A stretch of 64,000 nt of DNA from Gemmatimonadaceae bacterium (GTDB lineage Bacteria > Gemmatimonadota > Gemmatimonadetes > Gemmatimonadales > Gemmatimonadaceae), in assembly GCA_019637355.1 (NCBI GenBank), contig JAHBVT010000001.1, positions 248,001 through 312,000 on the forward strand. Direction: 5' to 3'. Every line of letters begins with the position of its first letter. Positions within the stretch are counted from its first letter, which is position 1. A program made the translations under genes and the position numbers. The notes beneath the pieces were generated by a model. That model did not search any database and had not been told where the DNA came from. It was given only the letters and a program-made list of their open reading frames with translations. Below are positions 1 to 64,000 of the stretch, in pieces.

Positions 1-423
1 ACCGCCTTCGCACCGGCGAGCTGGGAGCCGTATTCCGTGGCTCGTGACGGCTGCGCGGTCTACCGCTTCGCCCCGGGCTCCGTGGTCAAGATCCGCGCCG
101 CGGATGGCAGCCAGCGCTCCGGCACCGTCGTCCGACACGAGGCCGAGGCCATCGCCATCCAGTCAGCCGGTTCAGCGGCTCCCACGGCGCTGCAGACGTC
201 CGGTGCGTCCGCCGAGCTTGCCGTCGGAAAGAACCGCCGCAAGGGCGCGCTGGTCTGGGGCGCCGCCGGGGCTGGGCTTGGCATTGTCGGGGCGGCGACG
301 GACCCCGAGGCTGACGGCAGCACCGCCGTCGCCGCGGTCCTCGGGAACGCACTCTTCTTCGGCGGTATCGGCGCGCTGGTGGGCACGTCAGGCAACACCC
401 GAGTGCCGCTGCCTTGCCGCTAG
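1..423 (+). CDS. Glycine-zipper membrane-associated protein, 5' end cut by window
   Basis: The frame is open from the first base, and the first possible start inside the window is a GTG at 37, so the true start and probably a signal peptide lie upstream. The visible part has a small beta-rich region (about residues 14-40 counted from the GTG, with the pattern VKIRAADGSQRSGTVV) that resembles short SH3-like folds. A Gly/Ala-rich C-terminal half (GALVWGAAGAGLGIVG, then GGIGALVGT) looks like a glycine zipper able to insert in a membrane. Proteins of this plan are common exported hypotheticals in related bacteria. No enzyme motif is visible and the function is unknown. Confidence 0.6.
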   Translation, partial: TAFAPASWEPYSVARDGCAVYRFAPGSVVKIRAADGSQRSGTVVRHEAEAIAIQSAGSAAPTALQTSGASAELAVGKNRRKGALVWGAAGAGLGIVGAATDPEADGSTAVAAVLGNALFFGGIGALVGTSGNTRVPLPCR

Positions 424-499
424 CGCCCCCACTGGCGTAACGCAGGGCGATGTACGAACCTCAAGGCGTGGAGCGGCACCCCCCACGCCGGAGGTCGCG

Positions 500-709
500 A
501 TGGCTTTCACCCCGCAGGCGCAGGCCGTCTGGGACCGCGTCCCGGAGGCCACCCGCGCCAAGCTCCTCGACAGCGGCTTCTGCACGCGCTGCCTGGCGAC
601 GCGTCATTTCGACCTCACCGAAGGCGAGATTCGCGACAAGGAACTCGCCTTGATCGGCAAGTGCGGCACCTGCGGGGCGCGCGTCGTGCGCCTCGTGCAA
701 CTCGAATAG
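500..709 (+). CDS. Small zinc-ribbon protein, 69 aa
   Basis: A 69-residue cytoplasmic protein with two CxxC knuckles (C28-x2-C31 and C55-x2-C58), the spacing expected of a zinc ribbon. No signal peptide or membrane segment is seen. The start is chosen because GGAGG at 490-494 lies five bases before the ATG; a longer open frame reaches back to 44 but has no comparable site. It is followed five bases later by the exported protein at 715, so the two may be co-transcribed. The function is unknown. The lack of other domains suggests a binding or adaptor role, which is inference. Confidence 0.75.
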   Translation: MAFTPQAQAVWDRVPEATRAKLLDSGFCTRCLATRHFDLTEGEIRDKELALIGKCGTCGARVVRLVQLE

Positions 710-714
710 ACCCT

Positions 715-1122
715 ATGCGCTTCGTCCTTCCAATTGTCATTGTCGTGGCACTGAGCGCTGCGGCGCCGCTCCACGCCCAAGCCGCCGTGCGCTGGCAGGA
801 GATCGGCAAGACCTCCACCGGCAATCTGGTCTACGTGGATCCGCGATCGGTGCGCGACACCGCAGGCTTCAAGCAGGCCACGGTGCGCACCGTGTACGCC
901 GAGCCGGTGGATACGCCGCAGGGCCCCATCACCGGCTCGCGGGCGACGGCGCTGTTCGATTGCGCCGCGCAACGCGTGGCGGTGCTCGAGAACATCATCT
1001 ACCACGACGAGCGCGCCAACCGCGTCTACCGGCGCAGTGCCCCTCAGCGGCCCGGCTTCGGGCCGGCGATGACGAGCACCTTTGCGCACGTAGCAATGCA
1101 GCACCTCTGCGCGCCGCGGTAG
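715..1122 (+). CDS. Exported protein resembling surface-adhesin protein E
   Basis: 135 residues with a clear Sec signal peptide (MRFVLP start, hydrophobic core, cleavage near LHAQA at residue 22). The mature part begins with W-Q-E-I-G and continues with a G-N-L-V-Y-V-D-P-R-S-V block, a central D-C pair and a YHDERANRVYR segment. This is the layout of the Adhesin_E family (surface-adhesin protein E). Members are small periplasmic or surface proteins of ill-defined role. The ATG is taken because it starts the signal peptide; the open frame extends further back without a good start. It lies five bases after the zinc-ribbon gene and converges on the regulator that ends at 1254. Confidence 0.7.
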   Translation: MRFVLPIVIVVALSAAAPLHAQAAVRWQEIGKTSTGNLVYVDPRSVRDTAGFKQATVRTVYAEPVDTPQGPITGSRATALFDCAAQRVAVLENIIYHDERANRVYRRSAPQRPGFGPAMTSTFAHVAMQHLCAPR

Positions 1123-1253
1123 GGGTCGCTCCTGCGCACGGTGTTCGCGCACGGCTGTGGATGTCGACTGAAGCCTCCGGCTGAAGGTTGGGCGGGTCGC
1201 AACTCCAGCTACCTCAGTTGTGCCTCAGTGAGCTCCCGCCTTGTGGCCGACAG

Positions 1254-2672
1254 CTAGATGCATTCTGACAACCGCCGAAGGCCCTCCGCGATGTCCTCGG
1301 GCTCAATGCCACCGTAGCCAAGCAGCAGCCCGGAGCGAGGCGGCGTATCGACATACCTCGGCGAGAGCGGAAACATCGCCACTCCGCGCTCGTGCGCCCG
1401 CTGGGCCACGCCGCAATCGTCGACCGCCGGGTCGTCGAAGGTCGCGGCAAGGTGCAGTCCGCCTGGCGCCGCAATCGGCGTCAGCACGCCACGGAACTTC
1501 CCGGTGAGCAGCTCGCGCATCGTGTCGTGACGCTTGGTGAACGCGCGCCGCAGGCGTCGGAGATGTTGGGCCAGGACTCCATCCTCAAGGAACTGCGCGA
1601 GCGCCGCCTGCGTCGGTACCGGACTATGCCAGTCGGTGGCGTGCTTTGCCTTGCGTAGCGCCGCGTGGAGCGTCGACGGTGCCACCACGAAGCCCAAGCG
1701 GAGCGTGGGGAGCATCGACTTGGAGAAGCTGCCCACGTAGAGCACACGGCCGCAGGTGTCGAGGCTGCGCAGTGGCTCAAGGGGTCGCCCGCCGAAGCGG
1801 AACTCGCTGTCGTAGTCGTCCTCCACGACTGCGGCGTGATGGGCGGCGGCCCACGACAGCAACGCTTGCCGGCGCTCCATCGACATCGGAATTCCGAGCG
1901 GGTACTGGTGCGACGGCGTCACGTACACCAGTCGCGCACGCGCCGGAAGCGCATCCACCACGAGTCCCGCCGCATCCACCGGGACTCCACGCACGGTGCA
2001 TCCGTGCGCGAGGAACGCCCGCCGCGCCGGCTGGTACCCCGGATCCTCCATCGCCACGACCTGCCGCGGTTCCAGCAGCACGCGCGTCACGAGATCGATT
2101 GCTTGCTGGCTGCCACTCGTCACGAGCACGTCGTCCGCGGCGACCGTGAGGCCGCGCGACGTGCGGAGATGACGCGCGATCGCGGCCCGCAGCGCCGGAA
2201 GGCCCGCTGCGTCGATGTGCGCCCCCGTTCCCACGGTGATTTGCTGCAACTGCGTCGCCATCCGCCGACGCCACGCGGCATACGGGAACTGCCGTGCATC
2301 AGGGAGTCCTGTACGGAAATCGAAGCGCGGCGCCGGACCTGACATATCCAAGCCCTCCGGCAGGGTCTCCCAGAGCGCGCGCGGCGTCAGCGCCGACAGC
2401 GTCTCCCTCGACTCCGACTCCGACCTCTGCCGAATGCCCGGCCGCACGAATGTACCGGCTCCAACTCGGCTTACCACGAAGCCCTCGGCCCGCAAGCGTT
2501 CGTAGACGACCGTCACTGTCGTGCGCGAGAGCCCCAGTTCCGCGGCCAGACGCCGCGTCGGCGGCAGCGCGTCGTCCGCGTGGAGCCGGCCATCGAGAAT
2601 CGCATCGCGCATCTGTCGGTACACTTGTGACGCGGCATCGCGCCGGCTGCTGAGCGTGAAATGAAGGGTCAC
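1254..2672 (-). CDS. MocR/PdxR-type transcriptional regulator (GntR HTH + aminotransferase fold)
   Basis: A PLP-binding transcription factor. The first 75 residues form a GntR winged helix (YRQMRDAILDGRL, then LPPTRRLAAELGLSRTTV and a GTFV wing). The rest is a fold-type I aminotransferase domain with the VTSGSQQAIDL turn, EDDYDSEFR and the PLP lysine in GSFSKSMLPTLRLG. Length is normal for the family. The GTG at 2672 is preferred because GGAG lies nine bases upstream; a GTG at 2729 would add 19 residues. It is divergent from the DUF998 membrane gene, which it probably controls, since MocR regulators usually act on the adjacent divergent gene. Effector and target are not known from sequence. 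Confidence 0.88.
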   Translation of the reverse strand: MTLHFTLSSRRDAASQVYRQMRDAILDGRLHADDALPPTRRLAAELGLSRTTVTVVYERLRAEGFVVSRVGAGTFVRPGIRQRSESESRETLSALTPRALWETLPEGLDMSGPAPRFDFRTGLPDARQFPYAAWRRRMATQLQQITVGTGAHIDAAGLPALRAAIARHLRTSRGLTVAADDVLVTSGSQQAIDLVTRVLLEPRQVVAMEDPGYQPARRAFLAHGCTVRGVPVDAAGLVVDALPARARLVYVTPSHQYPLGIPMSMERRQALLSWAAAHHAAVVEDDYDSEFRFGGRPLEPLRSLDTCGRVLYVGSFSKSMLPTLRLGFVVAPSTLHAALRKAKHATDWHSPVPTQAALAQFLEDGVLAQHLRRLRRAFTKRHDTMRELLTGKFRGVLTPIAAPGGLHLAATFDDPAVDDCGVAQRAHERGVAMFPLSPRYVDTPPRSGLLLGYGGIEPEDIAEGLRRLSECI

Positions 2673-2687
2673 GCGGTCTCCACGAAA

Positions 2688-2729
2688 TGGTCCACTTGAA
2701 TCGAGGGGAATTGGCGCTTGTTGGTCCAC
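2688..2729. promoter_or_regulatory. Direct repeat TGGTCCAC x2, candidate MocR operator
   Basis: TGGTCCAC occurs at 2688-2695 and again at 2722-2729, 34 bp apart, between the preferred start of the MocR regulator (2672) and the divergent membrane gene (2778). MocR regulators typically bind paired direct repeats in such gaps. Assignment as the operator is inference. Confidence 0.35.
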
Positions 2730-2777
2730 CAGGAGAGGTCTAGCGTCCGTGGCTCACCATTCAGCCCCGCGAACGTC

Positions 2778-3425
2778 GTGCACCCACCGCAACCGTACCC
2801 CACTGCCCACTCGGCCGCACGCCCCTTGCTCTGGTGCGGTGTCCTCGCGGGGCCATTCTATCTGCTGGTCGGCTATGGGCAAGCCCTTGCACGCGAAGGC
2901 TTTGATATCCGGCGGCATCCTCTCAGCGTTCTTGCGAACGGCGACCTCGGCTGGATTCAAGTCAGCAACTTCCTGCTCACGAGCGTCCTCGTGCTCTTCG
3001 GCGCCGTAGGCCTCCGTCAGGTGCTGCGGAGCACGCGCGGTGGCACCTGGGGTCCATTGCTGCTCGGCACGTACGGTCTTGGCCTATTCGGTGCTGGTGT
3101 ATTCCCCGCCGCGCCGATGCAAGGGTTTCCACCTGGTGCCAGCCCATCCGCGGCACTTGGCGGTGCGGGCTTGCTGCACTTTGTGTTCGGCGGCATCGGA
3201 TTCTACGCGTTGATTGCCTCGTGCTTCGTCTTCGCCCGACGCGCCCACACCCTCGGCGATCCCGGATGGGCGGCGGCATCCGTGGCCACCGGCACGCTGT
3301 TCTTCGTCAGTTTCGCGGCGATCGCGTCCGGCAACACCTCCGCCACCGCGATGCTCGCCTTCTATGCGGTGATCACGCTCGCGTGGGCCTGGCATTGCGC
3401 GCTGCACGTGAGGCATCTGCGTTGA
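2778..3425 (+). CDS. DUF998 family integral membrane protein
   Basis: About 215 residues with roughly six hydrophobic segments (first around LLWCGVLAGPFYLLVGY, last around AMLAFYAVITLAWAWH) and the conserved features of DUF998 proteins, including the HPLSVLANGDLGWIQ loop and the AGVFPAAPMQGFP loop. It sits in the inner membrane; the biochemical role of the family is unknown. The start is uncertain: the frame is open back to a TTG at 2718, but that would overlap the divergent regulator's alternative start, so the GTG at 2778 is preferred. The next gene begins inside its stop codon, giving a three-gene operon (2778-4752) probably under the MocR regulator. Confidence 0.8.
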   Translation: MHPPQPYPTAHSAARPLLWCGVLAGPFYLLVGYGQALAREGFDIRRHPLSVLANGDLGWIQVSNFLLTSVLVLFGAVGLRQVLRSTRGGTWGPLLLGTYGLGLFGAGVFPAAPMQGFPPGASPSAALGGAGLLHFVFGGIGFYALIASCFVFARRAHTLGDPGWAAASVATGTLFFVSFAAIASGNTSATAMLAFYAVITLAWAWHCALHVRHLR

Positions 3426-3958
3426 AGGCCTTCGCAATGTTCCTGTGCGGTGCGTCGCTGATGCCGGCGACGTTGTTCGCCCAGGCGGCGTCGGACGGTC
3501 GCCGCGATTTCGACTGGGAGATCGGCAAGTGGCGTACGGAGGTGCGCGTGCTGCTGGCGCCCGGGCGCTGGGCCGAATTCGTGGGGACGAGCGACGTCGT
3601 GCCGCTCTGGGATGGCGACGCCAACGTGGTGCATCTCGCTGTGGAAGGTGCTAGCGGGCGCATCGAAGGCGTGAGCCTTCGCTTGTACGATTCCGCGAGC
3701 GGTCAGTGGAGCCTCAACTACGCGAACCGCCGGACTGGCAAGCTGAGCCCGCCGGTGTACGGCGGCTTCCGCGACGGGCGAGGCGTGTTCCACGGGCAGG
3801 ACTGGATCGACGGACGCGCGGTGCTGGTGCGATTCATCATCTACGACGTCACGCCGACCTCCGCTCGGTTCGAGCAATCCATCTCATTCGACGGCGGAGA
3901 GAACTGGGAGCCGAACTGGATTGCGACGGACAGGCGCCTGCCGGCACCGGAGCGATGA
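3422..3958 (+). CDS. Exported DUF1579-like hypothetical protein
   Basis: About 178 residues. A TTG at 3422 overlaps the preceding stop and gives a good signal peptide (M-K-A-F-A then a hydrophobic run ending LFAQA). An ATG at 3437 is the alternative but removes the only positive charge. The mature protein begins DFDWEIGKW and shows conserved blocks such as RIEGVSLRLYD, QWSLNYANRRTGKL and FEQSISFDGGENWEPNWIA. This is the pattern of small lipocalin-like beta proteins related to DUF1579, thought to be periplasmic. No catalytic residues can be named. Its stop overlaps the next ATG, so translation is coupled. Confidence 0.7.
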   Translation: MKAFAMFLCGASLMPATLFAQAASDGRRDFDWEIGKWRTEVRVLLAPGRWAEFVGTSDVVPLWDGDANVVHLAVEGASGRIEGVSLRLYDSASGQWSLNYANRRTGKLSPPVYGGFRDGRGVFHGQDWIDGRAVLVRFIIYDVTPTSARFEQSISFDGGENWEPNWIATDRRLPAPER

Positions 3959-4752
3959 CCGGCGAGGCGCTGCGTACGCGCCTGTGGGACTTCGGGCGGG
4001 TGTGCTTCGCGATCGGCTTCATCGGCTTGGGCACGGACCACTTCCTGCTCGGCGACTTCGTGACGGGGCGCGCGCCCGCGTGGCCGGCGGGCATCCCCGG
4101 TCGCGGCGTGTGGGCTTACGGCACGGGGATCGCCATCATTGCGGCGGGCATCGCGGTGCTCCTGCACACAGGTGCACGCACCGCCGCCTTGGTTCGCGTC
4201 GCCGCCTTCGCCGGCGCGGGCCTGGTGGGTGGCTGGGCGGTGCTCCGGCACCTCCTCGTTCTCCCGCAGGCGGCCACGCTCTCGGCCGCGTGGACGCAAG
4301 CCGGCAAGGCGGTGGTGTTCACCACGGGTTGCTTGATGGTGGCGGCCGTCTGCAGCCCAGGCCCACTCCAACGTGACCGGGCGTTCGTCACCGCCGGGCG
4401 TATGGCGCTGGCAGGGTACCTCGTGTTGACCGGCATCCAGCACTTCCTCTTCGTGTCCTTCGTGGCCGGCCTGATTCCAACGTGGTTCCCGGGCGACGCG
4501 ACGTTCTGGACCTACGCCGCCGGCGTGGCGCTCATCGTGTTCGGTCTCGGCCTCGCCCTCCCGCGGACCGCCTTCGCATCCGGCTCGCTGGCCGGACTGA
4601 TGGTCTTCTCGTGGTTCTTCATCGTCCACGTGACGGCCGAGTTTGCCGGGAGGGCCGATCACATTGCCGTGTATGAGGCGCTCGCCGTCGCCGGGTTGCT
4701 CTGGGTGGCAGCCGCCAGCGCAGCGACCGGCCCGACGGCGGACGTCTACTGA
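3955..4752 (+). CDS. DoxX-like integral membrane protein
   Basis: 265 residues, about eight hydrophobic segments arranged as two similar halves. Each half carries a G-x-x-H-F motif near its start (LGTDHFLLGDF around residue 25 and GIQHFLFVSF around residue 163) followed by a P-x-W-x-P/F-G turn. The G-x-x-H-F pattern is seen in DoxX-like membrane proteins. The start ATG overlaps the previous stop (ATGA). It is the last gene of the putative MocR-controlled operon and its 3' end overlaps the convergent helix-hairpin-helix gene by 7 bp. Function is unknown. Confidence 0.7.
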   Translation: MTGEALRTRLWDFGRVCFAIGFIGLGTDHFLLGDFVTGRAPAWPAGIPGRGVWAYGTGIAIIAAGIAVLLHTGARTAALVRVAAFAGAGLVGGWAVLRHLLVLPQAATLSAAWTQAGKAVVFTTGCLMVAAVCSPGPLQRDRAFVTAGRMALAGYLVLTGIQHFLFVSFVAGLIPTWFPGDATFWTYAAGVALIVFGLGLALPRTAFASGSLAGLMVFSWFFIVHVTAEFAGRADHIAVYEALAVAGLLWVAAASAATGPTADVY

Positions 4753-5375
4753 CGAATCTCGATGTAGCGCTCGAGGCGCGCGACTTCCTGCGTGTTCACG
4801 TACTTGCCGATCTCGCGCCGGAACTGCTCGATGCCGCGGTACGGCCGGTACTCCTTGAACTCGCGCAGCATCCGGGGGCCGAAGCCGGGAATCGTCATCA
4901 GGTCTTCGTCGCTGGCGCTGTTGAGGTCCATCGGCACGAACACGTACTGCTCGAGACGCGCGACTTCGTCGGCGTTCACGTACTTGGCCATCTCGCGGCG
5001 GAACTGGGCGATGCCGCGGTAGGGGCGGTATTCATTGAATTCGCGCAGCATCCGCGGGCCCATTCCCGGGATGAGCATAATCTCGTCGCGCGAGGCGGTA
5101 TTCAGGTTCAGGTGCACCCACAGGCGCCGGTACAGCTCGCTGCGCTGCTCGGCGGACAGACGCGGGGAGAGGAAGTCATTGAGCGCCGTCGGCGACAGGA
5201 AGGGACGCGCACCCACCAGCGCACGCGCCAGCTCGGCGTTCATTCCGGGCAACTGGGCAATCTCCGCTTCCGGCGCGGTGTTGGCTTCGAGGACGGTGAC
5301 GGACTTGCCGACCTGTGCGGTCGCCGGAACGGCGAGCATCAGCGCAGCGGCGGCAATGGCGATACGGCGGAACAT
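4746..5375 (-). CDS. Exported helix-hairpin-helix (ComEA-like) protein
   Basis: 209 residues: signal peptide (MFRRIAIAAAALMLAVPATA), a divergent HhH unit (LPGMNAELARALV), then two nearly identical ~60-residue units with the ComEA-type signature LNTASRDEIMLIPGMGPRML and LNSASDEDLMTIPGFGPRML. Each unit is followed by EYRPYRGI-QFRRE and KYVN. HhH pairs of this type bind DNA non-specifically; ComEA uses them for DNA uptake in the periplasm. Here there is no membrane anchor and no com gene nearby, so a role in competence is only a possibility. AGGAG lies seven bases before the ATG. The upstream membrane gene ends one base earlier, so the two are coupled. Confidence 0.8.
   Translation of the reverse strand: MFRRIAIAAAALMLAVPATAQVGKSVTVLEANTAPEAEIAQLPGMNAELARALVGARPFLSPTALNDFLSPRLSAEQRSELYRRLWVHLNLNTASRDEIMLIPGMGPRMLREFNEYRPYRGIAQFRREMAKYVNADEVARLEQYVFVPMDLNSASDEDLMTIPGFGPRMLREFKEYRPYRGIEQFRREIGKYVNTQEVARLERYIEIRQ
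4771..5130. repeat. Two tandem 180-bp coding repeats in the HhH gene
   Basis: The segment from 4771 is repeated from 4951 with an exact 180-bp period (60 codons). The match is strong at DNA level, including shared third positions, for example the CGCGACTTC, GTTCACGTACTTG and TCGCGCAGCATCC blocks. It encodes the last two HhH units and points to a fairly recent internal duplication or gene conversion. Confidence 0.75.
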
Positions 5376-5376
5376 C

Positions 5377-5817
5377 TCAGGCTCCTGGCGCGGTCCGCGC
5401 CGGATGACGGTAGGCGTACAGCAGACCCAGCAAGCCGAACTGCACCAGCGTGCCCGGCGCCAGGGTCGGCGTGGCCCCCCGGATCACGTTGATCCAGAAC
5501 GGCATCCCGACGAGGTCGGGCTCCAACTCGCGCTCGAACTCCATATTGCTGCCGAAGTGCAGATACATCCCCACCGCTCCCGCCATCACAAGCAGCAAGG
5601 CCACCACCTGCAGTGCACGCAGGCTCTTGGGACCCTTGTCGAGCCAGTGCCACAGGATGGTCACCAGCGTGAGGCTCAGCAGTACCAGCGGCGGCAGTTG
5701 TGCGAGCTCGGCGTAGTGCTCGAGCAGGAGCAGCTCCGCGATCAACCCCACGCAGCCGAAAGCCAGCACGGCCAAGATGCCGCGACGAATGAGGTGGAGT
5801 GCGTCGGGCGATGTCAT
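5377..5817 (-). CDS. Four-helix integral membrane protein, unknown
   Basis: 146 residues with about four predicted membrane segments (IRRGILAVLAFGCVGLIAELLL, LPPLVLLSLTLVTILWHWL, LRALQVVALLLVMAGAVGMYL, LVQFGLLGLLYAY). A periplasmic or loop region reads HFGSNMEFERELEP. The start at 5817 is chosen because GGGAGG lies seven bases before this ATG; the frame is open to 5886. Similar small four-helix proteins occur widely as uncharacterised membrane proteins. It is immediately upstream of and probably co-transcribed with the HhH protein. Confidence 0.7.
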   Translation of the reverse strand: MTSPDALHLIRRGILAVLAFGCVGLIAELLLLEHYAELAQLPPLVLLSLTLVTILWHWLDKGPKSLRALQVVALLLVMAGAVGMYLHFGSNMEFERELEPDLVGMPFWINVIRGATPTLAPGTLVQFGLLGLLYAYRHPARTAPGA

Positions 5818-5918
5818 ATGGACCTCCCGGGGGGACCTGCGCAGGTTGGACGTTCCGTCCCATTGAACGTAAACCCACCCGGGCACACTTTCACTGAGGC
5901 CCTCTCCCGGAGTCCGCT

Positions 5919-6212
5919 ATGCCCCGTCCTGCGCGTCTCGACGAAACCACCATCGCCGACAAGCTTGCCACGCTACCCGGTTGGAGCCGCCACGGGGCGG
6001 CCATCACCCGCACCTTCGTGTTTGCGGGATTCCCTGACGCCGTGGCCTTCGTGGAGCGGCTCGTGGCGCCCGCCGAGCTATTGAACCACCATCCGGACGT
6101 CGACCTGCGCTACAACCGCGTCATCGTTACGCTGTCGACGCACGACCAAGGCGGACTCACCGAACTGGACTTCCGCCTGGCCGGCCTCGTGGACGGCGCG
6201 GTGGCGTCCTAG
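5919..6212 (+). CDS. phhB: Pterin-4a-carbinolamine dehydratase
   Basis: 97 residues, the full length of the PCD/DCoH family. It carries the conserved catalytic core NHHPDVDLRYNRVIV followed by LSTHDQGGLTELDF, with the two histidines and the later THD histidine in place. Upstream is W-x-R-x-x-x-x-I-x-R-x-F-x-F. The enzyme dehydrates 4a-hydroxytetrahydrobiopterin to recycle the cofactor of aromatic amino acid hydroxylases. A GGAG six bases before the ATG supports the start. No phenylalanine hydroxylase is in the window. The 3' end overlaps the convergent DUF4097 lipoprotein gene by 4 bp. Confidence 0.92.
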   Translation: MPRPARLDETTIADKLATLPGWSRHGAAITRTFVFAGFPDAVAFVERLVAPAELLNHHPDVDLRYNRVIVTLSTHDQGGLTELDFRLAGLVDGAVAS

Positions 6213-7090
6213 GGTTCGGGCAGCTCGTAGGCGCGTCCGGCTGCATCGAGGCGTCGCAGTTGCGCGTTGCCGTTCACGCTGCGCACGCGCACGGGCGTGG
6301 TGCCGGCGCCCAGCGTCGCGCGAATGACCTTGTCGAAGCGTTGCCCGGACCCGACCGCCGTGGGGAAGTCGCTCACCACGCTGCCGTTCGTCGTGCGCAT
6401 CTCCACCGTCGCGTCAGCGGTCTCGGGGAGGAAGGCGAACACACTGCCGTTGACGGTCGAGACTTTCACGGAATCGCTGCCGGACAGCGTCGTCATCCGG
6501 GCGTCCACGTTGCCGTTCACGTTCTCCGCCTGCACCGGTCCCACGCTAGTGACGATGGTGACGTTGCCGTTGACGCCGCGTGCGCGCACTGGTGCCGTCG
6601 AGGCCGAGACGATGTTGCCCTCAACGAGCACCAGGTCGAGCTTCACGCCGGCCGGCACCCGCACCGCAAAGTGCACGCGCGCGCGCTTGCGTCCGCCGAA
6701 GCCTAGCGAGAGCCCGCGCTTGCCGAACGTGATGCGGTTGCCTGAGCTGTTGCTGGAGAAGTTGTCCGCCGTGCATCGGCCGTCGCCGACGATCGCACAA
6801 ACCAAGGCGCCGGTGGCGCTGGTGTCGGCGCGGAACGACACGTCCGTGGGTTGCCTGTCATCCCCGCGCCACGTGAGGTCGCCGACGATGCGCAGCGTGT
6901 CGTCCGTGGCGGGCTCGACGGTGATTGCACCGGCAAGGTTGCGCAGCATCAGCGTCTGTCCTGCGGGCATTGCGCGCTCGTACCGGAACACCCCCTCGGC
7001 GCGATGCTCTGGTCCGGAATCATCGTCGCGGCCGCAGGCGGTGAGGGCGATGCAGCAGGCGACGAGGATCATCGAAGGGCGAAACGACAT
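6209..7090 (-). CDS. DUF4097-family lipoprotein
   Basis: 293 residues beginning MSFRPSM with a lipoprotein signal ending in the lipobox L-T-A-C (Cys at residue 19). The body is a run of short beta strands with the repeated NGNV / TVNGSV / TTNGSVVSDFP pattern of DUF4097, predicted to form a right-handed beta solenoid. It is the third and most diverged of three tandem paralogues after the ECF sigma/anti-sigma pair. The ATG at 7090 has its GGAG inside the 3' arm of a perfect hairpin (7091-7138). A TTG at 7123 would add 11 residues but gives a worse signal peptide. The molecular function of the family is unknown. Confidence 0.8.
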   Translation of the reverse strand: MSFRPSMILVACCIALTACGRDDDSGPEHRAEGVFRYERAMPAGQTLMLRNLAGAITVEPATDDTLRIVGDLTWRGDDRQPTDVSFRADTSATGALVCAIVGDGRCTADNFSSNSSGNRITFGKRGLSLGFGGRKRARVHFAVRVPAGVKLDLVLVEGNIVSASTAPVRARGVNGNVTIVTSVGPVQAENVNGNVDARMTTLSGSDSVKVSTVNGSVFAFLPETADATVEMRTTNGSVVSDFPTAVGSGQRFDKVIRATLGAGTTPVRVRSVNGNAQLRRLDAAGRAYELPEP

Positions 7091-7138
7091 CGGCGGCTCC
7101 GGAGCGGGGAGGGAACTCCCCAATCTACGGAGCCGCCG
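7091..7138 (-). promoter_or_regulatory. Hairpin covering the ribosome binding site of the DUF4097 lipoprotein
   Basis: CGGCGGCTCCG (7091-7101) and CGGAGCCGCCG (7128-7138) form a perfect 11-bp stem. Inside it, GGGGA and TCCCC can form a second short stem. On the minus strand the 3' arm contains GGAG six bases before the ATG and ends exactly at the start codon, so the folded mRNA would hide the ribosome binding site. It could be a translational switch, an attenuator, or simply a processed intercistronic stem. Confidence 0.5.
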
Positions 7139-7182
7139 AGCGGGCGGTTTCCTGCGCGACGCGAACCCGTCGGTTGCCCCGC

Positions 7183-7983
7183 CTACATCTTGCGCAGGCG
7201 GATGCTGCCGTTGGTCGTCCGCGCTCGCAGCGTCGGGCCGCCCTCGCCCAGCGTCGCCCGGATGTTCCGCGGGTTGATCTCGCCCGTGAACGTGATCGGG
7301 AAGTCGCTGGTCACCCGCCCGTTCACCGTGCTGAGGTCGAGGTTGGCATTGGCGTTGGCCGGCAGTTCGATCTCGATCGAGCCGTTGGTGGTGTGGTAAT
7401 CGAGCCCCTCGCGCGGGATGACGCCGCGCACGCGGATGCTGCCGTTCGTGGTGCGCGCGTACACCGCACCCGCCGTCGACGCCGCCTCGACGTCACCGTT
7501 GGTGGTCCGGGCCCGCACGTCACCCTGCACGGCGTCCACCGACACACCGCCGTTGACGGTGCGCGCGTCCACCTTCGCGTGCGCCGGTACGCGCACGGTC
7601 ATCGTCACCGAGACGTCGTCGCCGCGCCGGTTGTCACGACGCTCGCCACCCCGGATGCCGTCCTCGTCGCAGCTGGAGCCTTCGCGCCACAGCGCGCAGA
7701 TGATCACGTCGCCACTCGACGTCTGCCGCGTCTCGATACGCACCTCGTCGACATTGCCGCGCCGCGAGCGCTTCTCTGCCTCCAGCGACACCGCGTTCCC
7801 ACTGCCGGCTTCCACACGGACGGAACCGTTGATGTTGTGCAGGTAGATCGTACGGCCGGCCGCCAGCGTGCCCTGCCAGCGCACGGTCTCCGTGTCCTGC
7901 GCCGCGGCGGTCGGCGCCATCAGCGCCAGGGTCGCCAGCATCGCGCCGGCCTGCGCCGCGCGGCGCATCAGGTTCTTCGTCAT
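7183..7983 (-). CDS. Exported DUF4097-family protein
   Basis: 266 residues: signal peptide (MTKNLMRRAAQ then a hydrophobic run ending APTAAAQ), then a beta-solenoid body with the motif TTNGS / TVNGG recurring about every 20-25 residues. There is also a Cys pair in ICALWREGSSCDED. The ATG at 7983 is preferred over a GTG three codons upstream because GGGAG is eight bases before it. It is the middle paralogue of the DUF4097 trio, five bases after the first and about 90 bases before the lipoprotein copy. Probably periplasmic; its role is unknown, but the location under an ECF sigma factor suggests an envelope response. Confidence 0.82.
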   Translation of the reverse strand: MTKNLMRRAAQAGAMLATLALMAPTAAAQDTETVRWQGTLAAGRTIYLHNINGSVRVEAGSGNAVSLEAEKRSRRGNVDEVRIETRQTSSGDVIICALWREGSSCDEDGIRGGERRDNRRGDDVSVTMTVRVPAHAKVDARTVNGGVSVDAVQGDVRARTTNGDVEAASTAGAVYARTTNGSIRVRGVIPREGLDYHTTNGSIEIELPANANANLDLSTVNGRVTSDFPITFTGEINPRNIRATLGEGGPTLRARTTNGSIRLRKM

Positions 7984-7988
7984 TGCAA

Positions 7989-8894
7989 TCACTCCCGGTC
8001 GGCCGCCGCGCTGCCGCGACGGAGGTTGATGTTCCCGCTGAATGCCCCAGCCGAGACGCGGGCGCGTCCGTCGCCGAGGGTGAACTCCATCCGCCGCCCA
8101 CGGCCGGTGCTCTGGCCCGGCTGCAACGTGAGCGGAAAGTCGCTGCTGATCCGGCCGCTGAACGTCTCCAGCTCCAGCCGCGCCCCGACGTTGGCGGGCA
8201 ACGCCATCGTGATGCTGCCCGAGTGGGTGTTGAGCGTGTAGCTCCCCGTCGGTGACAGGCTGCCTTCGTAGTTGATGGTGCCGGAGGTGGTCCGCGCGCG
8301 GAGGTTGGTGAGCGCGCTGCGCCGGATGCGGATCGACCCGCTCACCGTCTCGGCCGTGAGGTCGCCGCTGGCGTTCTCGAGGTCGATGCTGGTGCTGGTG
8401 CCCTCGATCGACATCCGCCCTTGGACATCGCGCAGTTCGAGGCTGCCGGAGATGGTGCGGACCTCGAGCCGCGTCCGCGCACCGTGCACCTGGATGCGAC
8501 CGCTGGTCGTCCGCGCGGCCACTTCGCTCATCGTGCCGCGCACGTCGATGAGGCCGCTCGTGGAGTTGGCAATCACGCGGGTGCCGACGGGGACCTCGAC
8601 CGTGATCGTGGCGCCGCTCTGGCGGCTGTTCACGGAACGCGACTGCAGCGCGATGCCACTACGGCTGGCCGAGAGGTCCCAGCGGCCGCGGTCGATGCTG
8701 GCCCGGATGCGCACATCGCGGCGGTTGCTCGCGGTGACGCGGATCTCGCCGGAGACCACGCCGAGCTGTACGAGGCCGCCCGCGTTGAGCGTCAAGGTGG
8801 TGTCGATGCGGTCCCCGTCGCGCTGCGCGGCGAGGGCCATCGGGAGGGCGCCGAGCAGCAGCAGGGCGCGGAAGGAATGCGGGAAAGCGTTCAT
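7989..8894 (-). CDS. Exported DUF4097-family protein
   Basis: 301 residues with a signal peptide (MNAFPHSFRALLLLGALPMALAAQ) and a long beta-repeat body in which S-G and T-S-G turns recur (VSGEIRV, TSGLIDVRG, TTSGRIQV, VSGSIRI, TTSGTINY, FSGRISSDFPL). This is the DUF4097 pattern. The start codon is two bases after the anti-sigma stop, so it is translated from the same message as the ECF sigma and anti-sigma genes. It is the first of three tandem paralogues. The function is not established; it is an exported beta-solenoid protein. Confidence 0.82.
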   Translation of the reverse strand: MNAFPHSFRALLLLGALPMALAAQRDGDRIDTTLTLNAGGLVQLGVVSGEIRVTASNRRDVRIRASIDRGRWDLSASRSGIALQSRSVNSRQSGATITVEVPVGTRVIANSTSGLIDVRGTMSEVAARTTSGRIQVHGARTRLEVRTISGSLELRDVQGRMSIEGTSTSIDLENASGDLTAETVSGSIRIRRSALTNLRARTTSGTINYEGSLSPTGSYTLNTHSGSITMALPANVGARLELETFSGRISSDFPLTLQPGQSTGRGRRMEFTLGDGRARVSAGAFSGNINLRRGSAAADRE

Positions 8895-8896
8895 TA

Positions 8897-9520
8897 TCAG
8901 GTTCCCACCGGGAGCGTCACGGCGTCCCGCAGGAGGGTGAGCTTGCTGGAGTAGGCGCGCGTGAACTGCGCGCTCAGGAACTGGGAGTTAGGGTCGGTGG
9001 CCAGCGCCGCACGGCTCTCGGCGATGGCAGCGTCGATGATCGCGAGATTGCGGTCGAGCACCAGCACCGTGGTGGGATCGAGCTCGCCGCGGCGCTCGCG
9101 GACGATGCGCTGCAGCGCACCGATCTCGAGCTCCATCTGTGTCACGCTCTCGGTGAACGACGCCAGGTGGAAGGCGGAGCCCTCGTCGTCGTCGGCGAGC
9201 GCCAAGGCCGGCAGGGTCTCGATGGCGTCATCGCCGCGCGTGGCCAACTGCCAGGTCACGGCGCTGGAGACTGCGACGAGCAACGAGGCCGCCATCGCCA
9301 GGCGGAAGGTCTGCGACTGCCAGATGCGGGGCCGGAGCACTGTCGGGGCGCTGGTGATCCGCTGCTCGATGCCGCTCCAGAGGTCGCGGGAAGGCGTGAG
9401 CAGGGGCAGGCGAGCCGCTTCGGCGCTGATCGCCTCAAGCTCGGCCCACAGAGTCTGGCACGCCGCGCAGGTGGCGCGGTGCCGCTCGTTCTCGACGTCG
9501 TGTTCGCTGTGGTTGATCAT
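8897..9520 (-). CDS. Anti-sigma factor with zinc-binding N-terminus
   Basis: 207 residues. The N-terminal cytoplasmic part has the H-x3-C-x2-C signature (HRATCAAC, residues about 14-21) of zinc-binding anti-sigma domains. One transmembrane helix (FRLAMAASLLVAVSSAVTW, around residue 90) and a largely helical periplasmic C-terminus follow. Its ATG overlaps the sigma factor stop (ATGA), the usual arrangement for an ECF sigma and its inhibitor. It should hold the sigma factor inactive at the membrane until an envelope signal arrives; that role is inferred from family and context. Confidence 0.85.
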   Translation of the reverse strand: MINHSEHDVENERHRATCAACQTLWAELEAISAEAARLPLLTPSRDLWSGIEQRITSAPTVLRPRIWQSQTFRLAMAASLLVAVSSAVTWQLATRGDDAIETLPALALADDDEGSAFHLASFTESVTQMELEIGALQRIVRERRGELDPTTVLVLDRNLAIIDAAIAESRAALATDPNSQFLSAQFTRAYSSKLTLLRDAVTLPVGT

Positions 9521-10086
9521 CTGGACAGACTCCTCCGCAGTAGCATCCGGGCACGGTGCAGCTGCGCCTTGCAGCCGCCGGCGGTGACGCCGAGCATCGT
9601 GCCGATTTCCTCGTGGGTATAGCCTTCAACGTCGTGCAGGACGAAGACCTTCCGGGCGCCGGGGGGAAGCGCCGCGATGGCCGCTTCGAGGTCCAGCGAG
9701 AGGCCAGGGACGGGGAGCGGCCGTACATCGGAGGCGCTGATCTCGTCCATATCCTCGATGGCTTCGTCCTCGCGGTGGCGGCGGCGTCCCTCGGCCTGAC
9801 GGTCGTTGAGCACCACGTTCACCGCGAGCCGGTGCAGCCAGGTGGAGAAGGCGGACTCCCCACGGAACTGCGCCAGCTTTTCCCAGCAGCGTACGAACAC
9901 GTCCTGCGTCAGCTCCTCGGCCCGTCCCCGGTCGCCGACCATCCGGACGCAGACCGAGAAGACGCGGTCCACGTGGGTCCGGTAGATCCGCTCGAAGGCG
10001 CGGCGGTCACCACGAGCGGCGAGCGCGACGTCGTCGGAAGGACCGGTCGGCAGGGGGTGGGCTTGGATCGGCAGGGGTTGGGTCAT
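9517..10086 (-). CDS. ECF sigma factor
   Basis: 189 residues, typical ECF length. Region 2 is DRRAFERIYRTHVDRVFSVC with the downstream AEELTQDVFVRCWEKLAQFRG block. Region 4 is LPPGARKVFVLHDVEGYTHEEIG followed by MLGVTAGGCKAQLHRAR. The ATG at 10086 begins MTQPLPIQ; the open frame extends upstream but without conserved sequence. It heads a five-gene operon with its anti-sigma factor and three DUF4097 proteins, and is probably autoregulated from the 130-bp gap shared with the divergent gene at 10217. Confidence 0.93.
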   Translation of the reverse strand: MTQPLPIQAHPLPTGPSDDVALAARGDRRAFERIYRTHVDRVFSVCVRMVGDRGRAEELTQDVFVRCWEKLAQFRGESAFSTWLHRLAVNVVLNDRQAEGRRRHREDEAIEDMDEISASDVRPLPVPGLSLDLEAAIAALPPGARKVFVLHDVEGYTHEEIGTMLGVTAGGCKAQLHRARMLLRRSLSR

Positions 10087-10216
10087 TCGGCGCAGAATGC
10101 TGTACGCCGGATTGGATGGCTGGGGGTAGCGGAAGGTTTGAATCCTGCCGGATATTCCACGACACTCGCGCCCACCGCCAGCCGTAGGGCCGAATGTCCC
10201 CTCCGGAGAGTCCCCC

Positions 10217-10744
10217 GTGCCCGAGTATGGAATGCAGTCCGGCCAGGCGCCCAGCGCGCCGCCCGTCCCACCCCTGCCGCAGAGCCCCGGGGCGGCCACG
10301 GGGGCGACGGCCACCCAGCAGCCGAACGTGAACCTGGGCATCGATGCCCAGGCCAACGCCGAGCAGGCCATCCGGAATGCGGTGCAGGCCGCGCAGAATG
10401 CCGTCGAAGCCAGTCAGGCGGTGGTCGGGCAGCCGCAGGTGGTTCGGGTGAATCCGGACATCCCGCCCGAGGTGGTGCCGATCGTGGGAATCGTGTTTGG
10501 GAGTCTGGCGCTGATGGTCATCCTCACGCCGATCGTGCGGGGGATTATGCGGATGATCGAGAAGCGGCAGGATAGGTCGCTGGTGCGCGGCGCCGAGGTG
10601 AGCCACCAACTGCATCAGTTGCAGCAGAGCGTGGACGCGCTGGCGATCGAGGTGGAGCGGATCAGCGAGTCGCAGCGTTTTCAGGCGAGGCTGGCGGCGG
10701 AGCGGGAGAAGTCGGCGCTGCCGAGCGGGCGGGACGGGGCCTGA
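10217..10744 (+). CDS. Membrane protein with C-terminal coiled coil, unknown
   Basis: 175 residues from a GTG start. A Pro-rich N-terminus (to about residue 30) precedes an Ala/Gln-rich helix (QANAEQAIRNAVQAAQNAVE), one membrane segment (PIVGIVFGSLALMVILTPIVRG, about 90-110) and a charged C-terminal coiled coil (SHQLHQLQQSVDALAIEVERI). No enzymatic motif is seen. Similar single-helix coiled-coil proteins next to ECF operons are uncharacterised. It is divergent from the sigma factor and has its own terminator hairpin at 10783-10818. Its last 64 bases overlap the convergent helicase frame. Confidence 0.7.
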   Translation: MPEYGMQSGQAPSAPPVPPLPQSPGAATGATATQQPNVNLGIDAQANAEQAIRNAVQAAQNAVEASQAVVGQPQVVRVNPDIPPEVVPIVGIVFGSLALMVILTPIVRGIMRMIEKRQDRSLVRGAEVSHQLHQLQQSVDALAIEVERISESQRFQARLAAEREKSALPSGRDGA

Positions 10745-12897
10745 CTTGGCTCCACGAGCAGCAGCAGAGTGTGGAGGCTGAGGCGCCCGGATTCCGAGAG
10801 TGAATCCGGGCGCTTTGTCGTGAGCGCGGCGAGGCCGTCGATGAACGCGCGGTCGTCCGGCGCCTCCCGCAGGAGACGCTGCACGTCGCGCCGATGGCCG
10901 ATGCCGCGCGCCGTGAGCGCACGCTGAAGGATCTGCGCCCACGCGGCACCTAACTCGGTGCGCCGGGCGAGGGGCTCGGTCGCGAGCGCGGTGTCGAGCC
11001 GGCGCCGCAGACGGCGCGCCAAGGCATCATCAAGCGCAGACTCACCGCGCAGCGTTCGCCGGGCCGCGCGCTGCGTAAGCCAGCGCTGCAGCACGCGCCG
11101 GACGCACTGCACGTGGCGTAGCTCTAGGCGTGTGGACGCGCCGTCTGCCAACTCGATCAGCGTGAGTAGGGTCGCCGGGTCGGTCGTCACACGCCAGCGA
11201 CGTCCTGTGGCGAGTCCGCCCAGCAGTTTCAGTTCTCCCGCGATGCGGACGACGGCGAGGAAGCCGGCTTGCCTTGAGCACACGGCCGCAAGGCGCTCGG
11301 TCGGGAATGGCTGACGCGGTAGCGAATCAGCGACAGGAGTCGTCCGAATCGTGAGCCACTTCGAGAGTCGGGTGCGCAGCGCGCGCGCCGCGTCGGCCGG
11401 TGCCGCCGCAGCTACGCGGGCTCGACGCTTGGCAGCGAGGCGCTCGCGCAGCGCCAGCAACGGCGCGGCCGCAGCAGGCAGGCGAAACTGCGCGATGCGC
11501 ACCTGTGCGCGTTGTCCCTCGCGGAGCACTCGGCCCTCTCGTTGCTCAAGTCGAGCCGGCGTCCACGTCGGGTCCCCGTGTACGAGCGCGGCGCAGCCCT
11601 GTAGCTCCACGCCCTCGGCAAGGAGGTCAGTGGCGATCAGCAGGCGGATGCCACGCGGATCGTCCGCGCGGTACGGCGGCGCGCCGGGGCCCAATGCCGT
11701 GAGTACCTCGGCGCGCGACCAGTTCCCGCTCGCGGCGAGGACGCGCGTGCCCGTAATCGCCACGATCCCGGGCAAGTGCAGAAGCTGGCGATGCAGTGCC
11801 CGCACGGTCTCGGCGTGATGCGCCAGCACGAGTACACGCAGCGGTGCGAGCTCGTCCAACAGCGCGACGAGCGCGTTCGCACGCGCGGCGCTGTCCTGCG
11901 CGATGTAGCCGGCGATCAAGCCGCGCATACGCGACACCGCATCGAGGTGCCGATGCAACACCGGCAGTGCGTCGCGTGGCGCTTGGGTCTGAGATGGCTC
12001 GACGACGAGGTCGAATGCGAGCTGCGTTGAGTCGTCGCCGAGCACCCAGTTGCGCAAGGCGTCACGGGTAGGCCATCGACCGGCGGAGAGGCTATCCGCA
12101 AGTGCGCGGCCGCGTTGTTCGCGTCGTCGCAGGGCCGCATCGAGTGCAGCCAAGCTCGACGCCCACGCCATCGCGAGGCCGAGCGCGACGAGCGCCGTGG
12201 CACTGCGGCCGTCAGAAGTGGGGAATGCTGGCGGCAGGGAACTGATCGCGTCCGCGAGCCCGGGGATGTCGGTGGTGCAGGGAAGGTCGGGGAGCCGAAC
12301 TGGCGCTCGCTGCTCCACCGATGTTGCGTCGCGCAGCAGCACGTCGCTGAGCACACTCGGCCGCGCCATCGCACGCGGCGAGAGGAACAGCGCAAGTAAG
12401 GCGTCGCGGTCAGCGCGGCGATTCACCACCGGTGTAGCGGAGAGGAGCAACACCGCCGCACCGCGGGCCAGCGACGCGATCTGACGGTAGCGCTGCGTGC
12501 CGGCGTTCCGAAGATGGTGTGCCTCGTCCACGATCAGTAGTGGCGCTGCGCGTGGAGCGAAGCCGTGGCTGAGTGCTTCGAGCGACGCAAAGCGCAATGC
12601 CACGCCGGCCCGCTCGGCGCTTTGCAACCATTGCGCGCGCACCGCCGCCGGCCCAGCGACGAGGACATCGTCATAGCGCGCCGCGACTGCCAGCGCGATG
12701 ACGGTCTTGCCGGTGCCCGGCGCATCGGTGAGCAGCGCTCCGCCGTGCGCGGCGATGGCGCGGCGCAACAATGCCACTGTGCGCCGCTGCGTTGGCCGGA
12801 GCACGAAGGCACCGGTGGTCGCCTCCGCTGGGCGCTTCAACACCGCCATCGCGATGCGGGCGCGCACCGCGGCGGCGGTCGTCAGAGCATCTGCCAC
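10681..12897 (-). CDS. SNF2/DEAH-type helicase of a methylase-helicase module
   Basis: 738 residues, superfamily 2 helicase. Motif Q-like RPTQRRTV, Walker A DAPGTGKT (58-65), motif II DEAHH (124-128), motif III SATP (153-156). The second RecA domain includes IATDLLAEGVELQG and the motif VI region LEQREGRVLREGQ. This set is closest to SNF2-like helicases found with phage-defence and restriction systems. It starts 16 bases inside the methylase gene, so the two are translationally coupled. The last ~35 residues (from RPDSLSESG on) are encoded across a terminator and antisense to the neighbouring gene, suggesting loss of the original stop. No nuclease domain is recognised. Confidence 0.88.
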   Translation of the reverse strand: MADALTTAAAVRARIAMAVLKRPAEATTGAFVLRPTQRRTVALLRRAIAAHGGALLTDAPGTGKTVIALAVAARYDDVLVAGPAAVRAQWLQSAERAGVALRFASLEALSHGFAPRAAPLLIVDEAHHLRNAGTQRYRQIASLARGAAVLLLSATPVVNRRADRDALLALFLSPRAMARPSVLSDVLLRDATSVEQRAPVRLPDLPCTTDIPGLADAISSLPPAFPTSDGRSATALVALGLAMAWASSLAALDAALRRREQRGRALADSLSAGRWPTRDALRNWVLGDDSTQLAFDLVVEPSQTQAPRDALPVLHRHLDAVSRMRGLIAGYIAQDSAARANALVALLDELAPLRVLVLAHHAETVRALHRQLLHLPGIVAITGTRVLAASGNWSRAEVLTALGPGAPPYRADDPRGIRLLIATDLLAEGVELQGCAALVHGDPTWTPARLEQREGRVLREGQRAQVRIAQFRLPAAAAPLLALRERLAAKRRARVAAAAPADAARALRTRLSKWLTIRTTPVADSLPRQPFPTERLAAVCSRQAGFLAVVRIAGELKLLGGLATGRRWRVTTDPATLLTLIELADGASTRLELRHVQCVRRVLQRWLTQRAARRTLRGESALDDALARRLRRRLDTALATEPLARRTELGAAWAQILQRALTARGIGHRRDVQRLLREAPDDRAFIDGLAALTTKRPDSLSESGRLSLHTLLLLVEPSQAPSRPLGSADFSRSAASLA
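10783..10818 (+). terminator. Intrinsic terminator of the 10217-10744 gene
   Basis: Perfect 12-bp stem GCGCCCGGATTC / GAATCCGGGCGC with a 7-base loop, followed by TTTGT on the plus strand, 38 bases after the stop codon at 10744. It lies inside the 3' end of the convergent helicase reading frame. Confidence 0.7.
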
Positions 12898-15800
12898 GAG
12901 AGCAGCGGCGCGATGGTCTCGTGCGAAAGTCCGTAGGCCTCGACCGCCGCCTCCGTGAGTTCCCAGGGGTTCGGCTCGACGCCCTCCACCGCCGCGCGGG
13001 CGATTGACGCGAGGTGTTCACGTGCGCGCGGCCAATCCTCGGGAATGGGGAATCGCGCGCAGGTCCAACCGAGGAATCGGCGGTAGCCGCCGCGCGCCGG
13101 TTCCGCGAGGACGGCCAGCCACGCGGCGGCGAGCGCCGAGTTGAGCAGGGCGGCGAGTGCGTAGGCATCGTCGTCGGTGGGCGTGCGGACCACGTAGCAG
13201 GTGTTGAGCGGCACGGTGGGATCGCCGGCCGGGAGCACCAGCGCGCGCGGACTGCGTCCGATGTCGCCCCAGACGACGCGCGCGCGGTCGTGTCGCGCGG
13301 CGTCGGTGCGGAACAGCGCCCACCACGGACCGCCGCGTCCGTCGCTGCGGCCCTCCAGTTGGCGACGCCAGCGCTGCAGTCGCCGCCCGGTGCGGTCGGG
13401 CAGGCGACGCAACGGAAGACCGCTGAGGTCGTGCGTCCAGATGATCGCGGCCTCGGCGGCCGCAGCGGTCGGTCGCCAGGGCGTGAGATGCTCGCCGCGC
13501 AGCAACGGGCGCAGGCAGGACGCCTCGATGCCCTGCGACTCGGCGTCTCGGCGCGAGAGCACGAAGGCCTCGTTGCAGCCGCACTTCACTCCGAGCTGCG
13601 GGCGCGCCAGTGCGCTGCGTGCGAGCGGCGTGCCCGCGGCGCTGACGGCATCGAAGGCATCGCGCACCTCTGCAGGCACGAGCAGCCACGGTGCGCCGAC
13701 GGAGTCGTCGAGCGCGAGGCGCGCCCGCGGCAGGGCCCAGGGCAAGGGGATGTCGCGGCGGTGCGCGATGACCCTTACTTCGTCGGGCGCGGCGAGTGCA
13801 CCCAGGCGCCGCGCCACGACGGCGCTGGGGTAGACGACGGCGTCGAAGCCAGCCGAGGAGTCCTGCCACTCTTCGAGGAGCAGCGGCGGTGCCAGGCTCG
13901 AGAGCAACTGACGGATTCCGCCGCCCGCCAGCGAGCCCCAGAGTTTGGCCGGCAGCAACAGCGCGATGGCGCCGTCTCGCGCGCAGAGGCGCACCGCGCG
14001 TTCGGTGAAGAGGGCGGCGAGATCCACCTGCGAGGCAAATCCTCGGCCCGCTGCGGCCTCGGTCGCGCCGGCTTCCCAGGCCGCCGCACGGAACACGGCG
14101 AAGCGCTCACGAAGCGCGGCTCGCTGTTCGGCGGGAATCGCGTGCGTGCGCACCCAGGGCGGGTTGCCGAGCACAGCGGTGAATCCACCGGCGGCGGCGA
14201 CGTCAGGAAAGTGCGTGACGAACGAGAACGGCAGTGCGGCGCCATCCTTGAGCGCCGCCACCGCCGCACGCGCGCGTCGGATTGCGGCGCGCAGGCTGTC
14301 GAGGCGTGTGCGCGTCGCGCGGTCCACGCCGCGCCGTGCGCGAAACAGGTCCGGTGCCCGCGCCGCGGCGAGCAGTTCACGCCGCGCGGCAGTGAGTTGC
14401 ACGAGACGTTGCGATTCTAGCCGGATCGCCTGCCGACGTTCCTCGCGCTCGAGCACCTGCCCGAGTGCGCGCTTGCGTTTGCCGACCGCGCGCGCGTAGC
14501 GCAGGCGCCGCGCCGCCAAGCTGCCGTCCGGCGGCAACCAGCCGTCATCGAAGCCGTGGCCGGCCAGTGCGTCACCCTCGCGGATGTTGCGGTCGAGGTT
14601 CGGCAGCGGTGGCAGGCGCAGCGGATCGTCATCCGGCTCCTCGACCACCACCGAGAGCCAGAGCCGGAGCTGGCAGAGCCACACGGCGGTGGGGTCGACG
14701 TCCACACCGAAGACTGACCGCGTGAGCACATCGCGCCGACGTTCCGCGACGCGCCGCGCGTCACCGGCGCGGCTGTGCAAGTCGGCCAACGACTCCAGCG
14801 CGTACACCAGGAATGCCCCCGAACCACAAGCAGGATCGAGCACCGTGACGTCCCGCAGCGCAGCAGCGAGCGCGGTGGCGTCCTCGTGGCGAAGCGTTTC
14901 GCCGTCCCAGGCGCGCAGCAGCGCGTCTTCGCTCACGCCGCGCGGCGTGAGGGCAGTGCTGAGCCCGTCGCGCGTGAGTTGGCTGATGAGCGAGGGTGGC
15001 GTGTAGAAGGCCCCCCGTGCGGCTCGGGTGCCCTCGTGCATCAGCGACTCAAAGGCGCGGCCAAGCATCTCGGGGTCCACCGCCGCCTCGCTCCAACCTT
15101 CTCGAGACTCGCGCGCCGTCAGACGATACCGCGTCAGCAGGCCGCCGATGACGCCTTCGAGCGCCTCATCGGTGAAGCGCAGGTCGGCGAAACGGCGTTC
15201 GCTCGGTGCGCGCGTGAAGAGTCCGCCATTCAGGAACGGCACCTTGCCGAAGGCGCGCGCGGCGCTGGCGCGGCGCGTCATCGGCGTGTTCAGCGTGCCG
15301 AACCACAGGGGTTCGAGGAAGCGCCGGTGCGCTTGCGTGCCGCCGCCGGCCCGCGCGGCGAAGTGCCGGCGGAGGAACTCGCGGTCGCCGTCGAGCCAGC
15401 CCCGCGCCTCGAGGAACGCGACGAACAACAGCCGCGAGGTGTGCAGCAGCGCGATGGTCCGGCGTGCGTCGGCCGGTGCGCGCCCGACGGCGCTGGTGGC
15501 CAAGGCCTGCACGTGCCCTTCCAGCTCCCTGTAGAAACGCCGGGTGAGCGCGGAGCGGCCCAAAGTCTCGCGCCATCGCAGGTGCACGAGCAGGTCGGGT
15601 GCGTCGGTGCAGGCGACCAGCGCAGCGATTGTTTCGGCGTCGCTCTCGCGGAGCTGCTGCGGGTTCAGTTGGTGCAGCGGTACGGGATGGCGCGCATCCG
15701 GCGGCGGTGCGGCGAGCACGATGCCGGAGGACTCCTGGTCGCGCACGAGCAGCAGCCAGGACCGCTCGGGCACCGCGCGCGCGAGGCCGCGACCGAGCGC

Positions 15801-16040
15801 GGCCACGCGTTCAGGCAGGCGTTCGCTGGATGGTTGGAGCGTGACGAGCAGGGCGCGCAGGGTGCCCGGCCCCTCGGCCACGTGCACCTTGCTGGCCAGC
15901 GTGGCGATGCCGAGCGTGCGCAGCGTACGCCGGTCGAGTGGGATGGGGTGGCCGAAGCCGAGGGCCGCTGCGAGCGGCGCGAGCGAGGTGCCGGGGCCGA
16001 GTCCGGCGAGGAGCGTGGCGGCGTCGCGGGCGGTGAACAC
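12882..16040 (-). CDS. Eco57I-type adenine-specific DNA methyltransferase (possible type IIG-like enzyme)
   Basis: 1,052 residues. The methyltransferase core has GAFYTPPSL (343-351), SAM motif I DPACGSGAF (402-410), an acidic FGVDVDP strand (444-450) and catalytic motif IV NPPW (626-629), specific for N6-adenine. A Lys/Arg-rich coiled insert lies at about 510-600. The C-terminal third resembles TaqI-like target recognition domains (LGVKCGCNEAFVLS, then LNTCYVVRTPTDDDAYALAALLNS and WTCARFPIPEDW). The N-terminal 200 residues show no clear PD-(D/E)XK nuclease, so cleavage activity is uncertain. Paired with the SNF2-like helicase it resembles reduced DISARM- or BREX-like modules; none of their other genes are present. 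Confidence 0.88.
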   Translation of the reverse strand: MFTARDAATLLAGLGPGTSLAPLAAALGFGHPIPLDRRTLRTLGIATLASKVHVAEGPGTLRALLVTLQPSSERLPERVAALGRGLARAVPERSWLLLVRDQESSGIVLAAPPPDARHPVPLHQLNPQQLRESDAETIAALVACTDAPDLLVHLRWRETLGRSALTRRFYRELEGHVQALATSAVGRAPADARRTIALLHTSRLLFVAFLEARGWLDGDREFLRRHFAARAGGGTQAHRRFLEPLWFGTLNTPMTRRASAARAFGKVPFLNGGLFTRAPSERRFADLRFTDEALEGVIGGLLTRYRLTARESREGWSEAAVDPEMLGRAFESLMHEGTRAARGAFYTPPSLISQLTRDGLSTALTPRGVSEDALLRAWDGETLRHEDATALAAALRDVTVLDPACGSGAFLVYALESLADLHSRAGDARRVAERRRDVLTRSVFGVDVDPTAVWLCQLRLWLSVVVEEPDDDPLRLPPLPNLDRNIREGDALAGHGFDDGWLPPDGSLAARRLRYARAVGKRKRALGQVLEREERRQAIRLESQRLVQLTAARRELLAAARAPDLFRARRGVDRATRTRLDSLRAAIRRARAAVAALKDGAALPFSFVTHFPDVAAAGGFTAVLGNPPWVRTHAIPAEQRAALRERFAVFRAAAWEAGATEAAAGRGFASQVDLAALFTERAVRLCARDGAIALLLPAKLWGSLAGGGIRQLLSSLAPPLLLEEWQDSSAGFDAVVYPSAVVARRLGALAAPDEVRVIAHRRDIPLPWALPRARLALDDSVGAPWLLVPAEVRDAFDAVSAAGTPLARSALARPQLGVKCGCNEAFVLSRRDAESQGIEASCLRPLLRGEHLTPWRPTAAAAEAAIIWTHDLSGLPLRRLPDRTGRRLQRWRRQLEGRSDGRGGPWWALFRTDAARHDRARVVWGDIGRSPRALVLPAGDPTVPLNTCYVVRTPTDDDAYALAALLNSALAAAWLAVLAEPARGGYRRFLGWTCARFPIPEDWPRAREHLASIARAAVEGVEPNPWELTEAAVEAYGLSHETIAPLLSWQML

Positions 16041-16300
16041 GCGCGAAGGCTCGCTCGGCGATTCCGCGTCGCGGCATCACGGCATTGCGGGTGTCATCGT
16101 GCTTCGGACAGGTCCGGACGCCAGACCCCAAGGAGTTGTTCAGGGACGTTCAATGCTCAGTCGAGCGAAGACCTTGCCTCAGAGAGTACGCCGGCGCAAA
16201 GTCAGGGGACTTCGGAAGTGGTTGGTGAATGGGCGATATCGCGCCCTGTGGTCGCGAGCGCCGGGGTTCAATCGCAGCCCACACAGTGGGGAGGAGGCGG

Positions 16301-17725
16301 ATGCTTCGATTGCGATTTGGGCGACGGCGCGGTGGAATTGGAGCGCGCGTCTTGCGAGCCGCAGTGCGATTCGCACAGGTCGCCTTTCTCGTCACGGCGG
16401 CTGTGCCGCTGAGTGCCCAGACCACCGTGCGCGGAGTGCTCTACGATTCGCTGCGGTACGCGGGCATCGAAGGTGCCGTGGTGACCGTTGTCGGCGATGC
16501 ACGAATGGGAACCAGAACTGACGCGCGGGGGATGTTCGCGCTGGTTGGAGTCGACGCTGGCAACCACATCATCCGGTTCGTGCATCCTCGGCTTGATTCG
16601 CTGGGGCTCGAGTCCATCGATGTGCCTGTGTCCATCGATGATGGCGTGGAGGAGATAGAGATCTTTGCCGCCACGCCGAGCTTGTATCGCGCACTCAACC
16701 TCCTCTGTGGTGAGTCGCCTGAGAGCACCAATCGCGTGGTTGTTCGAGTGGCGGACAGAGCGGGTCACGCGGTCGCCGAGGCAGGCGTACGGCTAGAGTG
16801 GATTGAGACCGGATTCGCGCGATCTAGAAGCACGAGGAGCACCAGTAGCAACAGGAACGTGGCAGCTACGACCGATGAGCAGGGAATGGCGGTCGTCTGC
16901 GAAGTGCCATCGCCGGGAGCGTTGGTCGAAAGAGGACCGCAAGTAGTGCGCATCTCTCCACTTCGCGTCTCGGCAAGTCGCGGAAGCCGAAGCGCCGGTC
17001 CCTTCTCGATTGAAGAGGCTGGCCCCGGCGTTCTTGTGCTCAGTCTGGTCGCCGACGACGGCAAAGATCCGGTCACCATAGCTGGCCGAGTCGCTCAGGC
17101 CGATGGGCAGTCCGTACCGGGTGCGCGGGTACGGATTGAGGAACTCAACGTCGGGACCGTCACCGATTCGATTGGAGCGTTCCTGCTGCGGGGCGTGCCG
17201 GCACGTAGCCAGGATCTAGTGGTCTCGGCAATCGGCTATCGACCGTCGCGAGTGATCGTGTCACCTGATGCAGATGCCGTGTTTGACGTCGGAGTTGTCC
17301 ACCTCGATTCGCTTGCGACCGCACTCGACACCGTCCGCATCACGGCGACCGCGTTGCCGGGCAGTGCGGCCCGCTTCGACGATCGGCGGCGCGTCCTGTC
17401 CGGCACGTTTCTCGACTCTGCTGACCTATCGAAGATGCCGCGCGTCACGCCAAGCTTCCTGGCCGGTCGGGTACCCCGCGCCCTGATCCTCAATCCGCTC
17501 GGGGGGCCACGGACGTTTGTCTTCCGCCGTCCGGGGCTCGGCGGTGAGAACATCTGCGTGCCACGGTTGTTCGTGGATGGTCAAGACCAAGGACCTCTCG
17601 ATGTCGGCCAACTCGAGGAGTTGTTGGACCGAGCGAAACGAATCGAGGTGTACCGTGCGAACTTTGCGCCCCCAGAGTTCACGGATTTTGCTGGCTGCGG
17701 TGCAGTCGTCGTCTGGACCAAGTAG
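16301..17725 (+). CDS. Exported carboxypeptidase-regulatory-like / TonB plug-like protein
   Basis: About 474 residues. A positively charged start (MLRLRFGRRRGG) leads to a signal peptide ending PLSAQ. Two carboxypeptidase-regulatory-like beta folds follow (VRGVLYDSLRYAGIEGAVVTVVG and IAGRVAQADGQSVPGARVRI). The C-terminal domain looks like an isolated receptor plug (LDTVRITATALPGS, FRRPGLGGENICVPRLFVDG, ending CGAVVVWTK) with no beta barrel after it. GAGGAGG is next to the ATG; the frame opens at 16229 but without a site. This plan is common in Gemmatimonadota-like genomes and its function is unknown. Sampled GC is lower than in flanking genes. Confidence 0.75.
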   Translation: MLRLRFGRRRGGIGARVLRAAVRFAQVAFLVTAAVPLSAQTTVRGVLYDSLRYAGIEGAVVTVVGDARMGTRTDARGMFALVGVDAGNHIIRFVHPRLDSLGLESIDVPVSIDDGVEEIEIFAATPSLYRALNLLCGESPESTNRVVVRVADRAGHAVAEAGVRLEWIETGFARSRSTRSTSSNRNVAATTDEQGMAVVCEVPSPGALVERGPQVVRISPLRVSASRGSRSAGPFSIEEAGPGVLVLSLVADDGKDPVTIAGRVAQADGQSVPGARVRIEELNVGTVTDSIGAFLLRGVPARSQDLVVSAIGYRPSRVIVSPDADAVFDVGVVHLDSLATALDTVRITATALPGSAARFDDRRRVLSGTFLDSADLSKMPRVTPSFLAGRVPRALILNPLGGPRTFVFRRPGLGGENICVPRLFVDGQDQGPLDVGQLEELLDRAKRIEVYRANFAPPEFTDFAGCGAVVVWTK

Positions 17726-17755
17726 TTCTCGCTTACACTGCGATACGAGATCTCG

Positions 17756-18415
17756 TCAGCCGCGTGCCAGTCTCGCGACGAGCGGTGGCAACTCCTCCGC
17801 CCGCTCAAACCAATAGTCCGGCGCCGTCGGCTCCAACTCCGCCCGCGTGTACGGCCCCCACAGCACGGCCCCCGTGCGCACCCCGGCCGCGCGCCCCGCC
17901 TGCATATCGTGCGTGCTGTCACCCACGAACAACGCGCGCTCCGCCGGCACCTGCAGCTGCGCCAGCGCATACTGCACCGGCTCCGGATCCGGCTTGTGCC
18001 GCGTCGTCTGGTCGATCCCGACCACCGCCGCAAAGCACTCCTCGATCTGCGCGAACTTGAGCGCGCGCCGCGCCCCCACCTCCAGCTTGCTCGTCACCAC
18101 CGCCAGCGCGTGCCCGTCGGCGTGCAAGCTCCGCACGGTCTCCACCATCCCGGGGTACAGCTTCAGCATCGAGTCGTGATGCAGCAACTGGTGCTCGCGG
18201 TATCGCGCCCGCAGCAGGTCCACCTCCTCGACGTCATCGGCCCAGCGCGCCAACATCCGGTCCAGCGGCGTGCCGATCAACGCCAGCCACTCCGGCACGC
18301 TGGGCCGGCGCGTACGCCCCTCGAAGGCGTATTCCATACTCGCCACCAGCAACTCAATGGAATCCACCAACGTGCCGTCGAGGTCGAACAGCACGGCATA
18401 CGGCGCCCGGCTCAT
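17756..18415 (-). CDS. HAD-superfamily hydrolase, phosphoglycolate phosphatase-like
   Basis: 219 residues with all HAD motifs: motif I VLFDLDGTLVDS (nucleophile D11, acid D13), motif II VVTSKL, the motif III lysine in HKPDPEPV and motif IV GDSTHDMQAG. A helical cap domain between residues 20 and 80 places it in the Gph/PGP-like subfamily, which dephosphorylates small phosphorylated metabolites; the exact substrate is unknown. The ATG at 18415 overlaps the stop of a truncated glycosyltransferase tail, echoing an original glycosyltransferase-HAD operon now split by the propeller block. The first ~24 codons lie in direct repeat copy A. Confidence 0.9.
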   Translation of the reverse strand: MSRAPYAVLFDLDGTLVDSIELLVASMEYAFEGRTRRPSVPEWLALIGTPLDRMLARWADDVEEVDLLRARYREHQLLHHDSMLKLYPGMVETVRSLHADGHALAVVTSKLEVGARRALKFAQIEECFAAVVGIDQTTRHKPDPEPVQYALAQLQVPAERALFVGDSTHDMQAGRAAGVRTGAVLWGPYTRAELEPTAPDYWFERAEELPPLVARLARG

Positions 18416-18722
18416 CGTGCGCTCCGCGACACATACCCGCGCCCTTTCCACTCCACGCGGCTGCCGCGCCACGCCGCCTCGGCGCAGATCCAACTGAAGG
18501 TCACGGCCGCCAGGGGGTACAGCAGGCCCCAGAGGGGATTGAGTCGCGAGAAGGCGTACACGCCAGCGTAGTAGACGAAGGTGAAGGCCCCGGCCGCGAG
18601 CCCGAAGATCCGCGCGCCGTCGCCGGCCACGCCGAGCTGCCAGAGCAGCAGCGCGAGTAGCGGAATGGTCCACGGGAAGATACGCGAACTCACCGGGCCG
18701 AGTGGCAGGGAGTCGCGCCCGG
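18342..18722. repeat. Direct repeat copy A (381 bp) flanking the propeller block
   Basis: Matches 22342-22749 in the same orientation, offset by exactly 4,000 bp at the left end, with about a dozen substitutions over the first ~310 bp and one ~27-bp deletion in this copy. It contains the first 24 codons of the intact HAD gene and the last ~100 codons of a truncated glycosyltransferase. The left edge is sharp: the base before it differs from copy B. Confidence 0.85.
18412..18722 (-). pseudogene. 3' remnant of a family 2 glycosyltransferase gene
   Basis: On the minus strand this segment encodes GRDSLPLGPVSSRIFPW... to ...GRGYVSRSAR, the last ~100 residues of the glycosyltransferase at 22412-23587. 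Nine residues are missing after the SSRIFPW block and a few are substituted. The catalytic N-terminal domain is absent; upstream sequence is unrelated. The open frame continues to 18936 but those residues have no counterpart. Its stop still overlaps the HAD start as in the presumed ancestral operon. Confidence 0.8.
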
Positions 18723-18985
18723 TAGCTGTGTGGAGCTCCCAGACGCTGGGACAACACGGTGGCGGAGTCGTTCTACTGTGCCTCAAGAAGGCGCGAAACA
18801 AGAGACACATTATTCCGAGCCGTGAACCGCCCTTGCGGATACCCGCGCGCGCATCGACGTTTTCTGCGACCGCGCTCGGCGCGGTGCCCGCCGGACGATG
18901 GGAACACACGTCGCACACGGGCGGAACGGTCGACACTTGACTGGGCGTCTACGCCCATCACATCGGATGACTTTCGAGCCTGCGA
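18723..18985. other. Non-coding left junction of the propeller block
   Basis: About 260 bp between repeat copy A and the first propeller gene. No supported gene. It probably carries the block's promoter. A perfect 6-bp inverted repeat with 4-base loop (TGGGCG-TCTA-CGCCCA, 18942-18957) sits just before the first ATG and overlaps a TTGACT hexamer (18937-18942), but no convincing -10 element is seen. Confidence 0.4.
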
Positions 18986-20110
18986 ATGCGCAATAAGCTG
19001 AGAGCAGCCCTTCGTGTCGCACTGATTGGAGCGCTGCTTGCTTGCTGCCCGCCTCGACCTGCGAATTCGCAGCCAACCGTCGTTGTGCGAGGCACATCGG
19101 GGTGTCGAGCTTGTGAAATCCTCGTGACTCCGGGCGTGACGCTGGGCTCGACCGACGGGCCTGGCATCATTGAACATATCGAGACGCGCGCGGTGCGCGA
19201 CGGACTCGGGCGGTACTTGCTCAAGGCCAACTTCCCGACTGCCATCAGCGTGTTCGCACCCGACGGACGTTTTCTCCGGTCGTTGGGTCGCGCGGGCGGC
19301 GGACCGGGTGAGTTCCGTGGTATCGGAAGCTTGTCTGTGCTTCCCGGCGATTCACTGGTCGTTTTCGATTGGGGGTCGAGCCGTTACTCAATCTTCAGCC
19401 CTGGGCTCGACTTTGTAACGAGCGGCCCCCTGCCGCTGACTCCTGAGCTTTCAAGTTTGGCTCTTCGTTCGGGGAAGTTCCTGTTCAACCACGCGCTCTT
19501 TTCGCCGAATGAAGTTGGGCAGCCACTCCATCTTGTCAACAGGACGGGTGCCCGAGAACGGTCTTTCGGATCGTCAACGGGCGTCTATCGCCCAGACGTT
19601 CCGTTCTTGATGTCGCGAGCGATTGCCGAGTCTAGGTCAGGGCGCGTCTGGGCCGCGTCACGTACGGAGTATCGAATCGACCTCCTGAATCCTGAGACGG
19701 GCTCGATCGAACGCACGATTCGTCGCGACGTGCCGTGGTTCCCATCGGGGATGCGTCCCGAGCCTCGGGGTAGCGCAGCGACGCTCGAACCTAAGCCGTT
19801 CATTTTCGACGTGCGCGAGGATCAGGCTGGACGGCTTTGGGTGCTCATCGCAGTGGCGGATCCTCAATGGCGTTCTGCAGTTCGGGCACCTGGCGCCGGA
19901 GATAGCCACGGCACCGTTACCAACGAGCAGCGCTACAGGGACACCGTGATCGAGGTGCTTGATACCAGCGCCGGTCGACTGCTGGCGTCCGTTCGGCTTC
20001 CGCAACACATCAAGCAGTTCGTGTCCGACAACCTTATCGGAACAGTGATGGAGGACGCCGACGGTATGCCTCGCTTCTTCACGTGGCAGTTGCAGCTCCG
20101 AACACCATGA
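18986..20110 (+). CDS. 6-bladed beta-propeller exported protein (paralogue 1)
   Basis: 374 residues. Signal peptide MRNKLRAALRVALIGALLACCPP; a mature N-terminal Cys pair C-R-A-C; then propeller blades marked by the strand-turn pattern ISVFAPDGRFLRSLGRAGGGPGEF, the hallmark of NHL/6-bladed beta-propeller proteins. Later blades are more divergent (YRIDLLNPETGSIER, RLWVLIAV). No catalytic residues are evident; such proteins are extracytoplasmic binding scaffolds. It leads a three-gene run (3 bp to the next gene) and has lower GC than the surrounding genes. Confidence 0.75.
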   Translation: MRNKLRAALRVALIGALLACCPPRPANSQPTVVVRGTSGCRACEILVTPGVTLGSTDGPGIIEHIETRAVRDGLGRYLLKANFPTAISVFAPDGRFLRSLGRAGGGPGEFRGIGSLSVLPGDSLVVFDWGSSRYSIFSPGLDFVTSGPLPLTPELSSLALRSGKFLFNHALFSPNEVGQPLHLVNRTGARERSFGSSTGVYRPDVPFLMSRAIAESRSGRVWAASRTEYRIDLLNPETGSIERTIRRDVPWFPSGMRPEPRGSAATLEPKPFIFDVREDQAGRLWVLIAVADPQWRSAVRAPGAGDSHGTVTNEQRYRDTVIEVLDTSAGRLLASVRLPQHIKQFVSDNLIGTVMEDADGMPRFFTWQLQLRTP

Positions 20111-20113
20111 CGG

Positions 20114-21262
20114 ATGATGCAACCTCCTGTGCGGCTCTCCAGTAGCCTCAGGCGGCTTTGCCGAGCGTCACTGGCTGCGGTGTCGCTTGGAGGCTGCCTT
20201 GCCTGCAGCGGCGAGGAGTCGACCGCCCCGTCGGTTCCTCTGGTGTGGTCTGTCGATACCCTCGCGATTGTCGGAGTCGCAGAAGGCGACTCGATGCAAG
20301 AGTTCGGCCAGCTCATCGCTGCTGAACTCAGCGCGACCGGTGATGCCGTCCTGCTGGACCTGCGCCGCCCTGGAGTGTTCTGGTTCGATTCGACAGGGCG
20401 GTTCAGGACGGTCACCACGGTAGGGCGTGGTCCTGGGGAGGTCTTACAGCCACGCGCCATCGCGACAAGCAGTGCGGGAGCCGTGCTCGTGCTTGACGCC
20501 GCGAGCGCTCGGCTCTCGTTCTTGCGCGAGTCGGCTGGTCGCGTTGTGCTCGATTCGTCCATCAACACCTTGCGCGCGCCCACGAGCTTGTGTGAACTGG
20601 CGGGCCGTGTGTACGCCGGCTTCCTCTTAGACGGTATGGTGGCCCACGTGATAGGAGCCGACGGGAGGCCTCTCCGTTCTTTCGGGCCAGAGCCCCTCCT
20701 GCCACAGCTCGACGCTGCAGGCGATTTCGGCGTGCTCGCGCGCCGACAGATAGTCGAACCGCGGCTGTTTTGCGATTCGCTCCGTCGCCAGGTCGTGCTG
20801 GCGGGACGGTCTCACCCCGCGGTTCGCGCGTACGATTCACTCGGGCACGAAATGTGGTCCGTGGAGTTGGCGGACGTCCACTCAATCACCTTTCAGCAGA
20901 CAGAGGCGGGTGTCATAGAGGGTGTGTTCGACCCGCTGAACGGGGCAAGCTTTGTCCGATCGATGATTGCGTGGGGTCCGCAGCACCTACTCGTCCAGTA
21001 CATCCGAAGCTTTCCGGGCGGCCCTCCCGATGGAGCGGAGTTCGGCGGAATCGACTCCCGGCTGCTCGATCTGACGACAGGCGCTGAAGTCGGTCGCTCA
21101 AGCGGACTTCCCCTCATTGCGGCGACACGAGGCGACCGATTGGTCGTGATAGAGAACGTCCCGTTTCCGAGGGCGCTCATTGTTCGTCGGCGCCTAGCCC
21201 CTGAGCCAGAGGCATCGCCGGATACCTCCGAGGTTCACTCGGCGAACAGGCAGGCTCCGTGA
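20114..21262 (+). CDS. 6-bladed beta-propeller lipoprotein (paralogue 2)
   Basis: 382 residues. Signal ending in a possible lipobox (L-G-G-C, with a second L-A-C just after), then a propeller with the diagnostic blade GVFWFDSTGRFRTVTTVGRGPGEV and weaker blades (AGAVLVLDAASARLSFL, HPAVRAYDSLGHEMWSVEL). It resembles the proteins on either side in length and order of blades but shares limited identity, so these are diverged paralogues. The next gene's GTG overlaps its stop, so they are translated together. Function is unknown. Confidence 0.75.
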   Translation: MMQPPVRLSSSLRRLCRASLAAVSLGGCLACSGEESTAPSVPLVWSVDTLAIVGVAEGDSMQEFGQLIAAELSATGDAVLLDLRRPGVFWFDSTGRFRTVTTVGRGPGEVLQPRAIATSSAGAVLVLDAASARLSFLRESAGRVVLDSSINTLRAPTSLCELAGRVYAGFLLDGMVAHVIGADGRPLRSFGPEPLLPQLDAAGDFGVLARRQIVEPRLFCDSLRRQVVLAGRSHPAVRAYDSLGHEMWSVELADVHSITFQQTEAGVIEGVFDPLNGASFVRSMIAWGPQHLLVQYIRSFPGGPPDGAEFGGIDSRLLDLTTGAEVGRSSGLPLIAATRGDRLVVIENVPFPRALIVRRRLAPEPEASPDTSEVHSANRQAP

Positions 21263-22341
21263 GCGACCTTCACATCCCTCTGATCAGGCGCGCCGAGGTC
21301 CCGCTGAGACGGTGGCTTCTCGCGTTCTGTGTGCTGGCAGCGACGCCCGGCGCGGCAAGCGGTCAGGTGGCGACCATTGGAGCGGAGGGTGACATCTATG
21401 CGAAGCCAATCGGCTCTGTGGGTCCGGCTTTGATACTGGAACAGGGCCGGCTTGTCGTTGCGGACGCAAGCGAGCACACGATACTGCTCGTCACTCCCAT
21501 ACGGCGCAGTGTCCGAAGCTTCGGTCGCAGAGGACAAGGTCCGGGCGAGTTTATGCACATTTCGGCGTTCTTCCGACTCGGCCCGCAGCGCTTCGGTGTT
21601 GTGGATGCATCCGTACGGCGCGTCAGCGTGTTGCGGATTGTCGGCGACTCACTTGAGCTCGAGAGCACTGCAAGCACCGATGCAGTCGGGCGCGAGATGT
21701 GTTCGATTGGTCCACGGCACTTCCTGCACGGCAATCCAGTTCAGACACCACTTGTCGAAGTTGAGTTTGACTCGAACACGAAGAGCTTGAGCCCAGTGGG
21801 CCGATTCGGACAGCGGCTACTCCCGTTCGCGGGCGATCCGGACCATCCGATGATTCACGAGTTCAACGCAATCGGTGCGATGGGCTGTGACCCAGCATCG
21901 CGGGCGATTGCGTGGGCGCCCGCTCAGCGTGGAGCACTGCAAGTTGTAGGTATCGATAACGGGCTGGTCCAGACTATCCTGTTGCCGGACTTCTCCGGCG
22001 TCGTCTACACGGCGATTCAGAACGGCATCCGAAATTCAGTGCCCGCGGCAGGGTACCTGGAGCTCACCGAGCGAGTGTTCATAGCACGGGGCGGTTGGCT
22101 GCTCATTGGGCAGACACGGGCGGGAAGAACTGGGGCCGCGGGTTGGTGGGCACGTCTGGTTTCGACGGAGAATTCGTCCGCAGGCCAGGTACGTCGAGCG
22201 GCGGGATTCGCCTTCGCTCCGATCGCTCAGCAGTTCGGCTGGACCGCTTGTCTTTCCTCGCCGGAAGAGGATATCACGATCGTCTTTGGGCCTTCGAGTG
22301 AAGTCCCGTGCTCAGTCGAGCGCATGTTCGAAAGGCGCTAG
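21259..22341 (+). CDS. 6-bladed beta-propeller exported protein (paralogue 3)
   Basis: 360 residues from a GTG overlapping the previous stop (GTGA). Charged start then a signal peptide (LLAFCVLAATPGAASGQ). The conserved blade is HTILLVTPIRRSVRSFGRRGQGPGEF, with further blades (RRVSVLRIVGDSLELES). The stop TAG at 22339-22341 is the last base triplet before direct repeat copy B, so the block's right edge coincides with the end of this gene. Likely periplasmic or surface; partner unknown. Confidence 0.75.
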   Translation: MSDLHIPLIRRAEVPLRRWLLAFCVLAATPGAASGQVATIGAEGDIYAKPIGSVGPALILEQGRLVVADASEHTILLVTPIRRSVRSFGRRGQGPGEFMHISAFFRLGPQRFGVVDASVRRVSVLRIVGDSLELESTASTDAVGREMCSIGPRHFLHGNPVQTPLVEVEFDSNTKSLSPVGRFGQRLLPFAGDPDHPMIHEFNAIGAMGCDPASRAIAWAPAQRGALQVVGIDNGLVQTILLPDFSGVVYTAIQNGIRNSVPAAGYLELTERVFIARGGWLLIGQTRAGRTGAAGWWARLVSTENSSAGQVRRAAGFAFAPIAQQFGWTACLSSPEEDITIVFGPSSEVPCSVERMFERR

Positions 22342-22415
22342 GCCACCAGCAACTCAATGGAATCCACCAACGTGCCGTCGAAGTCAAACAGCACGGCATA
22401 CGGCGCCCGGCTCAC
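22342..22415 (-). pseudogene. 5' remnant of the HAD hydrolase gene
   Basis: On the minus strand this encodes the first ~24 residues of the HAD protein (motif I as VLFDFDGTLVDS), with GTG in place of the ATG used at 18415. The frame then runs straight into the third propeller gene, so nothing functional remains. It is the counterpart of the glycosyltransferase remnant at 18412-18722. Confidence 0.75.
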
Positions 22416-22749
22416 CGCGCGCTCCGCGACACATATCCGCGCCCCTTCCACTCCACGCGGCTACCGCGCCACGCCGCCTCAGCGCAGATCCAGCTGAAGG
22501 TCACGGCCGCCAGGGGGTACAGCAGGCCCCAGAGGGGATTGAGTCGCGAGAAGGCGTACACGCCAGCGTAGTAGAGGAAGGTGAAGGCCCCGGCCACGAG
22601 CCCGAAGATCCGCGCGCCGTCGCCGGCCACACCGAGCTGCCAGAGCAGCAGCGCCACCAGCGGCGCGAGAGGCACCAAGGCCGGCAGCTGAAAGATCCAC
22701 GGGAAGATACGTGAACTCACCGCGCCGAGTGGCAGGGTGTCGCGCCCAG
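22342..22749. repeat. Direct repeat copy B (408 bp) flanking the propeller block
   Basis: Same orientation as copy A (18342-18722), about 96% identical by eye in the first ~310 bp, and longer by about 27 bp. It begins directly after the stop codon of the third propeller gene. It contains the intact 3' end of the glycosyltransferase gene and a broken 5' start of the HAD gene. Beyond 22749 the glycosyltransferase continues while copy A does not. Confidence 0.85.
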
Positions 22750-23587
22750 CGGCGTAGACGTTCTTGCCCCAGCCGCGTCGCAGTTCGCCCAGCGAGGTGT
22801 ACATCCGCGTGGAGAGCTCGTCACGCGCGAGCACCATATGCGCGCGCAGCCCGCGCGCCGTCACCACCTGCGCGAGCCGCAGGTCCTCGGCAACGTGATC
22901 GCGCACGGCCGCGTGCCCACCGATGCTCGCGTAGGTCTCGCGCCGCATCATCACGAACTGGCCGTTGGCGATCTTGTCCAGCGGACGCATCGAGCGGCTC
23001 ATCGCCTCGAGTCCGCCGTAGCGCGAGAGCAGGATGGAGAACACGAAGGGCTGTAGCACCTTCTCCCAGAAGCTGCCGGCCTCCTGGTGCCCAGCCACGG
23101 TGAAGAGGTCGGCGCCGCGCGCTTGCATTGCCCCGACGCTGCGGCCGAGCAGGTCGGGACCGTGGCGCGTGTCGGCATCGGTGAAGCAGAGGATGTCGCC
23201 GCGCGCGGCATCGGCGCCGCTCTGGCAGGCCCACTGCTTGCCGAACCAACCGTCGGGCAGCGGCGGCGCGTCGATCACGCGCAGCTGCGCCTGAGGGTGT
23301 GCCGCTGCGATAGCGCGTGCGATGTCGCCGGTGCCGTCCTCGGAGTGATCGTCCACGACGATGATCTCCAACGACGGATACGCCGACGCGAGCAGGCTCT
23401 CGAGCAGGCGGCCGATGTTGCGGGCCTCGTTGCGCGCGGGGATGATGACGCTGACCAGCGGTGCATCCGCGCCGTGAACCGGCGCGTACTCAGCGAGCCG
23501 CCGTGTGTCGAGAAAGCGAACGACTACGCCCACGAACACCGCGCACCACAGCGCAGTGGCGAGCCAGGCCAACCAGTGCGCGCCCAC
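22412..23587 (-). CDS. Family 2 glycosyltransferase, membrane-anchored
   Basis: 391 residues. An N-terminal membrane helix (WLAWLATALWCAVFVGVVVRF) is followed by a GT-A fold with VSVIIPARNEARN, IIVVDDHSEDGT, the GKQWAC motif, the DxD-type FTDADTRHGPDLL, AEDLRLAQ and the LRRGWGKN acceptor-loop region. Three or four C-terminal membrane helices follow. This resembles CrtQ/HpnB-type transferases acting on lipid acceptors such as carotenoids or hopanoids; the substrate is not determined. The GTG start is five bases after the upstream symporter's stop. The 3' end lies in repeat copy B. Confidence 0.88.
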   Translation of the reverse strand: MGAHWLAWLATALWCAVFVGVVVRFLDTRRLAEYAPVHGADAPLVSVIIPARNEARNIGRLLESLLASAYPSLEIIVVDDHSEDGTGDIARAIAAAHPQAQLRVIDAPPLPDGWFGKQWACQSGADAARGDILCFTDADTRHGPDLLGRSVGAMQARGADLFTVAGHQEAGSFWEKVLQPFVFSILLSRYGGLEAMSRSMRPLDKIANGQFVMMRRETYASIGGHAAVRDHVAEDLRLAQVVTARGLRAHMVLARDELSTRMYTSLGELRRGWGKNVYAAGRDTLPLGAVSSRIFPWIFQLPALVPLAPLVALLLWQLGVAGDGARIFGLVAGAFTFLYYAGVYAFSRLNPLWGLLYPLAAVTFSWICAEAAWRGSRVEWKGRGYVSRSAR

Positions 23588-23592
23588 GCGCG

Positions 23593-24864
23593 CTAGCTGG
23601 CCGCTGCCGGCAACGGGGCGTCGCCGCTGGAGTCCGCCGGCGCCTCGCCGCGCGCGACGATCACGGCCGCCGCCATATGTCCGGTGACGTTGGTCGTCGT
23701 GCGGAACATATCGGGAATCGTGTCCACGCCCAGGAGGATGCCGATGCCCTCGATGGGGATGCCGGCGGCCATCAGCACCGGCACCATCACGAGGATGCTG
23801 CCGCCGGGCACGCCCGGCACGGAGAACGACGTGATGACGCTGGTGACGGCGATGGTTGCAAGCTGCGCCGCGTCGAGGTCCACGCCGTAGAGCTTGGCGA
23901 TGAACAGCACGCCGACGGTCTGGCCGATGCCGGCACCGGCGCGGAACATCGACGCCGCGAGCGGAATGAAGAAGCTGCCGATGGACGGCGGGAGCTTGAG
24001 CGTGCGCCGCACGCTGTCGAGCATCGCCGGCAGCGCCGCGAGCGACGACCGTGAGCTGAACGCGATGCCCTGTGCCGGCAGCGACGCCGCGATGAACTCG
24101 CGCAGCCGCACCTTGCCGAACACGACGGCCGCCGGATACAGCACGAAGAGCATAAATCCCACGCAGATGGCGCTGACGACGCCGATGTACACCACCAGCG
24201 CACCCGCGGCGGCGAGCCCCATCCGCGCGGCCAGTGGGACGGCCAGCGCAAACACGCCCACCGGTGCCAGCGCGAGGATTGCGCGCACGAGGATCAGCGA
24301 GGCGTCCTGGATGCCCTCGAAGACGCGGAGCACGGCCGTGCGGCGGTCCTCGGCCACGCGCGAGAGCGCGGCGGCGAAGAGCACGGAGAACAGGATCAGC
24401 GGAAGCATCGCGCCGTCGGCCGCGGCCTTGATGGGATTCACCGGCACGAGTCCCACGAGCCACTCGCCAATCGTCGGGACGCGCCCGCCCTCGCTGCTCA
24501 CCTCGGCGGCCGTGCTGCGCATCGCCTCCACCGTGGCGGCGTCAAACGAGAACGACCCCAGTAGCCAGGCGCCCATCAGCACGCCGACGGCGCTGGCCAG
24601 CGCCAGCACGACCACGAAGATGGCCACCGAGCGCAGGCCGAGTCGTCCGACCGCGCGGGCGTCGGGCGCGGAGCCCACGCCGACGATGAGCGTGGCCGTC
24701 ACCAGCGGGATGACGGTCATCCGGATGGCATTGATGAACAACGTCCCGACCGGGCCGAGCACCGCGAGGATGGTCTGGGCGGCCGGGGCGCTGGAGCCGG
24801 AAAGGCCGAGGCCCAGCGCGAGGCCGGCGACGAGGGCGAGGAGCACCTGGAGCGTGAGCGGCAT
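23593..24864 (-). CDS. SLC1-family dicarboxylate/amino acid:cation symporter
   Basis: About 423 residues with the DAACS fold: N-terminal helices LTLQVLLALVAGLALGLGL, the NAIRMTVIPLV segment, the first hairpin-loop region FSSRSSLAALPAML (serine-rich), the helix 7 motif FRAGAGIGQT in place of the usual NMDGT, the second hairpin VPGVPGGS, and helix 8 GVDTIPDMFRTTTNVTGH. It takes up dicarboxylates or amino acids with Na+ or H+. The altered helix 7 motif makes the substrate uncertain. The ATG at 24864 is preferred; a GTG at 24885 is also possible. It heads the symporter-glycosyltransferase-(HAD) operon. Confidence 0.9.
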   Translation of the reverse strand: MPLTLQVLLALVAGLALGLGLSGSSAPAAQTILAVLGPVGTLFINAIRMTVIPLVTATLIVGVGSAPDARAVGRLGLRSVAIFVVVLALASAVGVLMGAWLLGSFSFDAATVEAMRSTAAEVSSEGGRVPTIGEWLVGLVPVNPIKAAADGAMLPLILFSVLFAAALSRVAEDRRTAVLRVFEGIQDASLILVRAILALAPVGVFALAVPLAARMGLAAAGALVVYIGVVSAICVGFMLFVLYPAAVVFGKVRLREFIAASLPAQGIAFSSRSSLAALPAMLDSVRRTLKLPPSIGSFFIPLAASMFRAGAGIGQTVGVLFIAKLYGVDLDAAQLATIAVTSVITSFSVPGVPGGSILVMVPVLMAAGIPIEGIGILLGVDTIPDMFRTTTNVTGHMAAAVIVARGEAPADSSGDAPLPAAAS

Positions 24865-24919
24865 CCTATATAATGATGCCGTCACCCCGTGCGGCGCCTC
24901 CCCGTGTAGATTCCTCGCT

Positions 24920-25282
24920 ATGACTTACAAGACCGCTACCGACCTCATCAACGAGGCCAAGACCCGCATCCGCGAGGTCACGGCCAGCGACGTCCTCGCC
25001 ACGCTCGGCAAGCCCGGCGCGCCGGTGCTGCTCGACGTGCGCGAGCCCAACGAGACCAACCTCGGCCGCATCCCGGGCGCGATCGTGATTCCACGCGGCA
25101 CGATGGAATCCAAGATCGAGCCGCTGATCCCGCGCGACGCCAACCTCGTGGTGTACTGCGCGGGTGGCAATCGCTCGGCGTTGGCGGTGGATACGCTGCA
25201 GCAGATGGGCTACAGCAATGCCGCGTCGATGGCCGGCGGGTGGGGCGCGTGGATGTCTGCGAACGGCCCTGTCGAGGGATGA
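24920..25282 (+). CDS. Rhodanese-domain protein
   Basis: 120 residues, one rhodanese domain: DVLATLGKPGAPVLLDVREPNE, GRIPGAIVIPRG, and the active-site loop YCAGGNRSALA with catalytic cysteine C79. The loop has six residues like sulfurtransferases and the C-x-G-G-x-R form common in bacterial single-domain rhodaneses. It transfers sulfane sulfur to thiophilic acceptors or acts as a sulfur carrier. The ATG is supported by the alignment start. It begins a plus-strand run with the Nudix and PAP2 genes. Confidence 0.9.
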   Translation: MTYKTATDLINEAKTRIREVTASDVLATLGKPGAPVLLDVREPNETNLGRIPGAIVIPRGTMESKIEPLIPRDANLVVYCAGGNRSALAVDTLQQMGYSNAASMAGGWGAWMSANGPVEG

Positions 25283-25283
25283 G

Positions 25284-25880
25284 TTGACCGGCGCGGGGGC
25301 ACTCGCGCCGTCGTTCACACGGCTGCGGCAGGCCCTCGCGGCCCGTCCGGCCGCGTTGGCCGAGCGCGACCCGCCGTTCAAGGAAGCGGCGGTGACGCTG
25401 GTGCTGCGCGAAGGGGCGGATGACCTCGAGCTGCTCTTGATCCGCCGCGCCACGCGCGAGGGCGATCCGTGGAGTGGACAGATCGGTCTGCCCGGCGGGC
25501 GCTGGGCGCCGGAGGATGCCTCGCTCGAGCAGACGGCATTGCGCGAGACGCGCGAGGAAGTCGGGCTGGACATCACCCGCAGCGGCGAAGTGCTAGGCGT
25601 GTTGGACGAGCTGCGTCCGCGGACGCCGGTGCTGCCGCCGATCATCGTGCGGCCCTTTGTGTGCGCGCTGCGCGAGGTGCCGGCGCTGCTGCCGAGCGAC
25701 GAGGTCGCCGAGCTGCGCTGGGTGCGAGTGGGCGCGCTGTTCCATCCGGCGGCGCGCGTGCACACCAGCGTGCGTGTGCGTGACATCCAGATGCGGGTTG
25801 AGGCCTATCAACTGGACGACTTCACCGTGTGGGGGATGACCGAGCGCATCCTCTCGACTTTCGAGGAGATCTGGCGATGA
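25284..25880 (+). CDS. Nudix hydrolase, CoA pyrophosphatase type
   Basis: 198 residues. It has the UPF0035/NudL signature: LLIRRATREGDPWSGQIGLPGG, followed by RWAPEDASLEQTALRETREEVGL, which contains the REx2EE metal-binding part of the Nudix box. Proteins of this group cleave CoA and derivatives to 3',5'-ADP and phosphopantetheine. The TTG start is chosen because GAGGG lies five bases upstream, placed over the rhodanese stop; no ATG or GTG fits. The next gene overlaps its stop by ATGA. Confidence 0.88.
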   Translation: MTGAGALAPSFTRLRQALAARPAALAERDPPFKEAAVTLVLREGADDLELLLIRRATREGDPWSGQIGLPGGRWAPEDASLEQTALRETREEVGLDITRSGEVLGVLDELRPRTPVLPPIIVRPFVCALREVPALLPSDEVAELRWVRVGALFHPAARVHTSVRVRDIQMRVEAYQLDDFTVWGMTERILSTFEEIWR

Positions 25881-26515
25881 ACGGGTCTGGGCCGATGGCG
25901 GGACCACCGACGGCGCGCGCGGCCTGGGTCGCGCTTGGCGTGACGTCGGCCGCGACCGCGACCTCGCTGCTGGTGGACCGCACGGTGTACGAGCTGTTCA
26001 ACGCACCCGGCGTGTACGACAAGGACCTCGGCAAGCTGCTGCGCGTGATGGGCTTTGCCGGCACGTGGCTCTTCCTCGCGCTGGCGGTGGGGCTGCAGCA
26101 CGACGGTTCCGAAGCGGCGCGCACGATCGCGAGGCGACGCGGCTGGCTGATCTTCTGGGCGCCGGTGCTCAGCGGCGCGTTGGCCGAGGTGCTCAAGATC
26201 GTGGTCCGCCGGCAGCGGCCGGGACTCAATGACGGCGCCTACGGCTTTCGGCCCTGGGACGAGCGCACGTGGAGCGGCGCCGGGCTGGCCTTCCCAAGTT
26301 CGCACGCGGCGGTGGCCTTCGGCGGCGCGTTCATCCTGGCGCGGCTGTTTCCGCGCGCGCGCTGGGTGGTCATCGTGCTCGCGCTGGGCTGCGGCGTGAC
26401 GCGCATCGTGGCGCGCGCGCACTTCGTCAGCGACGTGGTGTTCGCGGCCGGGCTGGGTTGGCTCGTCAGTTGGTGGCTGTGGCGCTACCGACCTCAAGCC
26501 GCAGGATCACCCTGA
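25877..26515 (+). CDS. PAP2-family membrane phosphatase
   Basis: 212 residues with five or six membrane segments and the three phosphatase motifs: KIVVRRQRP (motif 1), PSSHAAVA (motif 2, S-H) and TRIVARAHFVSD (motif 3, R and catalytic H). Such enzymes hydrolyse lipid phosphates, for example undecaprenyl pyrophosphate or phosphatidic acid, on the outer face of the inner membrane. The ATG overlaps the Nudix stop. Its 3' end overlaps the convergent lipoprotein gene by about 50 bp. Confidence 0.9.
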   Translation: MNGSGPMAGPPTARAAWVALGVTSAATATSLLVDRTVYELFNAPGVYDKDLGKLLRVMGFAGTWLFLALAVGLQHDGSEAARTIARRRGWLIFWAPVLSGALAEVLKIVVRRQRPGLNDGAYGFRPWDERTWSGAGLAFPSSHAAVAFGGAFILARLFPRARWVVIVLALGCGVTRIVARAHFVSDVVFAAGLGWLVSWWLWRYRPQAAGSP

Positions 26516-26819
26516 TCAACCGGTAGTGGTACGACGAGCCGTCGGCCGGCGGGTTGTTGATGCGGCGGCGTTCGACGCGGATGTGCTGCCGCACCCCGGG
26601 TTCGAAGGTGAATCCTTCAATCTCGGCGCTGAAGAACTTTGACTCCGACTCGCCGGGCCAGATCACCTGGTAGCAGGTCGTGGGAAACGGCGCGAAGCAC
26701 GCCGCCCGCTCCTCCAACACCGTGAACTGGACTTCGTCGCGCGAGGCGAAGGGCTCGGCGCAGCCGACGAGGCCGGCAGCGAGCGCGAGGATGCTGAAGT
26801 GGATTCGGAGGCGGCTCAT
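26466..26819 (-). CDS. DUF4377-type lipoprotein
   Basis: 117 residues. Lipoprotein signal (MSRLRIHFSILALAAGLVGC, lipobox Cys at 20). The mature part matches the DUF4377 plan: paired cysteines around FPTTCYQV, then FFSAEIEGFTFEPG and a C-terminal strand ending YHYRLIRVILRLEV. Family members are small periplasmic or outer-membrane lipoproteins of unknown role. A GTG one codon upstream is possible. It lies 41 bases after the M50 protease gene and may share its message. Confidence 0.75.
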   Translation of the reverse strand: MSRLRIHFSILALAAGLVGCAEPFASRDEVQFTVLEERAACFAPFPTTCYQVIWPGESESKFFSAEIEGFTFEPGVRQHIRVERRRINNPPADGSSYHYRLIRVILRLEVGSATATN

Positions 26820-26860
26820 CACAGCGGTACTACCCGCGAGGACGCGCGCCTGTCACCGAT

Positions 26861-27565
26861 TCAGCCGTAGGTGACGCCCGGGTAGATCAGGTTGATCGCC
26901 GCGCGGAACACCGGTCCGAACACGGGTGGGAACATCCGCCACGCGAGGAAGATGCCGAGGAAGCCGAGGATCGGCGTCGTCCAGACGAACATTTGGTAGC
27001 GCGCCGTGAGCTTCTTGTTCATCAGCAAGGTGATGGCGGCGCTACCGTCGAGCGGCGGGAAGGGCAGCAGGTTGAACACGCCGAGCAGCAGGTTGAGCGA
27101 GAAGCCGATGCTGAGGAAGCTGCCGAGCGTGGACCAGACCGCGCCGGCCTCCGTGGCCGTGAGCTGGCTGAAGCTCACCGACTCCGGGGGCGTGAAGATG
27201 CCGGCATAGGCGAGGGCACGCATCGCGAGGAAGCAGAGCAACACGAGCGAGAAGTTGGCGGCTGGTCCCGCGAGCGCCATCACTGCGGCCCGGTTGGGGT
27301 ACTTCAGCGCCCAGCGCGGATCGTAGGGCGCACTGGCGTAGCCCATCGGCCAGCCGATGGTCACCGACGTGAGCAGCGGCAGGATGATCATCCCGAACGG
27401 TTCGCGGCGGATGTGCGGCATCGGGTCCAGCGACACCTGTCCGCCGGCATAGGCCGTGGGGTCGCCGCCGCGCAGCGCCGCCCAGGCGTGGGCCGCTTCG
27501 TGGAGCGTGGTGCTGAACAGGAAGACCGCGAAGAACGCGAGGCCGGTGGCGATCTCGGGCGTCAC
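26861..27565 (-). CDS. Site-2-protease-like M50 metallopeptidase
   Basis: 234 residues, about five membrane helices. The zinc motif HEAAH is at residues 22-26 in the first helix and the third ligand motif NLLPFPPLDG is in a late helix; AGPAANF lies between. This compact form without a PDZ domain is typical of the S2P/M50 group that cleaves transmembrane segments or acts as a general rhomboid-like housekeeping protease. The substrate is unknown. GTG start; TesB ends four bases upstream, so the genes are coupled. Confidence 0.9.
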   Translation of the reverse strand: MTPEIATGLAFFAVFLFSTTLHEAAHAWAALRGGDPTAYAGGQVSLDPMPHIRREPFGMIILPLLTSVTIGWPMGYASAPYDPRWALKYPNRAAVMALAGPAANFSLVLLCFLAMRALAYAGIFTPPESVSFSQLTATEAGAVWSTLGSFLSIGFSLNLLLGVFNLLPFPPLDGSAAITLLMNKKLTARYQMFVWTTPILGFLGIFLAWRMFPPVFGPVFRAAINLIYPGVTYG

Positions 27566-27569
27566 GCGG

Positions 27570-28442
27570 CTACTTGGCCTCGCGCAGGCGGATCAAGCCT
27601 TCCTGCGCCGACGAGGCCACGAGCTGGCCGTTGCGGGTGAACACCTGCCCGCGCACGAAGCCGCGCGCGCCGAAGGCCGTCGGCGAGTCGTTCACGTAGA
27701 GCAGCCACTCGTCCGCGCGGAAGGGCCGGTGCAGCCACAGCGTGTGGTCCAGCGAGGCGATGATGAGGCGCGGGTCGCGCCACGAGACGCCGTGCGGCTG
27801 CAGCGAGGTCGGCAGGAAGCCGTAGTCGGAGGCGTACGCCAGGGTCGCCTGGTGCAGGATCGGCGCGTCGCCGATGCGCTCGCGCAGCTTGAACCAGATC
27901 ATCCGCTTGGCGCCCGACGCATCGGTGCGCTCGCGTTCAAACAGCTTGCTCGGGTGGACGCGCCGGAACTCCAGCGGGCGGTCCTGCGTCACGATCGCGC
28001 GCAAGGCCTCCGGGTACCTGTCCACGTTGGCGCGGATCACGTCGAGTTCGTCCTCGAGTTCCTCCGGCGCAGGGACCTCAGGCATCGCGATCTGGTGATC
28101 CATCCCCGGTTCGGCGAGATGGAACGACGCCGAGAGGTGGAAGATGGCCTCACCGTGCTGGATGGCGGTGACGCGCCGCGAAGTGAACGAGCGTCCGTCG
28201 CGCGGCCGGTCGACGAAGTACACGATCGGCGCCCGCGTGTCGCCTTCGCGCAGGAAGTAGCCGTGCACCGAGTGTGCCTCGCGGCCGTCGGGCACCGTCT
28301 TGCGTGCCGCGGCCAGCGACTGCGCGAACACCTGGCCGCCGAAGACGCGGCCGGTGCCGATGTCGCGGTTGGCGCCGCGGTAGATGTTGTGCTCGAGAGG
28401 TTCGAGCTCGAGCAGTTGGATGAACTCGGCGACGACGGACAC
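27570..28442 (-). CDS. tesB: Acyl-CoA thioesterase II
   Basis: 290 residues, normal TesB length, double hot-dog fold. Conserved blocks are GRVFGGQVFAQSLAAA (domain 1), SVHGYFLREGD, RDGRSFTSRRV and, in domain 2, ASLDHTLWLHRPFRADEWLLY and GRGF-like ARGFVRGQVF. The catalytic Asp/Thr/Gln set is plausible (D in ASLDHT, T nearby, Q in the C-terminal block). It hydrolyses medium- and long-chain acyl-CoA to free acid and CoA. GTG start. It lies four bases after vapC and four bases before the M50 protease gene. Confidence 0.93.
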   Translation of the reverse strand: MSVVAEFIQLLELEPLEHNIYRGANRDIGTGRVFGGQVFAQSLAAARKTVPDGREAHSVHGYFLREGDTRAPIVYFVDRPRDGRSFTSRRVTAIQHGEAIFHLSASFHLAEPGMDHQIAMPEVPAPEELEDELDVIRANVDRYPEALRAIVTQDRPLEFRRVHPSKLFERERTDASGAKRMIWFKLRERIGDAPILHQATLAYASDYGFLPTSLQPHGVSWRDPRLIIASLDHTLWLHRPFRADEWLLYVNDSPTAFGARGFVRGQVFTRNGQLVASSAQEGLIRLREAK

Positions 28443-28446
28443 GGGG

Positions 28447-28806
28447 TCAGGGCTTGGGGGTACCGGAATCTAGCCACGCGTTCCGCAGGGCTGCGTCGAG
28501 TGTCCAGAGCTGCATTCCCGCCAGCCGCGCGGAGGCCAGCAGGTGCGCGTCGATCCAGCCGAGCCCGCGCCCGGCGAGGCGCCGGGCCTTCACCAACGCC
28601 ATCACCTCGTCGTGTTCCGCCTCCGGCGCGCCCGGCAGCCGCGCGAGGTCGTCGAGGAAGGCATCCCGCCTAGCAATGTGGCCGCAGGCGAGTTCGCCGA
28701 TCACGAACGGGTGGGTGGCGACGAGGCCAGCCTCCAGCGCCTCGCTCAGTGCGGGGACTCCGCGGCGGAGGTGTTCCACCCAGACGGAGCTATCCACCAA
28801 CCACAC
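28447..28806 (-). CDS. vapC: VapC-type PIN-domain toxin
   Basis: 119 residues. PIN-domain RNase with the expected acidic residues: D5 in WLVDSSVW, E in FVIGELACG (around 40), D in GWIDAHLLASA (around 95). It ends with the usual LWTLDAALRN block. VapC toxins cut RNA unless bound by VapB. The GTG at 28806 is one base after the vapB stop, fixing the start; the frame is open to 28983 but that part is shadow sequence. Confidence 0.9.
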   Translation of the reverse strand: MWLVDSSVWVEHLRRGVPALSEALEAGLVATHPFVIGELACGHIARRDAFLDDLARLPGAPEAEHDEVMALVKARRLAGRGLGWIDAHLLASARLAGMQLWTLDAALRNAWLDSGTPKP

Positions 28807-28807
28807 G

Positions 28808-29023
28808 TCAGCGGCTCCGCGCGCTCGCCTTTGACTGCCCGCGGCGACGCGGGCCCGCCGTGGCCTCCGGGTCGCTGCCCGCCAGCCGCGCCAGCCGGCG
28901 CGCGCTCTCACGCGCGACCAAGGCCTCGAGGCCCGCGTGGACGAGCGCGGTCTTCTCCTGGATGCCGGTGAGCCGCATCGCACGGCGCAGCAGTTCGTCG
29001 TTGATGATCATCGTCGTACGCAT
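28808..29023 (-). CDS. vapB: VapB-type ribbon-helix-helix antitoxin
   Basis: 71 residues starting MRTTMIINDELLRRAM, the usual VapB beginning: a short beta strand and RHH DNA-binding fold, followed by GIQEKTALVHAGLEALV. A basic C-terminal tail presumably wraps the toxin. It represses its own operon. Three phased direct repeats lie directly upstream of the ATG. A TTG three codons upstream is an alternative start. Confidence 0.88.
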   Translation of the reverse strand: MRTTMIINDELLRRAMRLTGIQEKTALVHAGLEALVARESARRLARLAGSDPEATAGPRRRGQSKASARSR

Positions 29024-29053
29024 ATGTATCAATATGCATCAACGATGCATCAC
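29024..29053. promoter_or_regulatory. Three phased direct repeats upstream of vapB, candidate operator
   Basis: ATGTATCAA (29024-29032), ATGCATCAA (29034-29042) and ATGCATCAC (29045-29053) recur at 10- and 11-bp spacing, one helical turn, ending at the vapB start codon. This is what a cooperative RHH repressor such as VapB would bind. The AT-rich stretch stands out in GC-rich DNA. Confidence 0.5.
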
Positions 29054-29072
29054 CGCAAGCACGCCACCCGCA

Positions 29073-31112
29073 TCAGAACTCCGTCGTCACCCGCAGCACC
29101 ACCGCGCGCCCGGGCCCGTCGGCGAACTCCTTGTACCGGCTCATAAAGCTCCGGTACCGCGTCCCGAGCAGGTTCCGTACGGCCAGGTCCACGACGAACA
29201 CCTTCGCCCCGGCGCTGACGGTGGCCCCACCGCCGAGCTGCCACAGCGTGTACGCCGGCGGCGCCACGTCGCGCGGGTCGAGCCGCGTCTGCCGCCAGTT
29301 GTGCTCGCCGCCGAGGCTCAGCCACGGGCGCAGCAGCGCGCCGCCGAGCATCGGTCGCTCGACGCGGGCGCCCCACTGCACGCGCGGGGGTGGCACGAAG
29401 GTCAGCGGCACGTCGGCGCTGAGATTGGTGCCGCGCACTAGATCGCCTGCAGCCTGGATCGTGAGCCAATCGGTGGCCCGCCAGGCCGCACGGCCCTCGA
29501 TTCCGCCGAGCACGGCGTCGCCCTGCACGACTTCCAGTGAATCGAAGGCCGCACCGCCGCTGCCGAAGGGCCGCAGGTAGATGAAGTCCCGGATCGCGTT
29601 GCGGAACACGCTGATGTCGCCGACGAGGCGTCGGTGCTCGACGCGGAATCCGAGGTCGGTGTTGAGCGAGGTCTCGACGTTGAGCGCGGGGTTGCCGCGC
29701 TCGTAGGCGCGCGTGCCCTCGTGGAAGCCGTTGGCGAAGAGGTCGGGCGCGGCCGGCGCGCGGAAGCCGCGGCCGACGCTGGCGACCACGGAACTCCACT
29801 CGCTGAGCCGGTACGAGACGCCGGCCGTACCGGTCACCGCCTGATGCCGCTGCGACTGCGCCGCCAGCCCGAGCACGGCATCGTCTTCGACCGCGAGTTC
29901 GCGCGTGTCCCAGCGCGCGCCGACGGTGGCGCGCAGGCGGCCGCGCTCGACGTGCTCCAATGCATACAGCGCGAGGTTGCGTGCGCGGGAGTTGGGAATC
30001 AGCGTCGCGGTGCCGCGCTTCTCGAAGCGGCTGTCGAGCGCGAACACGCCGAGCGTGCCGCCACTGAACGGCCCGACGGCCTCGTGGTGCAGGTGCGCGA
30101 AGCCGCTCTCGGTGTTGATGAGCAGGCCCAGTGCGATGTCGCTGGCGTCGGCGGCGTCGAACTCCCGCCGGAAGTTGCGCTCGCTGCCCACCTGCACCTG
30201 CAGCCGCAGCGCGTCGCCGAGTGCGCGCTCGGCCTCGAGCGTGCTACGCGTGGTGGTCAGCCGTTGGTAGCCGCTGTAGTCCGGGGAAGCGACCGGATCG
30301 TCGAAGATCTCGATGCGTTCGTCGCGCTGGGAGTGACGCAGGGTGAGCTGGCCGTGCTCGCTGCTGCGCCCGACGGCGCCGTCGAGGTGACGCGTGCGGT
30401 TCTCGGTGTTGCGAAGCGGGCCGCCGGGCGCGCGCATATCGCCGGCGAGGCGGCCGGTGGCGGAGAGCCGCGCGCCGTACGCGCCGCGCGCGCCTTCGAG
30501 GCGCAGCGTGCCGTCCGGGCCGAACACGTTCGTGTTGTACGCGACCGTCGTGTGGCCACGCAGGAACGGCGACTCGAAGCGCGCGCTCGGCAACGGCGCG
30601 GCCACGACGTTGATCACGCCGCCGAGTGCATCGCTGCCGTAGAGCACGCTGGCCGGGCCCTTGATGACCTCGATCTGCTCGGCGTTGGCCGTCTCCACGT
30701 TGGGCGAATGGTCGTGGCCCCACTGCTGCGTCTCGGTGCGCTGGCCGTTGTCGAGCGTGACGACGCGGTTGTGCGTGAGCCCGCGAATCACCGGCTTGCC
30801 GATGCCCGTGGTCATCGACAGCGAGCGGATGCCGGGGAGTTGCTCGAGCGCATCGCCGACGGCGGCGCCCTGGGCGCGGCGGAGCTCGGCGCCGCCGATG
30901 ACCGATACCGGCTGAGGGGCGTCCAGCACGCGGGTCGGCGCGAAGGTCGCCGTGACCTGGAAGGCGCCGACGCGTTGCACCGAATCCTTGCGGGTGGAAT
31001 CGGGGACTTGCGGTGCCGGTGGCGCGCCCTGCGCTCCGGCGACGGAGGGCAGCGCGAGCAGGATGAGGCGGAGCAGGATGACGGTGCGCAGGACGCGAAT
31101 AAGAAATTGCAT
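29073..31112 (-). CDS. TonB-dependent receptor, ZnuD-like
   Basis: 679 residues. Signal peptide ending SVAGAQ. Plug domain with VTATFAPTRVLDAPQPVSVI, LPGIRSLSMTTGIGKPVIRG, QRTETQQWGHDHSPNVE and VIKGPASVLYGSDALGGVINVV. A 22-strand-type barrel ends in the C-terminal aromatic F. The QQWGHDHSPNVE block, with two histidines and an acidic residue, is characteristic of zinc receptors of the ZnuD group. It would import zinc across the outer membrane with TonB energy. Divergent from a DtxR/MntR-type regulator with a shared palindrome between them. Confidence 0.88.
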   Translation of the reverse strand: MQFLIRVLRTVILLRLILLALPSVAGAQGAPPAPQVPDSTRKDSVQRVGAFQVTATFAPTRVLDAPQPVSVIGGAELRRAQGAAVGDALEQLPGIRSLSMTTGIGKPVIRGLTHNRVVTLDNGQRTETQQWGHDHSPNVETANAEQIEVIKGPASVLYGSDALGGVINVVAAPLPSARFESPFLRGHTTVAYNTNVFGPDGTLRLEGARGAYGARLSATGRLAGDMRAPGGPLRNTENRTRHLDGAVGRSSEHGQLTLRHSQRDERIEIFDDPVASPDYSGYQRLTTTRSTLEAERALGDALRLQVQVGSERNFRREFDAADASDIALGLLINTESGFAHLHHEAVGPFSGGTLGVFALDSRFEKRGTATLIPNSRARNLALYALEHVERGRLRATVGARWDTRELAVEDDAVLGLAAQSQRHQAVTGTAGVSYRLSEWSSVVASVGRGFRAPAAPDLFANGFHEGTRAYERGNPALNVETSLNTDLGFRVEHRRLVGDISVFRNAIRDFIYLRPFGSGGAAFDSLEVVQGDAVLGGIEGRAAWRATDWLTIQAAGDLVRGTNLSADVPLTFVPPPRVQWGARVERPMLGGALLRPWLSLGGEHNWRQTRLDPRDVAPPAYTLWQLGGGATVSAGAKVFVVDLAVRNLLGTRYRSFMSRYKEFADGPGRAVVLRVTTEF

Positions 31113-31122
31113 TTTCGTATCT

Positions 31123-31147
31123 CCTAACTTATTGACCGTAAGTTAGG
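31123..31147. promoter_or_regulatory. Perfect palindrome between receptor and DtxR-type regulator
   Basis: CCTAACTTA (31123-31131) and TAAGTTAGG (31139-31147) form a perfect 9+9 inverted repeat with a 7-base spacer. A further CTAACTT half-site is at 31153-31159. The half-site resembles the known DtxR-family box half CCTAACCTAA. It lies upstream of the receptor start (31112) and next to the regulator's ATG (31149), so one bound dimer could repress both. Confidence 0.7.
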
Positions 31148-31148
31148 G

Positions 31149-31607
31149 ATGACTAACTTCCTGTCAATGGCAAACCACGATCTCGAGCGCCTCGCGCTCA
31201 CCGGCCAGGCCGAGGATTACCTCAAGGCCATCTATGAACTGGAGCGCCACGGCGAACCGGCCGGGACCAATGACATTGCTGGCCGATTGGGAATCGCTCC
31301 GGCGTCTGTCACTGGGATGGTTCAGCGGCTGGCTCGACTGGGGCTTGTCGCCACCGAGCGTTACCGAGGGGCGCGCCTCACGGAGGCAGGCCGGTCGGCG
31401 GCACTGCAACTGATTCGCAGGCACCGCATCATCGAGAGCTATCTCGTTACCCGTCTTGGCTTTACGGCTGATGATGTGCACGACGAGGCAGAGCGACTTG
31501 AGCACGCTGCCAGCGATCAGCTCGTCGAGCGAATGGCCGCGGCAATCGGGAATCCCACTGAGGACCCGCACGGGGCCCCGATTCCGAGCAGATTGCGAAC
31601 TAACTGA
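31149..31607 (+). CDS. mntR: DtxR/MntR-family metalloregulator
   Basis: 152 residues. N-terminal winged helix (DYLKAIYELERHGEPAGTNDIAGRLGIAPASVTGMVQRLARLGLV) and a dimerisation domain with metal-ligand residues in RHRIIESYL and EAERLEHAAS. There is no C-terminal SH3-like domain, as in MntR. With Mn, Fe or Zn bound it should repress the divergent ZnuD-like receptor through the palindrome beside its start. An ATG at 31167 is an alternative start and would leave more room for a leader. Confidence 0.85.
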   Translation: MTNFLSMANHDLERLALTGQAEDYLKAIYELERHGEPAGTNDIAGRLGIAPASVTGMVQRLARLGLVATERYRGARLTEAGRSAALQLIRRHRIIESYLVTRLGFTADDVHDEAERLEHAASDQLVERMAAAIGNPTEDPHGAPIPSRLRTN

Positions 31608-31697
31608 GAGGTTGACGGGTTAAATGGTTGACCGCGCCGCTTGGACCCTCCGGGTTCCCTCGGCAGTTCAACTAATGCCACCTCCACTTCCCTGCCA

Positions 31698-32273
31698 ATG
31701 GCCCGCTTCGCATTCGCCCTCTTGCTCGCGCCGCTCCTGTCGGCGGCCGTGCCCGCGCAGGTCGCCACCGAGCGGTACGTCCGCGATGTCGCGCACTCGC
31801 AGATCAACTTCGTCGCCGACGCGCGCCTTATTTCGGCCCACGGCACCTTCAACACCTGGGACGCCGAGATCCTGTTCAATCCGGCGAACCTCGAAGCCAC
31901 GTCGCTCAAGATCACGATCGAGACGGCGAGCATCGACACGCGCGTCGAGCGCCGCGACAACCACCTCCGCAGCAACGACTTCTTCGCGGCCGATTCATTC
32001 CCGCAGATCACCTTCGTGTCGACCTTCGTCAACAGCGCGGAGGGCAATCGGATGCTCATCACCGGCGATCTGACGCTGCGCGGGCGGACGAAGCGCATCA
32101 CGATCCCGGCGCGGCTGCACTTCTATGACGAAGAGCGCCACGTCGGTCGCGTGAGCGGGAACTTCGTCATCGACCGGACGGAGTTCGGCGTGTCGTACAA
32201 CTCGGCGTTGAATCCGATCGAGCACGAGGTGGCGGTGCAGTTCGACGTCGCCTTCAACAAGCCGCGGGCGTAG
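31698..32273 (+). CDS. YceI-family periplasmic lipocalin-like protein
   Basis: 191 residues. Signal peptide (MARFAFALLLAPLLSAAVPAQ). YceI domain with YVRDVAHSQINFVA, GTFNTWDAEILF, IETASIDTRVERRDNHLRSNDFFAADSFPQITFVS and DLTLRGRTKRITIPA. These proteins bind isoprenoid quinones or similar hydrophobic ligands in the periplasm. The ATG is taken as the start of the signal peptide; the open frame begins earlier. Follows the mntR gene by 90 bp on the same strand. Confidence 0.9.
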   Translation: MARFAFALLLAPLLSAAVPAQVATERYVRDVAHSQINFVADARLISAHGTFNTWDAEILFNPANLEATSLKITIETASIDTRVERRDNHLRSNDFFAADSFPQITFVSTFVNSAEGNRMLITGDLTLRGRTKRITIPARLHFYDEERHVGRVSGNFVIDRTEFGVSYNSALNPIEHEVAVQFDVAFNKPRA

Positions 32274-32350
32274 GCCGCCGGGGCGCCAAGTGGCGTTGGC
32301 GAGGCGTTTCGTGATGATTCGCCCGGCGGGTCGCGCGTCGTAAGGACCTG

Positions 32351-33562
32351 GTGCTAACATTGCCGCCCTGGCGCCGTCATACGCGCCGGACCCGCCAGCC
32401 GATGCCGCCAATCCCACTCGCCCTCCCGACCACACTGTTGCTGCTCTGCGCCTGTGCCGATGCGGTCACGGTCGGCGCGCCGGATCCCTACGCCGAGGTG
32501 CGGCTCGCGTTGACGGTCGATCCCGATGCGCTGCCGCAGTACAGCCAGAACCTGCCCGCGTACTACACGCCTGGCCTGCTGGCCCGCGAGGACCGCACGC
32601 CGCTCACGAACCCGACCACCAACGCCGGTGCGACGCTCGGCCGCGTGCTGTTCTTCGACCGCAACCTCAGCCGCACGCGGAATGTCTCCTGCGCGAGTTG
32701 CCACGATCAGGCGCTGGCCTTCGGCGACAGCGCGCAGTTCTCACTCGGCATCGATGGGGTGAGCCGCACCGCGGCCCACTCGATGCGGCTGGGAAACGCG
32801 CGCTTCAACGAGAGCGCGAGCTACTTCTGGGATCGCCGCGCGCCGACGCTGGAGGCGCAGGCGACGCAGCCGGTGCAGGATGCCGTCGAGATGGGCTTCG
32901 ATGCCGCGCACGGCGGGATGTCGGCCGTCATCGCGCGGCTCGACTCGCTGGCCTACTACCCGCCGCTCTTCCGGCTCGCCTTCGGTACGGCTGAGATCGC
33001 CGAGACGCGGGTGCAGCGCGCGCTCGCGCAATACATCCGGAGCATCGTGGCGGTGGCGTCGCGTTGGGATGCGGCCTTCGCCCTCGTACCCGCGCCGCCG
33101 CCCGGGCAACCGCCGAACTTCCTCGCGCCGCTGGCAGGCTTCACCGCTGCCGAGACGCGCGGGCAAGAACTGTTTTTCCGCCCCAAGCCGCAGGGCGGTC
33201 TTGGCTGCCAGGGCTGTCACGCTGCGCCGAGCTTCTCGTTGGTGCAGAACTCCAATTCCAACGGCCTCGATGCCGGCGAGACGCGCATCTTCCGGGCGCC
33301 GTCGCTCAAGGATGTCGGGCGCTCCGCGCGTTTTATGCACGACGGACGGTTCACGAGTCTCACGCAGGTGGTCGACTTCTATCTCGACGGCGTGCAAGCG
33401 GGCCCGGCACTCGACACACGCCTGATGGGGCCGGGCGGGGAGCCGCAGCGCATCAACCTCTCGCCGACGGACCGCGCGGCGCTGGTGGCGTTCCTGCGCA
33501 CGCTCGACGACCAAGCATTGCCGTCGGACCCGCGCTTCAGCGATCCGTTCCGCCGCCCGTAG
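32351..33562 (+). CDS. Di-haem cytochrome c peroxidase / MauG-family protein
   Basis: 403 residues with two c-type haem sites: CASCH (about residue 116) and CQGCH (about 287). Both MauG/CcpA domain blocks are present (LGRVLFFDRNLSRTRNVSCASCHDQALAF, then FRAPSLKDVGRSARFMHDGRF with a likely distal Met/His region). A lipoprotein-like signal (LLLLCAC) follows the start. It reduces hydrogen peroxide or oxidises a protein partner in the periplasm. The GTG at 32351 has AAGGA just upstream; an ATG at 32402 is the alternative and would begin at the hydrophobic core. Confidence 0.88.
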   Translation: MLTLPPWRRHTRRTRQPMPPIPLALPTTLLLLCACADAVTVGAPDPYAEVRLALTVDPDALPQYSQNLPAYYTPGLLAREDRTPLTNPTTNAGATLGRVLFFDRNLSRTRNVSCASCHDQALAFGDSAQFSLGIDGVSRTAAHSMRLGNARFNESASYFWDRRAPTLEAQATQPVQDAVEMGFDAAHGGMSAVIARLDSLAYYPPLFRLAFGTAEIAETRVQRALAQYIRSIVAVASRWDAAFALVPAPPPGQPPNFLAPLAGFTAAETRGQELFFRPKPQGGLGCQGCHAAPSFSLVQNSNSNGLDAGETRIFRAPSLKDVGRSARFMHDGRFTSLTQVVDFYLDGVQAGPALDTRLMGPGGEPQRINLSPTDRAALVAFLRTLDDQALPSDPRFSDPFRRP

Positions 33563-33571
33563 ACGCCGCCG

Positions 33572-34108
33572 CTACGCCGCCGGCGACCCCGCCGCCTTCC
33601 AGCGCCGTTCGGCGTCCTCAATGGCCGTGCTCACCTTGCTCGTGAGCCACAGCGCCAACGGCGTGATCATCACCGTCCCGACGATCAGTCCGGCCGTCCA
33701 GCCTTGCATCCGCTCGCCGAGCGCGGCGCGCCAGAGCATCAGTTGCACCGTGACCATCACCGCCATCGTGCAGACGGCGATGGCATCGAGCGTCATCTGC
33801 ATCGACGGCACGACGCTCCTGCGGTAGCTCGGCGGCAACTTCATCAGGCGGTCCTTGTCCGGCACATTGAACAGGTCCGGGCGCCGCGGCAGCAGCCAGA
33901 TGCTTACCCAACTGAGCAGCAGTTGCATCGCGCCGGCGATCATCGGCAGGAGCAACCAGCCGCCGAGCGTGGTCGGCACCGAGCGCGTGACCTTCCCCGA
34001 GGCCCCGATGTGCCGCGGGATCTCGTCGGGCAAGCCAGCGAATGTCCCGAGCGCCAGCACCAGCATCCCCAGCCACAGCGCCCAGGGCAGCAGGCGCAGG
34101 AGCATCAT
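33572..34108 (-). CDS. SdpI/DUF1648-like integral membrane protein
   Basis: 178 residues, about four membrane helices: MMLLRLLPWALWLGMLVLAL, LLLPMIAGAMQLLLSWVSIW, the IAVCTMAVMVTVQLM segment and WTAGLIVGTVMITPLALWL. The loop AGLPDEIPRHIGASGKV is the DUF1648 signature found in SdpI-type immunity or signalling proteins. No partner operon of that kind is seen. The ATG pair at 34103-34108 overlaps the serine hydrolase stop, so the genes are coupled. Converges on the peroxidase gene. Confidence 0.75.
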   Translation of the reverse strand: MMLLRLLPWALWLGMLVLALGTFAGLPDEIPRHIGASGKVTRSVPTTLGGWLLLPMIAGAMQLLLSWVSIWLLPRRPDLFNVPDKDRLMKLPPSYRRSVVPSMQMTLDAIAVCTMAVMVTVQLMLWRAALGERMQGWTAGLIVGTVMITPLALWLTSKVSTAIEDAERRWKAAGSPAA

Positions 34109-35562
34109 CGCGCAAGCTCCACGCGTGGGATGGCTCGGAGTCCCTGCGAGAGGAACTCCACGCGACCCTCGGCGTTGCGGACCAGCACCAGCGTCAGGGG
34201 CTGCGCGCCTGGTACCGGCGGCGTGATGCGCATTCGGTCGGCACCGATGAGCCGCACCGGCATCCGGAGGCCGTTCTGCAGGAAGGTCAGGCTGTCGCCT
34301 TCGTTGAGGATCTCGATGTTCTGCCGGCCGACGCGGTACCGTCCCGCGATCTGCGTGCGCTCGGTCGCGTTCGCGACGCGCGGCTCGGCCGGCGTGCTCG
34401 GCGGGGGCGGCGTCTCGCCGCTGACCGCCGCATACACGAGGCTCTCGATGCCGTTCAGCGGCGCACCACCGCGGTTGTCGTGCACGACGATCGCCAGCTC
34501 GAGGTCCGGATACATCGTGAGCATCGCATCGAAGCCGTTGATGGCGCCCCCGTGCCGCCACGCACGGCGTCCCGGTCGACCGGAGACCATCAGGCCGAAG
34601 GCGTACTGCGCCGCCGTGTCACCCGGGATCGGCGCGACGCCGGTCGTCAGCAGGCGCACGGCCTCAGGCGACAGCACGCGCGTGCCGTCGAGCATCCCCT
34701 CGGCCATCACGGCAATCGCGAAGCGCGCCATATCCTGCGCGCTGGCCATCAGGAAGCCAGCGGCCCATTGCGCGGTGTTCTCGGTGAACGGCCGCACGAG
34801 GCCGGCCGCCTGGTCGGGCGGGCCGACGTGGCCCTGCGAGAAGTCGCGCGTCATCGCGTGCAGCGGACGGAACGTCGCGTACGGCATTCCCATCGGCCGC
34901 AGGATCATCGACTCGGCGAGCGAACCGTAGCGCTGCTGACCGGCCCGCTCGATGACATAGCCCGCCATCGAGAACCCGGGGTTCGAATACGAGACGATGC
35001 GGCCCGGGTCGGTGAGGAACAGCGTATCGCTGACCTCGTCCATCACCTCGCCCAGCGCCCCCTCGCCCATCCGGCCGTATGGGACGGCATTGTCGATCCA
35101 GCCGGCGGTGTGCGAGAGCAGTTGCCGCGTCGTCACCGTCCCCACCTCGCGCCCGTCGAGCTGCGTCACGTAGCGCGAGATCGGTGCGTTCAGGTCCAGC
35201 GTGCCGCGCGCGGACATCTCGGCCGCCATCGCGCCGGTGATCATCTTGGTGACGCTGCCCACGCGGAACAGCGTCTGCGGCGTGACGGGCCGCGCTGTCT
35301 CTGCGTCGGCGACGCCGTAGCCCTTGCTGAAGATGACGCGGCCGCGATGCGCCACCGCCACCTGCGCGCCGGGCGTGCGGGTGCGCTCGAGCTCGGCGCG
35401 CACGAGTGAATCCAGCCGCGCCTCCCAGGTCGGCGGCGAAACCGGCGCCTGCGCACCGGCAGCGAAGGCCAACAGCGCGAGGCCCCCGAACAGCAGCGCG
35501 GTCATCACGACCAATGCCCGCAGCAGCGCCACGACGCCGTGTCGCGCGATCTTATGCATCAT
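34105..35562 (-). CDS. Serine hydrolase, class C beta-lactamase fold
   Basis: About 485 residues: signal/anchor (LVVMTALLFGGLALLAFAAGAQA), then the penicillin-binding/lactamase fold with S-x-x-K in RVGSVTKMITG, Y-x-N in YSNPGFSMAG and the third motif H-G-G in WRHGGAING. A C-terminal lipocalin-like extension (IAGRYRVGRQNIEIL) follows. It may be an esterase, D-aminopeptidase or peptidoglycan enzyme; beta-lactam hydrolysis is not implied. GGAGAGG six bases before the ATG at 35562 supports this start over 35577. It overlaps the RHH gene by 11 bp. Confidence 0.9.
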   Translation of the reverse strand: MMHKIARHGVVALLRALVVMTALLFGGLALLAFAAGAQAPVSPPTWEARLDSLVRAELERTRTPGAQVAVAHRGRVIFSKGYGVADAETARPVTPQTLFRVGSVTKMITGAMAAEMSARGTLDLNAPISRYVTQLDGREVGTVTTRQLLSHTAGWIDNAVPYGRMGEGALGEVMDEVSDTLFLTDPGRIVSYSNPGFSMAGYVIERAGQQRYGSLAESMILRPMGMPYATFRPLHAMTRDFSQGHVGPPDQAAGLVRPFTENTAQWAAGFLMASAQDMARFAIAVMAEGMLDGTRVLSPEAVRLLTTGVAPIPGDTAAQYAFGLMVSGRPGRRAWRHGGAINGFDAMLTMYPDLELAIVVHDNRGGAPLNGIESLVYAAVSGETPPPPSTPAEPRVANATERTQIAGRYRVGRQNIEILNEGDSLTFLQNGLRMPVRLIGADRMRITPPVPGAQPLTLVLVRNAEGRVEFLSQGLRAIPRVELAR

Positions 35563-35764
35563 CTCTATCCTCTCCATCGGTAGGCTGTTGGCTTCCGTCT
35601 TCCGTCATCCGTCCGCCGTCCGCGCGTCCCGCGCGCCTCAACGCGTCCCGCAGCACGAACTCAATCTGCCCGTTCACCGACCGCAGCTCGTCGCCCGCCC
35701 ACCGCTGGTACTGTTCCAGCAGTGTGCGGTCGACGCGCAGCAGGAAGGGCTTCTTCTCGGCCAC
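35552..35764 (-). CDS. Arc-like ribbon-helix-helix small protein
   Basis: 70 residues. KPFLLRVDRTLLEQYQRWAGDELRSVNGQIEFVLRDALRR has the beta strand and two helices of an Arc/MetJ RHH fold, here in the form usually encoded next to SPFH proteins. The tail is polar and unstructured. It probably binds DNA or tunes the SPFH operon; no direct evidence. GTG start, seven bases after the SPFH stop. Confidence 0.8.
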   Translation of the reverse strand: MAEKKPFLLRVDRTLLEQYQRWAGDELRSVNGQIEFVLRDALRRAGRADGGRMTEDGSQQPTDGEDRDDA

Positions 35765-35771
35765 GACGCGC

Positions 35772-36641
35772 TCAGGTGTACAGCGAGCCGGTGTTCACCA
35801 CAGGCTGCGTCGCGTGATCCGAGCAGAGCACCACGAGCAGGTTGCTCACCATCGCCGCCTTGCGCTCGTTGTCGAGCGTGACGATCTGCTTCTCGTTGAG
35901 CATTCCCAGGGCCATCTCCACCATCCCCACCGCGCCCTCGACGATCTTCTGCCGCGCCGAGATGATGGCGCTGGCCTGCTGCCGCTGCAGCATCGCTGCG
36001 GCGATCTCGGGCGAGTACGCGAGGTGGCTGATGCGCGCCTCCACGACCTGCACACCGGCCTTCATCAGGCGGTCCACCAGCGCCTTCTCCAACGCGGCCG
36101 AGACCTCATCCGTGTTCTGCGAGAGCGAGAGCTCGCCCGGCGTGTGCGAATCGTAGGCGTAGTTCACCGCCACGCCGCGCAGCGCCGATTCGCTCTGCAC
36201 CTCCACGTAGCGCGCGTAGTCATCGACCTCGAACAGTGCCTCGGCGGAATCCACGACCTTCCAGACCACGATTGCCGCGATCTCGATCGGGTTGGAGTGG
36301 TTGTCGTTCACCTTGAGCTTGGCCGTCTCGAAGTTGCGCACACGCAGCGAGATCGACTGCTTGGTGAGGAAGGGATTGGCCCACCAGAAGCCGTCCTTGC
36401 GCACCGTGCCCTTGTAGGTGCCGAAGAGCACCAAGGCCTTGGCCTCGTTGGGGTGCACGATGAACAGTCCGCCGAGCATCACGAGCGCGACGATCGCTCC
36501 GAGGATGTTCAGCAGGCCGGCCAGCTCGCGGCCCGACTGGAACATCTGGATCGCCACATAGCCGAGCGCGAGGATAGTGAGCAGACCGACGAGCAGGACC
36601 ACGAGACCGTTGCTGGCTGAGTAGGGCTTTTCGACGTACAC
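35772..36641 (-). CDS. SPFH/band-7 domain membrane protein
   Basis: 289 residues. Two N-terminal hydrophobic segments ([22 protein letters not shown] and [20 protein letters not shown]) precede the SPFH core ([85 protein letters not shown]) and a C-terminal helical region. SPFH proteins form ring-like membrane scaffolds. GTG start with GGAG eight bases upstream. Leads the SPFH-RHH-hydrolase-SdpI operon and is divergent from the Ser/Thr kinase. Confidence 0.92.
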
Positions 36642-36672
36642 GGGGGTGTCTCCGTCAGGGGTGATGGCGTAA

Positions 36673-36680
36673 TGATATCA
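36673..36680. promoter_or_regulatory. TGATATCA palindrome upstream of the SPFH operon
   Basis: TGATATCA inside AATGATATCACTT stands out in GC-rich DNA, 32 bases upstream of the SPFH start. It could be an operator for the operon's own RHH protein or part of a promoter. Short, so only tentative. Confidence 0.3.
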
Positions 36681-36740
36681 CTTCGGTAGCAATGTCGCAA
36701 GAGGGGGATGCAAGTCGCATTAAAGGGGTGTCCCCACGCG

Positions 36741-36769
36741 TTGCGGTTGAGCCCGGGTGTCTGGATATT
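36741..36769 (+). promoter_or_regulatory. Candidate promoter of the kinase operon
   Basis: TTGCGG (36741-36746) and GATATT (36764-36769) are separated by 17 bases, about 39 bases before the kinase ATG at 36808. Matches to the sigma-70 consensus are partial. Confidence 0.3.
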
Positions 36770-36807
36770 AGACGCGACTCTTCAGGCCCCGGACCGGGGC
36801 ATATCTA

Positions 36808-38532
36808 ATGATTTGCGTTCATTGCAGCACGCCCGTCGCGGACGAGGCGAAGTTCTGTCATTCCTGTGGATCAATGGTCTCGGACGCCGAAGGTCAGGCG
36901 GCCGCGACGGCGTCTATGGACCAGTCGGCGTTCGCGCATATGGAGAAGATGCTGCGCGACGAGACCAAGGGTGAGTACACGGTCGGCAAGATGCTCGGGC
37001 GCGGCGGTATGGCCGTGGTGTACCTGGCGGAGGAAACGCGTCTGGGGCGCAAGGTCGCGCTCAAGGTGCTGCCGCCGGAACTGACCTTCGGGCACGGCGT
37101 GGACCGATTCCTGCGCGAGGCGAAGACCGCCGCGACGCTGGACCACCCGAATATCATCCCGATCTACCGCATCGCCAGCGGCGGCAAGCTGTTCTGGTAC
37201 GCGATGAAGTTCCTCGAGGGCAAGTCGCTCGAGGACGTGTTGCGCGAGCGCGGTGCGTACTCGGTGGACGAGACGATCGAGTTGCTGGAACAGGTGGCCG
37301 ACGCGCTGGACTACGCGCACGAGCACCAGGTCATCCACCGTGACATCAAGCCGGCCAACGTGATGCTTGATTCGCGCAACCGCGTGATCATCACGGACTT
37401 CGGCATCGCCAAGGCGCTGAGCGAAGGCGCGCTGACGGCATCGGGCTCGGTGATCGGGACGCCGTACTTTATGAGCCCCGAGCAGGGGATGGGCAAGCCG
37501 GTGAGCGGCGCCGCCGACCAGTACTCGGTGGCGGTGATGGCCTTCCGGATGCTCGCGGGCCACATCCCCTTCGACGGGGACTCGGCGATCGACATCCTGC
37601 ACAAGCACTGTATGATGGATCCGCCGCGGCTCGAGGAGAGCGCGCCGCACGTGCCGCGCCACGTCTGCGATGCCGTCGACAAGGCGCTGTCGAAGAAGGC
37701 GGACGACCGCTTCCCGAACATCCGCGCCTTCGTGCGGGCGATGAAGGATCCCACGGTGAAGTACACGCGCCCGAGTGCACGCACCGAGGTGATCGACACC
37801 AACGAACTCGAGAAGAAGAACAGCGGCCCGCGGCCCAAGGTCGTGCCGCGCGCCGGAGCGGCCGACAAGACGGTCGTGGCGGGCGCCGCCGTGCGTCCGG
37901 CCGCCGCGGCGCCGGCCAAGAGCAACGCGGCGATGTATGCGGTGATCGCGTTGGTCGTGCTTGGCGGCGGTGGCTTCGGGGCGTGGAAGTTCCTCGGCTC
38001 GTCGTCAGCGCCGGCCTCGCAGGTCGTGGCGGATGCGCCGCCGACGACGCCGACCGACGCCGGGGCGAGCAGCTCCGGCAGCCAGCCGCCCGCGAGCACG
38101 CCGACGCCGGAACCGGAGCCCGTGACGCCGGATGCCGCGCCCACCAAGAGCGCCGCACCGCCGCCGCAGACGACCCCGCGCCAGACCGCGCAGCCGTCGG
38201 CTCCGCAGACACGGCCGCAGACGCCGCCGACGCAGCAGACGCCCATCCAGCAGACGCCGGTGCAGCAGACTCCGGCGCCGGCACCGTCCACGCCCGCCGC
38301 GGCGCCCGCCGCCGGTGGTCCGGGCACGCTGCAGATCATCCTCACCACGCCTGGCAAGCTGAGCATCGACGGCGTGGACAAGGGTGAACGTGCCCGCTAC
38401 TCCGAGCCGCTCTCGGCCGGCGACCATCTCCTGCGCGTCGAGCGCGACGGCTTTGTGACCAAGGACACTGTCGTCACCGTGCGCGCCGGCGAAACTGTCC
38501 GCGTCACCCTCTCGCTGACCCCCCGCCCCTGA
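36808..38532 (+). CDS. Membrane Ser/Thr protein kinase with zinc ribbon and PEGA domain
   Basis: 574 residues. Zinc ribbon C3-x2-C6 / C17-x2-C20; kinase domain about 57-320 with G-loop GRGGMA (64-69), K86, HRDIKPAN (177-184, catalytic D179), DFG (197-199) and SPEQ (223-226). A membrane helix at about 375-397 and a Pro/Thr/Gln-rich extracytoplasmic linker to about 505 precede a C-terminal PEGA domain (TPGKLSIDGVDKG). All catalytic residues are present. It is thought to sense or contact cell-surface material through the PEGA end. The downstream pseudoprotease starts in its stop codon (TGATG), so it heads the operon to 50074. Confidence 0.93.
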   Translation: MICVHCSTPVADEAKFCHSCGSMVSDAEGQAAATASMDQSAFAHMEKMLRDETKGEYTVGKMLGRGGMAVVYLAEETRLGRKVALKVLPPELTFGHGVDRFLREAKTAATLDHPNIIPIYRIASGGKLFWYAMKFLEGKSLEDVLRERGAYSVDETIELLEQVADALDYAHEHQVIHRDIKPANVMLDSRNRVIITDFGIAKALSEGALTASGSVIGTPYFMSPEQGMGKPVSGAADQYSVAVMAFRMLAGHIPFDGDSAIDILHKHCMMDPPRLEESAPHVPRHVCDAVDKALSKKADDRFPNIRAFVRAMKDPTVKYTRPSARTEVIDTNELEKKNSGPRPKVVPRAGAADKTVVAGAAVRPAAAAPAKSNAAMYAVIALVVLGGGGFGAWKFLGSSSAPASQVVADAPPTTPTDAGASSSGSQPPASTPTPEPEPVTPDAAPTKSAAPPPQTTPRQTAQPSAPQTRPQTPPTQQTPIQQTPVQQTPAPAPSTPAAAPAAGGPGTLQIILTTPGKLSIDGVDKGERARYSEPLSAGDHLLRVERDGFVTKDTVVTVRAGETVRVTLSLTPRP

Positions 38533-40154
38533 TGCGACTCTTCAAGATCCTGGCGCCGCTGGTTGGCGCCTTGTTGCTGTCCGTGCCGGCCTCGCTCGAG
38601 GCGCAGTCGCGTTCGGCGTTGCTGCAGCAAGCGACAGCCGCCCTCGACGACTTCGATGCGCCGCGCGCGATCCGCCTCGCGCGCGCCGCCTTGGACCCCT
38701 CGCTCGGTCCGCTCGACGCCGACTGGGCGCGCGGCGTGCACGTGCTCACGCAGATCTTGATCGAAGAGCAGCAGCCGGAGCTGGCGCAGACCTGGGCGCG
38801 CTGGGCCCTGCGCCTCGAGCCGGAGATGCCAATCGACTCGGTGGCGTTCCTGACGAACGTCGTGACGATGCTGCGCGAGGCCCGCGATGCGGCGCCGCGC
38901 TCGGCCGCCGACGAGGCGACGCGCGCGCGTTATGAATGGCCCGGGGTCACCTCCACCGCCACGGAAGCGCGGTTTCGCATCGCCAGCGGCGGTCCCGCCG
39001 TGACCGTGCTCGTGCGCGGCGTCGGCCTCGTGGGGCCGCAAGGCCTCGCCGTGCCGCCGGGCAGCTATGAACTCGAAGTCAGCGCCACGGGCTTCCTGCC
39101 GCTGCGCGTCACGCGCGAGGCGTTGCCCGGCGTCGCGATGGAGTTCTCGTTCACGCTGACCTCCGCCGCCGCGGCCGCCGCAACGCTCGGCGCCGAGGTG
39201 CAGTCGCGCCTGACCCGCGCGACGGTTCCGCTGCAGGTGACGCGCTTCGGAGGCCAGCAGGCCTGCGCCGCCGGCCTCGCCTCCGGCGGGGAGCGGCTCG
39301 TGCTCACGTCGTACAGCGCCATCCGCGGCGCCGACGCCGTCGCCGCCAATGGCGAAGTGCGCGTCGCCGCCTGGGACGTGGCAGCCAATCTCGCCGTACT
39401 CGTGCTGCCGGCCAATGCGCCGGAGCAGTTGCCCGCGACCAGCAGCGTGATCGACGGACAGTCCCTCTGGGGCGTGACCTTGGCGGAGTGTCGCACGGTC
39501 GCTCCGGCGGAGCGCGTGCTGCTCTCGCAGTGGCCGGAGCGCCCGCTCGGTCCGCTGGAGCTCGCCAACGCCCCGGCCGCCGCGGTCGGTTCGCCGCTCG
39601 TGGACTATCAGGGCAACATCGCCGGCGTCTGGATCGGTGGTGGCCGTGCCGCGCCGATGGGCGTGGTGGAGCCGCTGATCGCGAAGGCCAAGGAGAACAT
39701 CGCCGGCCAGCGAACGCTGACGCCGCAGCAGGTGGCGACGCAGGAGAACCATCGCTTCGGCTCCGTGATCATCGCGGTCGACGTACCCAACGCCACGCTG
39801 CGCGTGGTGCCAATCGAAGCCTGGCACTGGGAGGAGCTGCGCGCCGAAGGCCCCGCACCGCTGACCTTCCGTGGCGCGGCCGGTCGCTATCGCGTGGAGG
39901 CCAGCGCGCCCGGCGTCACCGCGCGCACGCAGGAAGTGACCATCCGCGCCGGTGAGACGCTGCGTTCTTCCATTTCGCTGCGCGCGGTGGCGCAGGGCGG
40001 CGCGCCCACGCAGCCCGCGGCGCGCAAGGGCTTGCCGAAGTGGGTCTGGGCGGTGGCCATCGGCGGTGCCGTCGGTGGGGCGCTGGCGTTGGGCGGTGGC
40101 GGTGGAGGCGGTAGTTCGGGTGGGACGATCGTGATCGAGGTGCCCAACCCGTGA
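38532..40154 (+). CDS. Exported PEGA / degenerate trypsin-like protein
   Basis: 540 residues. Signal peptide (ending SLEAQ); helical repeat-like region to about 130; PEGA-like strand region (LAVPPGSYELEVSATGFLPLRV, about 175-200); a trypsin-like segment about 220-395 with LVLTSYSAIRGADAV, AAWDVAANLAVLVL and AAVGSPLVDYQGNIAGVW. The usual catalytic His motif TAAH and the G-N/D-S-G-G-P loop are not present, so it is probably a non-enzymatic binding domain. A second PEGA-like region and a Gly-rich hydrophobic C-terminus (WVWAVAIGGAVGGALAL) follow. Start overlaps the kinase stop by one base; its own stop overlaps the GTG of the giant protein. Confidence 0.75.
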   Translation: MRLFKILAPLVGALLLSVPASLEAQSRSALLQQATAALDDFDAPRAIRLARAALDPSLGPLDADWARGVHVLTQILIEEQQPELAQTWARWALRLEPEMPIDSVAFLTNVVTMLREARDAAPRSAADEATRARYEWPGVTSTATEARFRIASGGPAVTVLVRGVGLVGPQGLAVPPGSYELEVSATGFLPLRVTREALPGVAMEFSFTLTSAAAAAATLGAEVQSRLTRATVPLQVTRFGGQQACAAGLASGGERLVLTSYSAIRGADAVAANGEVRVAAWDVAANLAVLVLPANAPEQLPATSSVIDGQSLWGVTLAECRTVAPAERVLLSQWPERPLGPLELANAPAAAVGSPLVDYQGNIAGVWIGGGRAAPMGVVEPLIAKAKENIAGQRTLTPQQVATQENHRFGSVIIAVDVPNATLRVVPIEAWHWEELRAEGPAPLTFRGAAGRYRVEASAPGVTARTQEVTIRAGETLRSSISLRAVAQGGAPTQPAARKGLPKWVWAVAIGGAVGGALALGGGGGGGSSGGTIVIEVPNP

Positions 40155-43100
40155 GCGTCCGCTTGAACTCCCGTCTTCTCGGCCTTGCCGCGGCCACGCT
40201 GGCCGTCGGCGTCGTCAGCTCCTGCGACGATCCCACGCGTCCGACCACCGAAGCCTCGCTCTCGCCGAACATCGCGCTGATCCAGCCCGACTCGGCCACG
40301 CGAGCGTCGCTCATCCTGCCGCTCACCGGTGTGCGCGCGCGCACGATTGGTCCCACCGGCCGCGTGCTCGACCTCACGCTGCAGGGCAACACTTGGCGCG
40401 GCACCATCACCGGCCTCGCCGCCGGCGATTACGAAGTCATCATCGAAGGCCTGGCCAGCGGCCAGGTGCAGTTCTACGGGCGTCTGGCGAGCATCACGCT
40501 GGCGCGCGGGCAGCGGGCCCAGCCCGCGGTGCCGTTCGCGGCGGCAGTGCCGACGGTGGCGCCGCCGGCGCTGACCAACACGACCAACTTCTCGCAGCGC
40601 GCCCCGATGTCGCGCATCGCCGCGGCCACGGGCTACGTCGTGCAGGTCTCGCAGGACCTGGCCTTCGGCTCCGGCGTCACCGAGTTCACGGCGCCCGACA
40701 CCAACCCGTTGGTGACGGTCACGCAGCCGGGCACCTGGCACCTGCGCACGCGCGCCATCCTGCCGCAGATTCCCGCCACCAGTGTGCCCTGGTCGGACGT
40801 GCGCACGTGGACGGTGATCCAGGCCGCCGGCGGTGACGCCGCTGGCGACGCCGCGCCGATCGTGCTGGTGCCGGAGGCGCCGCAGACGATTGCGCAGCGC
40901 AACCTGACGCCGACCAAGCGCAACGACTGGTACGACATCGACGCCGAGGAGGGCGACTCGGTCTTCGCCGAGACCTTCGCGGCGCGGCTGGAACTCGCGT
41001 CTGGGCTGAACACGCGCCTGACCTTGTTCGAGGACGACGGCACGACGCAGGTCGCGCAGAACGACGACTTCAACGGCAGCACCGACTCGCGCCTGGTCTA
41101 TGTGGCCGCGGAGTCCAAGACGTACAAGCTCCGTGTGGACGGGATGGCCAGCACCAGCGGCCACTACGAGCTGCGCACGGAGATCCGTCGGCTGCCGCTG
41201 GCGCCGGAGTCCTTGGTGGCGACGATCGTCTCGGGCACCGAGGTGTCGCTGGCCTGGGATGACCGCTCCAACAACGAGACCAGCTTCCGCATCGAGCGCT
41301 GCGAGGGCGTGGACTGCACGACGTTCACCGAGATCGGGAACGTTGCGGCCGACGTCGAGACCTTCGCCGCCACCGGCCTGACGCAGGGCAACACCTACCG
41401 CTTCCGCGTGCGGGCGCGGAACAACGTCGGCAACTCGGCGTTCACGAACGTCGTCGCGACGGCGCTGATCGGGCCCGCGGCGCCCACGAATCTCGTCGCC
41501 ACGACCGTCTCCTCGACGGAGATCGGACTGACGTGGACCGACGCCTCGAACAACGAGGAAGACTTCCAGGTCGAGCGCTGCACTGGCGCGGACTGCACGG
41601 ACTTCGCCGTCATCCAGACGCTGCCGGCCGGCACGGAGGCCTACGCCGACGTCTCGGTCGTGTTCAACACGGCGTACAGCTACCGCGTGCGGGCGCGCAA
41701 CTCGGTGATGGCGTCGGCGTACTCGGACGAGGCCGCGGCCAACACGATTCCGCCGGCGACGCCGTCGGCCCTCGTGGCGACCGTCACCGGCCCGACGAGC
41801 ATCGGCCTCGTGTGGGAGGACAACTCCGACAACGAGCTCGGCTTCCGCATCGAGCGTTGCACGGGCGCGGCCTGCACGAACTTCGCGGTGGTGGGCAACG
41901 TGGGCCCGAACATCACGGCCTATGCCGACAACGCCGTCGCCAATAACGAGGACTACCGCTACCGGGTGCGCGCGTTCAACGCCGTGGACGGCGTGGATGC
42001 CACGAACATCGCGAACGCCAACACGCGTCCGCCGGCAGCGCCCACGGGCCTGACGGCCGAGACCCAGGGCCCGACGGCCATCCAGTTGCAGTGGACGGAC
42101 AACGCGACGACCGAGACCGGGTACCGCATTGAGCGCTGCTCCTCGGCGCCGGACTGCACCGATTTCGCGTTGCTCACCACCATCGCTGCCGATGCCACCG
42201 GGTACACGGACAACGGCGTCACGGTGGACAACAGCTACCGCTACCGCGTGATCGCAGTGGGCGTCGCCGGCAACTCGGCGCCGACCAACGTGGCCGACGC
42301 GAACACCCTGCGTCCGCTGGCCCCGACGTCACTGGTCGCGACGACGATCTCGGCGACGGTCATCCGCTTGACCTGGCAGGACAACGCCGACAACGAGACC
42401 GGATACGTGCTGCGGCGCTGCGACACGGCGGGTTGCTCGAACTTCGCCATCGTCGCGACCTTCGATGCGCCGGCCGTGACCTACGACGACTCCACGACCG
42501 AAGCGGGGACGTCGTACGTGTATCAGCTGCGGGCGACGAACATCGCCGGTCAATCGGATGCGTCGAACAGCGCCGCCGCCAACACCTTGGCGCCTGCCGC
42601 CCCCACCGCGTTCACGGCGACGATGATCAACGCGTCGCGCGTGGACCTGGAATGGGTGAACAACGCGCCGGAGGCCACCGGGACGCGCGTCGAGCGCTGC
42701 GAGGGCGTCGGCTGCAGCGATTTCGTCGAGATCGCCTTCGTCCCGGAACCCGCCTCGGTGTACTCGGACGAGACGGTGACGCAGGGCAGCGTGTGGCGTT
42801 ACCGGATCCGGGCGCAGAACGCCGCCGACGTGTCTGACTACACGGCCGTGGCCTCGGCGACGACGGAAGTGCCGGCGGCGGTGGCCAGCCTGACGTACAC
42901 GATCCTCAACGGCAACCAGGTGCAGCTCGACTGGGACGCCTCGGCCGGCCCGAACCTCGCGCAGTACGCGATCTATCGCTGCACGGGTGTGGGTTGCACT
43001 GTGACCGACCTGCTCAACCTGGTGAACAGTGACCAGATCACCTACACCGACGGCAGCGTCACCCCGGGCAACACCTACCGCTACGTGGTGTCGGCCGTGG

Positions 43101-46100
43101 GTGCCGCCGGCGAGTCGCCGCCAAGCGACGTCGCGACGGTGGAGATCGCCGTTCCTGCCGTCCCCTCCGGCTTCAGCGCGACCGTGCGTCGCGGAGACAT
43201 CCAGTTGGCCTGGACCTCGCCGCCAGGGGCCGCGACAGTGGAGATCGAACGTTGCGAGGGCGACCCCTGCGGTGCCTTCGCGCTGATCTCGACGCTTTCC
43301 GCCTCGAACGGCACGCTGACGGACGCTACGGTCGTTGCCGACCAGGCCTACGGCTACCGGATCCGGGCCGAGAACGCAATCGGCCACGGCGCGTATTCGT
43401 CCGTGGCGACCGCGTTCACGACGCTGTCGCCGGCCCCGAGCGGGCTCACGGCGGACGTGATCAGCGGCACGCAGGTGGACCTGCTCTGGACCGACAATGC
43501 ACTGACCGAGACCGGCTTCTCCATCGAGCGCTGCCTCGGCGATGCCTGCTCGGACTATGCGGTCATCGACACGGTCGCGCCGAACACGCTCAGCTTCTCG
43601 GACCTCACCGTCGAGATCGGCAACGCCTACGGGTACCGGGTGCGCTCGCTGGCGCCCTTCGGCGCCTCGGCGCCGTCCAATGCGGTGGAGATTACGACGC
43701 GCATCCCCGAGGCGCCGACGGACCTCGTCGCGCAGACGCTGTCGAACACCAGCATCCGCCTCACGTGGACGGACAACTCGGACAACGAGCAGGACTTTGC
43801 CATCCAGCGCTGCGCGGGCGTCGATTGCACCGTGCCGGCCGGCAGCTTCGCGACGGTGGCCGCGGGCCAGACGGAGTTCGTGGACACCGGTCTCGACGCG
43901 AACGAGACGTACACGTACCACGTGTTCGCCGCGAACGCGGTCGGCAACTCGGCGCCGACCAACACGGCGACGGCTACGACCAACCTCCCGGCAATCCCGG
44001 CGTCGATTGAAGCCTTCGTCACGGCGGGGGACATCATCCGGCTGGTCTGGCAGGATGCCTCCGCCGACGAGGATGGGTTCCGCGTCGAGCGCTGCGTCGG
44101 CGCCGGCTGCACGGACTTCGCCGAGATCGCCGAGACGCTTGCGGACGTCGCGGAGTACTTCGACAACCCGGTGATCGACGGCACAGTGTACCGGTATCGC
44201 GTGCGCGCCTTCAATGCGGCCGGCAACTCGGACTACAGCCCCGTGCGCAGCATCACGGCGGGCCTGCCGGTGCTGCCGGGCGAGGTCACGGTCACGACCC
44301 TCAGCGGGACGAGCATCCGCATCACCTGGGCCGACCTCTCGGACAACGAATCCGGATTCCAGGTGGCCCGCTGCACCGGTGACGGCTGCACGGGCTTCAC
44401 AGCCCTCAGTGGTGTCGCTCGCAACACACAGGAGTTCATCGACAGCACCGTCGTGCCGGGCGAGATTTATCGGTTCCGGGTCGCCGCCTCGAACGGCGCC
44501 GGCTCGTCCGGCTTCACCGATTACGTCGATGGCAACACGATGACGCCGGATGCCCCGAGCGACCTCGCCGCCACGACCTTCTCGGCTTCGCAGATCAACC
44601 TTACCTGGACCGACAACGGCCCGTACGAGACCGGCTTCCAGGTCGAGCGTTGCGTCGGAGCGGGCTGCTCCAGCTTCACGCTGCTCACCACCGTGCCGGC
44701 CGACGCGACGGAGTACGCGGACACTGGCCTCGCGCAGAACGAGAGCTACAGCTACCGGGTGCGCGCGGTGAACGCCGTCGCCAACTCGGCATACACCGAC
44801 GTGGCCACGGCCACCACCGACCTGCCGGCCGCGCCGACGGACCTGGCGGCGCTGCCGCTCTCGGCCACCGAAGTGGAGCTCAGCTGGACCGACAACGCGA
44901 ACAACGAGGAGAACTACCTCGTCGAGCGCTGCGAAGGCACGGACTGCTCGGATTTCGCCTTCCTCGCCCTGCTGGGCGTGGACGTCGAGACGTACAATGA
45001 CGCTACCGTCCTCGCCGACCTGACCTATCGCTATCGGGTGCGCGCGATCGGTAGCGCCGGTCCGAGTCCCAACTCGAACGTCGCCGAGGCCATCACCTCG
45101 GTACCGGGCGACCCCAGTGACCTCACTGCGACCACGCTGGCGTTCAACCGCATCGACCTTGCCTGGACGGACAACGGCGTCAACGAACTGAACTACCGCA
45201 TTGAGCGCTGCGTCGGCCCGGCCTGCTCGGACTTCACGGAGCTCACCGTCTTGCCCGCAGGCACGACCGAGTACAGCGACGAGACGGTCGATGTCGACCT
45301 CTCGTATCAGTATCGTGTGCGTGCGTCGAACAACGTCGGCGTTTCGGGCTACAGCAACGAGGCAGCCGCCAACACGCTGCGGCCGGCGTCGCCCAGCGGC
45401 CTCGGCGCGCAGGCCGTGTCCGCCACGCAGGTAGACCTGACCTGGACGGATAATGCCGACAACGAGCTGGGCTTCATCATCGAGCGCTGCGCGGGCGTGA
45501 GCTGCACGGACTTCGCCGCCATCGACACGGTCGGCGCCAACGCCGCGGCCTTCGCGGACCAAACGGTCGACGCCGAGCAGGATTACCGCTACCGCGTCTT
45601 CGGCTACAACGTCAGCGGCCTGTCCGACGCCATCGCGGCGGTGGACGCCAACACGCGCGTCCCGGCGGTGCCGAGCGACTTCACCGTCGAGGTGCTCTCG
45701 GCCAACGCGATGCAGCTCTCGTGGACGGACGAGGCGGACAACGAGGTCGGCTACCGCATCGAGCGCTGCTCGGGCGCCGGCTGCACCAGCTGGCTCGAGA
45801 TCGGCACCACCGGACCGGATGCCACGGGCTTCACGAGCACCGGCCTGGTAATCAACACGTTCTATCGCCACCGCGTCCGTGCCTACAACGCCTCGGGTTC
45901 GTCGGCCTATACGCCGATCGTGCAGGTCGGCACCTTCCCGCCGACGGCACCCAACACGCTCGTCGCGACGACGCAGACCGCCACGCAGGTGAACCTGCAG
46001 TGGAACGATGCGTCCACCAACGAGGACGGCTTCCAACTGCAGCGCTGCACCGGCGCCGATTGCTCAAGCTGGGCGGTGATTGACACGCTGCTGCCGTCGT

Positions 46101-49100
46101 CGCCGAGTTCGGCTACGGGCACGCTCAATGCCGCCGATATGAGCGTAGTGGCCGGCGAGTTCTACCGCTATCGCCTGCGTTCCTTCAATGGAGTCGGACT
46201 CTCGGCCACGTTCTCGAACATCGCCGAGGCCAGCACGACGGTGCCGGCGGCGCCGAGCGCGTTGGTGGCCAACCCGGCCGGCCAGACCACAATGAACCTG
46301 CAGTGGTCGGACAACTCGGCGGACGAGACCGGCTTCGTTATCGAGCGCTGCCTTGGCAACGCGTGCACGGACTTCGCGGTCGTAGACTCGGTGCCGGCGA
46401 ACGCCAGCGACTACGCCGACACCGGCGTAACCGGCGACAACATCTACCGCTACCGTGTGCTGGCGTACGGCAACGGCAACTCGGAGTACTCCAACATCGC
46501 GTTGGGGTCGACGATCATCCCGGCGGCGCCGGCGTCCCTCGTGGCCGTGGCCCCATCGGATGACCGCGTTGAACTGACGTGGACGGACGCGGCCGACAAC
46601 GAGGACTTCTATCGGATCAGCCGTTGCACCGGCGCCGATTGCACGAACTTCGTGCAGATTGGCCTCCTGCCGCCCAACAGCAGCGCCTTCGACGACGAGA
46701 CGGTGGCGGTCAACACGCTGTACCGCTACATCGTCACGGCGGTGAACGGGGCGGGCGAGTCGGATGCGAGCAACATCGCCGAGGCAGAGACCGACGTGCC
46801 GGGCCAGCCGACGGACCTGGTGGCGACCATCGAGCCGGGACCGCAGGTGCGCCTCGACTGGACGGACAACGCGACCACCGAGACGGGCTTCGAGATCGAG
46901 CGCTGCGCCGGCGTGAGTTGCACCGACTTCACCCTGCTCGCGACCGTGGGTGAGGACGTGACGACGTACACCGAGTCGGTGGGCGTCTCCGAGGCGTATC
47001 GCTACCGGGTGCGCGCGGTCACGGCCACGCGGGCCTCGGGTTACACCGGCATCGTGCTCGCCAGCACGAACCCGCCGGCGGCGCCGACGGACTTCGCCAG
47101 CAACATCACGACGGACAAGGTGGACCTGGTCTGGACGGACAATGCCGACAACGAGCTCGGATACGAGGTCGAGCGTTGCGACGGCACGGACTGCGAGACC
47201 TTTGCGCTGCTGGAGACGCTCGCGGCGGGTTCGACGACCTACCGCGATCTCTCGGCCGTCATCGATACCATCTATCGCTACCGGATTCGCGCAGTCAACG
47301 CGTCGGGCGAGTCGGATTACAGCGGCACGGTGACCGTGTCGACCTACCGCCCGCCGGTGCCGACTGACTTCACCGCGACGCCGCAGTCGGCGACGTCGGT
47401 GCAGTTGGCGTGGACCGACAACTCGGTCATCGAGACGGGCTTCGAGATCGACCGTTGCCTCGGTGCCGCGTGCACGGAGTTCGTGACCGTGGCGACCCTC
47501 AGCGAGAACACCACGGAGTTCCTCGACATCACGTTGACGCCGGACCAGACCTACACGTACCGGATGCGGGCGCTGAACGTCTGGGGCGCGTCGGATTACA
47601 CGGCGGTCGCCGAGGCGTCGACGGACATCCCGCTGCCGCCGAGCGACCTGATCGCGACGCTGGTGTCGGAGAACCGCGTCGACCTGCAGTGGACGGACAA
47701 CTCGGGTGTGGAGACGGGCTTCACGATCGAGCGCTGCGCCGACATCCCGAGCGTGGAGTGCAGCGACTTCACCGAGCTGACGACGCTCGGGGCCAACGTC
47801 ACATCCTTTAGCGATGAGTCGGTGGTCCTCGGCCAGCGCTACCGCTACCGCGTCCTGGCCTTCAGCGCGGCGGGTGCGTCGGACTTCTCGGCGGTGGCGG
47901 AAGCCACGGTCGAGGTGCCGGCGGACGTGACGCTTGACGCGGCCGCGGTGGTCTCGCCGACTGGGGTGGACCTCCAGTGGACGCCGGTACCCAACGCCGA
48001 CGACTACGTGGTGGTGCGGACCAACATCAACACGGCGGAGGTCGATACGGTCGCGACGTTGCCGCATCCCACGGCGCAGTACCTCGACGTGGCGACCACC
48101 GGTGAGACCTATGAGTACCGCGTGGTGGGCGTGAACGTGATCGGGGCGGGCGGCGGCACCGTGCTCACGGCGTCGCTGAACCCGCCGCCGGCGCCGACCG
48201 ACGTGGCTGCGGTGGCCCTGTCGCCGACGCAGGTGCAGGTCACCTGGACCGACAACGGGATCGACGAGATCCGGTTCTGGGTGCAGCGCTGCGATGGCTC
48301 CGACTGCGAGGACTTCGCGAACATCGTCACGCTCGGCGGGAACGTCACGGAGTATCTGGACGAAGACGTGGTGCCGGGCGGGAAGTACCGGTATCGCGTG
48401 ACGACGGCGAACGAGGTGGGTCTCTCGGTTCCGTCGGCGGCGGTCTTCGTGAACCTGAGCGCGCCGGATGCGCCGAGTGGCCTGTCGGCGACCGTTACCG
48501 GGGCGACCCAGATCACGGTGCAGTGGACTGTGAACTCGGACAACGAGACCGGCCTGTCGCTCGAACGCTGCTCCGGCACGACCTGCACGGACTTCCTGCA
48601 GATTGCGTCGCTGTCGGCGGGGGTCAACACGTACCTGGACAACGGTGTGGCGATCGGCCCGACGTACCGGTACCGCGTGCGGGCCTTTAACGGGGTCGGG
48701 CAGTCGGACTACTCGAACATCGGGCAGGCGACGATCGAGCTGCCGAGTGGCATCGGCGCACTGACAGCGACACCGGTCAATGGCGAACGGATCGACCTGG
48801 CCTGGGGCGCGGCGGCGGTGGTTGCCGGATATCGCGTGGAGCGTTGCACCGGGCCGGCCTGCGAGAGCTTCGCGCCGATCGCGAACGTCTCGGCGGCGAC
48901 CCTGGGCTATGTGGATGACAACGGGCCGTCGTACGGCGGCACGTTCCGGTATCGCGTCGTGCCGTTCAACATCGCGGGCGACGGGACGCCGTCCACGCCG
49001 GCGCAGGTGGCGCTGGTGCTGGCCGCGCCGGTGCTGACGCAGCCAATCGTCCAGAGCCTGACGGACGTGCAGCTGGACTTCAGCTACGCTTCGACCTGGG

Positions 49101-50074
49101 AGAGCGGAATCGAGATCTTCCGTTGCGAGGGGGTGGGCTGCACGCCAGCGCTGTACACCACGCTGCCGAAGGGGAGCACGACATTCTCCGAGGGCGTGGC
49201 ACCGGCATCGGATTACGCATATGCCGTGCGTCAGGCGACCGTGGGTGGAGCGTCGGGCTTCAGCGTCCTGCGTCGGGCGCGGACGCCAATCACGCTGTCG
49301 AACGCGGTGGCGGTCACCGGGCTCGAGGATTCGCAGGGCGGGGCCGAGCGGCACTTCGTGTTCAACGTGCCGGCCGATGCGCTGGGTGTCCGCTTCCAGA
49401 TGGGCGGCGCTGGTGCGACTGGCGATCCCGACCTCTACGTGAAGTTCGCGCAGCCGCCTCTCGCGACGGAGGTGCTGAACGACGCCACGAACTGCGTGCC
49501 GTACATCGGCGGCACGTCGGAGACCTGCACGTTCAACACGCCGGTGGCGGGCAACTGGTTCGCGATGACGCGGGCGTTCTCGCCGTACGGGGGGACGGAG
49601 CTGAAGGCGTCGCTGGCGCAGCGGTTTGGGTGGCCGGGGGCGCAGGTGAATACGGCGTGCTGCTTGCAGGATCTCATAATCGGCCAGAAGGTCGAGCTGA
49701 CTGAGCCGGTGTCTGTCACGCACTTTGGCGCGACCCTCGCGTCGTCGGTCGGCGGATTGCTGCGACTCGGCATCTACTCCAACCGCGTGGCTGGCGAGGA
49801 TCAGCCTGATCTCCTCGTCACGCAGCTCGAACTGGCGGCCCCGGCCACAGGATTGGTTGAGGCGCCGGTGTCCGAGGTCATCCTGCAGCCAGGCAAGTAC
49901 TGGATTGCCGCGGTGACCAACTTCAACAGCGTATTTGCCTCAGAGGGCGTGTCGCAGCGCATCTGGTACTACTTCCGGGCGTACGGAAGTGGTTTCGAGG
50001 CGACCTGGCCGTCGACGGACATCTTCGTGACGAACTACCAGGCGTTCAACATCTGGTTCCGCGGCTACCGCTGA
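40151..50074 (+). CDS. Giant FnIII-repeat lipoprotein, 3,307 aa
   Basis: GTG start overlapping the previous stop. Lipoprotein signal with lipobox V-S-S-C (Cys about 25). After a beta-rich N-terminal domain, a PPC-like domain lies about 225-345 (DWYDIDAEEGDSVF, DDFNGSTDSRLVYVA). About 29 fibronectin type III repeats of ~93 residues follow (about 352-3045), then a second PPC-like domain (FVFNVPADALGVRFQM, GDPDLYVKFA, about 3050-3160) and a unique C-terminal domain. Twenty-eight repeats carry a CX4C (or CX5C/CX7C) pair in the frame I/V-E-R-C-x4-C-x-D-F. Surface anchoring and an adhesive or matrix role are inferred from domain content. It is the last gene of the kinase operon. Confidence 0.92.
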   Translation: MSVRLNSRLLGLAAATLAVGVVSSCDDPTRPTTEASLSPNIALIQPDSATRASLILPLTGVRARTIGPTGRVLDLTLQGNTWRGTITGLAAGDYEVIIEGLASGQVQFYGRLASITLARGQRAQPAVPFAAAVPTVAPPALTNTTNFSQRAPMSRIAAATGYVVQVSQDLAFGSGVTEFTAPDTNPLVTVTQPGTWHLRTRAILPQIPATSVPWSDVRTWTVIQAAGGDAAGDAAPIVLVPEAPQTIAQRNLTPTKRNDWYDIDAEEGDSVFAETFAARLELASGLNTRLTLFEDDGTTQVAQNDDFNGSTDSRLVYVAAESKTYKLRVDGMASTSGHYELRTEIRRLPLAPESLVATIVSGTEVSLAWDDRSNNETSFRIERCEGVDCTTFTEIGNVAADVETFAATGLTQGNTYRFRVRARNNVGNSAFTNVVATALIGPAAPTNLVATTVSSTEIGLTWTDASNNEEDFQVERCTGADCTDFAVIQTLPAGTEAYADVSVVFNTAYSYRVRARNSVMASAYSDEAAANTIPPATPSALVATVTGPTSIGLVWEDNSDNELGFRIERCTGAACTNFAVVGNVGPNITAYADNAVANNEDYRYRVRAFNAVDGVDATNIANANTRPPAAPTGLTAETQGPTAIQLQWTDNATTETGYRIERCSSAPDCTDFALLTTIAADATGYTDNGVTVDNSYRYRVIAVGVAGNSAPTNVADANTLRPLAPTSLVATTISATVIRLTWQDNADNETGYVLRRCDTAGCSNFAIVATFDAPAVTYDDSTTEAGTSYVYQLRATNIAGQSDASNSAAANTLAPAAPTAFTATMINASRVDLEWVNNAPEATGTRVERCEGVGCSDFVEIAFVPEPASVYSDETVTQGSVWRYRIRAQNAADVSDYTAVASATTEVPAAVASLTYTILNGNQVQLDWDASAGPNLAQYAIYRCTGVGCTVTDLLNLVNSDQITYTDGSVTPGNTYRYVVSAVGAAGESPPSDVATVEIAVPAVPSGFSATVRRGDIQLAWTSPPGAATVEIERCEGDPCGAFALISTLSASNGTLTDATVVADQAYGYRIRAENAIGHGAYSSVATAFTTLSPAPSGLTADVISGTQVDLLWTDNALTETGFSIERCLGDACSDYAVIDTVAPNTLSFSDLTVEIGNAYGYRVRSLAPFGASAPSNAVEITTRIPEAPTDLVAQTLSNTSIRLTWTDNSDNEQDFAIQRCAGVDCTVPAGSFATVAAGQTEFVDTGLDANETYTYHVFAANAVGNSAPTNTATATTNLPAIPASIEAFVTAGDIIRLVWQDASADEDGFRVERCVGAGCTDFAEIAETLADVAEYFDNPVIDGTVYRYRVRAFNAAGNSDYSPVRSITAGLPVLPGEVTVTTLSGTSIRITWADLSDNESGFQVARCTGDGCTGFTALSGVARNTQEFIDSTVVPGEIYRFRVAASNGAGSSGFTDYVDGNTMTPDAPSDLAATTFSASQINLTWTDNGPYETGFQVERCVGAGCSSFTLLTTVPADATEYADTGLAQNESYSYRVRAVNAVANSAYTDVATATTDLPAAPTDLAALPLSATEVELSWTDNANNEENYLVERCEGTDCSDFAFLALLGVDVETYNDATVLADLTYRYRVRAIGSAGPSPNSNVAEAITSVPGDPSDLTATTLAFNRIDLAWTDNGVNELNYRIERCVGPACSDFTELTVLPAGTTEYSDETVDVDLSYQYRVRASNNVGVSGYSNEAAANTLRPASPSGLGAQAVSATQVDLTWTDNADNELGFIIERCAGVSCTDFAAIDTVGANAAAFADQTVDAEQDYRYRVFGYNVSGLSDAIAAVDANTRVPAVPSDFTVEVLSANAMQLSWTDEADNEVGYRIERCSGAGCTSWLEIGTTGPDATGFTSTGLVINTFYRHRVRAYNASGSSAYTPIVQVGTFPPTAPNTLVATTQTATQVNLQWNDASTNEDGFQLQRCTGADCSSWAVIDTLLPSSPSSATGTLNAADMSVVAGEFYRYRLRSFNGVGLSATFSNIAEASTTVPAAPSALVANPAGQTTMNLQWSDNSADETGFVIERCLGNACTDFAVVDSVPANASDYADTGVTGDNIYRYRVLAYGNGNSEYSNIALGSTIIPAAPASLVAVAPSDDRVELTWTDAADNEDFYRISRCTGADCTNFVQIGLLPPNSSAFDDETVAVNTLYRYIVTAVNGAGESDASNIAEAETDVPGQPTDLVATIEPGPQVRLDWTDNATTETGFEIERCAGVSCTDFTLLATVGEDVTTYTESVGVSEAYRYRVRAVTATRASGYTGIVLASTNPPAAPTDFASNITTDKVDLVWTDNADNELGYEVERCDGTDCETFALLETLAAGSTTYRDLSAVIDTIYRYRIRAVNASGESDYSGTVTVSTYRPPVPTDFTATPQSATSVQLAWTDNSVIETGFEIDRCLGAACTEFVTVATLSENTTEFLDITLTPDQTYTYRMRALNVWGASDYTAVAEASTDIPLPPSDLIATLVSENRVDLQWTDNSGVETGFTIERCADIPSVECSDFTELTTLGANVTSFSDESVVLGQRYRYRVLAFSAAGASDFSAVAEATVEVPADVTLDAAAVVSPTGVDLQWTPVPNADDYVVVRTNINTAEVDTVATLPHPTAQYLDVATTGETYEYRVVGVNVIGAGGGTVLTASLNPPPAPTDVAAVALSPTQVQVTWTDNGIDEIRFWVQRCDGSDCEDFANIVTLGGNVTEYLDEDVVPGGKYRYRVTTANEVGLSVPSAAVFVNLSAPDAPSGLSATVTGATQITVQWTVNSDNETGLSLERCSGTTCTDFLQIASLSAGVNTYLDNGVAIGPTYRYRVRAFNGVGQSDYSNIGQATIELPSGIGALTATPVNGERIDLAWGAAAVVAGYRVERCTGPACESFAPIANVSAATLGYVDDNGPSYGGTFRYRVVPFNIAGDGTPSTPAQVALVLAAPVLTQPIVQSLTDVQLDFSYASTWESGIEIFRCEGVGCTPALYTTLPKGSTTFSEGVAPASDYAYAVRQATVGGASGFSVLRRARTPITLSNAVAVTGLEDSQGGAERHFVFNVPADALGVRFQMGGAGATGDPDLYVKFAQPPLATEVLNDATNCVPYIGGTSETCTFNTPVAGNWFAMTRAFSPYGGTELKASLAQRFGWPGAQVNTACCLQDLIIGQKVELTEPVSVTHFGATLASSVGGLLRLGIYSNRVAGEDQPDLLVTQLELAAPATGLVEAPVSEVILQPGKYWIAAVTNFNSVFASEGVSQRIWYYFRAYGSGFEATWPSTDIFVTNYQAFNIWFRGYR
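41207..49290 (+). repeat. Array of ~29 FnIII coding repeats, ~279 bp period
   Basis: Each unit encodes AP-x-x-L-x-A ... LTWTDNA-x-NE-x-GF-x-IERC-x4-C-x-DF ... YRYRVRA-x-N-x-x-G-x-S-x-x-S. At DNA level the TGGAC(C/G)GACAAC and GAGCGCTGC blocks recur throughout. Unit 25 (around 47930-48190) is the only one lacking the Cys pair; unit 24 has it stretched to C-x7-C. This is a coding tandem array, not a CRISPR. Confidence 0.85.
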
Positions 50075-50078
50075 CCGT

Positions 50079-50165
50079 CTACGCCAAGGCTTCGTCGCCG
50101 TCGAGGTCGACTCCACCTTCTACGCCGTGCCAGCGGTGAAGACGGTGCGTCGCTGGGCCGACGTC
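50079..50165 (+). pseudogene. Fragment of a DUF72-family gene
   Basis: The plus strand encodes FVAVEVDSTFYAVPAVKTVRRWADV, the well-conserved (T/A)VEVDSTFY motif region of DUF72 proteins. Just upstream a one-base shift gives the matching Y-A-K-x-F. The frame then loses similarity and stops near 50292. Nothing else of the ~250-residue family is present, so this is a decayed remnant directly after the giant gene's stop. Confidence 0.55.
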
Positions 50166-50445
50166 GACGAACGTGCGCGGGCTGCAACCAAGCTGGGTCA
50201 AGTCCCGAAAGCCCCGGCCCAGTTGGTGGAGCAGCTGGGCTGTTCTAGCAGGGGGAAGCCGCCGAAGCGGCCGTACCGGCGGTCCCAGCAGTAGGTCTCG
50301 TCGCTCCATCGAGGACGCGCGGTTCCCTCCGCCTGATTCGTGCGTCGTTTACGACCAACCAGGGCGTCTGTGGCGCGCCGCAGGTCTTCTTGGGCCTTCG
50401 CGAAGCCGACGAGATGTGTGGCAAGCATCGCGCCGGAAGGGACGA
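50166..50445. other. Stretch without a supported gene
   Basis: About 280 bp between the DUF72 remnant and the terminator. Short open frames exist on both strands (longest about 110 residues on the minus strand) but none has a ribosome site, a known motif or coherent codon use. It may be decayed sequence from a lost gene. Confidence 0.4.
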
Positions 50446-50489
50446 AGAAGGCGGCCTGGTGTGACCTATGTCACGCCAGGCCGCCTTCT
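50446..50489 (-). terminator. Long hairpin terminator
   Basis: AGAAGGCGGCCTGGTGTGAC and its complement pair over 20 bp with one G-U position and a CTAT loop. It lies 15 bases past the stop of the minus-strand DUF3761-like gene and also faces the kinase operon's 3' side. There is no strong T-run on either strand, so efficiency as an intrinsic terminator is uncertain. Confidence 0.6.
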
Positions 50490-50504
50490 CTGCTTTCGTC
50501 TTCG

Positions 50505-51062
50505 CTACGGCGTTCCGATCGGCCTCAGTTGGACGCGGGACTCGTCGGTCAGGCGTAGCCGAACTCCCCCGCGGCCTGCACAACGGACGCTACTGGTATC
50601 CGCCACCACGTATGTCCCGTCGCCGCAGAGCAGGCGCGCGCCGATTGGCACGACGGGCTGCTGGGCCTCCGCGCGGGCCCGCGCCTGCTGCTCGGCCCAG
50701 GGCACTTGGGTCGCGGCTGGCTTGGCGGAGTCGCTCTGCGCCTCAGGTGCCACAATGCCGCGGCGTTCCGAGACGGCACCCGGCTGCTCGATCGCCACCC
50801 CACGTCGGTCGGCGTTGTGGGTGGTCGGGAAGCGGACCAGCACGCCGCCGCGGGTCGCGCAGGCCGCATCGGCCGCGCCGGGTGACGGATAGAAACCGTC
50901 GCGACAGCGCAGCGTCGCGCCATTGGGCCCCGTGCCACGCACAGTGCCAGCGGACGCCGGCACGGCCGTCTCAGTCGGCGGGGCTTGCTGGGCGCCGAGC
51001 GGAGCCGCTAGGGCAAGCGCCGCCACCGCGGCCAAGGGAAGCATCAATCGAATGGATCGCAT
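50505..51062 (-). CDS. Exported DUF3761-like two-repeat protein
   Basis: 185 residues. Signal peptide (MRSIRLMLPLAAVAALALAAPLGAQ). Two copies of a small Cys-containing motif: GATLRCRDGFYPSPG...CATRGGVLVRF (about 50-80) and GARLLCGDGTYVVAD...CAGRGGVRLRL (about 145-175), joined by an Ala/Gln-rich linker. The C-x-D-G-x-Y ... C-x-x-x-G-G-V pattern is that of DUF3761, probably one disulfide per unit. Function unknown. The ATG at 51062 is one base after the stop of the 1,780-residue gene, so both are on one message. Confidence 0.75.
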   Translation of the reverse strand: MRSIRLMLPLAAVAALALAAPLGAQQAPPTETAVPASAGTVRGTGPNGATLRCRDGFYPSPGAADAACATRGGVLVRFPTTHNADRRGVAIEQPGAVSERRGIVAPEAQSDSAKPAATQVPWAEQQARARAEAQQPVVPIGARLLCGDGTYVVADTSSVRCAGRGGVRLRLTDESRVQLRPIGTP

Positions 51063-51063
51063 C

Positions 51064-54000
51064 TTATGGTCGCTCCACCGCATACAGCGGCAACGTGAAG
51101 GTTCTGAAGTTCGGGCTGGTCACCGTGATGGAGCTCTGGCCGGGTGTTTGCGCGCGCACCCAGAAGGTGAGCAACTCGCCATCCTCTCCCACGATAATCG
51201 TCGACACGGTGCCAGTGCCATCCGAGATCGCGAAGGTCGTGTCCACCGCGAAGCTGAACGTCGTGGATTCCGTGACGAAGACGGCGTTCTGGTCCGCGTC
51301 GCGGAGGCGCAGCGTAATCAGGGCCGAGTCACCGACCACGATCGCCTGCGGGCCCTGTAGCAGCGTCAGGTAACCGGCCTCGACAACGATGAGCGTCGTG
51401 TCGGACTTGAGGTTCGGTGCGCTGAGCACCAGCGTGTCCGTGCCGCTGGTCAAGCCCGTCAGCTCGAGTGAGTTGTACGATCCGTAGACGCCGCTGTTGA
51501 ACTCAATGGTGCCAGGCGAAGCGGCGAACCGTCCCGCCAGCGCGGAGGCAGTTGCGGTGACCGGCACGTAGTCCAGACTCGTGTACACCGAGAAGCCTGG
51601 CTGACGACGCGTGCCCGGTGTGAGGCGCACGAGGGCATCGGCGCTGCTCGAGAGATACGCCTGCCCGATTTCCAGCGAGGACGTGCTCGTCAGCATCGAC
51701 GCGAAACCCGGTGGGCGATCATCCTCGACGCGCAGGACGGCGCCGCCGGTGGCGAGTGCCATCGGGCCTGGCGGCGAGGCGTAGTACGCGTCGGCCGGGT
51801 AGGTGAACGACGTCCCCGCGGTGTCGAGCAGGTCCGGCCGGTCGGTCGTGAAGCGCATCGGCACCGGGGAGGCCATCAGTCGTGTGCTGCGGGTCAGCGC
51901 GTCCACCACATAGAGCTCGATGGCCAGCGGGAAGCCGGCCGCGGAGACGTAGGCGTAGTGCTCGATCTCGCCGCGCGTCACGATGACGTCGAGCTCGTAC
52001 TCGTTATAGCCCGGCGCCGAGGCGATGACGCGCGCCGACCCCACCGTGTCGCCCGCCGTGATCGGGATGTACGCGTAGTCGTCGTAGGCCGCGATGAGCA
52101 CCGAGTCGGGCACCTGGACCAGCGACGGCTGCGTCGAGTGCAGGTACACCCACATCGGCTCCGGCGAGGCGTAGCCGCGCGAAACGTACACGTCGTAGTC
52201 GTCCGTCTTTTGTCCCATCCCGATCGACATCCGGTCGTACACGTCGTTGTAGTAATAGCCGCCCGTGAGGCTGCGCGGGTTCACGAACACCGTGACCGTG
52301 TCGGGCCGGATGATGCCCTCCACGTCCTCGACCACCAAGGTCGCGGTGCCGGCTTCGAGGAACCGCACCGCCGCCCCGTACGTCGGGTAGTAGTCCCCTT
52401 CCTCGAAGACGATGGAGTCCGTCTCGACGACCGCCTTGCTCTCGTCGAGCGACAGTACGCGGAGCTTGATCGGTTCCCCGGCGGTGCGGTAGACGTATGA
52501 ACCGAACTCCGAGAGGATGGCGCCGATGTCGGTCAAGAGCTGGCCGGCGCGTGGGTCGCCATAGAGCTCGAGCCGTGCCCAGGACTCGACGACCTCGAAC
52601 GCCAGCGTGTCGGAGTTGTAGCCGGGCGCGCTGGTGATGAGGGAATCCACGCCCAGCGCGCGACCCACCACCCAGCCGAAGCTCGACGTCGCGCCCGCCG
52701 CAAACTCGCCGGAGAAGCCCGTCACTTCGACTTCACCTGGGCCGGTCCGTTGATTCGTGATCGGCAGCGCGCCCTGCGGTGGTCCGTTGCGGTACGCCGT
52801 GAAGGACGTGGCCAGGCGCTGCCCCACCCATTGCGATGAGGTGGTCTGCAGCACGTAGGGGTTCACCGTCAGCAGCGCGGTGGACGAGCTGTCGTAGGCC
52901 GGATCCTCGGGCACCAACCAGAGTCGCGCGCTGCCCGGGGCGACGGGACGGTACTTGCCTTGCGTGTTGCTCGCCAAGCTCGACGGGACGAACGTGACGA
53001 TGGAATCGACGACGGCGATGACGGCCGGGTCCGACGAGCGCAGGCGCGCCCGCACGGTGTCCAATGCCGCCCGCGTGGTGCTACCGTCGCTCATAAATGC
53101 CGCCGCCGTGCGCACGACGCTGTCGGCGGCGCTGCCTGAGGCGTTCACCAACGTGCGCCCGCGGGACACCGTCACGGTCACGTTCATCGGCGACAGGTTC
53201 GCGCCCGAGAACTGGATCTGCGTGCTCCCGACTCCCGTGCCGACCACATAGGCCGTGCCGTTCGAATTCGACGCGCCCACCTGTACGGTCGGCGTCAGCA
53301 CCTGGGCCACGGCGGTGTTGAGGCTCGTGACGGCCACCGCGCGCAGACCGGTCGGCGACATCACGTTCGGGATGCTGAACGAGATCGGCGTGATGACGCC
53401 GACGCCGCCGGTGGTCGAGAACGTGAAGGTGCTCGGGGCCGCGGTGTACGTCGTGATCTCCACCGAGTCCGCCGCGACGCCGTCGATCTCCGCCACGATG
53501 TAGCCGCTGCCGAGGCCGAGCGTCTGGAACGCGATGCTGCTGCTCCACTGGTCCGCCGGAATCTCGCTGGTGGTCTGCTCCAGGAGGATCACCGACGGGT
53601 TGTCGGTGCGCCACGTGAGCCCGACTGCGGAATGCACGCGGAAGCTCGAGAAGCCGTCGATCGACGTGAGGCCGGCGCGGACGGTGCCGCGCGACTGTTG
53701 CGGCAGGTACGTCCCGGTCACGTCATCGATCAGCAGCTTCGGCGCCGTCACCACGACCGGGATCGAGTCCGCGGGCAGGCCCGGCGACTCGAAGACGACG
53801 TACGTCGACCCTTCGCTCAGCCCGCGCACCGCGAACGGCGGCGATGCGTAGTCATTGAGGCCGAGTCGAATCTCCGCGGGCACGCCGGCGATGGCCGGGT
53901 GCCGGCTCGTCACCGTGATGACGCGCTCTCCCTTGAGCGGGGAGCGGCCGCTGATGGTCGAGCGGATCCGGAAGTACTGACCGGCACCCACCGTGCTCGT

Positions 54001-56406
54001 GAGATAGTAGTCTTCCCAGTACACCGAGTGCACGGGGGGGAAGACGCCCAGCGAGGACCAGCCGCCTGCGTGGTTCGGCGCCGAGATGTCGAGGTCCACC
54101 CAGCCCGATCGGCCCGCCTCACCCGTCGTCACGACCGTGAGGTTGCCGAAGAGCTGGCCCTCGGGCACGAGGATCTCCACCGACTCACCCGGCGTGCCGA
54201 CGAGATTGAGCGGACCGCTGGCGCTCGCCGTCACGTCGCCGCTCTGCACAGCACCGCCGCCGCCGCAATAGTAGTAGTACGCGCTCACGCAGGCCTCGGC
54301 CGGCCGGCCCAGCCCGGTACCGCCGGCCACGAGCGCCAGCGTCGTGTCGAGCGACGTCACCGTAACCAGCACGCCGCCAGGCCCAGCCGGCGACGTCAGG
54401 CTCACCAGCAGGCGCACCGTATCGCTCGTCTCGAAGTACGGATACTGCGGTTCGAGAAGTCCGACGCTGGACTGTACCACCGTCACGAGCACCGAATCAT
54501 CGCCAAACTCGGACGACATCCGCACCCAGGTCACGCCCTCCACGTTGCCCTGCAGCCCCGGCGTCACCACCGTCTGCCCCGCCGGGATGTTCACCGTGCT
54601 CGAGCTCCACTGCGCGATCGGCTCGTCCACCGTCAGCGTCACCGTCACCGGCGTCGGCGACGGGTTCGTCAGGTAGATCGGGATGCCGCGGCTCCCGCCG
54701 ATCGGCACGTAGGTGTAGTCGAAGCCCGCGAACAGCGAGATGCCTTCGCTCGCCACCAGCGTGGCGTTGACGTTCAGGCTCACGCCGCCGATGGCGGCGC
54801 GCATCTGCTGCGCGCCGGCCTCGCCCAGCGTCCACGCAACGCCCACGCGACCGTCGATGTCCGTCACCGCCGACGTCGGCGAGAGCGATCCGCCGCCCGC
54901 CTGCACCGTGAACGTGACCGTGGCACCGACCACCGGCTGCTCGAAGGTGTCGAGGAAGCGCACACGGATCGAGTCCGCCAGCTGCGTGTTCGCCGGCGCC
55001 GACTGCCCGCCGCCGCTCACGAGCACCGCCGTGACCGCCGGCGGAGCCGCCACGTCAAAGAGGTTCGACTGCGCCGGCGGCAATTGCTCGTGCGTGGCCA
55101 CGAGGCGATAGCCCGTCCCGCCCTTGTTCACCGTAAGGCCCGTGAACGTGGCCACGCCCTCCACCGCGTTGACGGTGGTCGTGCCCACGAGCGCCGCACC
55201 GGCGCTGCCGCCGCTGAGGCCGAGTGTCACCGGGCCGCCGAAGGTCGTGATGATCTGGTTGGCGCCGTTGCGCACCGCGACTTCGATGCCCGGGAGGTCT
55301 TCACCGCCCGTGATGTTCGACGGCTGCGACTCGAACGTCAGGCTGCTCGCGGCGCTCGCAACCTGCGTGCCGGTGAAGACGGCGTTCAATGCGGGCGACG
55401 CCACGCTCGCCGTCACGCTGCCCGCGCCAGCCGCCGCGCCCGCCGTCCACGTCACTTCGGCGTAGCCGTCCGCGTCGCTCACCACCGTCGGCTCGCTCAC
55501 CGAGCCGCCGCCGCTCGTCACGGCGAAGTTCACGCTCACGCCGGCGACACCGAGCGCATCTGACGCGATCACGCGCACGCGCAGCTTCTGTGCGAACTCC
55601 GCGCCGGTCAGTGCCGACTGCCCGTCGCCGCTCGCCTTCACCAGGCCACTCGGCACCGGGAGGATCTTCACCAACGCCGAGTCGCGCACGCCCGTGAGCG
55701 ACTGCGCGATGATCCAGGTGCTCCCGCGCGCGCCGACCAGGTTCACCGTGCCTGACGCCAGCGACGGTACCGCGGCCAGCGCCGGGTTTCGTGAGAGGAA
55801 CCCGATGATCGCGTTCGGGACCACGACGTCCTGGCCATCGTAGCCCGTCGCCGTGAACGCCACCGACTGGCCGGAGTTCGCCTCGGCCGTGTCCGGGTCG
55901 ATGTCGATGCGCGCGAACGTCGCCCCCGGGACTGTCGGGGCGAGCGGAACCACCACGGGCGGCGGCGGCGCGTTGCGGTCGCGCCGCGCCAGCACCGTCA
56001 CCGGACCACCCGCAAAGACCGTGTCGCCGGCGGAGTTGATGTAGCGCAGGAAGGCGCTCAGGACCTCGCCCTCGGTCCCGGCTTCGCTGCTCAGCGGCAC
56101 GAGGATGTTCAGCGGAATCGAGTCGGCGTCGGCAGGGAACTCCACCACGCTCGACGCGGCGACGGTGTTGTCCGAGCGTCGGAGCTCGATGCGCACCCGC
56201 GTGAACGGCACCAGGCCGGCCACGCTGTGCATCGTCCCGTCCACTTCTTCCACCATCATCGGACGGAAGTCCGGCAGGAAGTGCAGCGCCACGGGGACCC
56301 CGCGCCCGCCCGGGCCGGTGATCTCGCGGCCGCAGCTGAGCAGCGATGCGAACAGCGTGAGCGCCAATACGGTGGCGCGATGTCTGACGGGGCTCGATCC
56401 TGGCAC
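51064..56406 (-). CDS. Large Ig-like (Big/invasin-type) repeat lipoprotein, 1,780 aa
   Basis: GTG start; signal with lipobox L-L-S-C (Cys about 25). The N-terminal half has bacterial Ig-like units of the Big_1/invasin type (VKASGDGQSALTGAEF-QKLRVRV, VNFAVTSGGGSVSEPTVVSDADGYAEVTWTAG; a second pair near 485-560). The long C-terminal part is beta-rich with recurring SxxPxL/VxV-type strands and many Tyr/Ser/Asp-rich loops, which look like diverged Big_2-type units. No enzymatic motif. Likely a surface-exposed adhesin or structural protein, by domain content. Divergent from SURF1. Confidence 0.85.
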   Translation of the reverse strand: MPGSSPVRHRATVLALTLFASLLSCGREITGPGGRGVPVALHFLPDFRPMMVEEVDGTMHSVAGLVPFTRVRIELRRSDNTVAASSVVEFPADADSIPLNILVPLSSEAGTEGEVLSAFLRYINSAGDTVFAGGPVTVLARRDRNAPPPPVVVPLAPTVPGATFARIDIDPDTAEANSGQSVAFTATGYDGQDVVVPNAIIGFLSRNPALAAVPSLASGTVNLVGARGSTWIIAQSLTGVRDSALVKILPVPSGLVKASGDGQSALTGAEFAQKLRVRVIASDALGVAGVSVNFAVTSGGGSVSEPTVVSDADGYAEVTWTAGAAAGAGSVTASVASPALNAVFTGTQVASAASSLTFESQPSNITGGEDLPGIEVAVRNGANQIITTFGGPVTLGLSGGSAGAALVGTTTVNAVEGVATFTGLTVNKGGTGYRLVATHEQLPPAQSNLFDVAAPPAVTAVLVSGGGQSAPANTQLADSIRVRFLDTFEQPVVGATVTFTVQAGGGSLSPTSAVTDIDGRVGVAWTLGEAGAQQMRAAIGGVSLNVNATLVASEGISLFAGFDYTYVPIGGSRGIPIYLTNPSPTPVTVTLTVDEPIAQWSSSTVNIPAGQTVVTPGLQGNVEGVTWVRMSSEFGDDSVLVTVVQSSVGLLEPQYPYFETSDTVRLLVSLTSPAGPGGVLVTVTSLDTTLALVAGGTGLGRPAEACVSAYYYYCGGGGAVQSGDVTASASGPLNLVGTPGESVEILVPEGQLFGNLTVVTTGEAGRSGWVDLDISAPNHAGGWSSLGVFPPVHSVYWEDYYLTSTVGAGQYFRIRSTISGRSPLKGERVITVTSRHPAIAGVPAEIRLGLNDYASPPFAVRGLSEGSTYVVFESPGLPADSIPVVVTAPKLLIDDVTGTYLPQQSRGTVRAGLTSIDGFSSFRVHSAVGLTWRTDNPSVILLEQTTSEIPADQWSSSIAFQTLGLGSGYIVAEIDGVAADSVEITTYTAAPSTFTFSTTGGVGVITPISFSIPNVMSPTGLRAVAVTSLNTAVAQVLTPTVQVGASNSNGTAYVVGTGVGSTQIQFSGANLSPMNVTVTVSRGRTLVNASGSAADSVVRTAAAFMSDGSTTRAALDTVRARLRSSDPAVIAVVDSIVTFVPSSLASNTQGKYRPVAPGSARLWLVPEDPAYDSSSTALLTVNPYVLQTTSSQWVGQRLATSFTAYRNGPPQGALPITNQRTGPGEVEVTGFSGEFAAGATSSFGWVVGRALGVDSLITSAPGYNSDTLAFEVVESWARLELYGDPRAGQLLTDIGAILSEFGSYVYRTAGEPIKLRVLSLDESKAVVETDSIVFEEGDYYPTYGAAVRFLEAGTATLVVEDVEGIIRPDTVTVFVNPRSLTGGYYYNDVYDRMSIGMGQKTDDYDVYVSRGYASPEPMWVYLHSTQPSLVQVPDSVLIAAYDDYAYIPITAGDTVGSARVIASAPGYNEYELDVIVTRGEIEHYAYVSAAGFPLAIELYVVDALTRSTRLMASPVPMRFTTDRPDLLDTAGTSFTYPADAYYASPPGPMALATGGAVLRVEDDRPPGFASMLTSTSSLEIGQAYLSSSADALVRLTPGTRRQPGFSVYTSLDYVPVTATASALAGRFAASPGTIEFNSGVYGSYNSLELTGLTSGTDTLVLSAPNLKSDTTLIVVEAGYLTLLQGPQAIVVGDSALITLRLRDADQNAVFVTESTTFSFAVDTTFAISDGTGTVSTIIVGEDGELLTFWVRAQTPGQSSITVTSPNFRTFTLPLYAVERP

Positions 56407-56590
56407 GTTCGGGTACTCGGCAATGAAGGGGAATCGACTTCCTATGTTACTGCCTTGGACACGGCCCCGCGAGCGAGACTCGCCGGACAGCCGTTAGCTT
56501 CCGTTCACGATGGGGGAGTTGCCCCGTCTCGGGCGGTGACCGGCGACACACCAGCGTCGTGCAGCAGCCCCGACTCCGTGCCTCCACACT

Positions 56591-57286
56591 ATGCGCATCA
56601 AACGCCTCCTCGCCCTCGTAATTCCGCTCGTCTGCGCCGCCCTGTTCCTGCGGCTCGGGATGTGGCAGCTCGACCGCCATCGGGAGGTCGCTGGCGAGAA
56701 CGCGGGGCTCGCCGAGCGCCTATTGCTGCCCGCGGTCGAGCTCTCTACCGTCGAGGGCGGTCCAGACGAGGTTCGTTGGACGCGGGTACAGACCGGCGGA
56801 CGCTTCCGCTACGACCTCGAGCAGGTCCACGCCTCGCGCCCGTCGCAGGGCTCGCCTGGCGTGCATCTCCTTACGCCACTTGAACTTCCGGGCACGGACA
56901 CCCTCCTGCTCGTGGTCCGGGGCTGGGTGTACTCGGCCGATGCGTCCTCAGCCGAACAGGCTCGCTGGAGGGAGGCGGATTCGGTCACGCTGCGCGGATA
57001 CCTCCTGCCGTTGCCGGATAGCGGTCCGCCCCCGCCGGCGGACCGGCCCACGCTCATTCGCGCGCTCAACCGCCGGGCGATGGAAGCCCGCACGGGCCGC
57101 CCCTTCGCCCGCGTGCAGCTCGTGATGACCTCTGACTCCGCCGCCCGCGCCGACTCCGTGCCGCGCCGCCTGCCGCCGCCCACCGTGGATGCCGGCCCCC
57201 ACCGCTCCTACGCCGCGCAGTGGTTCGCCTTCGCGATCATCGCCGTCGTCGGGGGTGTATTGCTCTTTCGCCGCACTCCGGGGTAG
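56591..57286 (+). CDS. SURF1-family cytochrome oxidase assembly protein
   Basis: 231 residues with the SURF1 topology: an N-terminal membrane helix (LLALVIPLVCAALFLRLGMWQLDRHRE, including the G-x-W-Q-x-x-R signature), a periplasmic domain, and a C-terminal helix preceded by HRSYAAQWFAFAII, the second family signature. SURF1 helps insert haem a into cytochrome oxidase subunit I. No oxidase or haem A synthase genes lie in the window. The start is the first ATG of the conserved helix. Confidence 0.9.
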   Translation: MRIKRLLALVIPLVCAALFLRLGMWQLDRHREVAGENAGLAERLLLPAVELSTVEGGPDEVRWTRVQTGGRFRYDLEQVHASRPSQGSPGVHLLTPLELPGTDTLLLVVRGWVYSADASSAEQARWREADSVTLRGYLLPLPDSGPPPPADRPTLIRALNRRAMEARTGRPFARVQLVMTSDSAARADSVPRRLPPPTVDAGPHRSYAAQWFAFAIIAVVGGVLLFRRTPG

Positions 57287-57355
57287 GGTACAGACACCCT
57301 GCGGGAAGCGCTGCGACCCGCGATCGCTGGACCAACATCCCTGGAGGTGGCCGCA

Positions 57356-59287
57356 ATGGCCGACCAGTCCCACGCCCTCGCCTCCGAGCAGGAGGCGCGC
57401 GATGTCGCCGAGGACGCGCGCGAGTCCGAGTGGCAGCACCCGAGCTTCGTGAAGGAGCTCTTCCTCGGCCGCTTCCGCGCCGACCTCGTCCATCCGCACC
57501 CCGCCGACGACCCGGCCGCGATGCGCGACGCCGAGCCTTTCCTCGCCGCGCTCAAGCACTTCCTCGAGACCGAGTACGACGCCGACCTCGTCGATCGCAG
57601 CGGCGACATCCCCGAGGCCTACGTCCAGCGCCTGCGCGAACTCGGGGCCTTCGGGATCAAGATTCCCAAGGAATACGGCGGGCTGGGCCTTTCGCAGATG
57701 GCCTATGTGAAGGCGATGGAGCTCGTGACGAGCAAGTGCGGCTCGCTCTGCGCGCTGCTCTCGGCCTCGCAGAGCATCGGCGTGCCGCAGCCGCTCAAGC
57801 TCTTCGGCACCGAGGAGCAGAAGCAGAAGTTCTTCCCGCAGATCGCCAAGGGCGGCATCACCGCCTTCGCGCTCACCGAGGTGCACGCCGGCTCTGACCC
57901 CGCCAACCTTGCCACCACCGCGCGGCCCAGCGAGGACGGCAAGCACTGGATCATCAATGGCGAGAAGCTCTGGTGCACCAACGGCACCCGCGCCGACCTC
58001 TTCGTCGTGATGGCACGCACGCCCGACCGGATGGTCAACGGCAAGCTGCGCAAGAAGCAGATCACCGCGTTCATCGTGGATGCCAAGACCCCCGGCATCG
58101 AGATCAAGCATCGCTGCCGCTTTATGGGCCTGCACGCGATCGAGAACGGCTGGCTCTCGTTCACCGACGTGAAGGTGCCCGCCGAGAACATCCTCTGGGG
58201 CGAAGGGCAGGGGCTCAAGCTCGCGCTCATCACGCTCAACACCGGGCGGCTGACCATCCCCGCCAGCGTGGCCGGTGCGACCAAGGGCCTGCTCAAGGGT
58301 GTGCGGCAGTGGGCTGGCGAGCGCGTGCAGTGGGGCCAGCCCATCGCCAAGCACGAAGCCATCGCGCATAAGCTCGCGCGGATGGCCGCCAGCACCTTCG
58401 CGATGGAGTCCGTCGCGTACCTCTCGACGGCGCTGTACGAACGCGGCGGCACCGACATCCGTCTCGAGGCCGCCATCGCCAAGATGTTCAACACCGAACT
58501 CGCCTGGCGCAGCGTGGATGACGCGCTGCAGATCCGCGGCGGCCGCGGCTACGAGACCGCCGACTCGCTGCGCGCGCGCGGCGAGACGCCGCTGCCCGTC
58601 GAGCGCGCGATGCGCGACTCGCGCATCAACCTGATCTTCGAAGGCTCCAGCGAGATTATGCGCCTGTTCATCGCCCGCGAGGCCGTGGACGCGCATTTCT
58701 CACGCGCCTTCCCGATCGTCGATCCCAAGAGCACGTTCGGCACGCGCGTGAAGTACGCGCTGGCGGCGGCGCCGTTCTATGCGACGTGGTATCCGGCCCG
58801 CTGGATCCCCGAGTTCCGGCGCTTCGGCGAGTTCGGGCGCAACGCGCGGCATATGCGCTACGTGGCGCGCACGACCAACCGCCTCGGGCGCACGCTGTTC
58901 CACGCGATGCTGCGCTTCGGTCCCAAGCTCGAGAAGCGGCAGATGGTGCTCTTCCGCGCCGTGGATATCGGCGCCGAGCTCTACGCGATGAGCGCCACGC
59001 TCTCGCGAGCGCAGATGCTCGCGCGCGAGGGGAATCGCCAAGCCATCGCGCTCGCCGATGCCTTCTGCCGCGAGGCGCGCGACCGCATCGAAGGCAGCTT
59101 CCGCGCCCTGTACGGCAAGCACGACGGCTCGCTGTACCGGCTCGCGCAGGCCGTGGTAAAGGGCGACCACGCCTGGCTCGAACAGGGCATCGTGGATGGA
59201 TACGGTGCGGCGGCGGGCCATACCGCGCCCGCCGCCGTACCGCCCCCGGCTCAGTCGCGCGACGCCACCGACCTGGCGTTGAGGTAG
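57356..59287 (+). CDS. Acyl-CoA dehydrogenase
   Basis: 643 residues, longer than the usual ~380 because of a C-terminal helical extension (from about 455) as in very-long-chain type enzymes. FAD/acyl-CoA core: IPKEYGGLGLSQM, TAFALTEVHAGSDPA, INGEKLWCTNG, and GGRGYE near the active site, followed by RDSRINLIFEGSSEIMRLFIA with the catalytic glutamate in FEGSSE. Catalyses alpha-beta dehydrogenation of acyl-CoA in fatty acid oxidation. GGAGG eight bases before the ATG at 57356 fixes the start. Overlaps the convergent cytochrome gene by 37 bp. Confidence 0.93.
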   Translation: MADQSHALASEQEARDVAEDARESEWQHPSFVKELFLGRFRADLVHPHPADDPAAMRDAEPFLAALKHFLETEYDADLVDRSGDIPEAYVQRLRELGAFGIKIPKEYGGLGLSQMAYVKAMELVTSKCGSLCALLSASQSIGVPQPLKLFGTEEQKQKFFPQIAKGGITAFALTEVHAGSDPANLATTARPSEDGKHWIINGEKLWCTNGTRADLFVVMARTPDRMVNGKLRKKQITAFIVDAKTPGIEIKHRCRFMGLHAIENGWLSFTDVKVPAENILWGEGQGLKLALITLNTGRLTIPASVAGATKGLLKGVRQWAGERVQWGQPIAKHEAIAHKLARMAASTFAMESVAYLSTALYERGGTDIRLEAAIAKMFNTELAWRSVDDALQIRGGRGYETADSLRARGETPLPVERAMRDSRINLIFEGSSEIMRLFIAREAVDAHFSRAFPIVDPKSTFGTRVKYALAAAPFYATWYPARWIPEFRRFGEFGRNARHMRYVARTTNRLGRTLFHAMLRFGPKLEKRQMVLFRAVDIGAELYAMSATLSRAQMLAREGNRQAIALADAFCREARDRIEGSFRALYGKHDGSLYRLAQAVVKGDHAWLEQGIVDGYGAAAGHTAPAAVPPPAQSRDATDLALR

Positions 59288-59973
59288 GCCGCGATCTCGC
59301 GGGCCTCGCCCGCAGTGACCTCCAGTTGCGGCATCACCGCCTGACGCGACCCGAAGCGGGGCTGCGTCGGGCGCAGTGCGTCGGTGTCGGTCATCTTCTG
59401 CACGAGGAACTCTGCGGGGAAGCTCCGGCCCGTGAGGTCAGGCCCCACGCGCATCTTGGGGTAGTCGCGCAAGGCGGCGTCGTCGGCCTTGGTGTGGCAG
59501 CCGACGCAGCCCTTGGCGACGAACAGCGCCCGGCCACGACCCAGCGAATTCGGCGCCGCGCTCGACGCGCGTGTCACACGCGTGCCGGCCGCGTGCACCG
59601 TCATCGGGAGCAGGTCCACCGTCCAGCCGTGATAGTCAGTGTCCACGCGGACGTGCAGCGGTTCGGCGCTGCCCGGCGTGAACGTTGCCCGGTACACCCC
59701 AGGCTCGCGCGTCCGCTCTGCCTCCACGCGCTGCCGTTGCCCCAGCAACCCGCCCGACCGCAACTGCAGCACCGGTGCGCGTCCGGTCATCAGCTCCTCC
59801 CCGTGCTGCCGCAGCGTGAAGGTCAGCGTCGTCGCCTCGCCGACCACGACGGACTCGGGAAGTTCGTGCACCGTCAGGATTGCCCAGCCGCCACGCAGCG
59901 CCGGCGCGGCGGCCGTCACCGCCGCCAGCAGGCCCGCCCCGCCCAACACCATCCCCAGCGTCCTCGCGCGCAT
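59251..59973 (-). CDS. Membrane-anchored or periplasmic c-type cytochrome
   Basis: 240 residues. N-terminal signal/anchor helix (TLGMVLGGAGLLAAVTAAAPAL). A beta-sandwich segment about 35-130 (VVVGEATTLTFTLRQHGEEL ... YHGWTVDLLPMTVHA) resembles YtkA/FixH-like domains. The class I cytochrome c domain has CVGCH (about residue 155) and a C-terminal MPQLEVT with the likely Met ligand. GGAGG five bases before the ATG at 59973 supports the start. Transcribed after the FecR-like and ECF sigma genes, so it may be part of that regulated group. Confidence 0.85.
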   Translation of the reverse strand: MRARTLGMVLGGAGLLAAVTAAAPALRGGWAILTVHELPESVVVGEATTLTFTLRQHGEELMTGRAPVLQLRSGGLLGQRQRVEAERTREPGVYRATFTPGSAEPLHVRVDTDYHGWTVDLLPMTVHAAGTRVTRASSAAPNSLGRGRALFVAKGCVGCHTKADDAALRDYPKMRVGPDLTGRSFPAEFLVQKMTDTDALRPTQPRFGSRQAVMPQLEVTAGEAREIAAYLNARSVASRD

Positions 59974-59995
59974 CCCAACCTCCGCCGCCAAAGGG

Positions 59996-60997
59996 TCAGT
60001 CCATCAGCCACAGCCAGACCCGCTGCGCGGCGACCACCCACATCGGTCCCGGTTCCTCGCCCCACATCGGGTGGAGCGAGCGCCGCCAGCGATCGAGCAT
60101 CTGACGGTCGAGCGCGACGATTCCTTCCGTCGTGACGCCGGCCGGCCGTTCGGCCCGCGCGGCCAGTGCATCGATCACGCGCCGCCGCGACGGTCCCTCC
60201 ACGCGCTGCAGGAGATGCCAGAGCGTGATGCCGGTCGTCTGGCGCCGCACGATGGCCGGCAAACCCGCGTCGAGGCTGTCGAGCGCGGCGAGCGTACGCT
60301 CCACTGCCGCGCCGCCACCCTCGGCGGCGGCCACCCGCTCAAGGCTCGCGATGACTTCGCGCGGCCAGCTCGGGACGTGCGGGATGCCAGGCACGCCGCC
60401 GGCGCGCACGCGCGCGCTCAGACCCGCTGGCACCAGCACCCGCGCGTCGCCGCGGCCGAGTTCCACCCACCCGGCGGAGACGTGCAGCGCCGTGCCGCCG
60501 TCCTCGGTCACCTCCAGCTGATAGACACAGCCGAGATCCGCGGCGACGGCGCTCGGCGTCTCGACGAAGAACAGCCGCGGCGGCGCGGCGATGACGGCGT
60601 CCAGCGCGCCGCGCTCCAGTACCAGCCGATGCTCGTGCCACGCCCCGCGCGCGATCCGCGCGCGCGAGCCCGGGGCCAGCGCGACCTCGCCGATGCGACC
60701 GACCGCGAGCCGCAGCGTGTCGTCGCCGGTCTCCAGCCAGTTGCTGTCGAGCGCGACGCCAGACGCCGCGGCCATCGCGACCCACTCGGAGGGCGCGGCG
60801 AACTGCCGGTACGTGCCGGCGCCAGCGCCGAGCACCAGTGCGGCCAGTGTGGCGGCGACGGCGACCATCGGCGGCAACGGGCGCCGCCAGCGTGGCACGT
60901 CAGTCGTCGCCAAGCGCGCGCGGATCGCCGTCCAGTGCCGCTCGGGATCCGGGAGCGGGGCTTCGCCCAGGCGACGGCGCATCTCGTCAGGCTGCAT
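59996..60997 (-). CDS. FecR-like anti-sigma / regulator protein
   Basis: 333 residues. A short cytoplasmic N-terminus (MQPDEMRRRLGEAPLPDPERHW), one membrane helix (MVAVAATLAALVLGAGAGTY, about 44-63), and a FecR-type periplasmic domain (LRLAVGRIGEVALAPGSRARI, LVLERGALDAVI, VETPSAVAADLGCVYQLEV, VSAGWVELG). The C-terminal half is helical. FecR proteins relay surface signals to ECF sigma factors. The start overlaps the sigma gene's end by 11 bp, as for a sigma/anti-sigma pair. Confidence 0.82.
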   Translation of the reverse strand: MQPDEMRRRLGEAPLPDPERHWTAIRARLATTDVPRWRRPLPPMVAVAATLAALVLGAGAGTYRQFAAPSEWVAMAAASGVALDSNWLETGDDTLRLAVGRIGEVALAPGSRARIARGAWHEHRLVLERGALDAVIAAPPRLFFVETPSAVAADLGCVYQLEVTEDGGTALHVSAGWVELGRGDARVLVPAGLSARVRAGGVPGIPHVPSWPREVIASLERVAAAEGGGAAVERTLAALDSLDAGLPAIVRRQTTGITLWHLLQRVEGPSRRRVIDALAARAERPAGVTTEGIVALDRQMLDRWRRSLHPMWGEEPGPMWVVAAQRVWLWLMD

Positions 60998-61574
60998 CGG
61001 GAGCCCCCGTCGCGCCGACGCGCGTGTCGCCGCCGAGCCGGCGACCGATGGCCTCGTGCGCCCGGTTCAGCCTGGAGGCGACCGTACCCGCCGAGACGCC
61101 CAACGCCGCGCCGATCTCGTCGTAGGAGAGGTCGTCGTAGTAGCGCATCAACACGACCATCCGGAGCTTCGGCGACAGGGCGTGGACGGCACGATGCAGT
61201 GCTGGGTCGCCCGCCTCCGTCGCTGGCGACGATTCATCGACCGGATGCAAGGCCTCCGGCAGGTCGCCGACGAACACGAAGCGCCGCCGTCGCCGCAGCT
61301 CGTCGATGCAGGCATTCGCCACGGCGCGGTACAGGTAGGTGCTCACCCGCGACTCGGCTCGGAACCCGCTGGCGGCATTGAAGAAGCGCACGAAGACCTC
61401 CTGGGTCGCGTCCTGGGCGGCGGCGCCGTCGCCCTTGAGATAGTGCAACGCGATGGCGTGTACGCGGTCGCGGTAGCGGTCAAAGAGCGCACGCTGCGCG
61501 GAAGGCTCGCCGCGGCGGCAGCCCTCGATCAGCGCGACGTCATCCGGCGTCGCTGGCGCGCTCGAGTGACCCAT
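60987..61574 (-). CDS. ECF sigma factor
   Basis: 195 residues. Region 2: QRALFDRYRDRVHAIALHYL and DATQEVFVRFFNAASGFRAES, STYLYRAVANACIDELRRRRR. Region 4: LSPKLRMVVLMRYYDDLSYDEIG and LGVSAGTVASRLNRAHE. Start ATG by alignment. It heads a sigma / FecR-like / cytochrome c operon on the minus strand, which suggests control of an envelope or respiratory function; the signal is unknown. Confidence 0.93.
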   Translation of the reverse strand: MGHSSAPATPDDVALIEGCRRGEPSAQRALFDRYRDRVHAIALHYLKGDGAAAQDATQEVFVRFFNAASGFRAESRVSTYLYRAVANACIDELRRRRRFVFVGDLPEALHPVDESSPATEAGDPALHRAVHALSPKLRMVVLMRYYDDLSYDEIGAALGVSAGTVASRLNRAHEAIGRRLGGDTRVGATGAPDAA

Positions 61575-61613
61575 CTGGCAATGAGACGCGGCAAGGGGGA
61601 AAATCCTTCCACG

Positions 61614-62513
61614 CTACGCTACGCGGTCGCGCCGGAGCTGCAACAGCAGCACCGCCCCGATGATCAGCACGCCCCCCAGCACCGTCGGGAGCGTCAGCGC
61701 CTGCCGGAGCACGAGCACACCGAGCAGGGCCGTCAGGAATGGCTCGACGGTGGAAACGATCGCGGTGCGCACGGGGCCGAGCCGCACCAGGCCCATCAGG
61801 AAGAACACGCCGGGCAGCACCGTCGAGAACAGGGTCAGCACCGCAATCACCGCCCAGGTGCTCGGCTCCATCCGGTACGTGAACGACCCGTCGCTGACGG
61901 CCAGCACGAGGAAGGCCAGCGCCGAGCCGATCTTCCCGTACGCAGACACCGGTGCGACGGGATGGTCCTTGGCCAGCACGCGCATCATCGGGATGTACGC
62001 GCCGTAGATCATCGCGGCGCCGATGGCCAGTGCCACGCCGCGCCAGTCGAGGCCAGCTGCGCCTGGCATCCCCACCATCACGCCGATGCCGGCGAAGCTC
62101 AGCGCCAGCGCGAGGGCGCGCCGTCCGTCCAGTCGCTCGGCGCCACGCACACTCTGCACCAAGGCCACCCACGCGGGATACGTATAGAAGAGAAACGCCA
62201 GCGTCGCGGCCGGGATGTACGCCAGCGCGCTTAGCGCGACGAACACGAGCAGCGCCTGTCCGCCGCCGCCCAGCGCCACGAGCTGCAGCATCTCGTTGGG
62301 GCGGATGCGCTTGTAGTTGCGCGCGCCCACCCAGGCCACGAGCACCACGGCGGCTAGCGTGTAGCGCCAGGCCAGCACGGTGGCGAGGGTCAGGCCGGCG
62401 GCCGTCGCCAGCGACGTGAGGATGGCGACGGCCGCGAAGCCGGCCGCCGCGAGCAAGGTGAAGAAGGTGCCGGCGCCGAGGGCGCCCGCTTCAGGCCGCG
62501 TGGGGGAGTTCAT
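61614..62513 (-). CDS. EamA-family (DMT) transporter
   Basis: 299 residues, ten predicted membrane helices in two EamA repeats (first includes AWRYTLAAVVLVAWVG and ALAYIPAATLAFLFYTYPAWVALVQSV; second PVRTAIVSTVEPFLTALLGVLVLRQ). The family exports or imports metabolites such as amino acids and sugars; the substrate cannot be told from sequence. Overlaps the 3' end of the upstream paralogue by 23 bp. Confidence 0.9.
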   Translation of the reverse strand: MNSPTRPEAGALGAGTFFTLLAAAGFAAVAILTSLATAAGLTLATVLAWRYTLAAVVLVAWVGARNYKRIRPNEMLQLVALGGGGQALLVFVALSALAYIPAATLAFLFYTYPAWVALVQSVRGAERLDGRRALALALSFAGIGVMVGMPGAAGLDWRGVALAIGAAMIYGAYIPMMRVLAKDHPVAPVSAYGKIGSALAFLVLAVSDGSFTYRMEPSTWAVIAVLTLFSTVLPGVFFLMGLVRLGPVRTAIVSTVEPFLTALLGVLVLRQALTLPTVLGGVLIIGAVLLLQLRRDRVA

Positions 62514-63380
62514 CGATGGGAGGGGTGGCGCGTTCGAGCACGACGATGGCGGCCACGATGCAACCGCCGCCGAGGAGGGTCGGCACGCCGAGCGGCTGCC
62601 GGAGGATGAGCAACGCGAGCACGGCGGTGAACAGCGGCTCGGTGGTGGAGAGGATTGCCGCGCGCACGGGCCCGACGACGGCGAGTCCGCGCAGAAAGGT
62701 CAGGAAGGCGACGACCGTGCAGTACAGCGCCAAGATCGCCGCGAAGCCCCAGGCCAGCGGGCTCATCGTGCGCAGCAGCACGCCGTCGAGCGCCGCCGCG
62801 ATCGCGAAGATCGTCGCTGCGCCGGCAATGAGGAACGCCGACGCCGTCTCCGGTGCGAGCGTGCCGCGCAGGCGCTGCAACAGCGGGATGTACAGCGCGT
62901 AGATCACTGCCGAGAGCAGCGCACGCCAGACACCGGGCCAGGGCAGGGCAAGGTTCCAGGGCGCACCGACCATCATCGTGATGCCCAGCAGCGCGAGCGC
63001 CAGTGCTGCCACGCGCACGGGCGTCAGCCGCTCGAGTCCAGCTACGGCGGCGAATATCGCCACCCAGGCCGGATATGTATAGAAGAGGAAGCCGAGCGAC
63101 GCCGCGGGCAGCCACTGCAGGGCCGACAGCGAGAAGTACGTGACCAGCGACTGCCCGCCGCCGCCGAGCACCATCAGCGCCAGCACGCGTTGCCACGGCA
63201 CGTCGGCAAGCGCGCGCGGCCCGGCGAGCGCGGCCAGCACCGGCGCCGCGAGTGCGTAGCGCCAGGCCATCAGCGTCAGCAGCCCGACGCCGACGCGCGC
63301 CCCGAGCGTCGTGACGATGCTTAGCGCCCCGTATGCGCTCGCCGACGCGATGATCAGCAGTGCGGCCCGGCGGGATGTGG

Positions 63381-63384
<4 letters not shown>
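62491..63384 (-). CDS. EamA-family (DMT) transporter, paralogue with unusual start
   Basis: About 298 residues if begun at the CTG at 63384, 259 from the first ATG (63270). The helices match the neighbouring EamA protein closely in order (FLFYTYPAWVAIFAAV; GPVRAAILSTTEPLFTAVLALLILRQ). The first helix (ALLIIASASAYGALSIVTTLGARVG) is encoded in frame upstream of that ATG, but no ATG, GTG or TTG precedes it. The CTG overlaps the MgtE stop, which would couple translation. The substrate is unknown. Confidence 0.8.

Positions 63385-64000
<616 letters not shown>

Follow-up and report, generated by a model that had tools for sequence, protein, structure and literature searches.

In the genome of a Gemmatimonadaceae bacterium (assembly GCA_019637355.1), three accessory beta-propeller genes are inserted between a glycosyltransferase (GT) gene and a HAD phosphatase gene. 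The block of about 3.6 kb, which comprises these genes and the region upstream of them, very probably entered the GT–HAD junction in an ancestor of the species through illegitimate recombination, in which about 0.4 kb of the target became duplicated. The event is known from one genome only. Unless another locus is named, coordinates refer to the window, i.e., the whole stretch of 64,000 nucleotides that was analysed (contig JAHBVT010000001.1, positions 248,001–312,000).

Both flanking genes are intact and are located on the minus strand. The GT gene (22412–23584) encodes a 390 aa, HpnB-like glycosyltransferase of family 2; HpnB is its best named match, with a score far below the HpnB cut-off. 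The HAD_2 phosphatase gene (17756–18415) encodes a PpaX/Gph-like protein of 219 aa and begins with ATG. Read towards lower coordinates, the locus consists of the GT gene, a 74-bp HAD stub, the three plus-strand cargo genes, a remnant of GT, and the HAD gene. The stop codon of GT overlaps with the start codon of HAD, and the two share the sequence GTGA.

The cargo is enclosed by two direct repeats, both read on the minus strand. Copy A (18342–18720, 379 bp) contains the last ~305 bp of GT, a remnant that is truncated at its 5' end and has lost 27 bp, as well as 74 bp from the start of the HAD gene, which is intact. Copy B (22342–22747, 406 bp) contains the intact 3' end of GT and the 74-bp 5' stub of HAD. 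The start codon of HAD is ATG in copy A and GTG in copy B, and it is also GTG in the congeners G002 and G011. The repeat search returned the pair 18342–18641/22342–22641 with 96% identity and a second block, 18645–18720/22672–22747. The full alignment of the two copies (blastn E = 8e-154) revealed 20 substitutions in 379 columns, i.e., 94.7% identity, and one in-frame gap of 27 bp located in copy A. The edges of the repeats are sharp, with a mismatch already at 18341/22341 and at 18721/22748. The first base of copy B directly follows the TAG stop codon of cargo gene 3 (22339–22341), and the HAD stub in copy B also terminates with TAG at the cargo joint, since CTAG is its own reverse complement. 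The starts of the two copies are exactly 4000 bp apart, which is a coincidence as far as can be told.

The initial annotation, made from the sequence without database searches, had described same-orientation repeats with sharp edges and a 27-bp indel, copy A carrying the whole HAD start and a cut GT tail and copy B the whole GT tail and a cut HAD start. All of this agrees with the alignment and with the comparison of edge bases. The identity of ~96% and the bounds 18342–18722 and 22342–22749 proposed there had to be adjusted to about 95% over the full repeat and to the bounds given above. It was also suggested that the propeller genes fill the space between the repeats exactly; this is true of the right end, where copy B abuts the stop codon of gene 3, but at the left end 265 bp of non-coding DNA (18721–18985) precede gene 1. 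Beyond copies A and B, the genome contains no further copy of the repeat apart from a 39-bp match, and the repeat search found no inverted terminal repeats of the inserted block. An assembly error is an unlikely source of the repeats, because the contig is 3.14 Mb in length, the copies differ at 20 sites and by an indel, and each of the two cargo junctions occurs only once in the genome.

The duplication extends across the GT/HAD overlap; therefore, both flanking genes stay whole, with the 3' end of GT preserved in copy B and the 5' end of HAD preserved in copy A. The remnant of GT has remained an open frame (18412–18936, minus strand) of up to 174 aa, and its terminal ATGA overlaps the start of HAD, which means that the two could still be translationally coupled. 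A consensus scan, which says little for this phylum, revealed no sigma-70-like promoter upstream of HAD or of cargo gene 1.

All three cargo genes are located on the plus strand. Gene 1 (18986–20110) encodes a predicted exported six-bladed beta-propeller with a weak DUF5128/NHL match; its score against Pfam PF17170 (DUF5128) is 21.2, which is below the gathering score of 22.9. Gene 2 (20114–21262) encodes a predicted beta-propeller lipoprotein, and gene 3 (21259–22341) encodes a predicted beta-propeller that is full length relative to its family. No Pfam match was found for genes 2 and 3. The possibility that gene 3 was cut by the junction was rejected, as its C-terminus is as long as in its relatives. 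No integrase, transposase, or excisionase gene is present between the repeats, which contain the three propeller genes only, and inspection of 18721–18985 by eye in six frames revealed no transposase-like sequence. The absence of a visible transposase or integrase had already been pointed out in the initial annotation.

Profile searches tie each cargo gene to approximately 67 open frames, many of them propeller-like, in the fetched loci. On this basis, the cargo genes are predicted to be members of a large, divergent family of exported propeller-like proteins distributed in this genome and in the phylum. The predicted structure of the gene 3 product is mostly beta, with a mean pLDDT of 65 (medium) and high values at residues 41–140. 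Its best fold matches are BF0058 (PDB 4raa) and NHL propellers; TM-scores near 0.4 support the propeller assignment and do not prove it. The similarity to the DUF5128/NHL six-bladed propellers, such as BF0058, consists of this fold match and of a GRxGxGPGE-like segment common to cargo genes 1–3. The difference is the very low sequence identity (about 11% between gene 3 and 4raa) and the presence of a Pfam match, below threshold, in gene 1 only.

The cargo differs from its surroundings in composition. Its GC content is 61–64% and its GC3 is 0.66–0.70, whereas the GC3 of the flanking conserved genes is 0.82–0.92, and that of 23 other propeller genes in the genome is 0.79 ± 0.07. A search for a source within the genome found a close paralogue for gene 2 only, at G000:C1:2723415-2724476, with an amino acid identity of 64–65%. 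The dN/dS ratio of this pair is 0.16, and synonymous sites are near saturation. The paralogue was rejected as the immediate source of the cargo, given that it stands alone, without repeats, at this identity and this level of saturation. In the phylum sample, gene 2 has relatives at 27–37% in two other families of the class, and gene 3 has one weak relative; no genome other than the present one was matched by both searches, and no orthologous cargo block was found. Plasmid relatives of gene 1 or gene 2 were not found, nor were relatives of gene 2 in IMG/VR. An integron cassette was also rejected as the origin of the block, since the attC core of the genome's own array is absent from the window. 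The cargo was probably gained from an unsampled relative, although it may be of internal origin with subsequent change.

The initial annotation had interpreted the locus as an ancestral overlapping GT–HAD pair split by cargo that brought or created a 0.4-kb duplication, and an empty junction in related genomes would be expected in this case. Such a junction is present in nine of the 16 congeners (G002, G003, G007, G009, G010, G011, G014, G015, and G016), where the end of GT and the start of HAD lie within about 0–80 bp of each other without cargo. All nine keep the order dctA–GT–HAD, and in most of them the methylase and helicase genes come next. In G001 and G008, there is no GT and dctA adjoins HAD, and in G005, which also lacks GT, there is a short gap at this place. 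GT and HAD are adjacent in G035, which belongs to another genus of the same family. A DNA search of the 16 congeners with the whole 4.4-kb region returned matches to the repeat segment only and never to the cargo; in each relative, the segment is single-copy and located at GT–HAD. Since GT and HAD adjoin without cargo in nine congeners and the cargo has no match in the 16, genome comparison indicates that the insertion is derived and specific to the lineage of this species among the sampled species.

The differences between the copies were polarised using G011 and G002 as outgroups. In the GT part, ten substitutions (six of them protein-changing) and the 27-bp deletion are derived in copy A, and the residues changed there include a W-I-F motif conserved in both outgroups. 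In copy B, this part has four derived substitutions, of which three are silent. The HAD part has one change derived in copy B and another that could not be polarised. The GT remnant in copy A has changed by about 3%. The counts are small, and neither the excess of derived substitutions in A (10 vs. 4, p = 0.18) nor the share of protein-changing ones (p = 0.56) is significant. Towards the cargo, copy A shows a higher density of differences (8 in 65 columns vs. 12 in 314, p = 0.011, with the split chosen after seeing the data), which could, as an alternative to decay, reflect gene conversion of the inner part or a mosaic origin. Most likely, the copies diverged after the event, with their redundant halves, i.e., the GT tail in A and the HAD stub in B, decaying, because conserved residues and 27 bp were lost from the GT remnant in A, whereas the changes in B are mainly silent. 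The divergence had been attributed in the initial annotation either to an event that is not recent or to copies derived from different strains; of these, the two-strain origin is less favoured, as the changes, few as they are, fit decay in place.

An event of this kind would require two new joints, GT/cargo and cargo/HAD. Illegitimate recombination placing the block into the overlapping conserved gene pair would duplicate about 0.4 kb of the target, i.e., produce an insertion with long target duplication, after which the redundant halves would drift. Both joints could arise in one process, namely template switching with a step back between sister chromosomes. In other scenarios, one joint could pre-exist in the donor DNA, as in homology-facilitated illegitimate recombination, or both could pre-exist in a circle that integrated by a single crossover. 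Ku was not found in the genus; therefore, Ku-dependent joining of a staggered break is unlikely, and a double illegitimate join by template switching or homology-facilitated integration seems likelier. We also rank these two routes above the circle, because a circle would itself presuppose a similar event earlier on.

The proposed event could have come about by homology-facilitated illegitimate recombination during transformation, an option that we consider tentative and less probable than not. Here, donor DNA in which the cargo was already linked to either GT or HAD would undergo a homologous crossover on one side and an illegitimate join past the homologous edge on the other, duplicating the overlap, so a single new joint would suffice. 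ComEC is encoded in this genome and in the genus, so DNA uptake is possible; ComEC also occurs, however, in bacteria without known competence. This route has been described in competent bacteria (PMC5361080, PMC2884548), but the outcomes reported in the literature surveyed are mainly insertion-deletions and not duplications. In addition, a donor with a half-broken GT–HAD pair beside cargo was not found in the 16 congeners or in the phylum sample.

Integration of a circle, which the initial annotation had offered as an example, is unlikely. A circle already carrying the 0.4-kb GT–HAD segment beside the propeller genes, looped out, for example, of another strain with the same island, would enter by a Campbell-type single crossover and give a product that looks identical, flanked by direct repeats that each restore one gene. 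The 5% difference between A and B could then be strain divergence, but decay in place explains it equally well. Reciprocal crossing-over between plasmid and chromosome at 1–3 bp of identity is known in E. coli (PMC3031569). Such a circle, however, presupposes the prior joining of the cargo to both ends of the segment, which moves the question elsewhere, and no circle, plasmid, or donor with a cargo gene beside GT–HAD was found in the 16 congeners, the plasmid and viral collections, or the phylum sample.

It is very improbable that the structure is the remainder of a larger tandem duplication, reaching from inside HAD to the end of a propeller block once located near GT, which later lost most of one GT and the second propeller copy. 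This would yield the sharp cargo/HAD joint without foreign DNA, but it needs two or three extra deletions, no relative has such propeller genes beside GT–HAD, and no remnant of a second cargo copy is present in the window. Equally little credence can be given to a mobile unit without a transposase, in which the repeats would recombine, a circle would loop out restoring the GT–HAD operon, and this circle would re-enter the GT–HAD of other cells by homology; if this were true, the cargo would spread with a conserved gene junction as its attachment site. A site-specific island driven by an integrase or transposase, with the repeats as attachment sites, is extremely improbable: gene-restoring repeats at both ends do recall integrative islands in gene ends, but integrase, transposase, and excisionase genes are absent between the repeats, attC sites are lacking, relatives have a single copy of the segment and no island, and repeats of 0.4 kb far exceed the target duplications of transposons and most att cores.

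The insertion with a duplicated target also suggests why such a structure was retained. A clean insertion or an insertion-deletion inside the overlap would break at least one gene, whereas a duplication spanning the overlap spares both. Because both genes were kept, an event of the duplication type, and not a clean insertion or an insertion-deletion, probably survived. The length and position of the repeats would then reflect which events survive and not the specificity of an enzyme.

About 0.8 Mb of the genome, sampled partly around other propeller genes and partly along the chromosome, contained no second pair of repeats like this one; therefore, such structures are rare in this genome, and this is not how propeller genes generally arrive. 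The survey otherwise revealed integron attC sites, IS110-like copies, and short repeats. At L140:12231-19453 (G000:C1, about 757–765 kb), attC-like repeats of ~130–140 bp are located between small toxin–antitoxin-like or DNA-binding-like genes, which is probably a chromosomal integron cassette array, and two 99%-identical 1.46-kb copies carry an IS110-like transposase. A further copy of this transposase is located at L132:14104-19917 (G000:C1, about 639–645 kb), together with a direct repeat of 155 bp (82%) whose copies, possibly more attC-like sites, are 5.7 kb apart. At L153:2213-7661 (G000:C1, about 1.20 Mb), several copies of an inverted repeat of ~105 bp (79–89%) lie in 5.5 kb.

Other features of the window can also be noted. 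A second gene found in the window only (16229–17725, plus strand), with CarboxypepD_reg domains and a GC3 of 0.68, is located between HAD and a conserved methylase gene; in G011 and G002, this site is occupied by ~0.65–0.7 kb of other sequence. It has no flanking repeats and therefore represents a different kind of event. The methylase gene belongs to a minus-strand pair adjoining HAD (10681–16040), which consists of an Eco57I-type methylase-like protein (12882–16040) and a helicase, is conserved in most congeners, and may be a restriction or defence module. Farther along, an open frame of 3307 aa (40151–50074, plus strand) contains many fibronectin type III domains, repeated at the DNA level, and is located downstream of a PEGA-domain protein kinase gene.

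Gene entry without a transposase by a route of this kind is already known and is poorly understood. The present locus adds a clean, polarised case in which genes were gained with no mobile element involved, in a host other than Helicobacter and with a cargo that is not a restriction-modification system. That the duplication extends across the overlap and spares both genes suggests a simple reason for the survival of such duplications at tightly packed gene junctions, and with the empty site and two diverged copies, the event could be dated and the decay of the individual halves followed. Apart from these points, it is an ordinary accessory insertion.

Several known systems were compared with this locus. 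Arabidopsis genes that have transposed without being transposons are flanked at their new sites by direct repeats of host sequence, for which long target duplication or a circle was offered as the cause (PMC2869330); the differences are a eukaryotic host with other repair machinery and many repeats of only tens of bases. Homology-facilitated illegitimate recombination (PMC2884548, PMC5361080) attaches foreign DNA to a chromosome with homology on a single side and can likewise place genes next to conserved ones. It is typically reported to be accompanied by loss or displacement of recipient DNA, and no donor homologous on one side was recovered from the congeners or the phylum sample. Integrative islands encode a site-specific recombinase, and the block does not. 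The closest counterpart is insertion with long target duplication, named in Helicobacter pylori (Nobusato et al. 2000, Gene 259:99-108) and, as far as it is presented in PMC1643837 and PMC3031569, described mainly for restriction-modification genes. As in that system, the inserted genes are absent in relatives, their target is single-copy there and directly repeated on both sides here, and there are no transposase, integrase, or inverted repeats. Restriction-modification cargo, which is frequent but not required in the cases described in these sources, is replaced here by three propeller genes in a member of Gemmatimonadota, and both overlapping genes remain intact because the duplication extends across their overlap.
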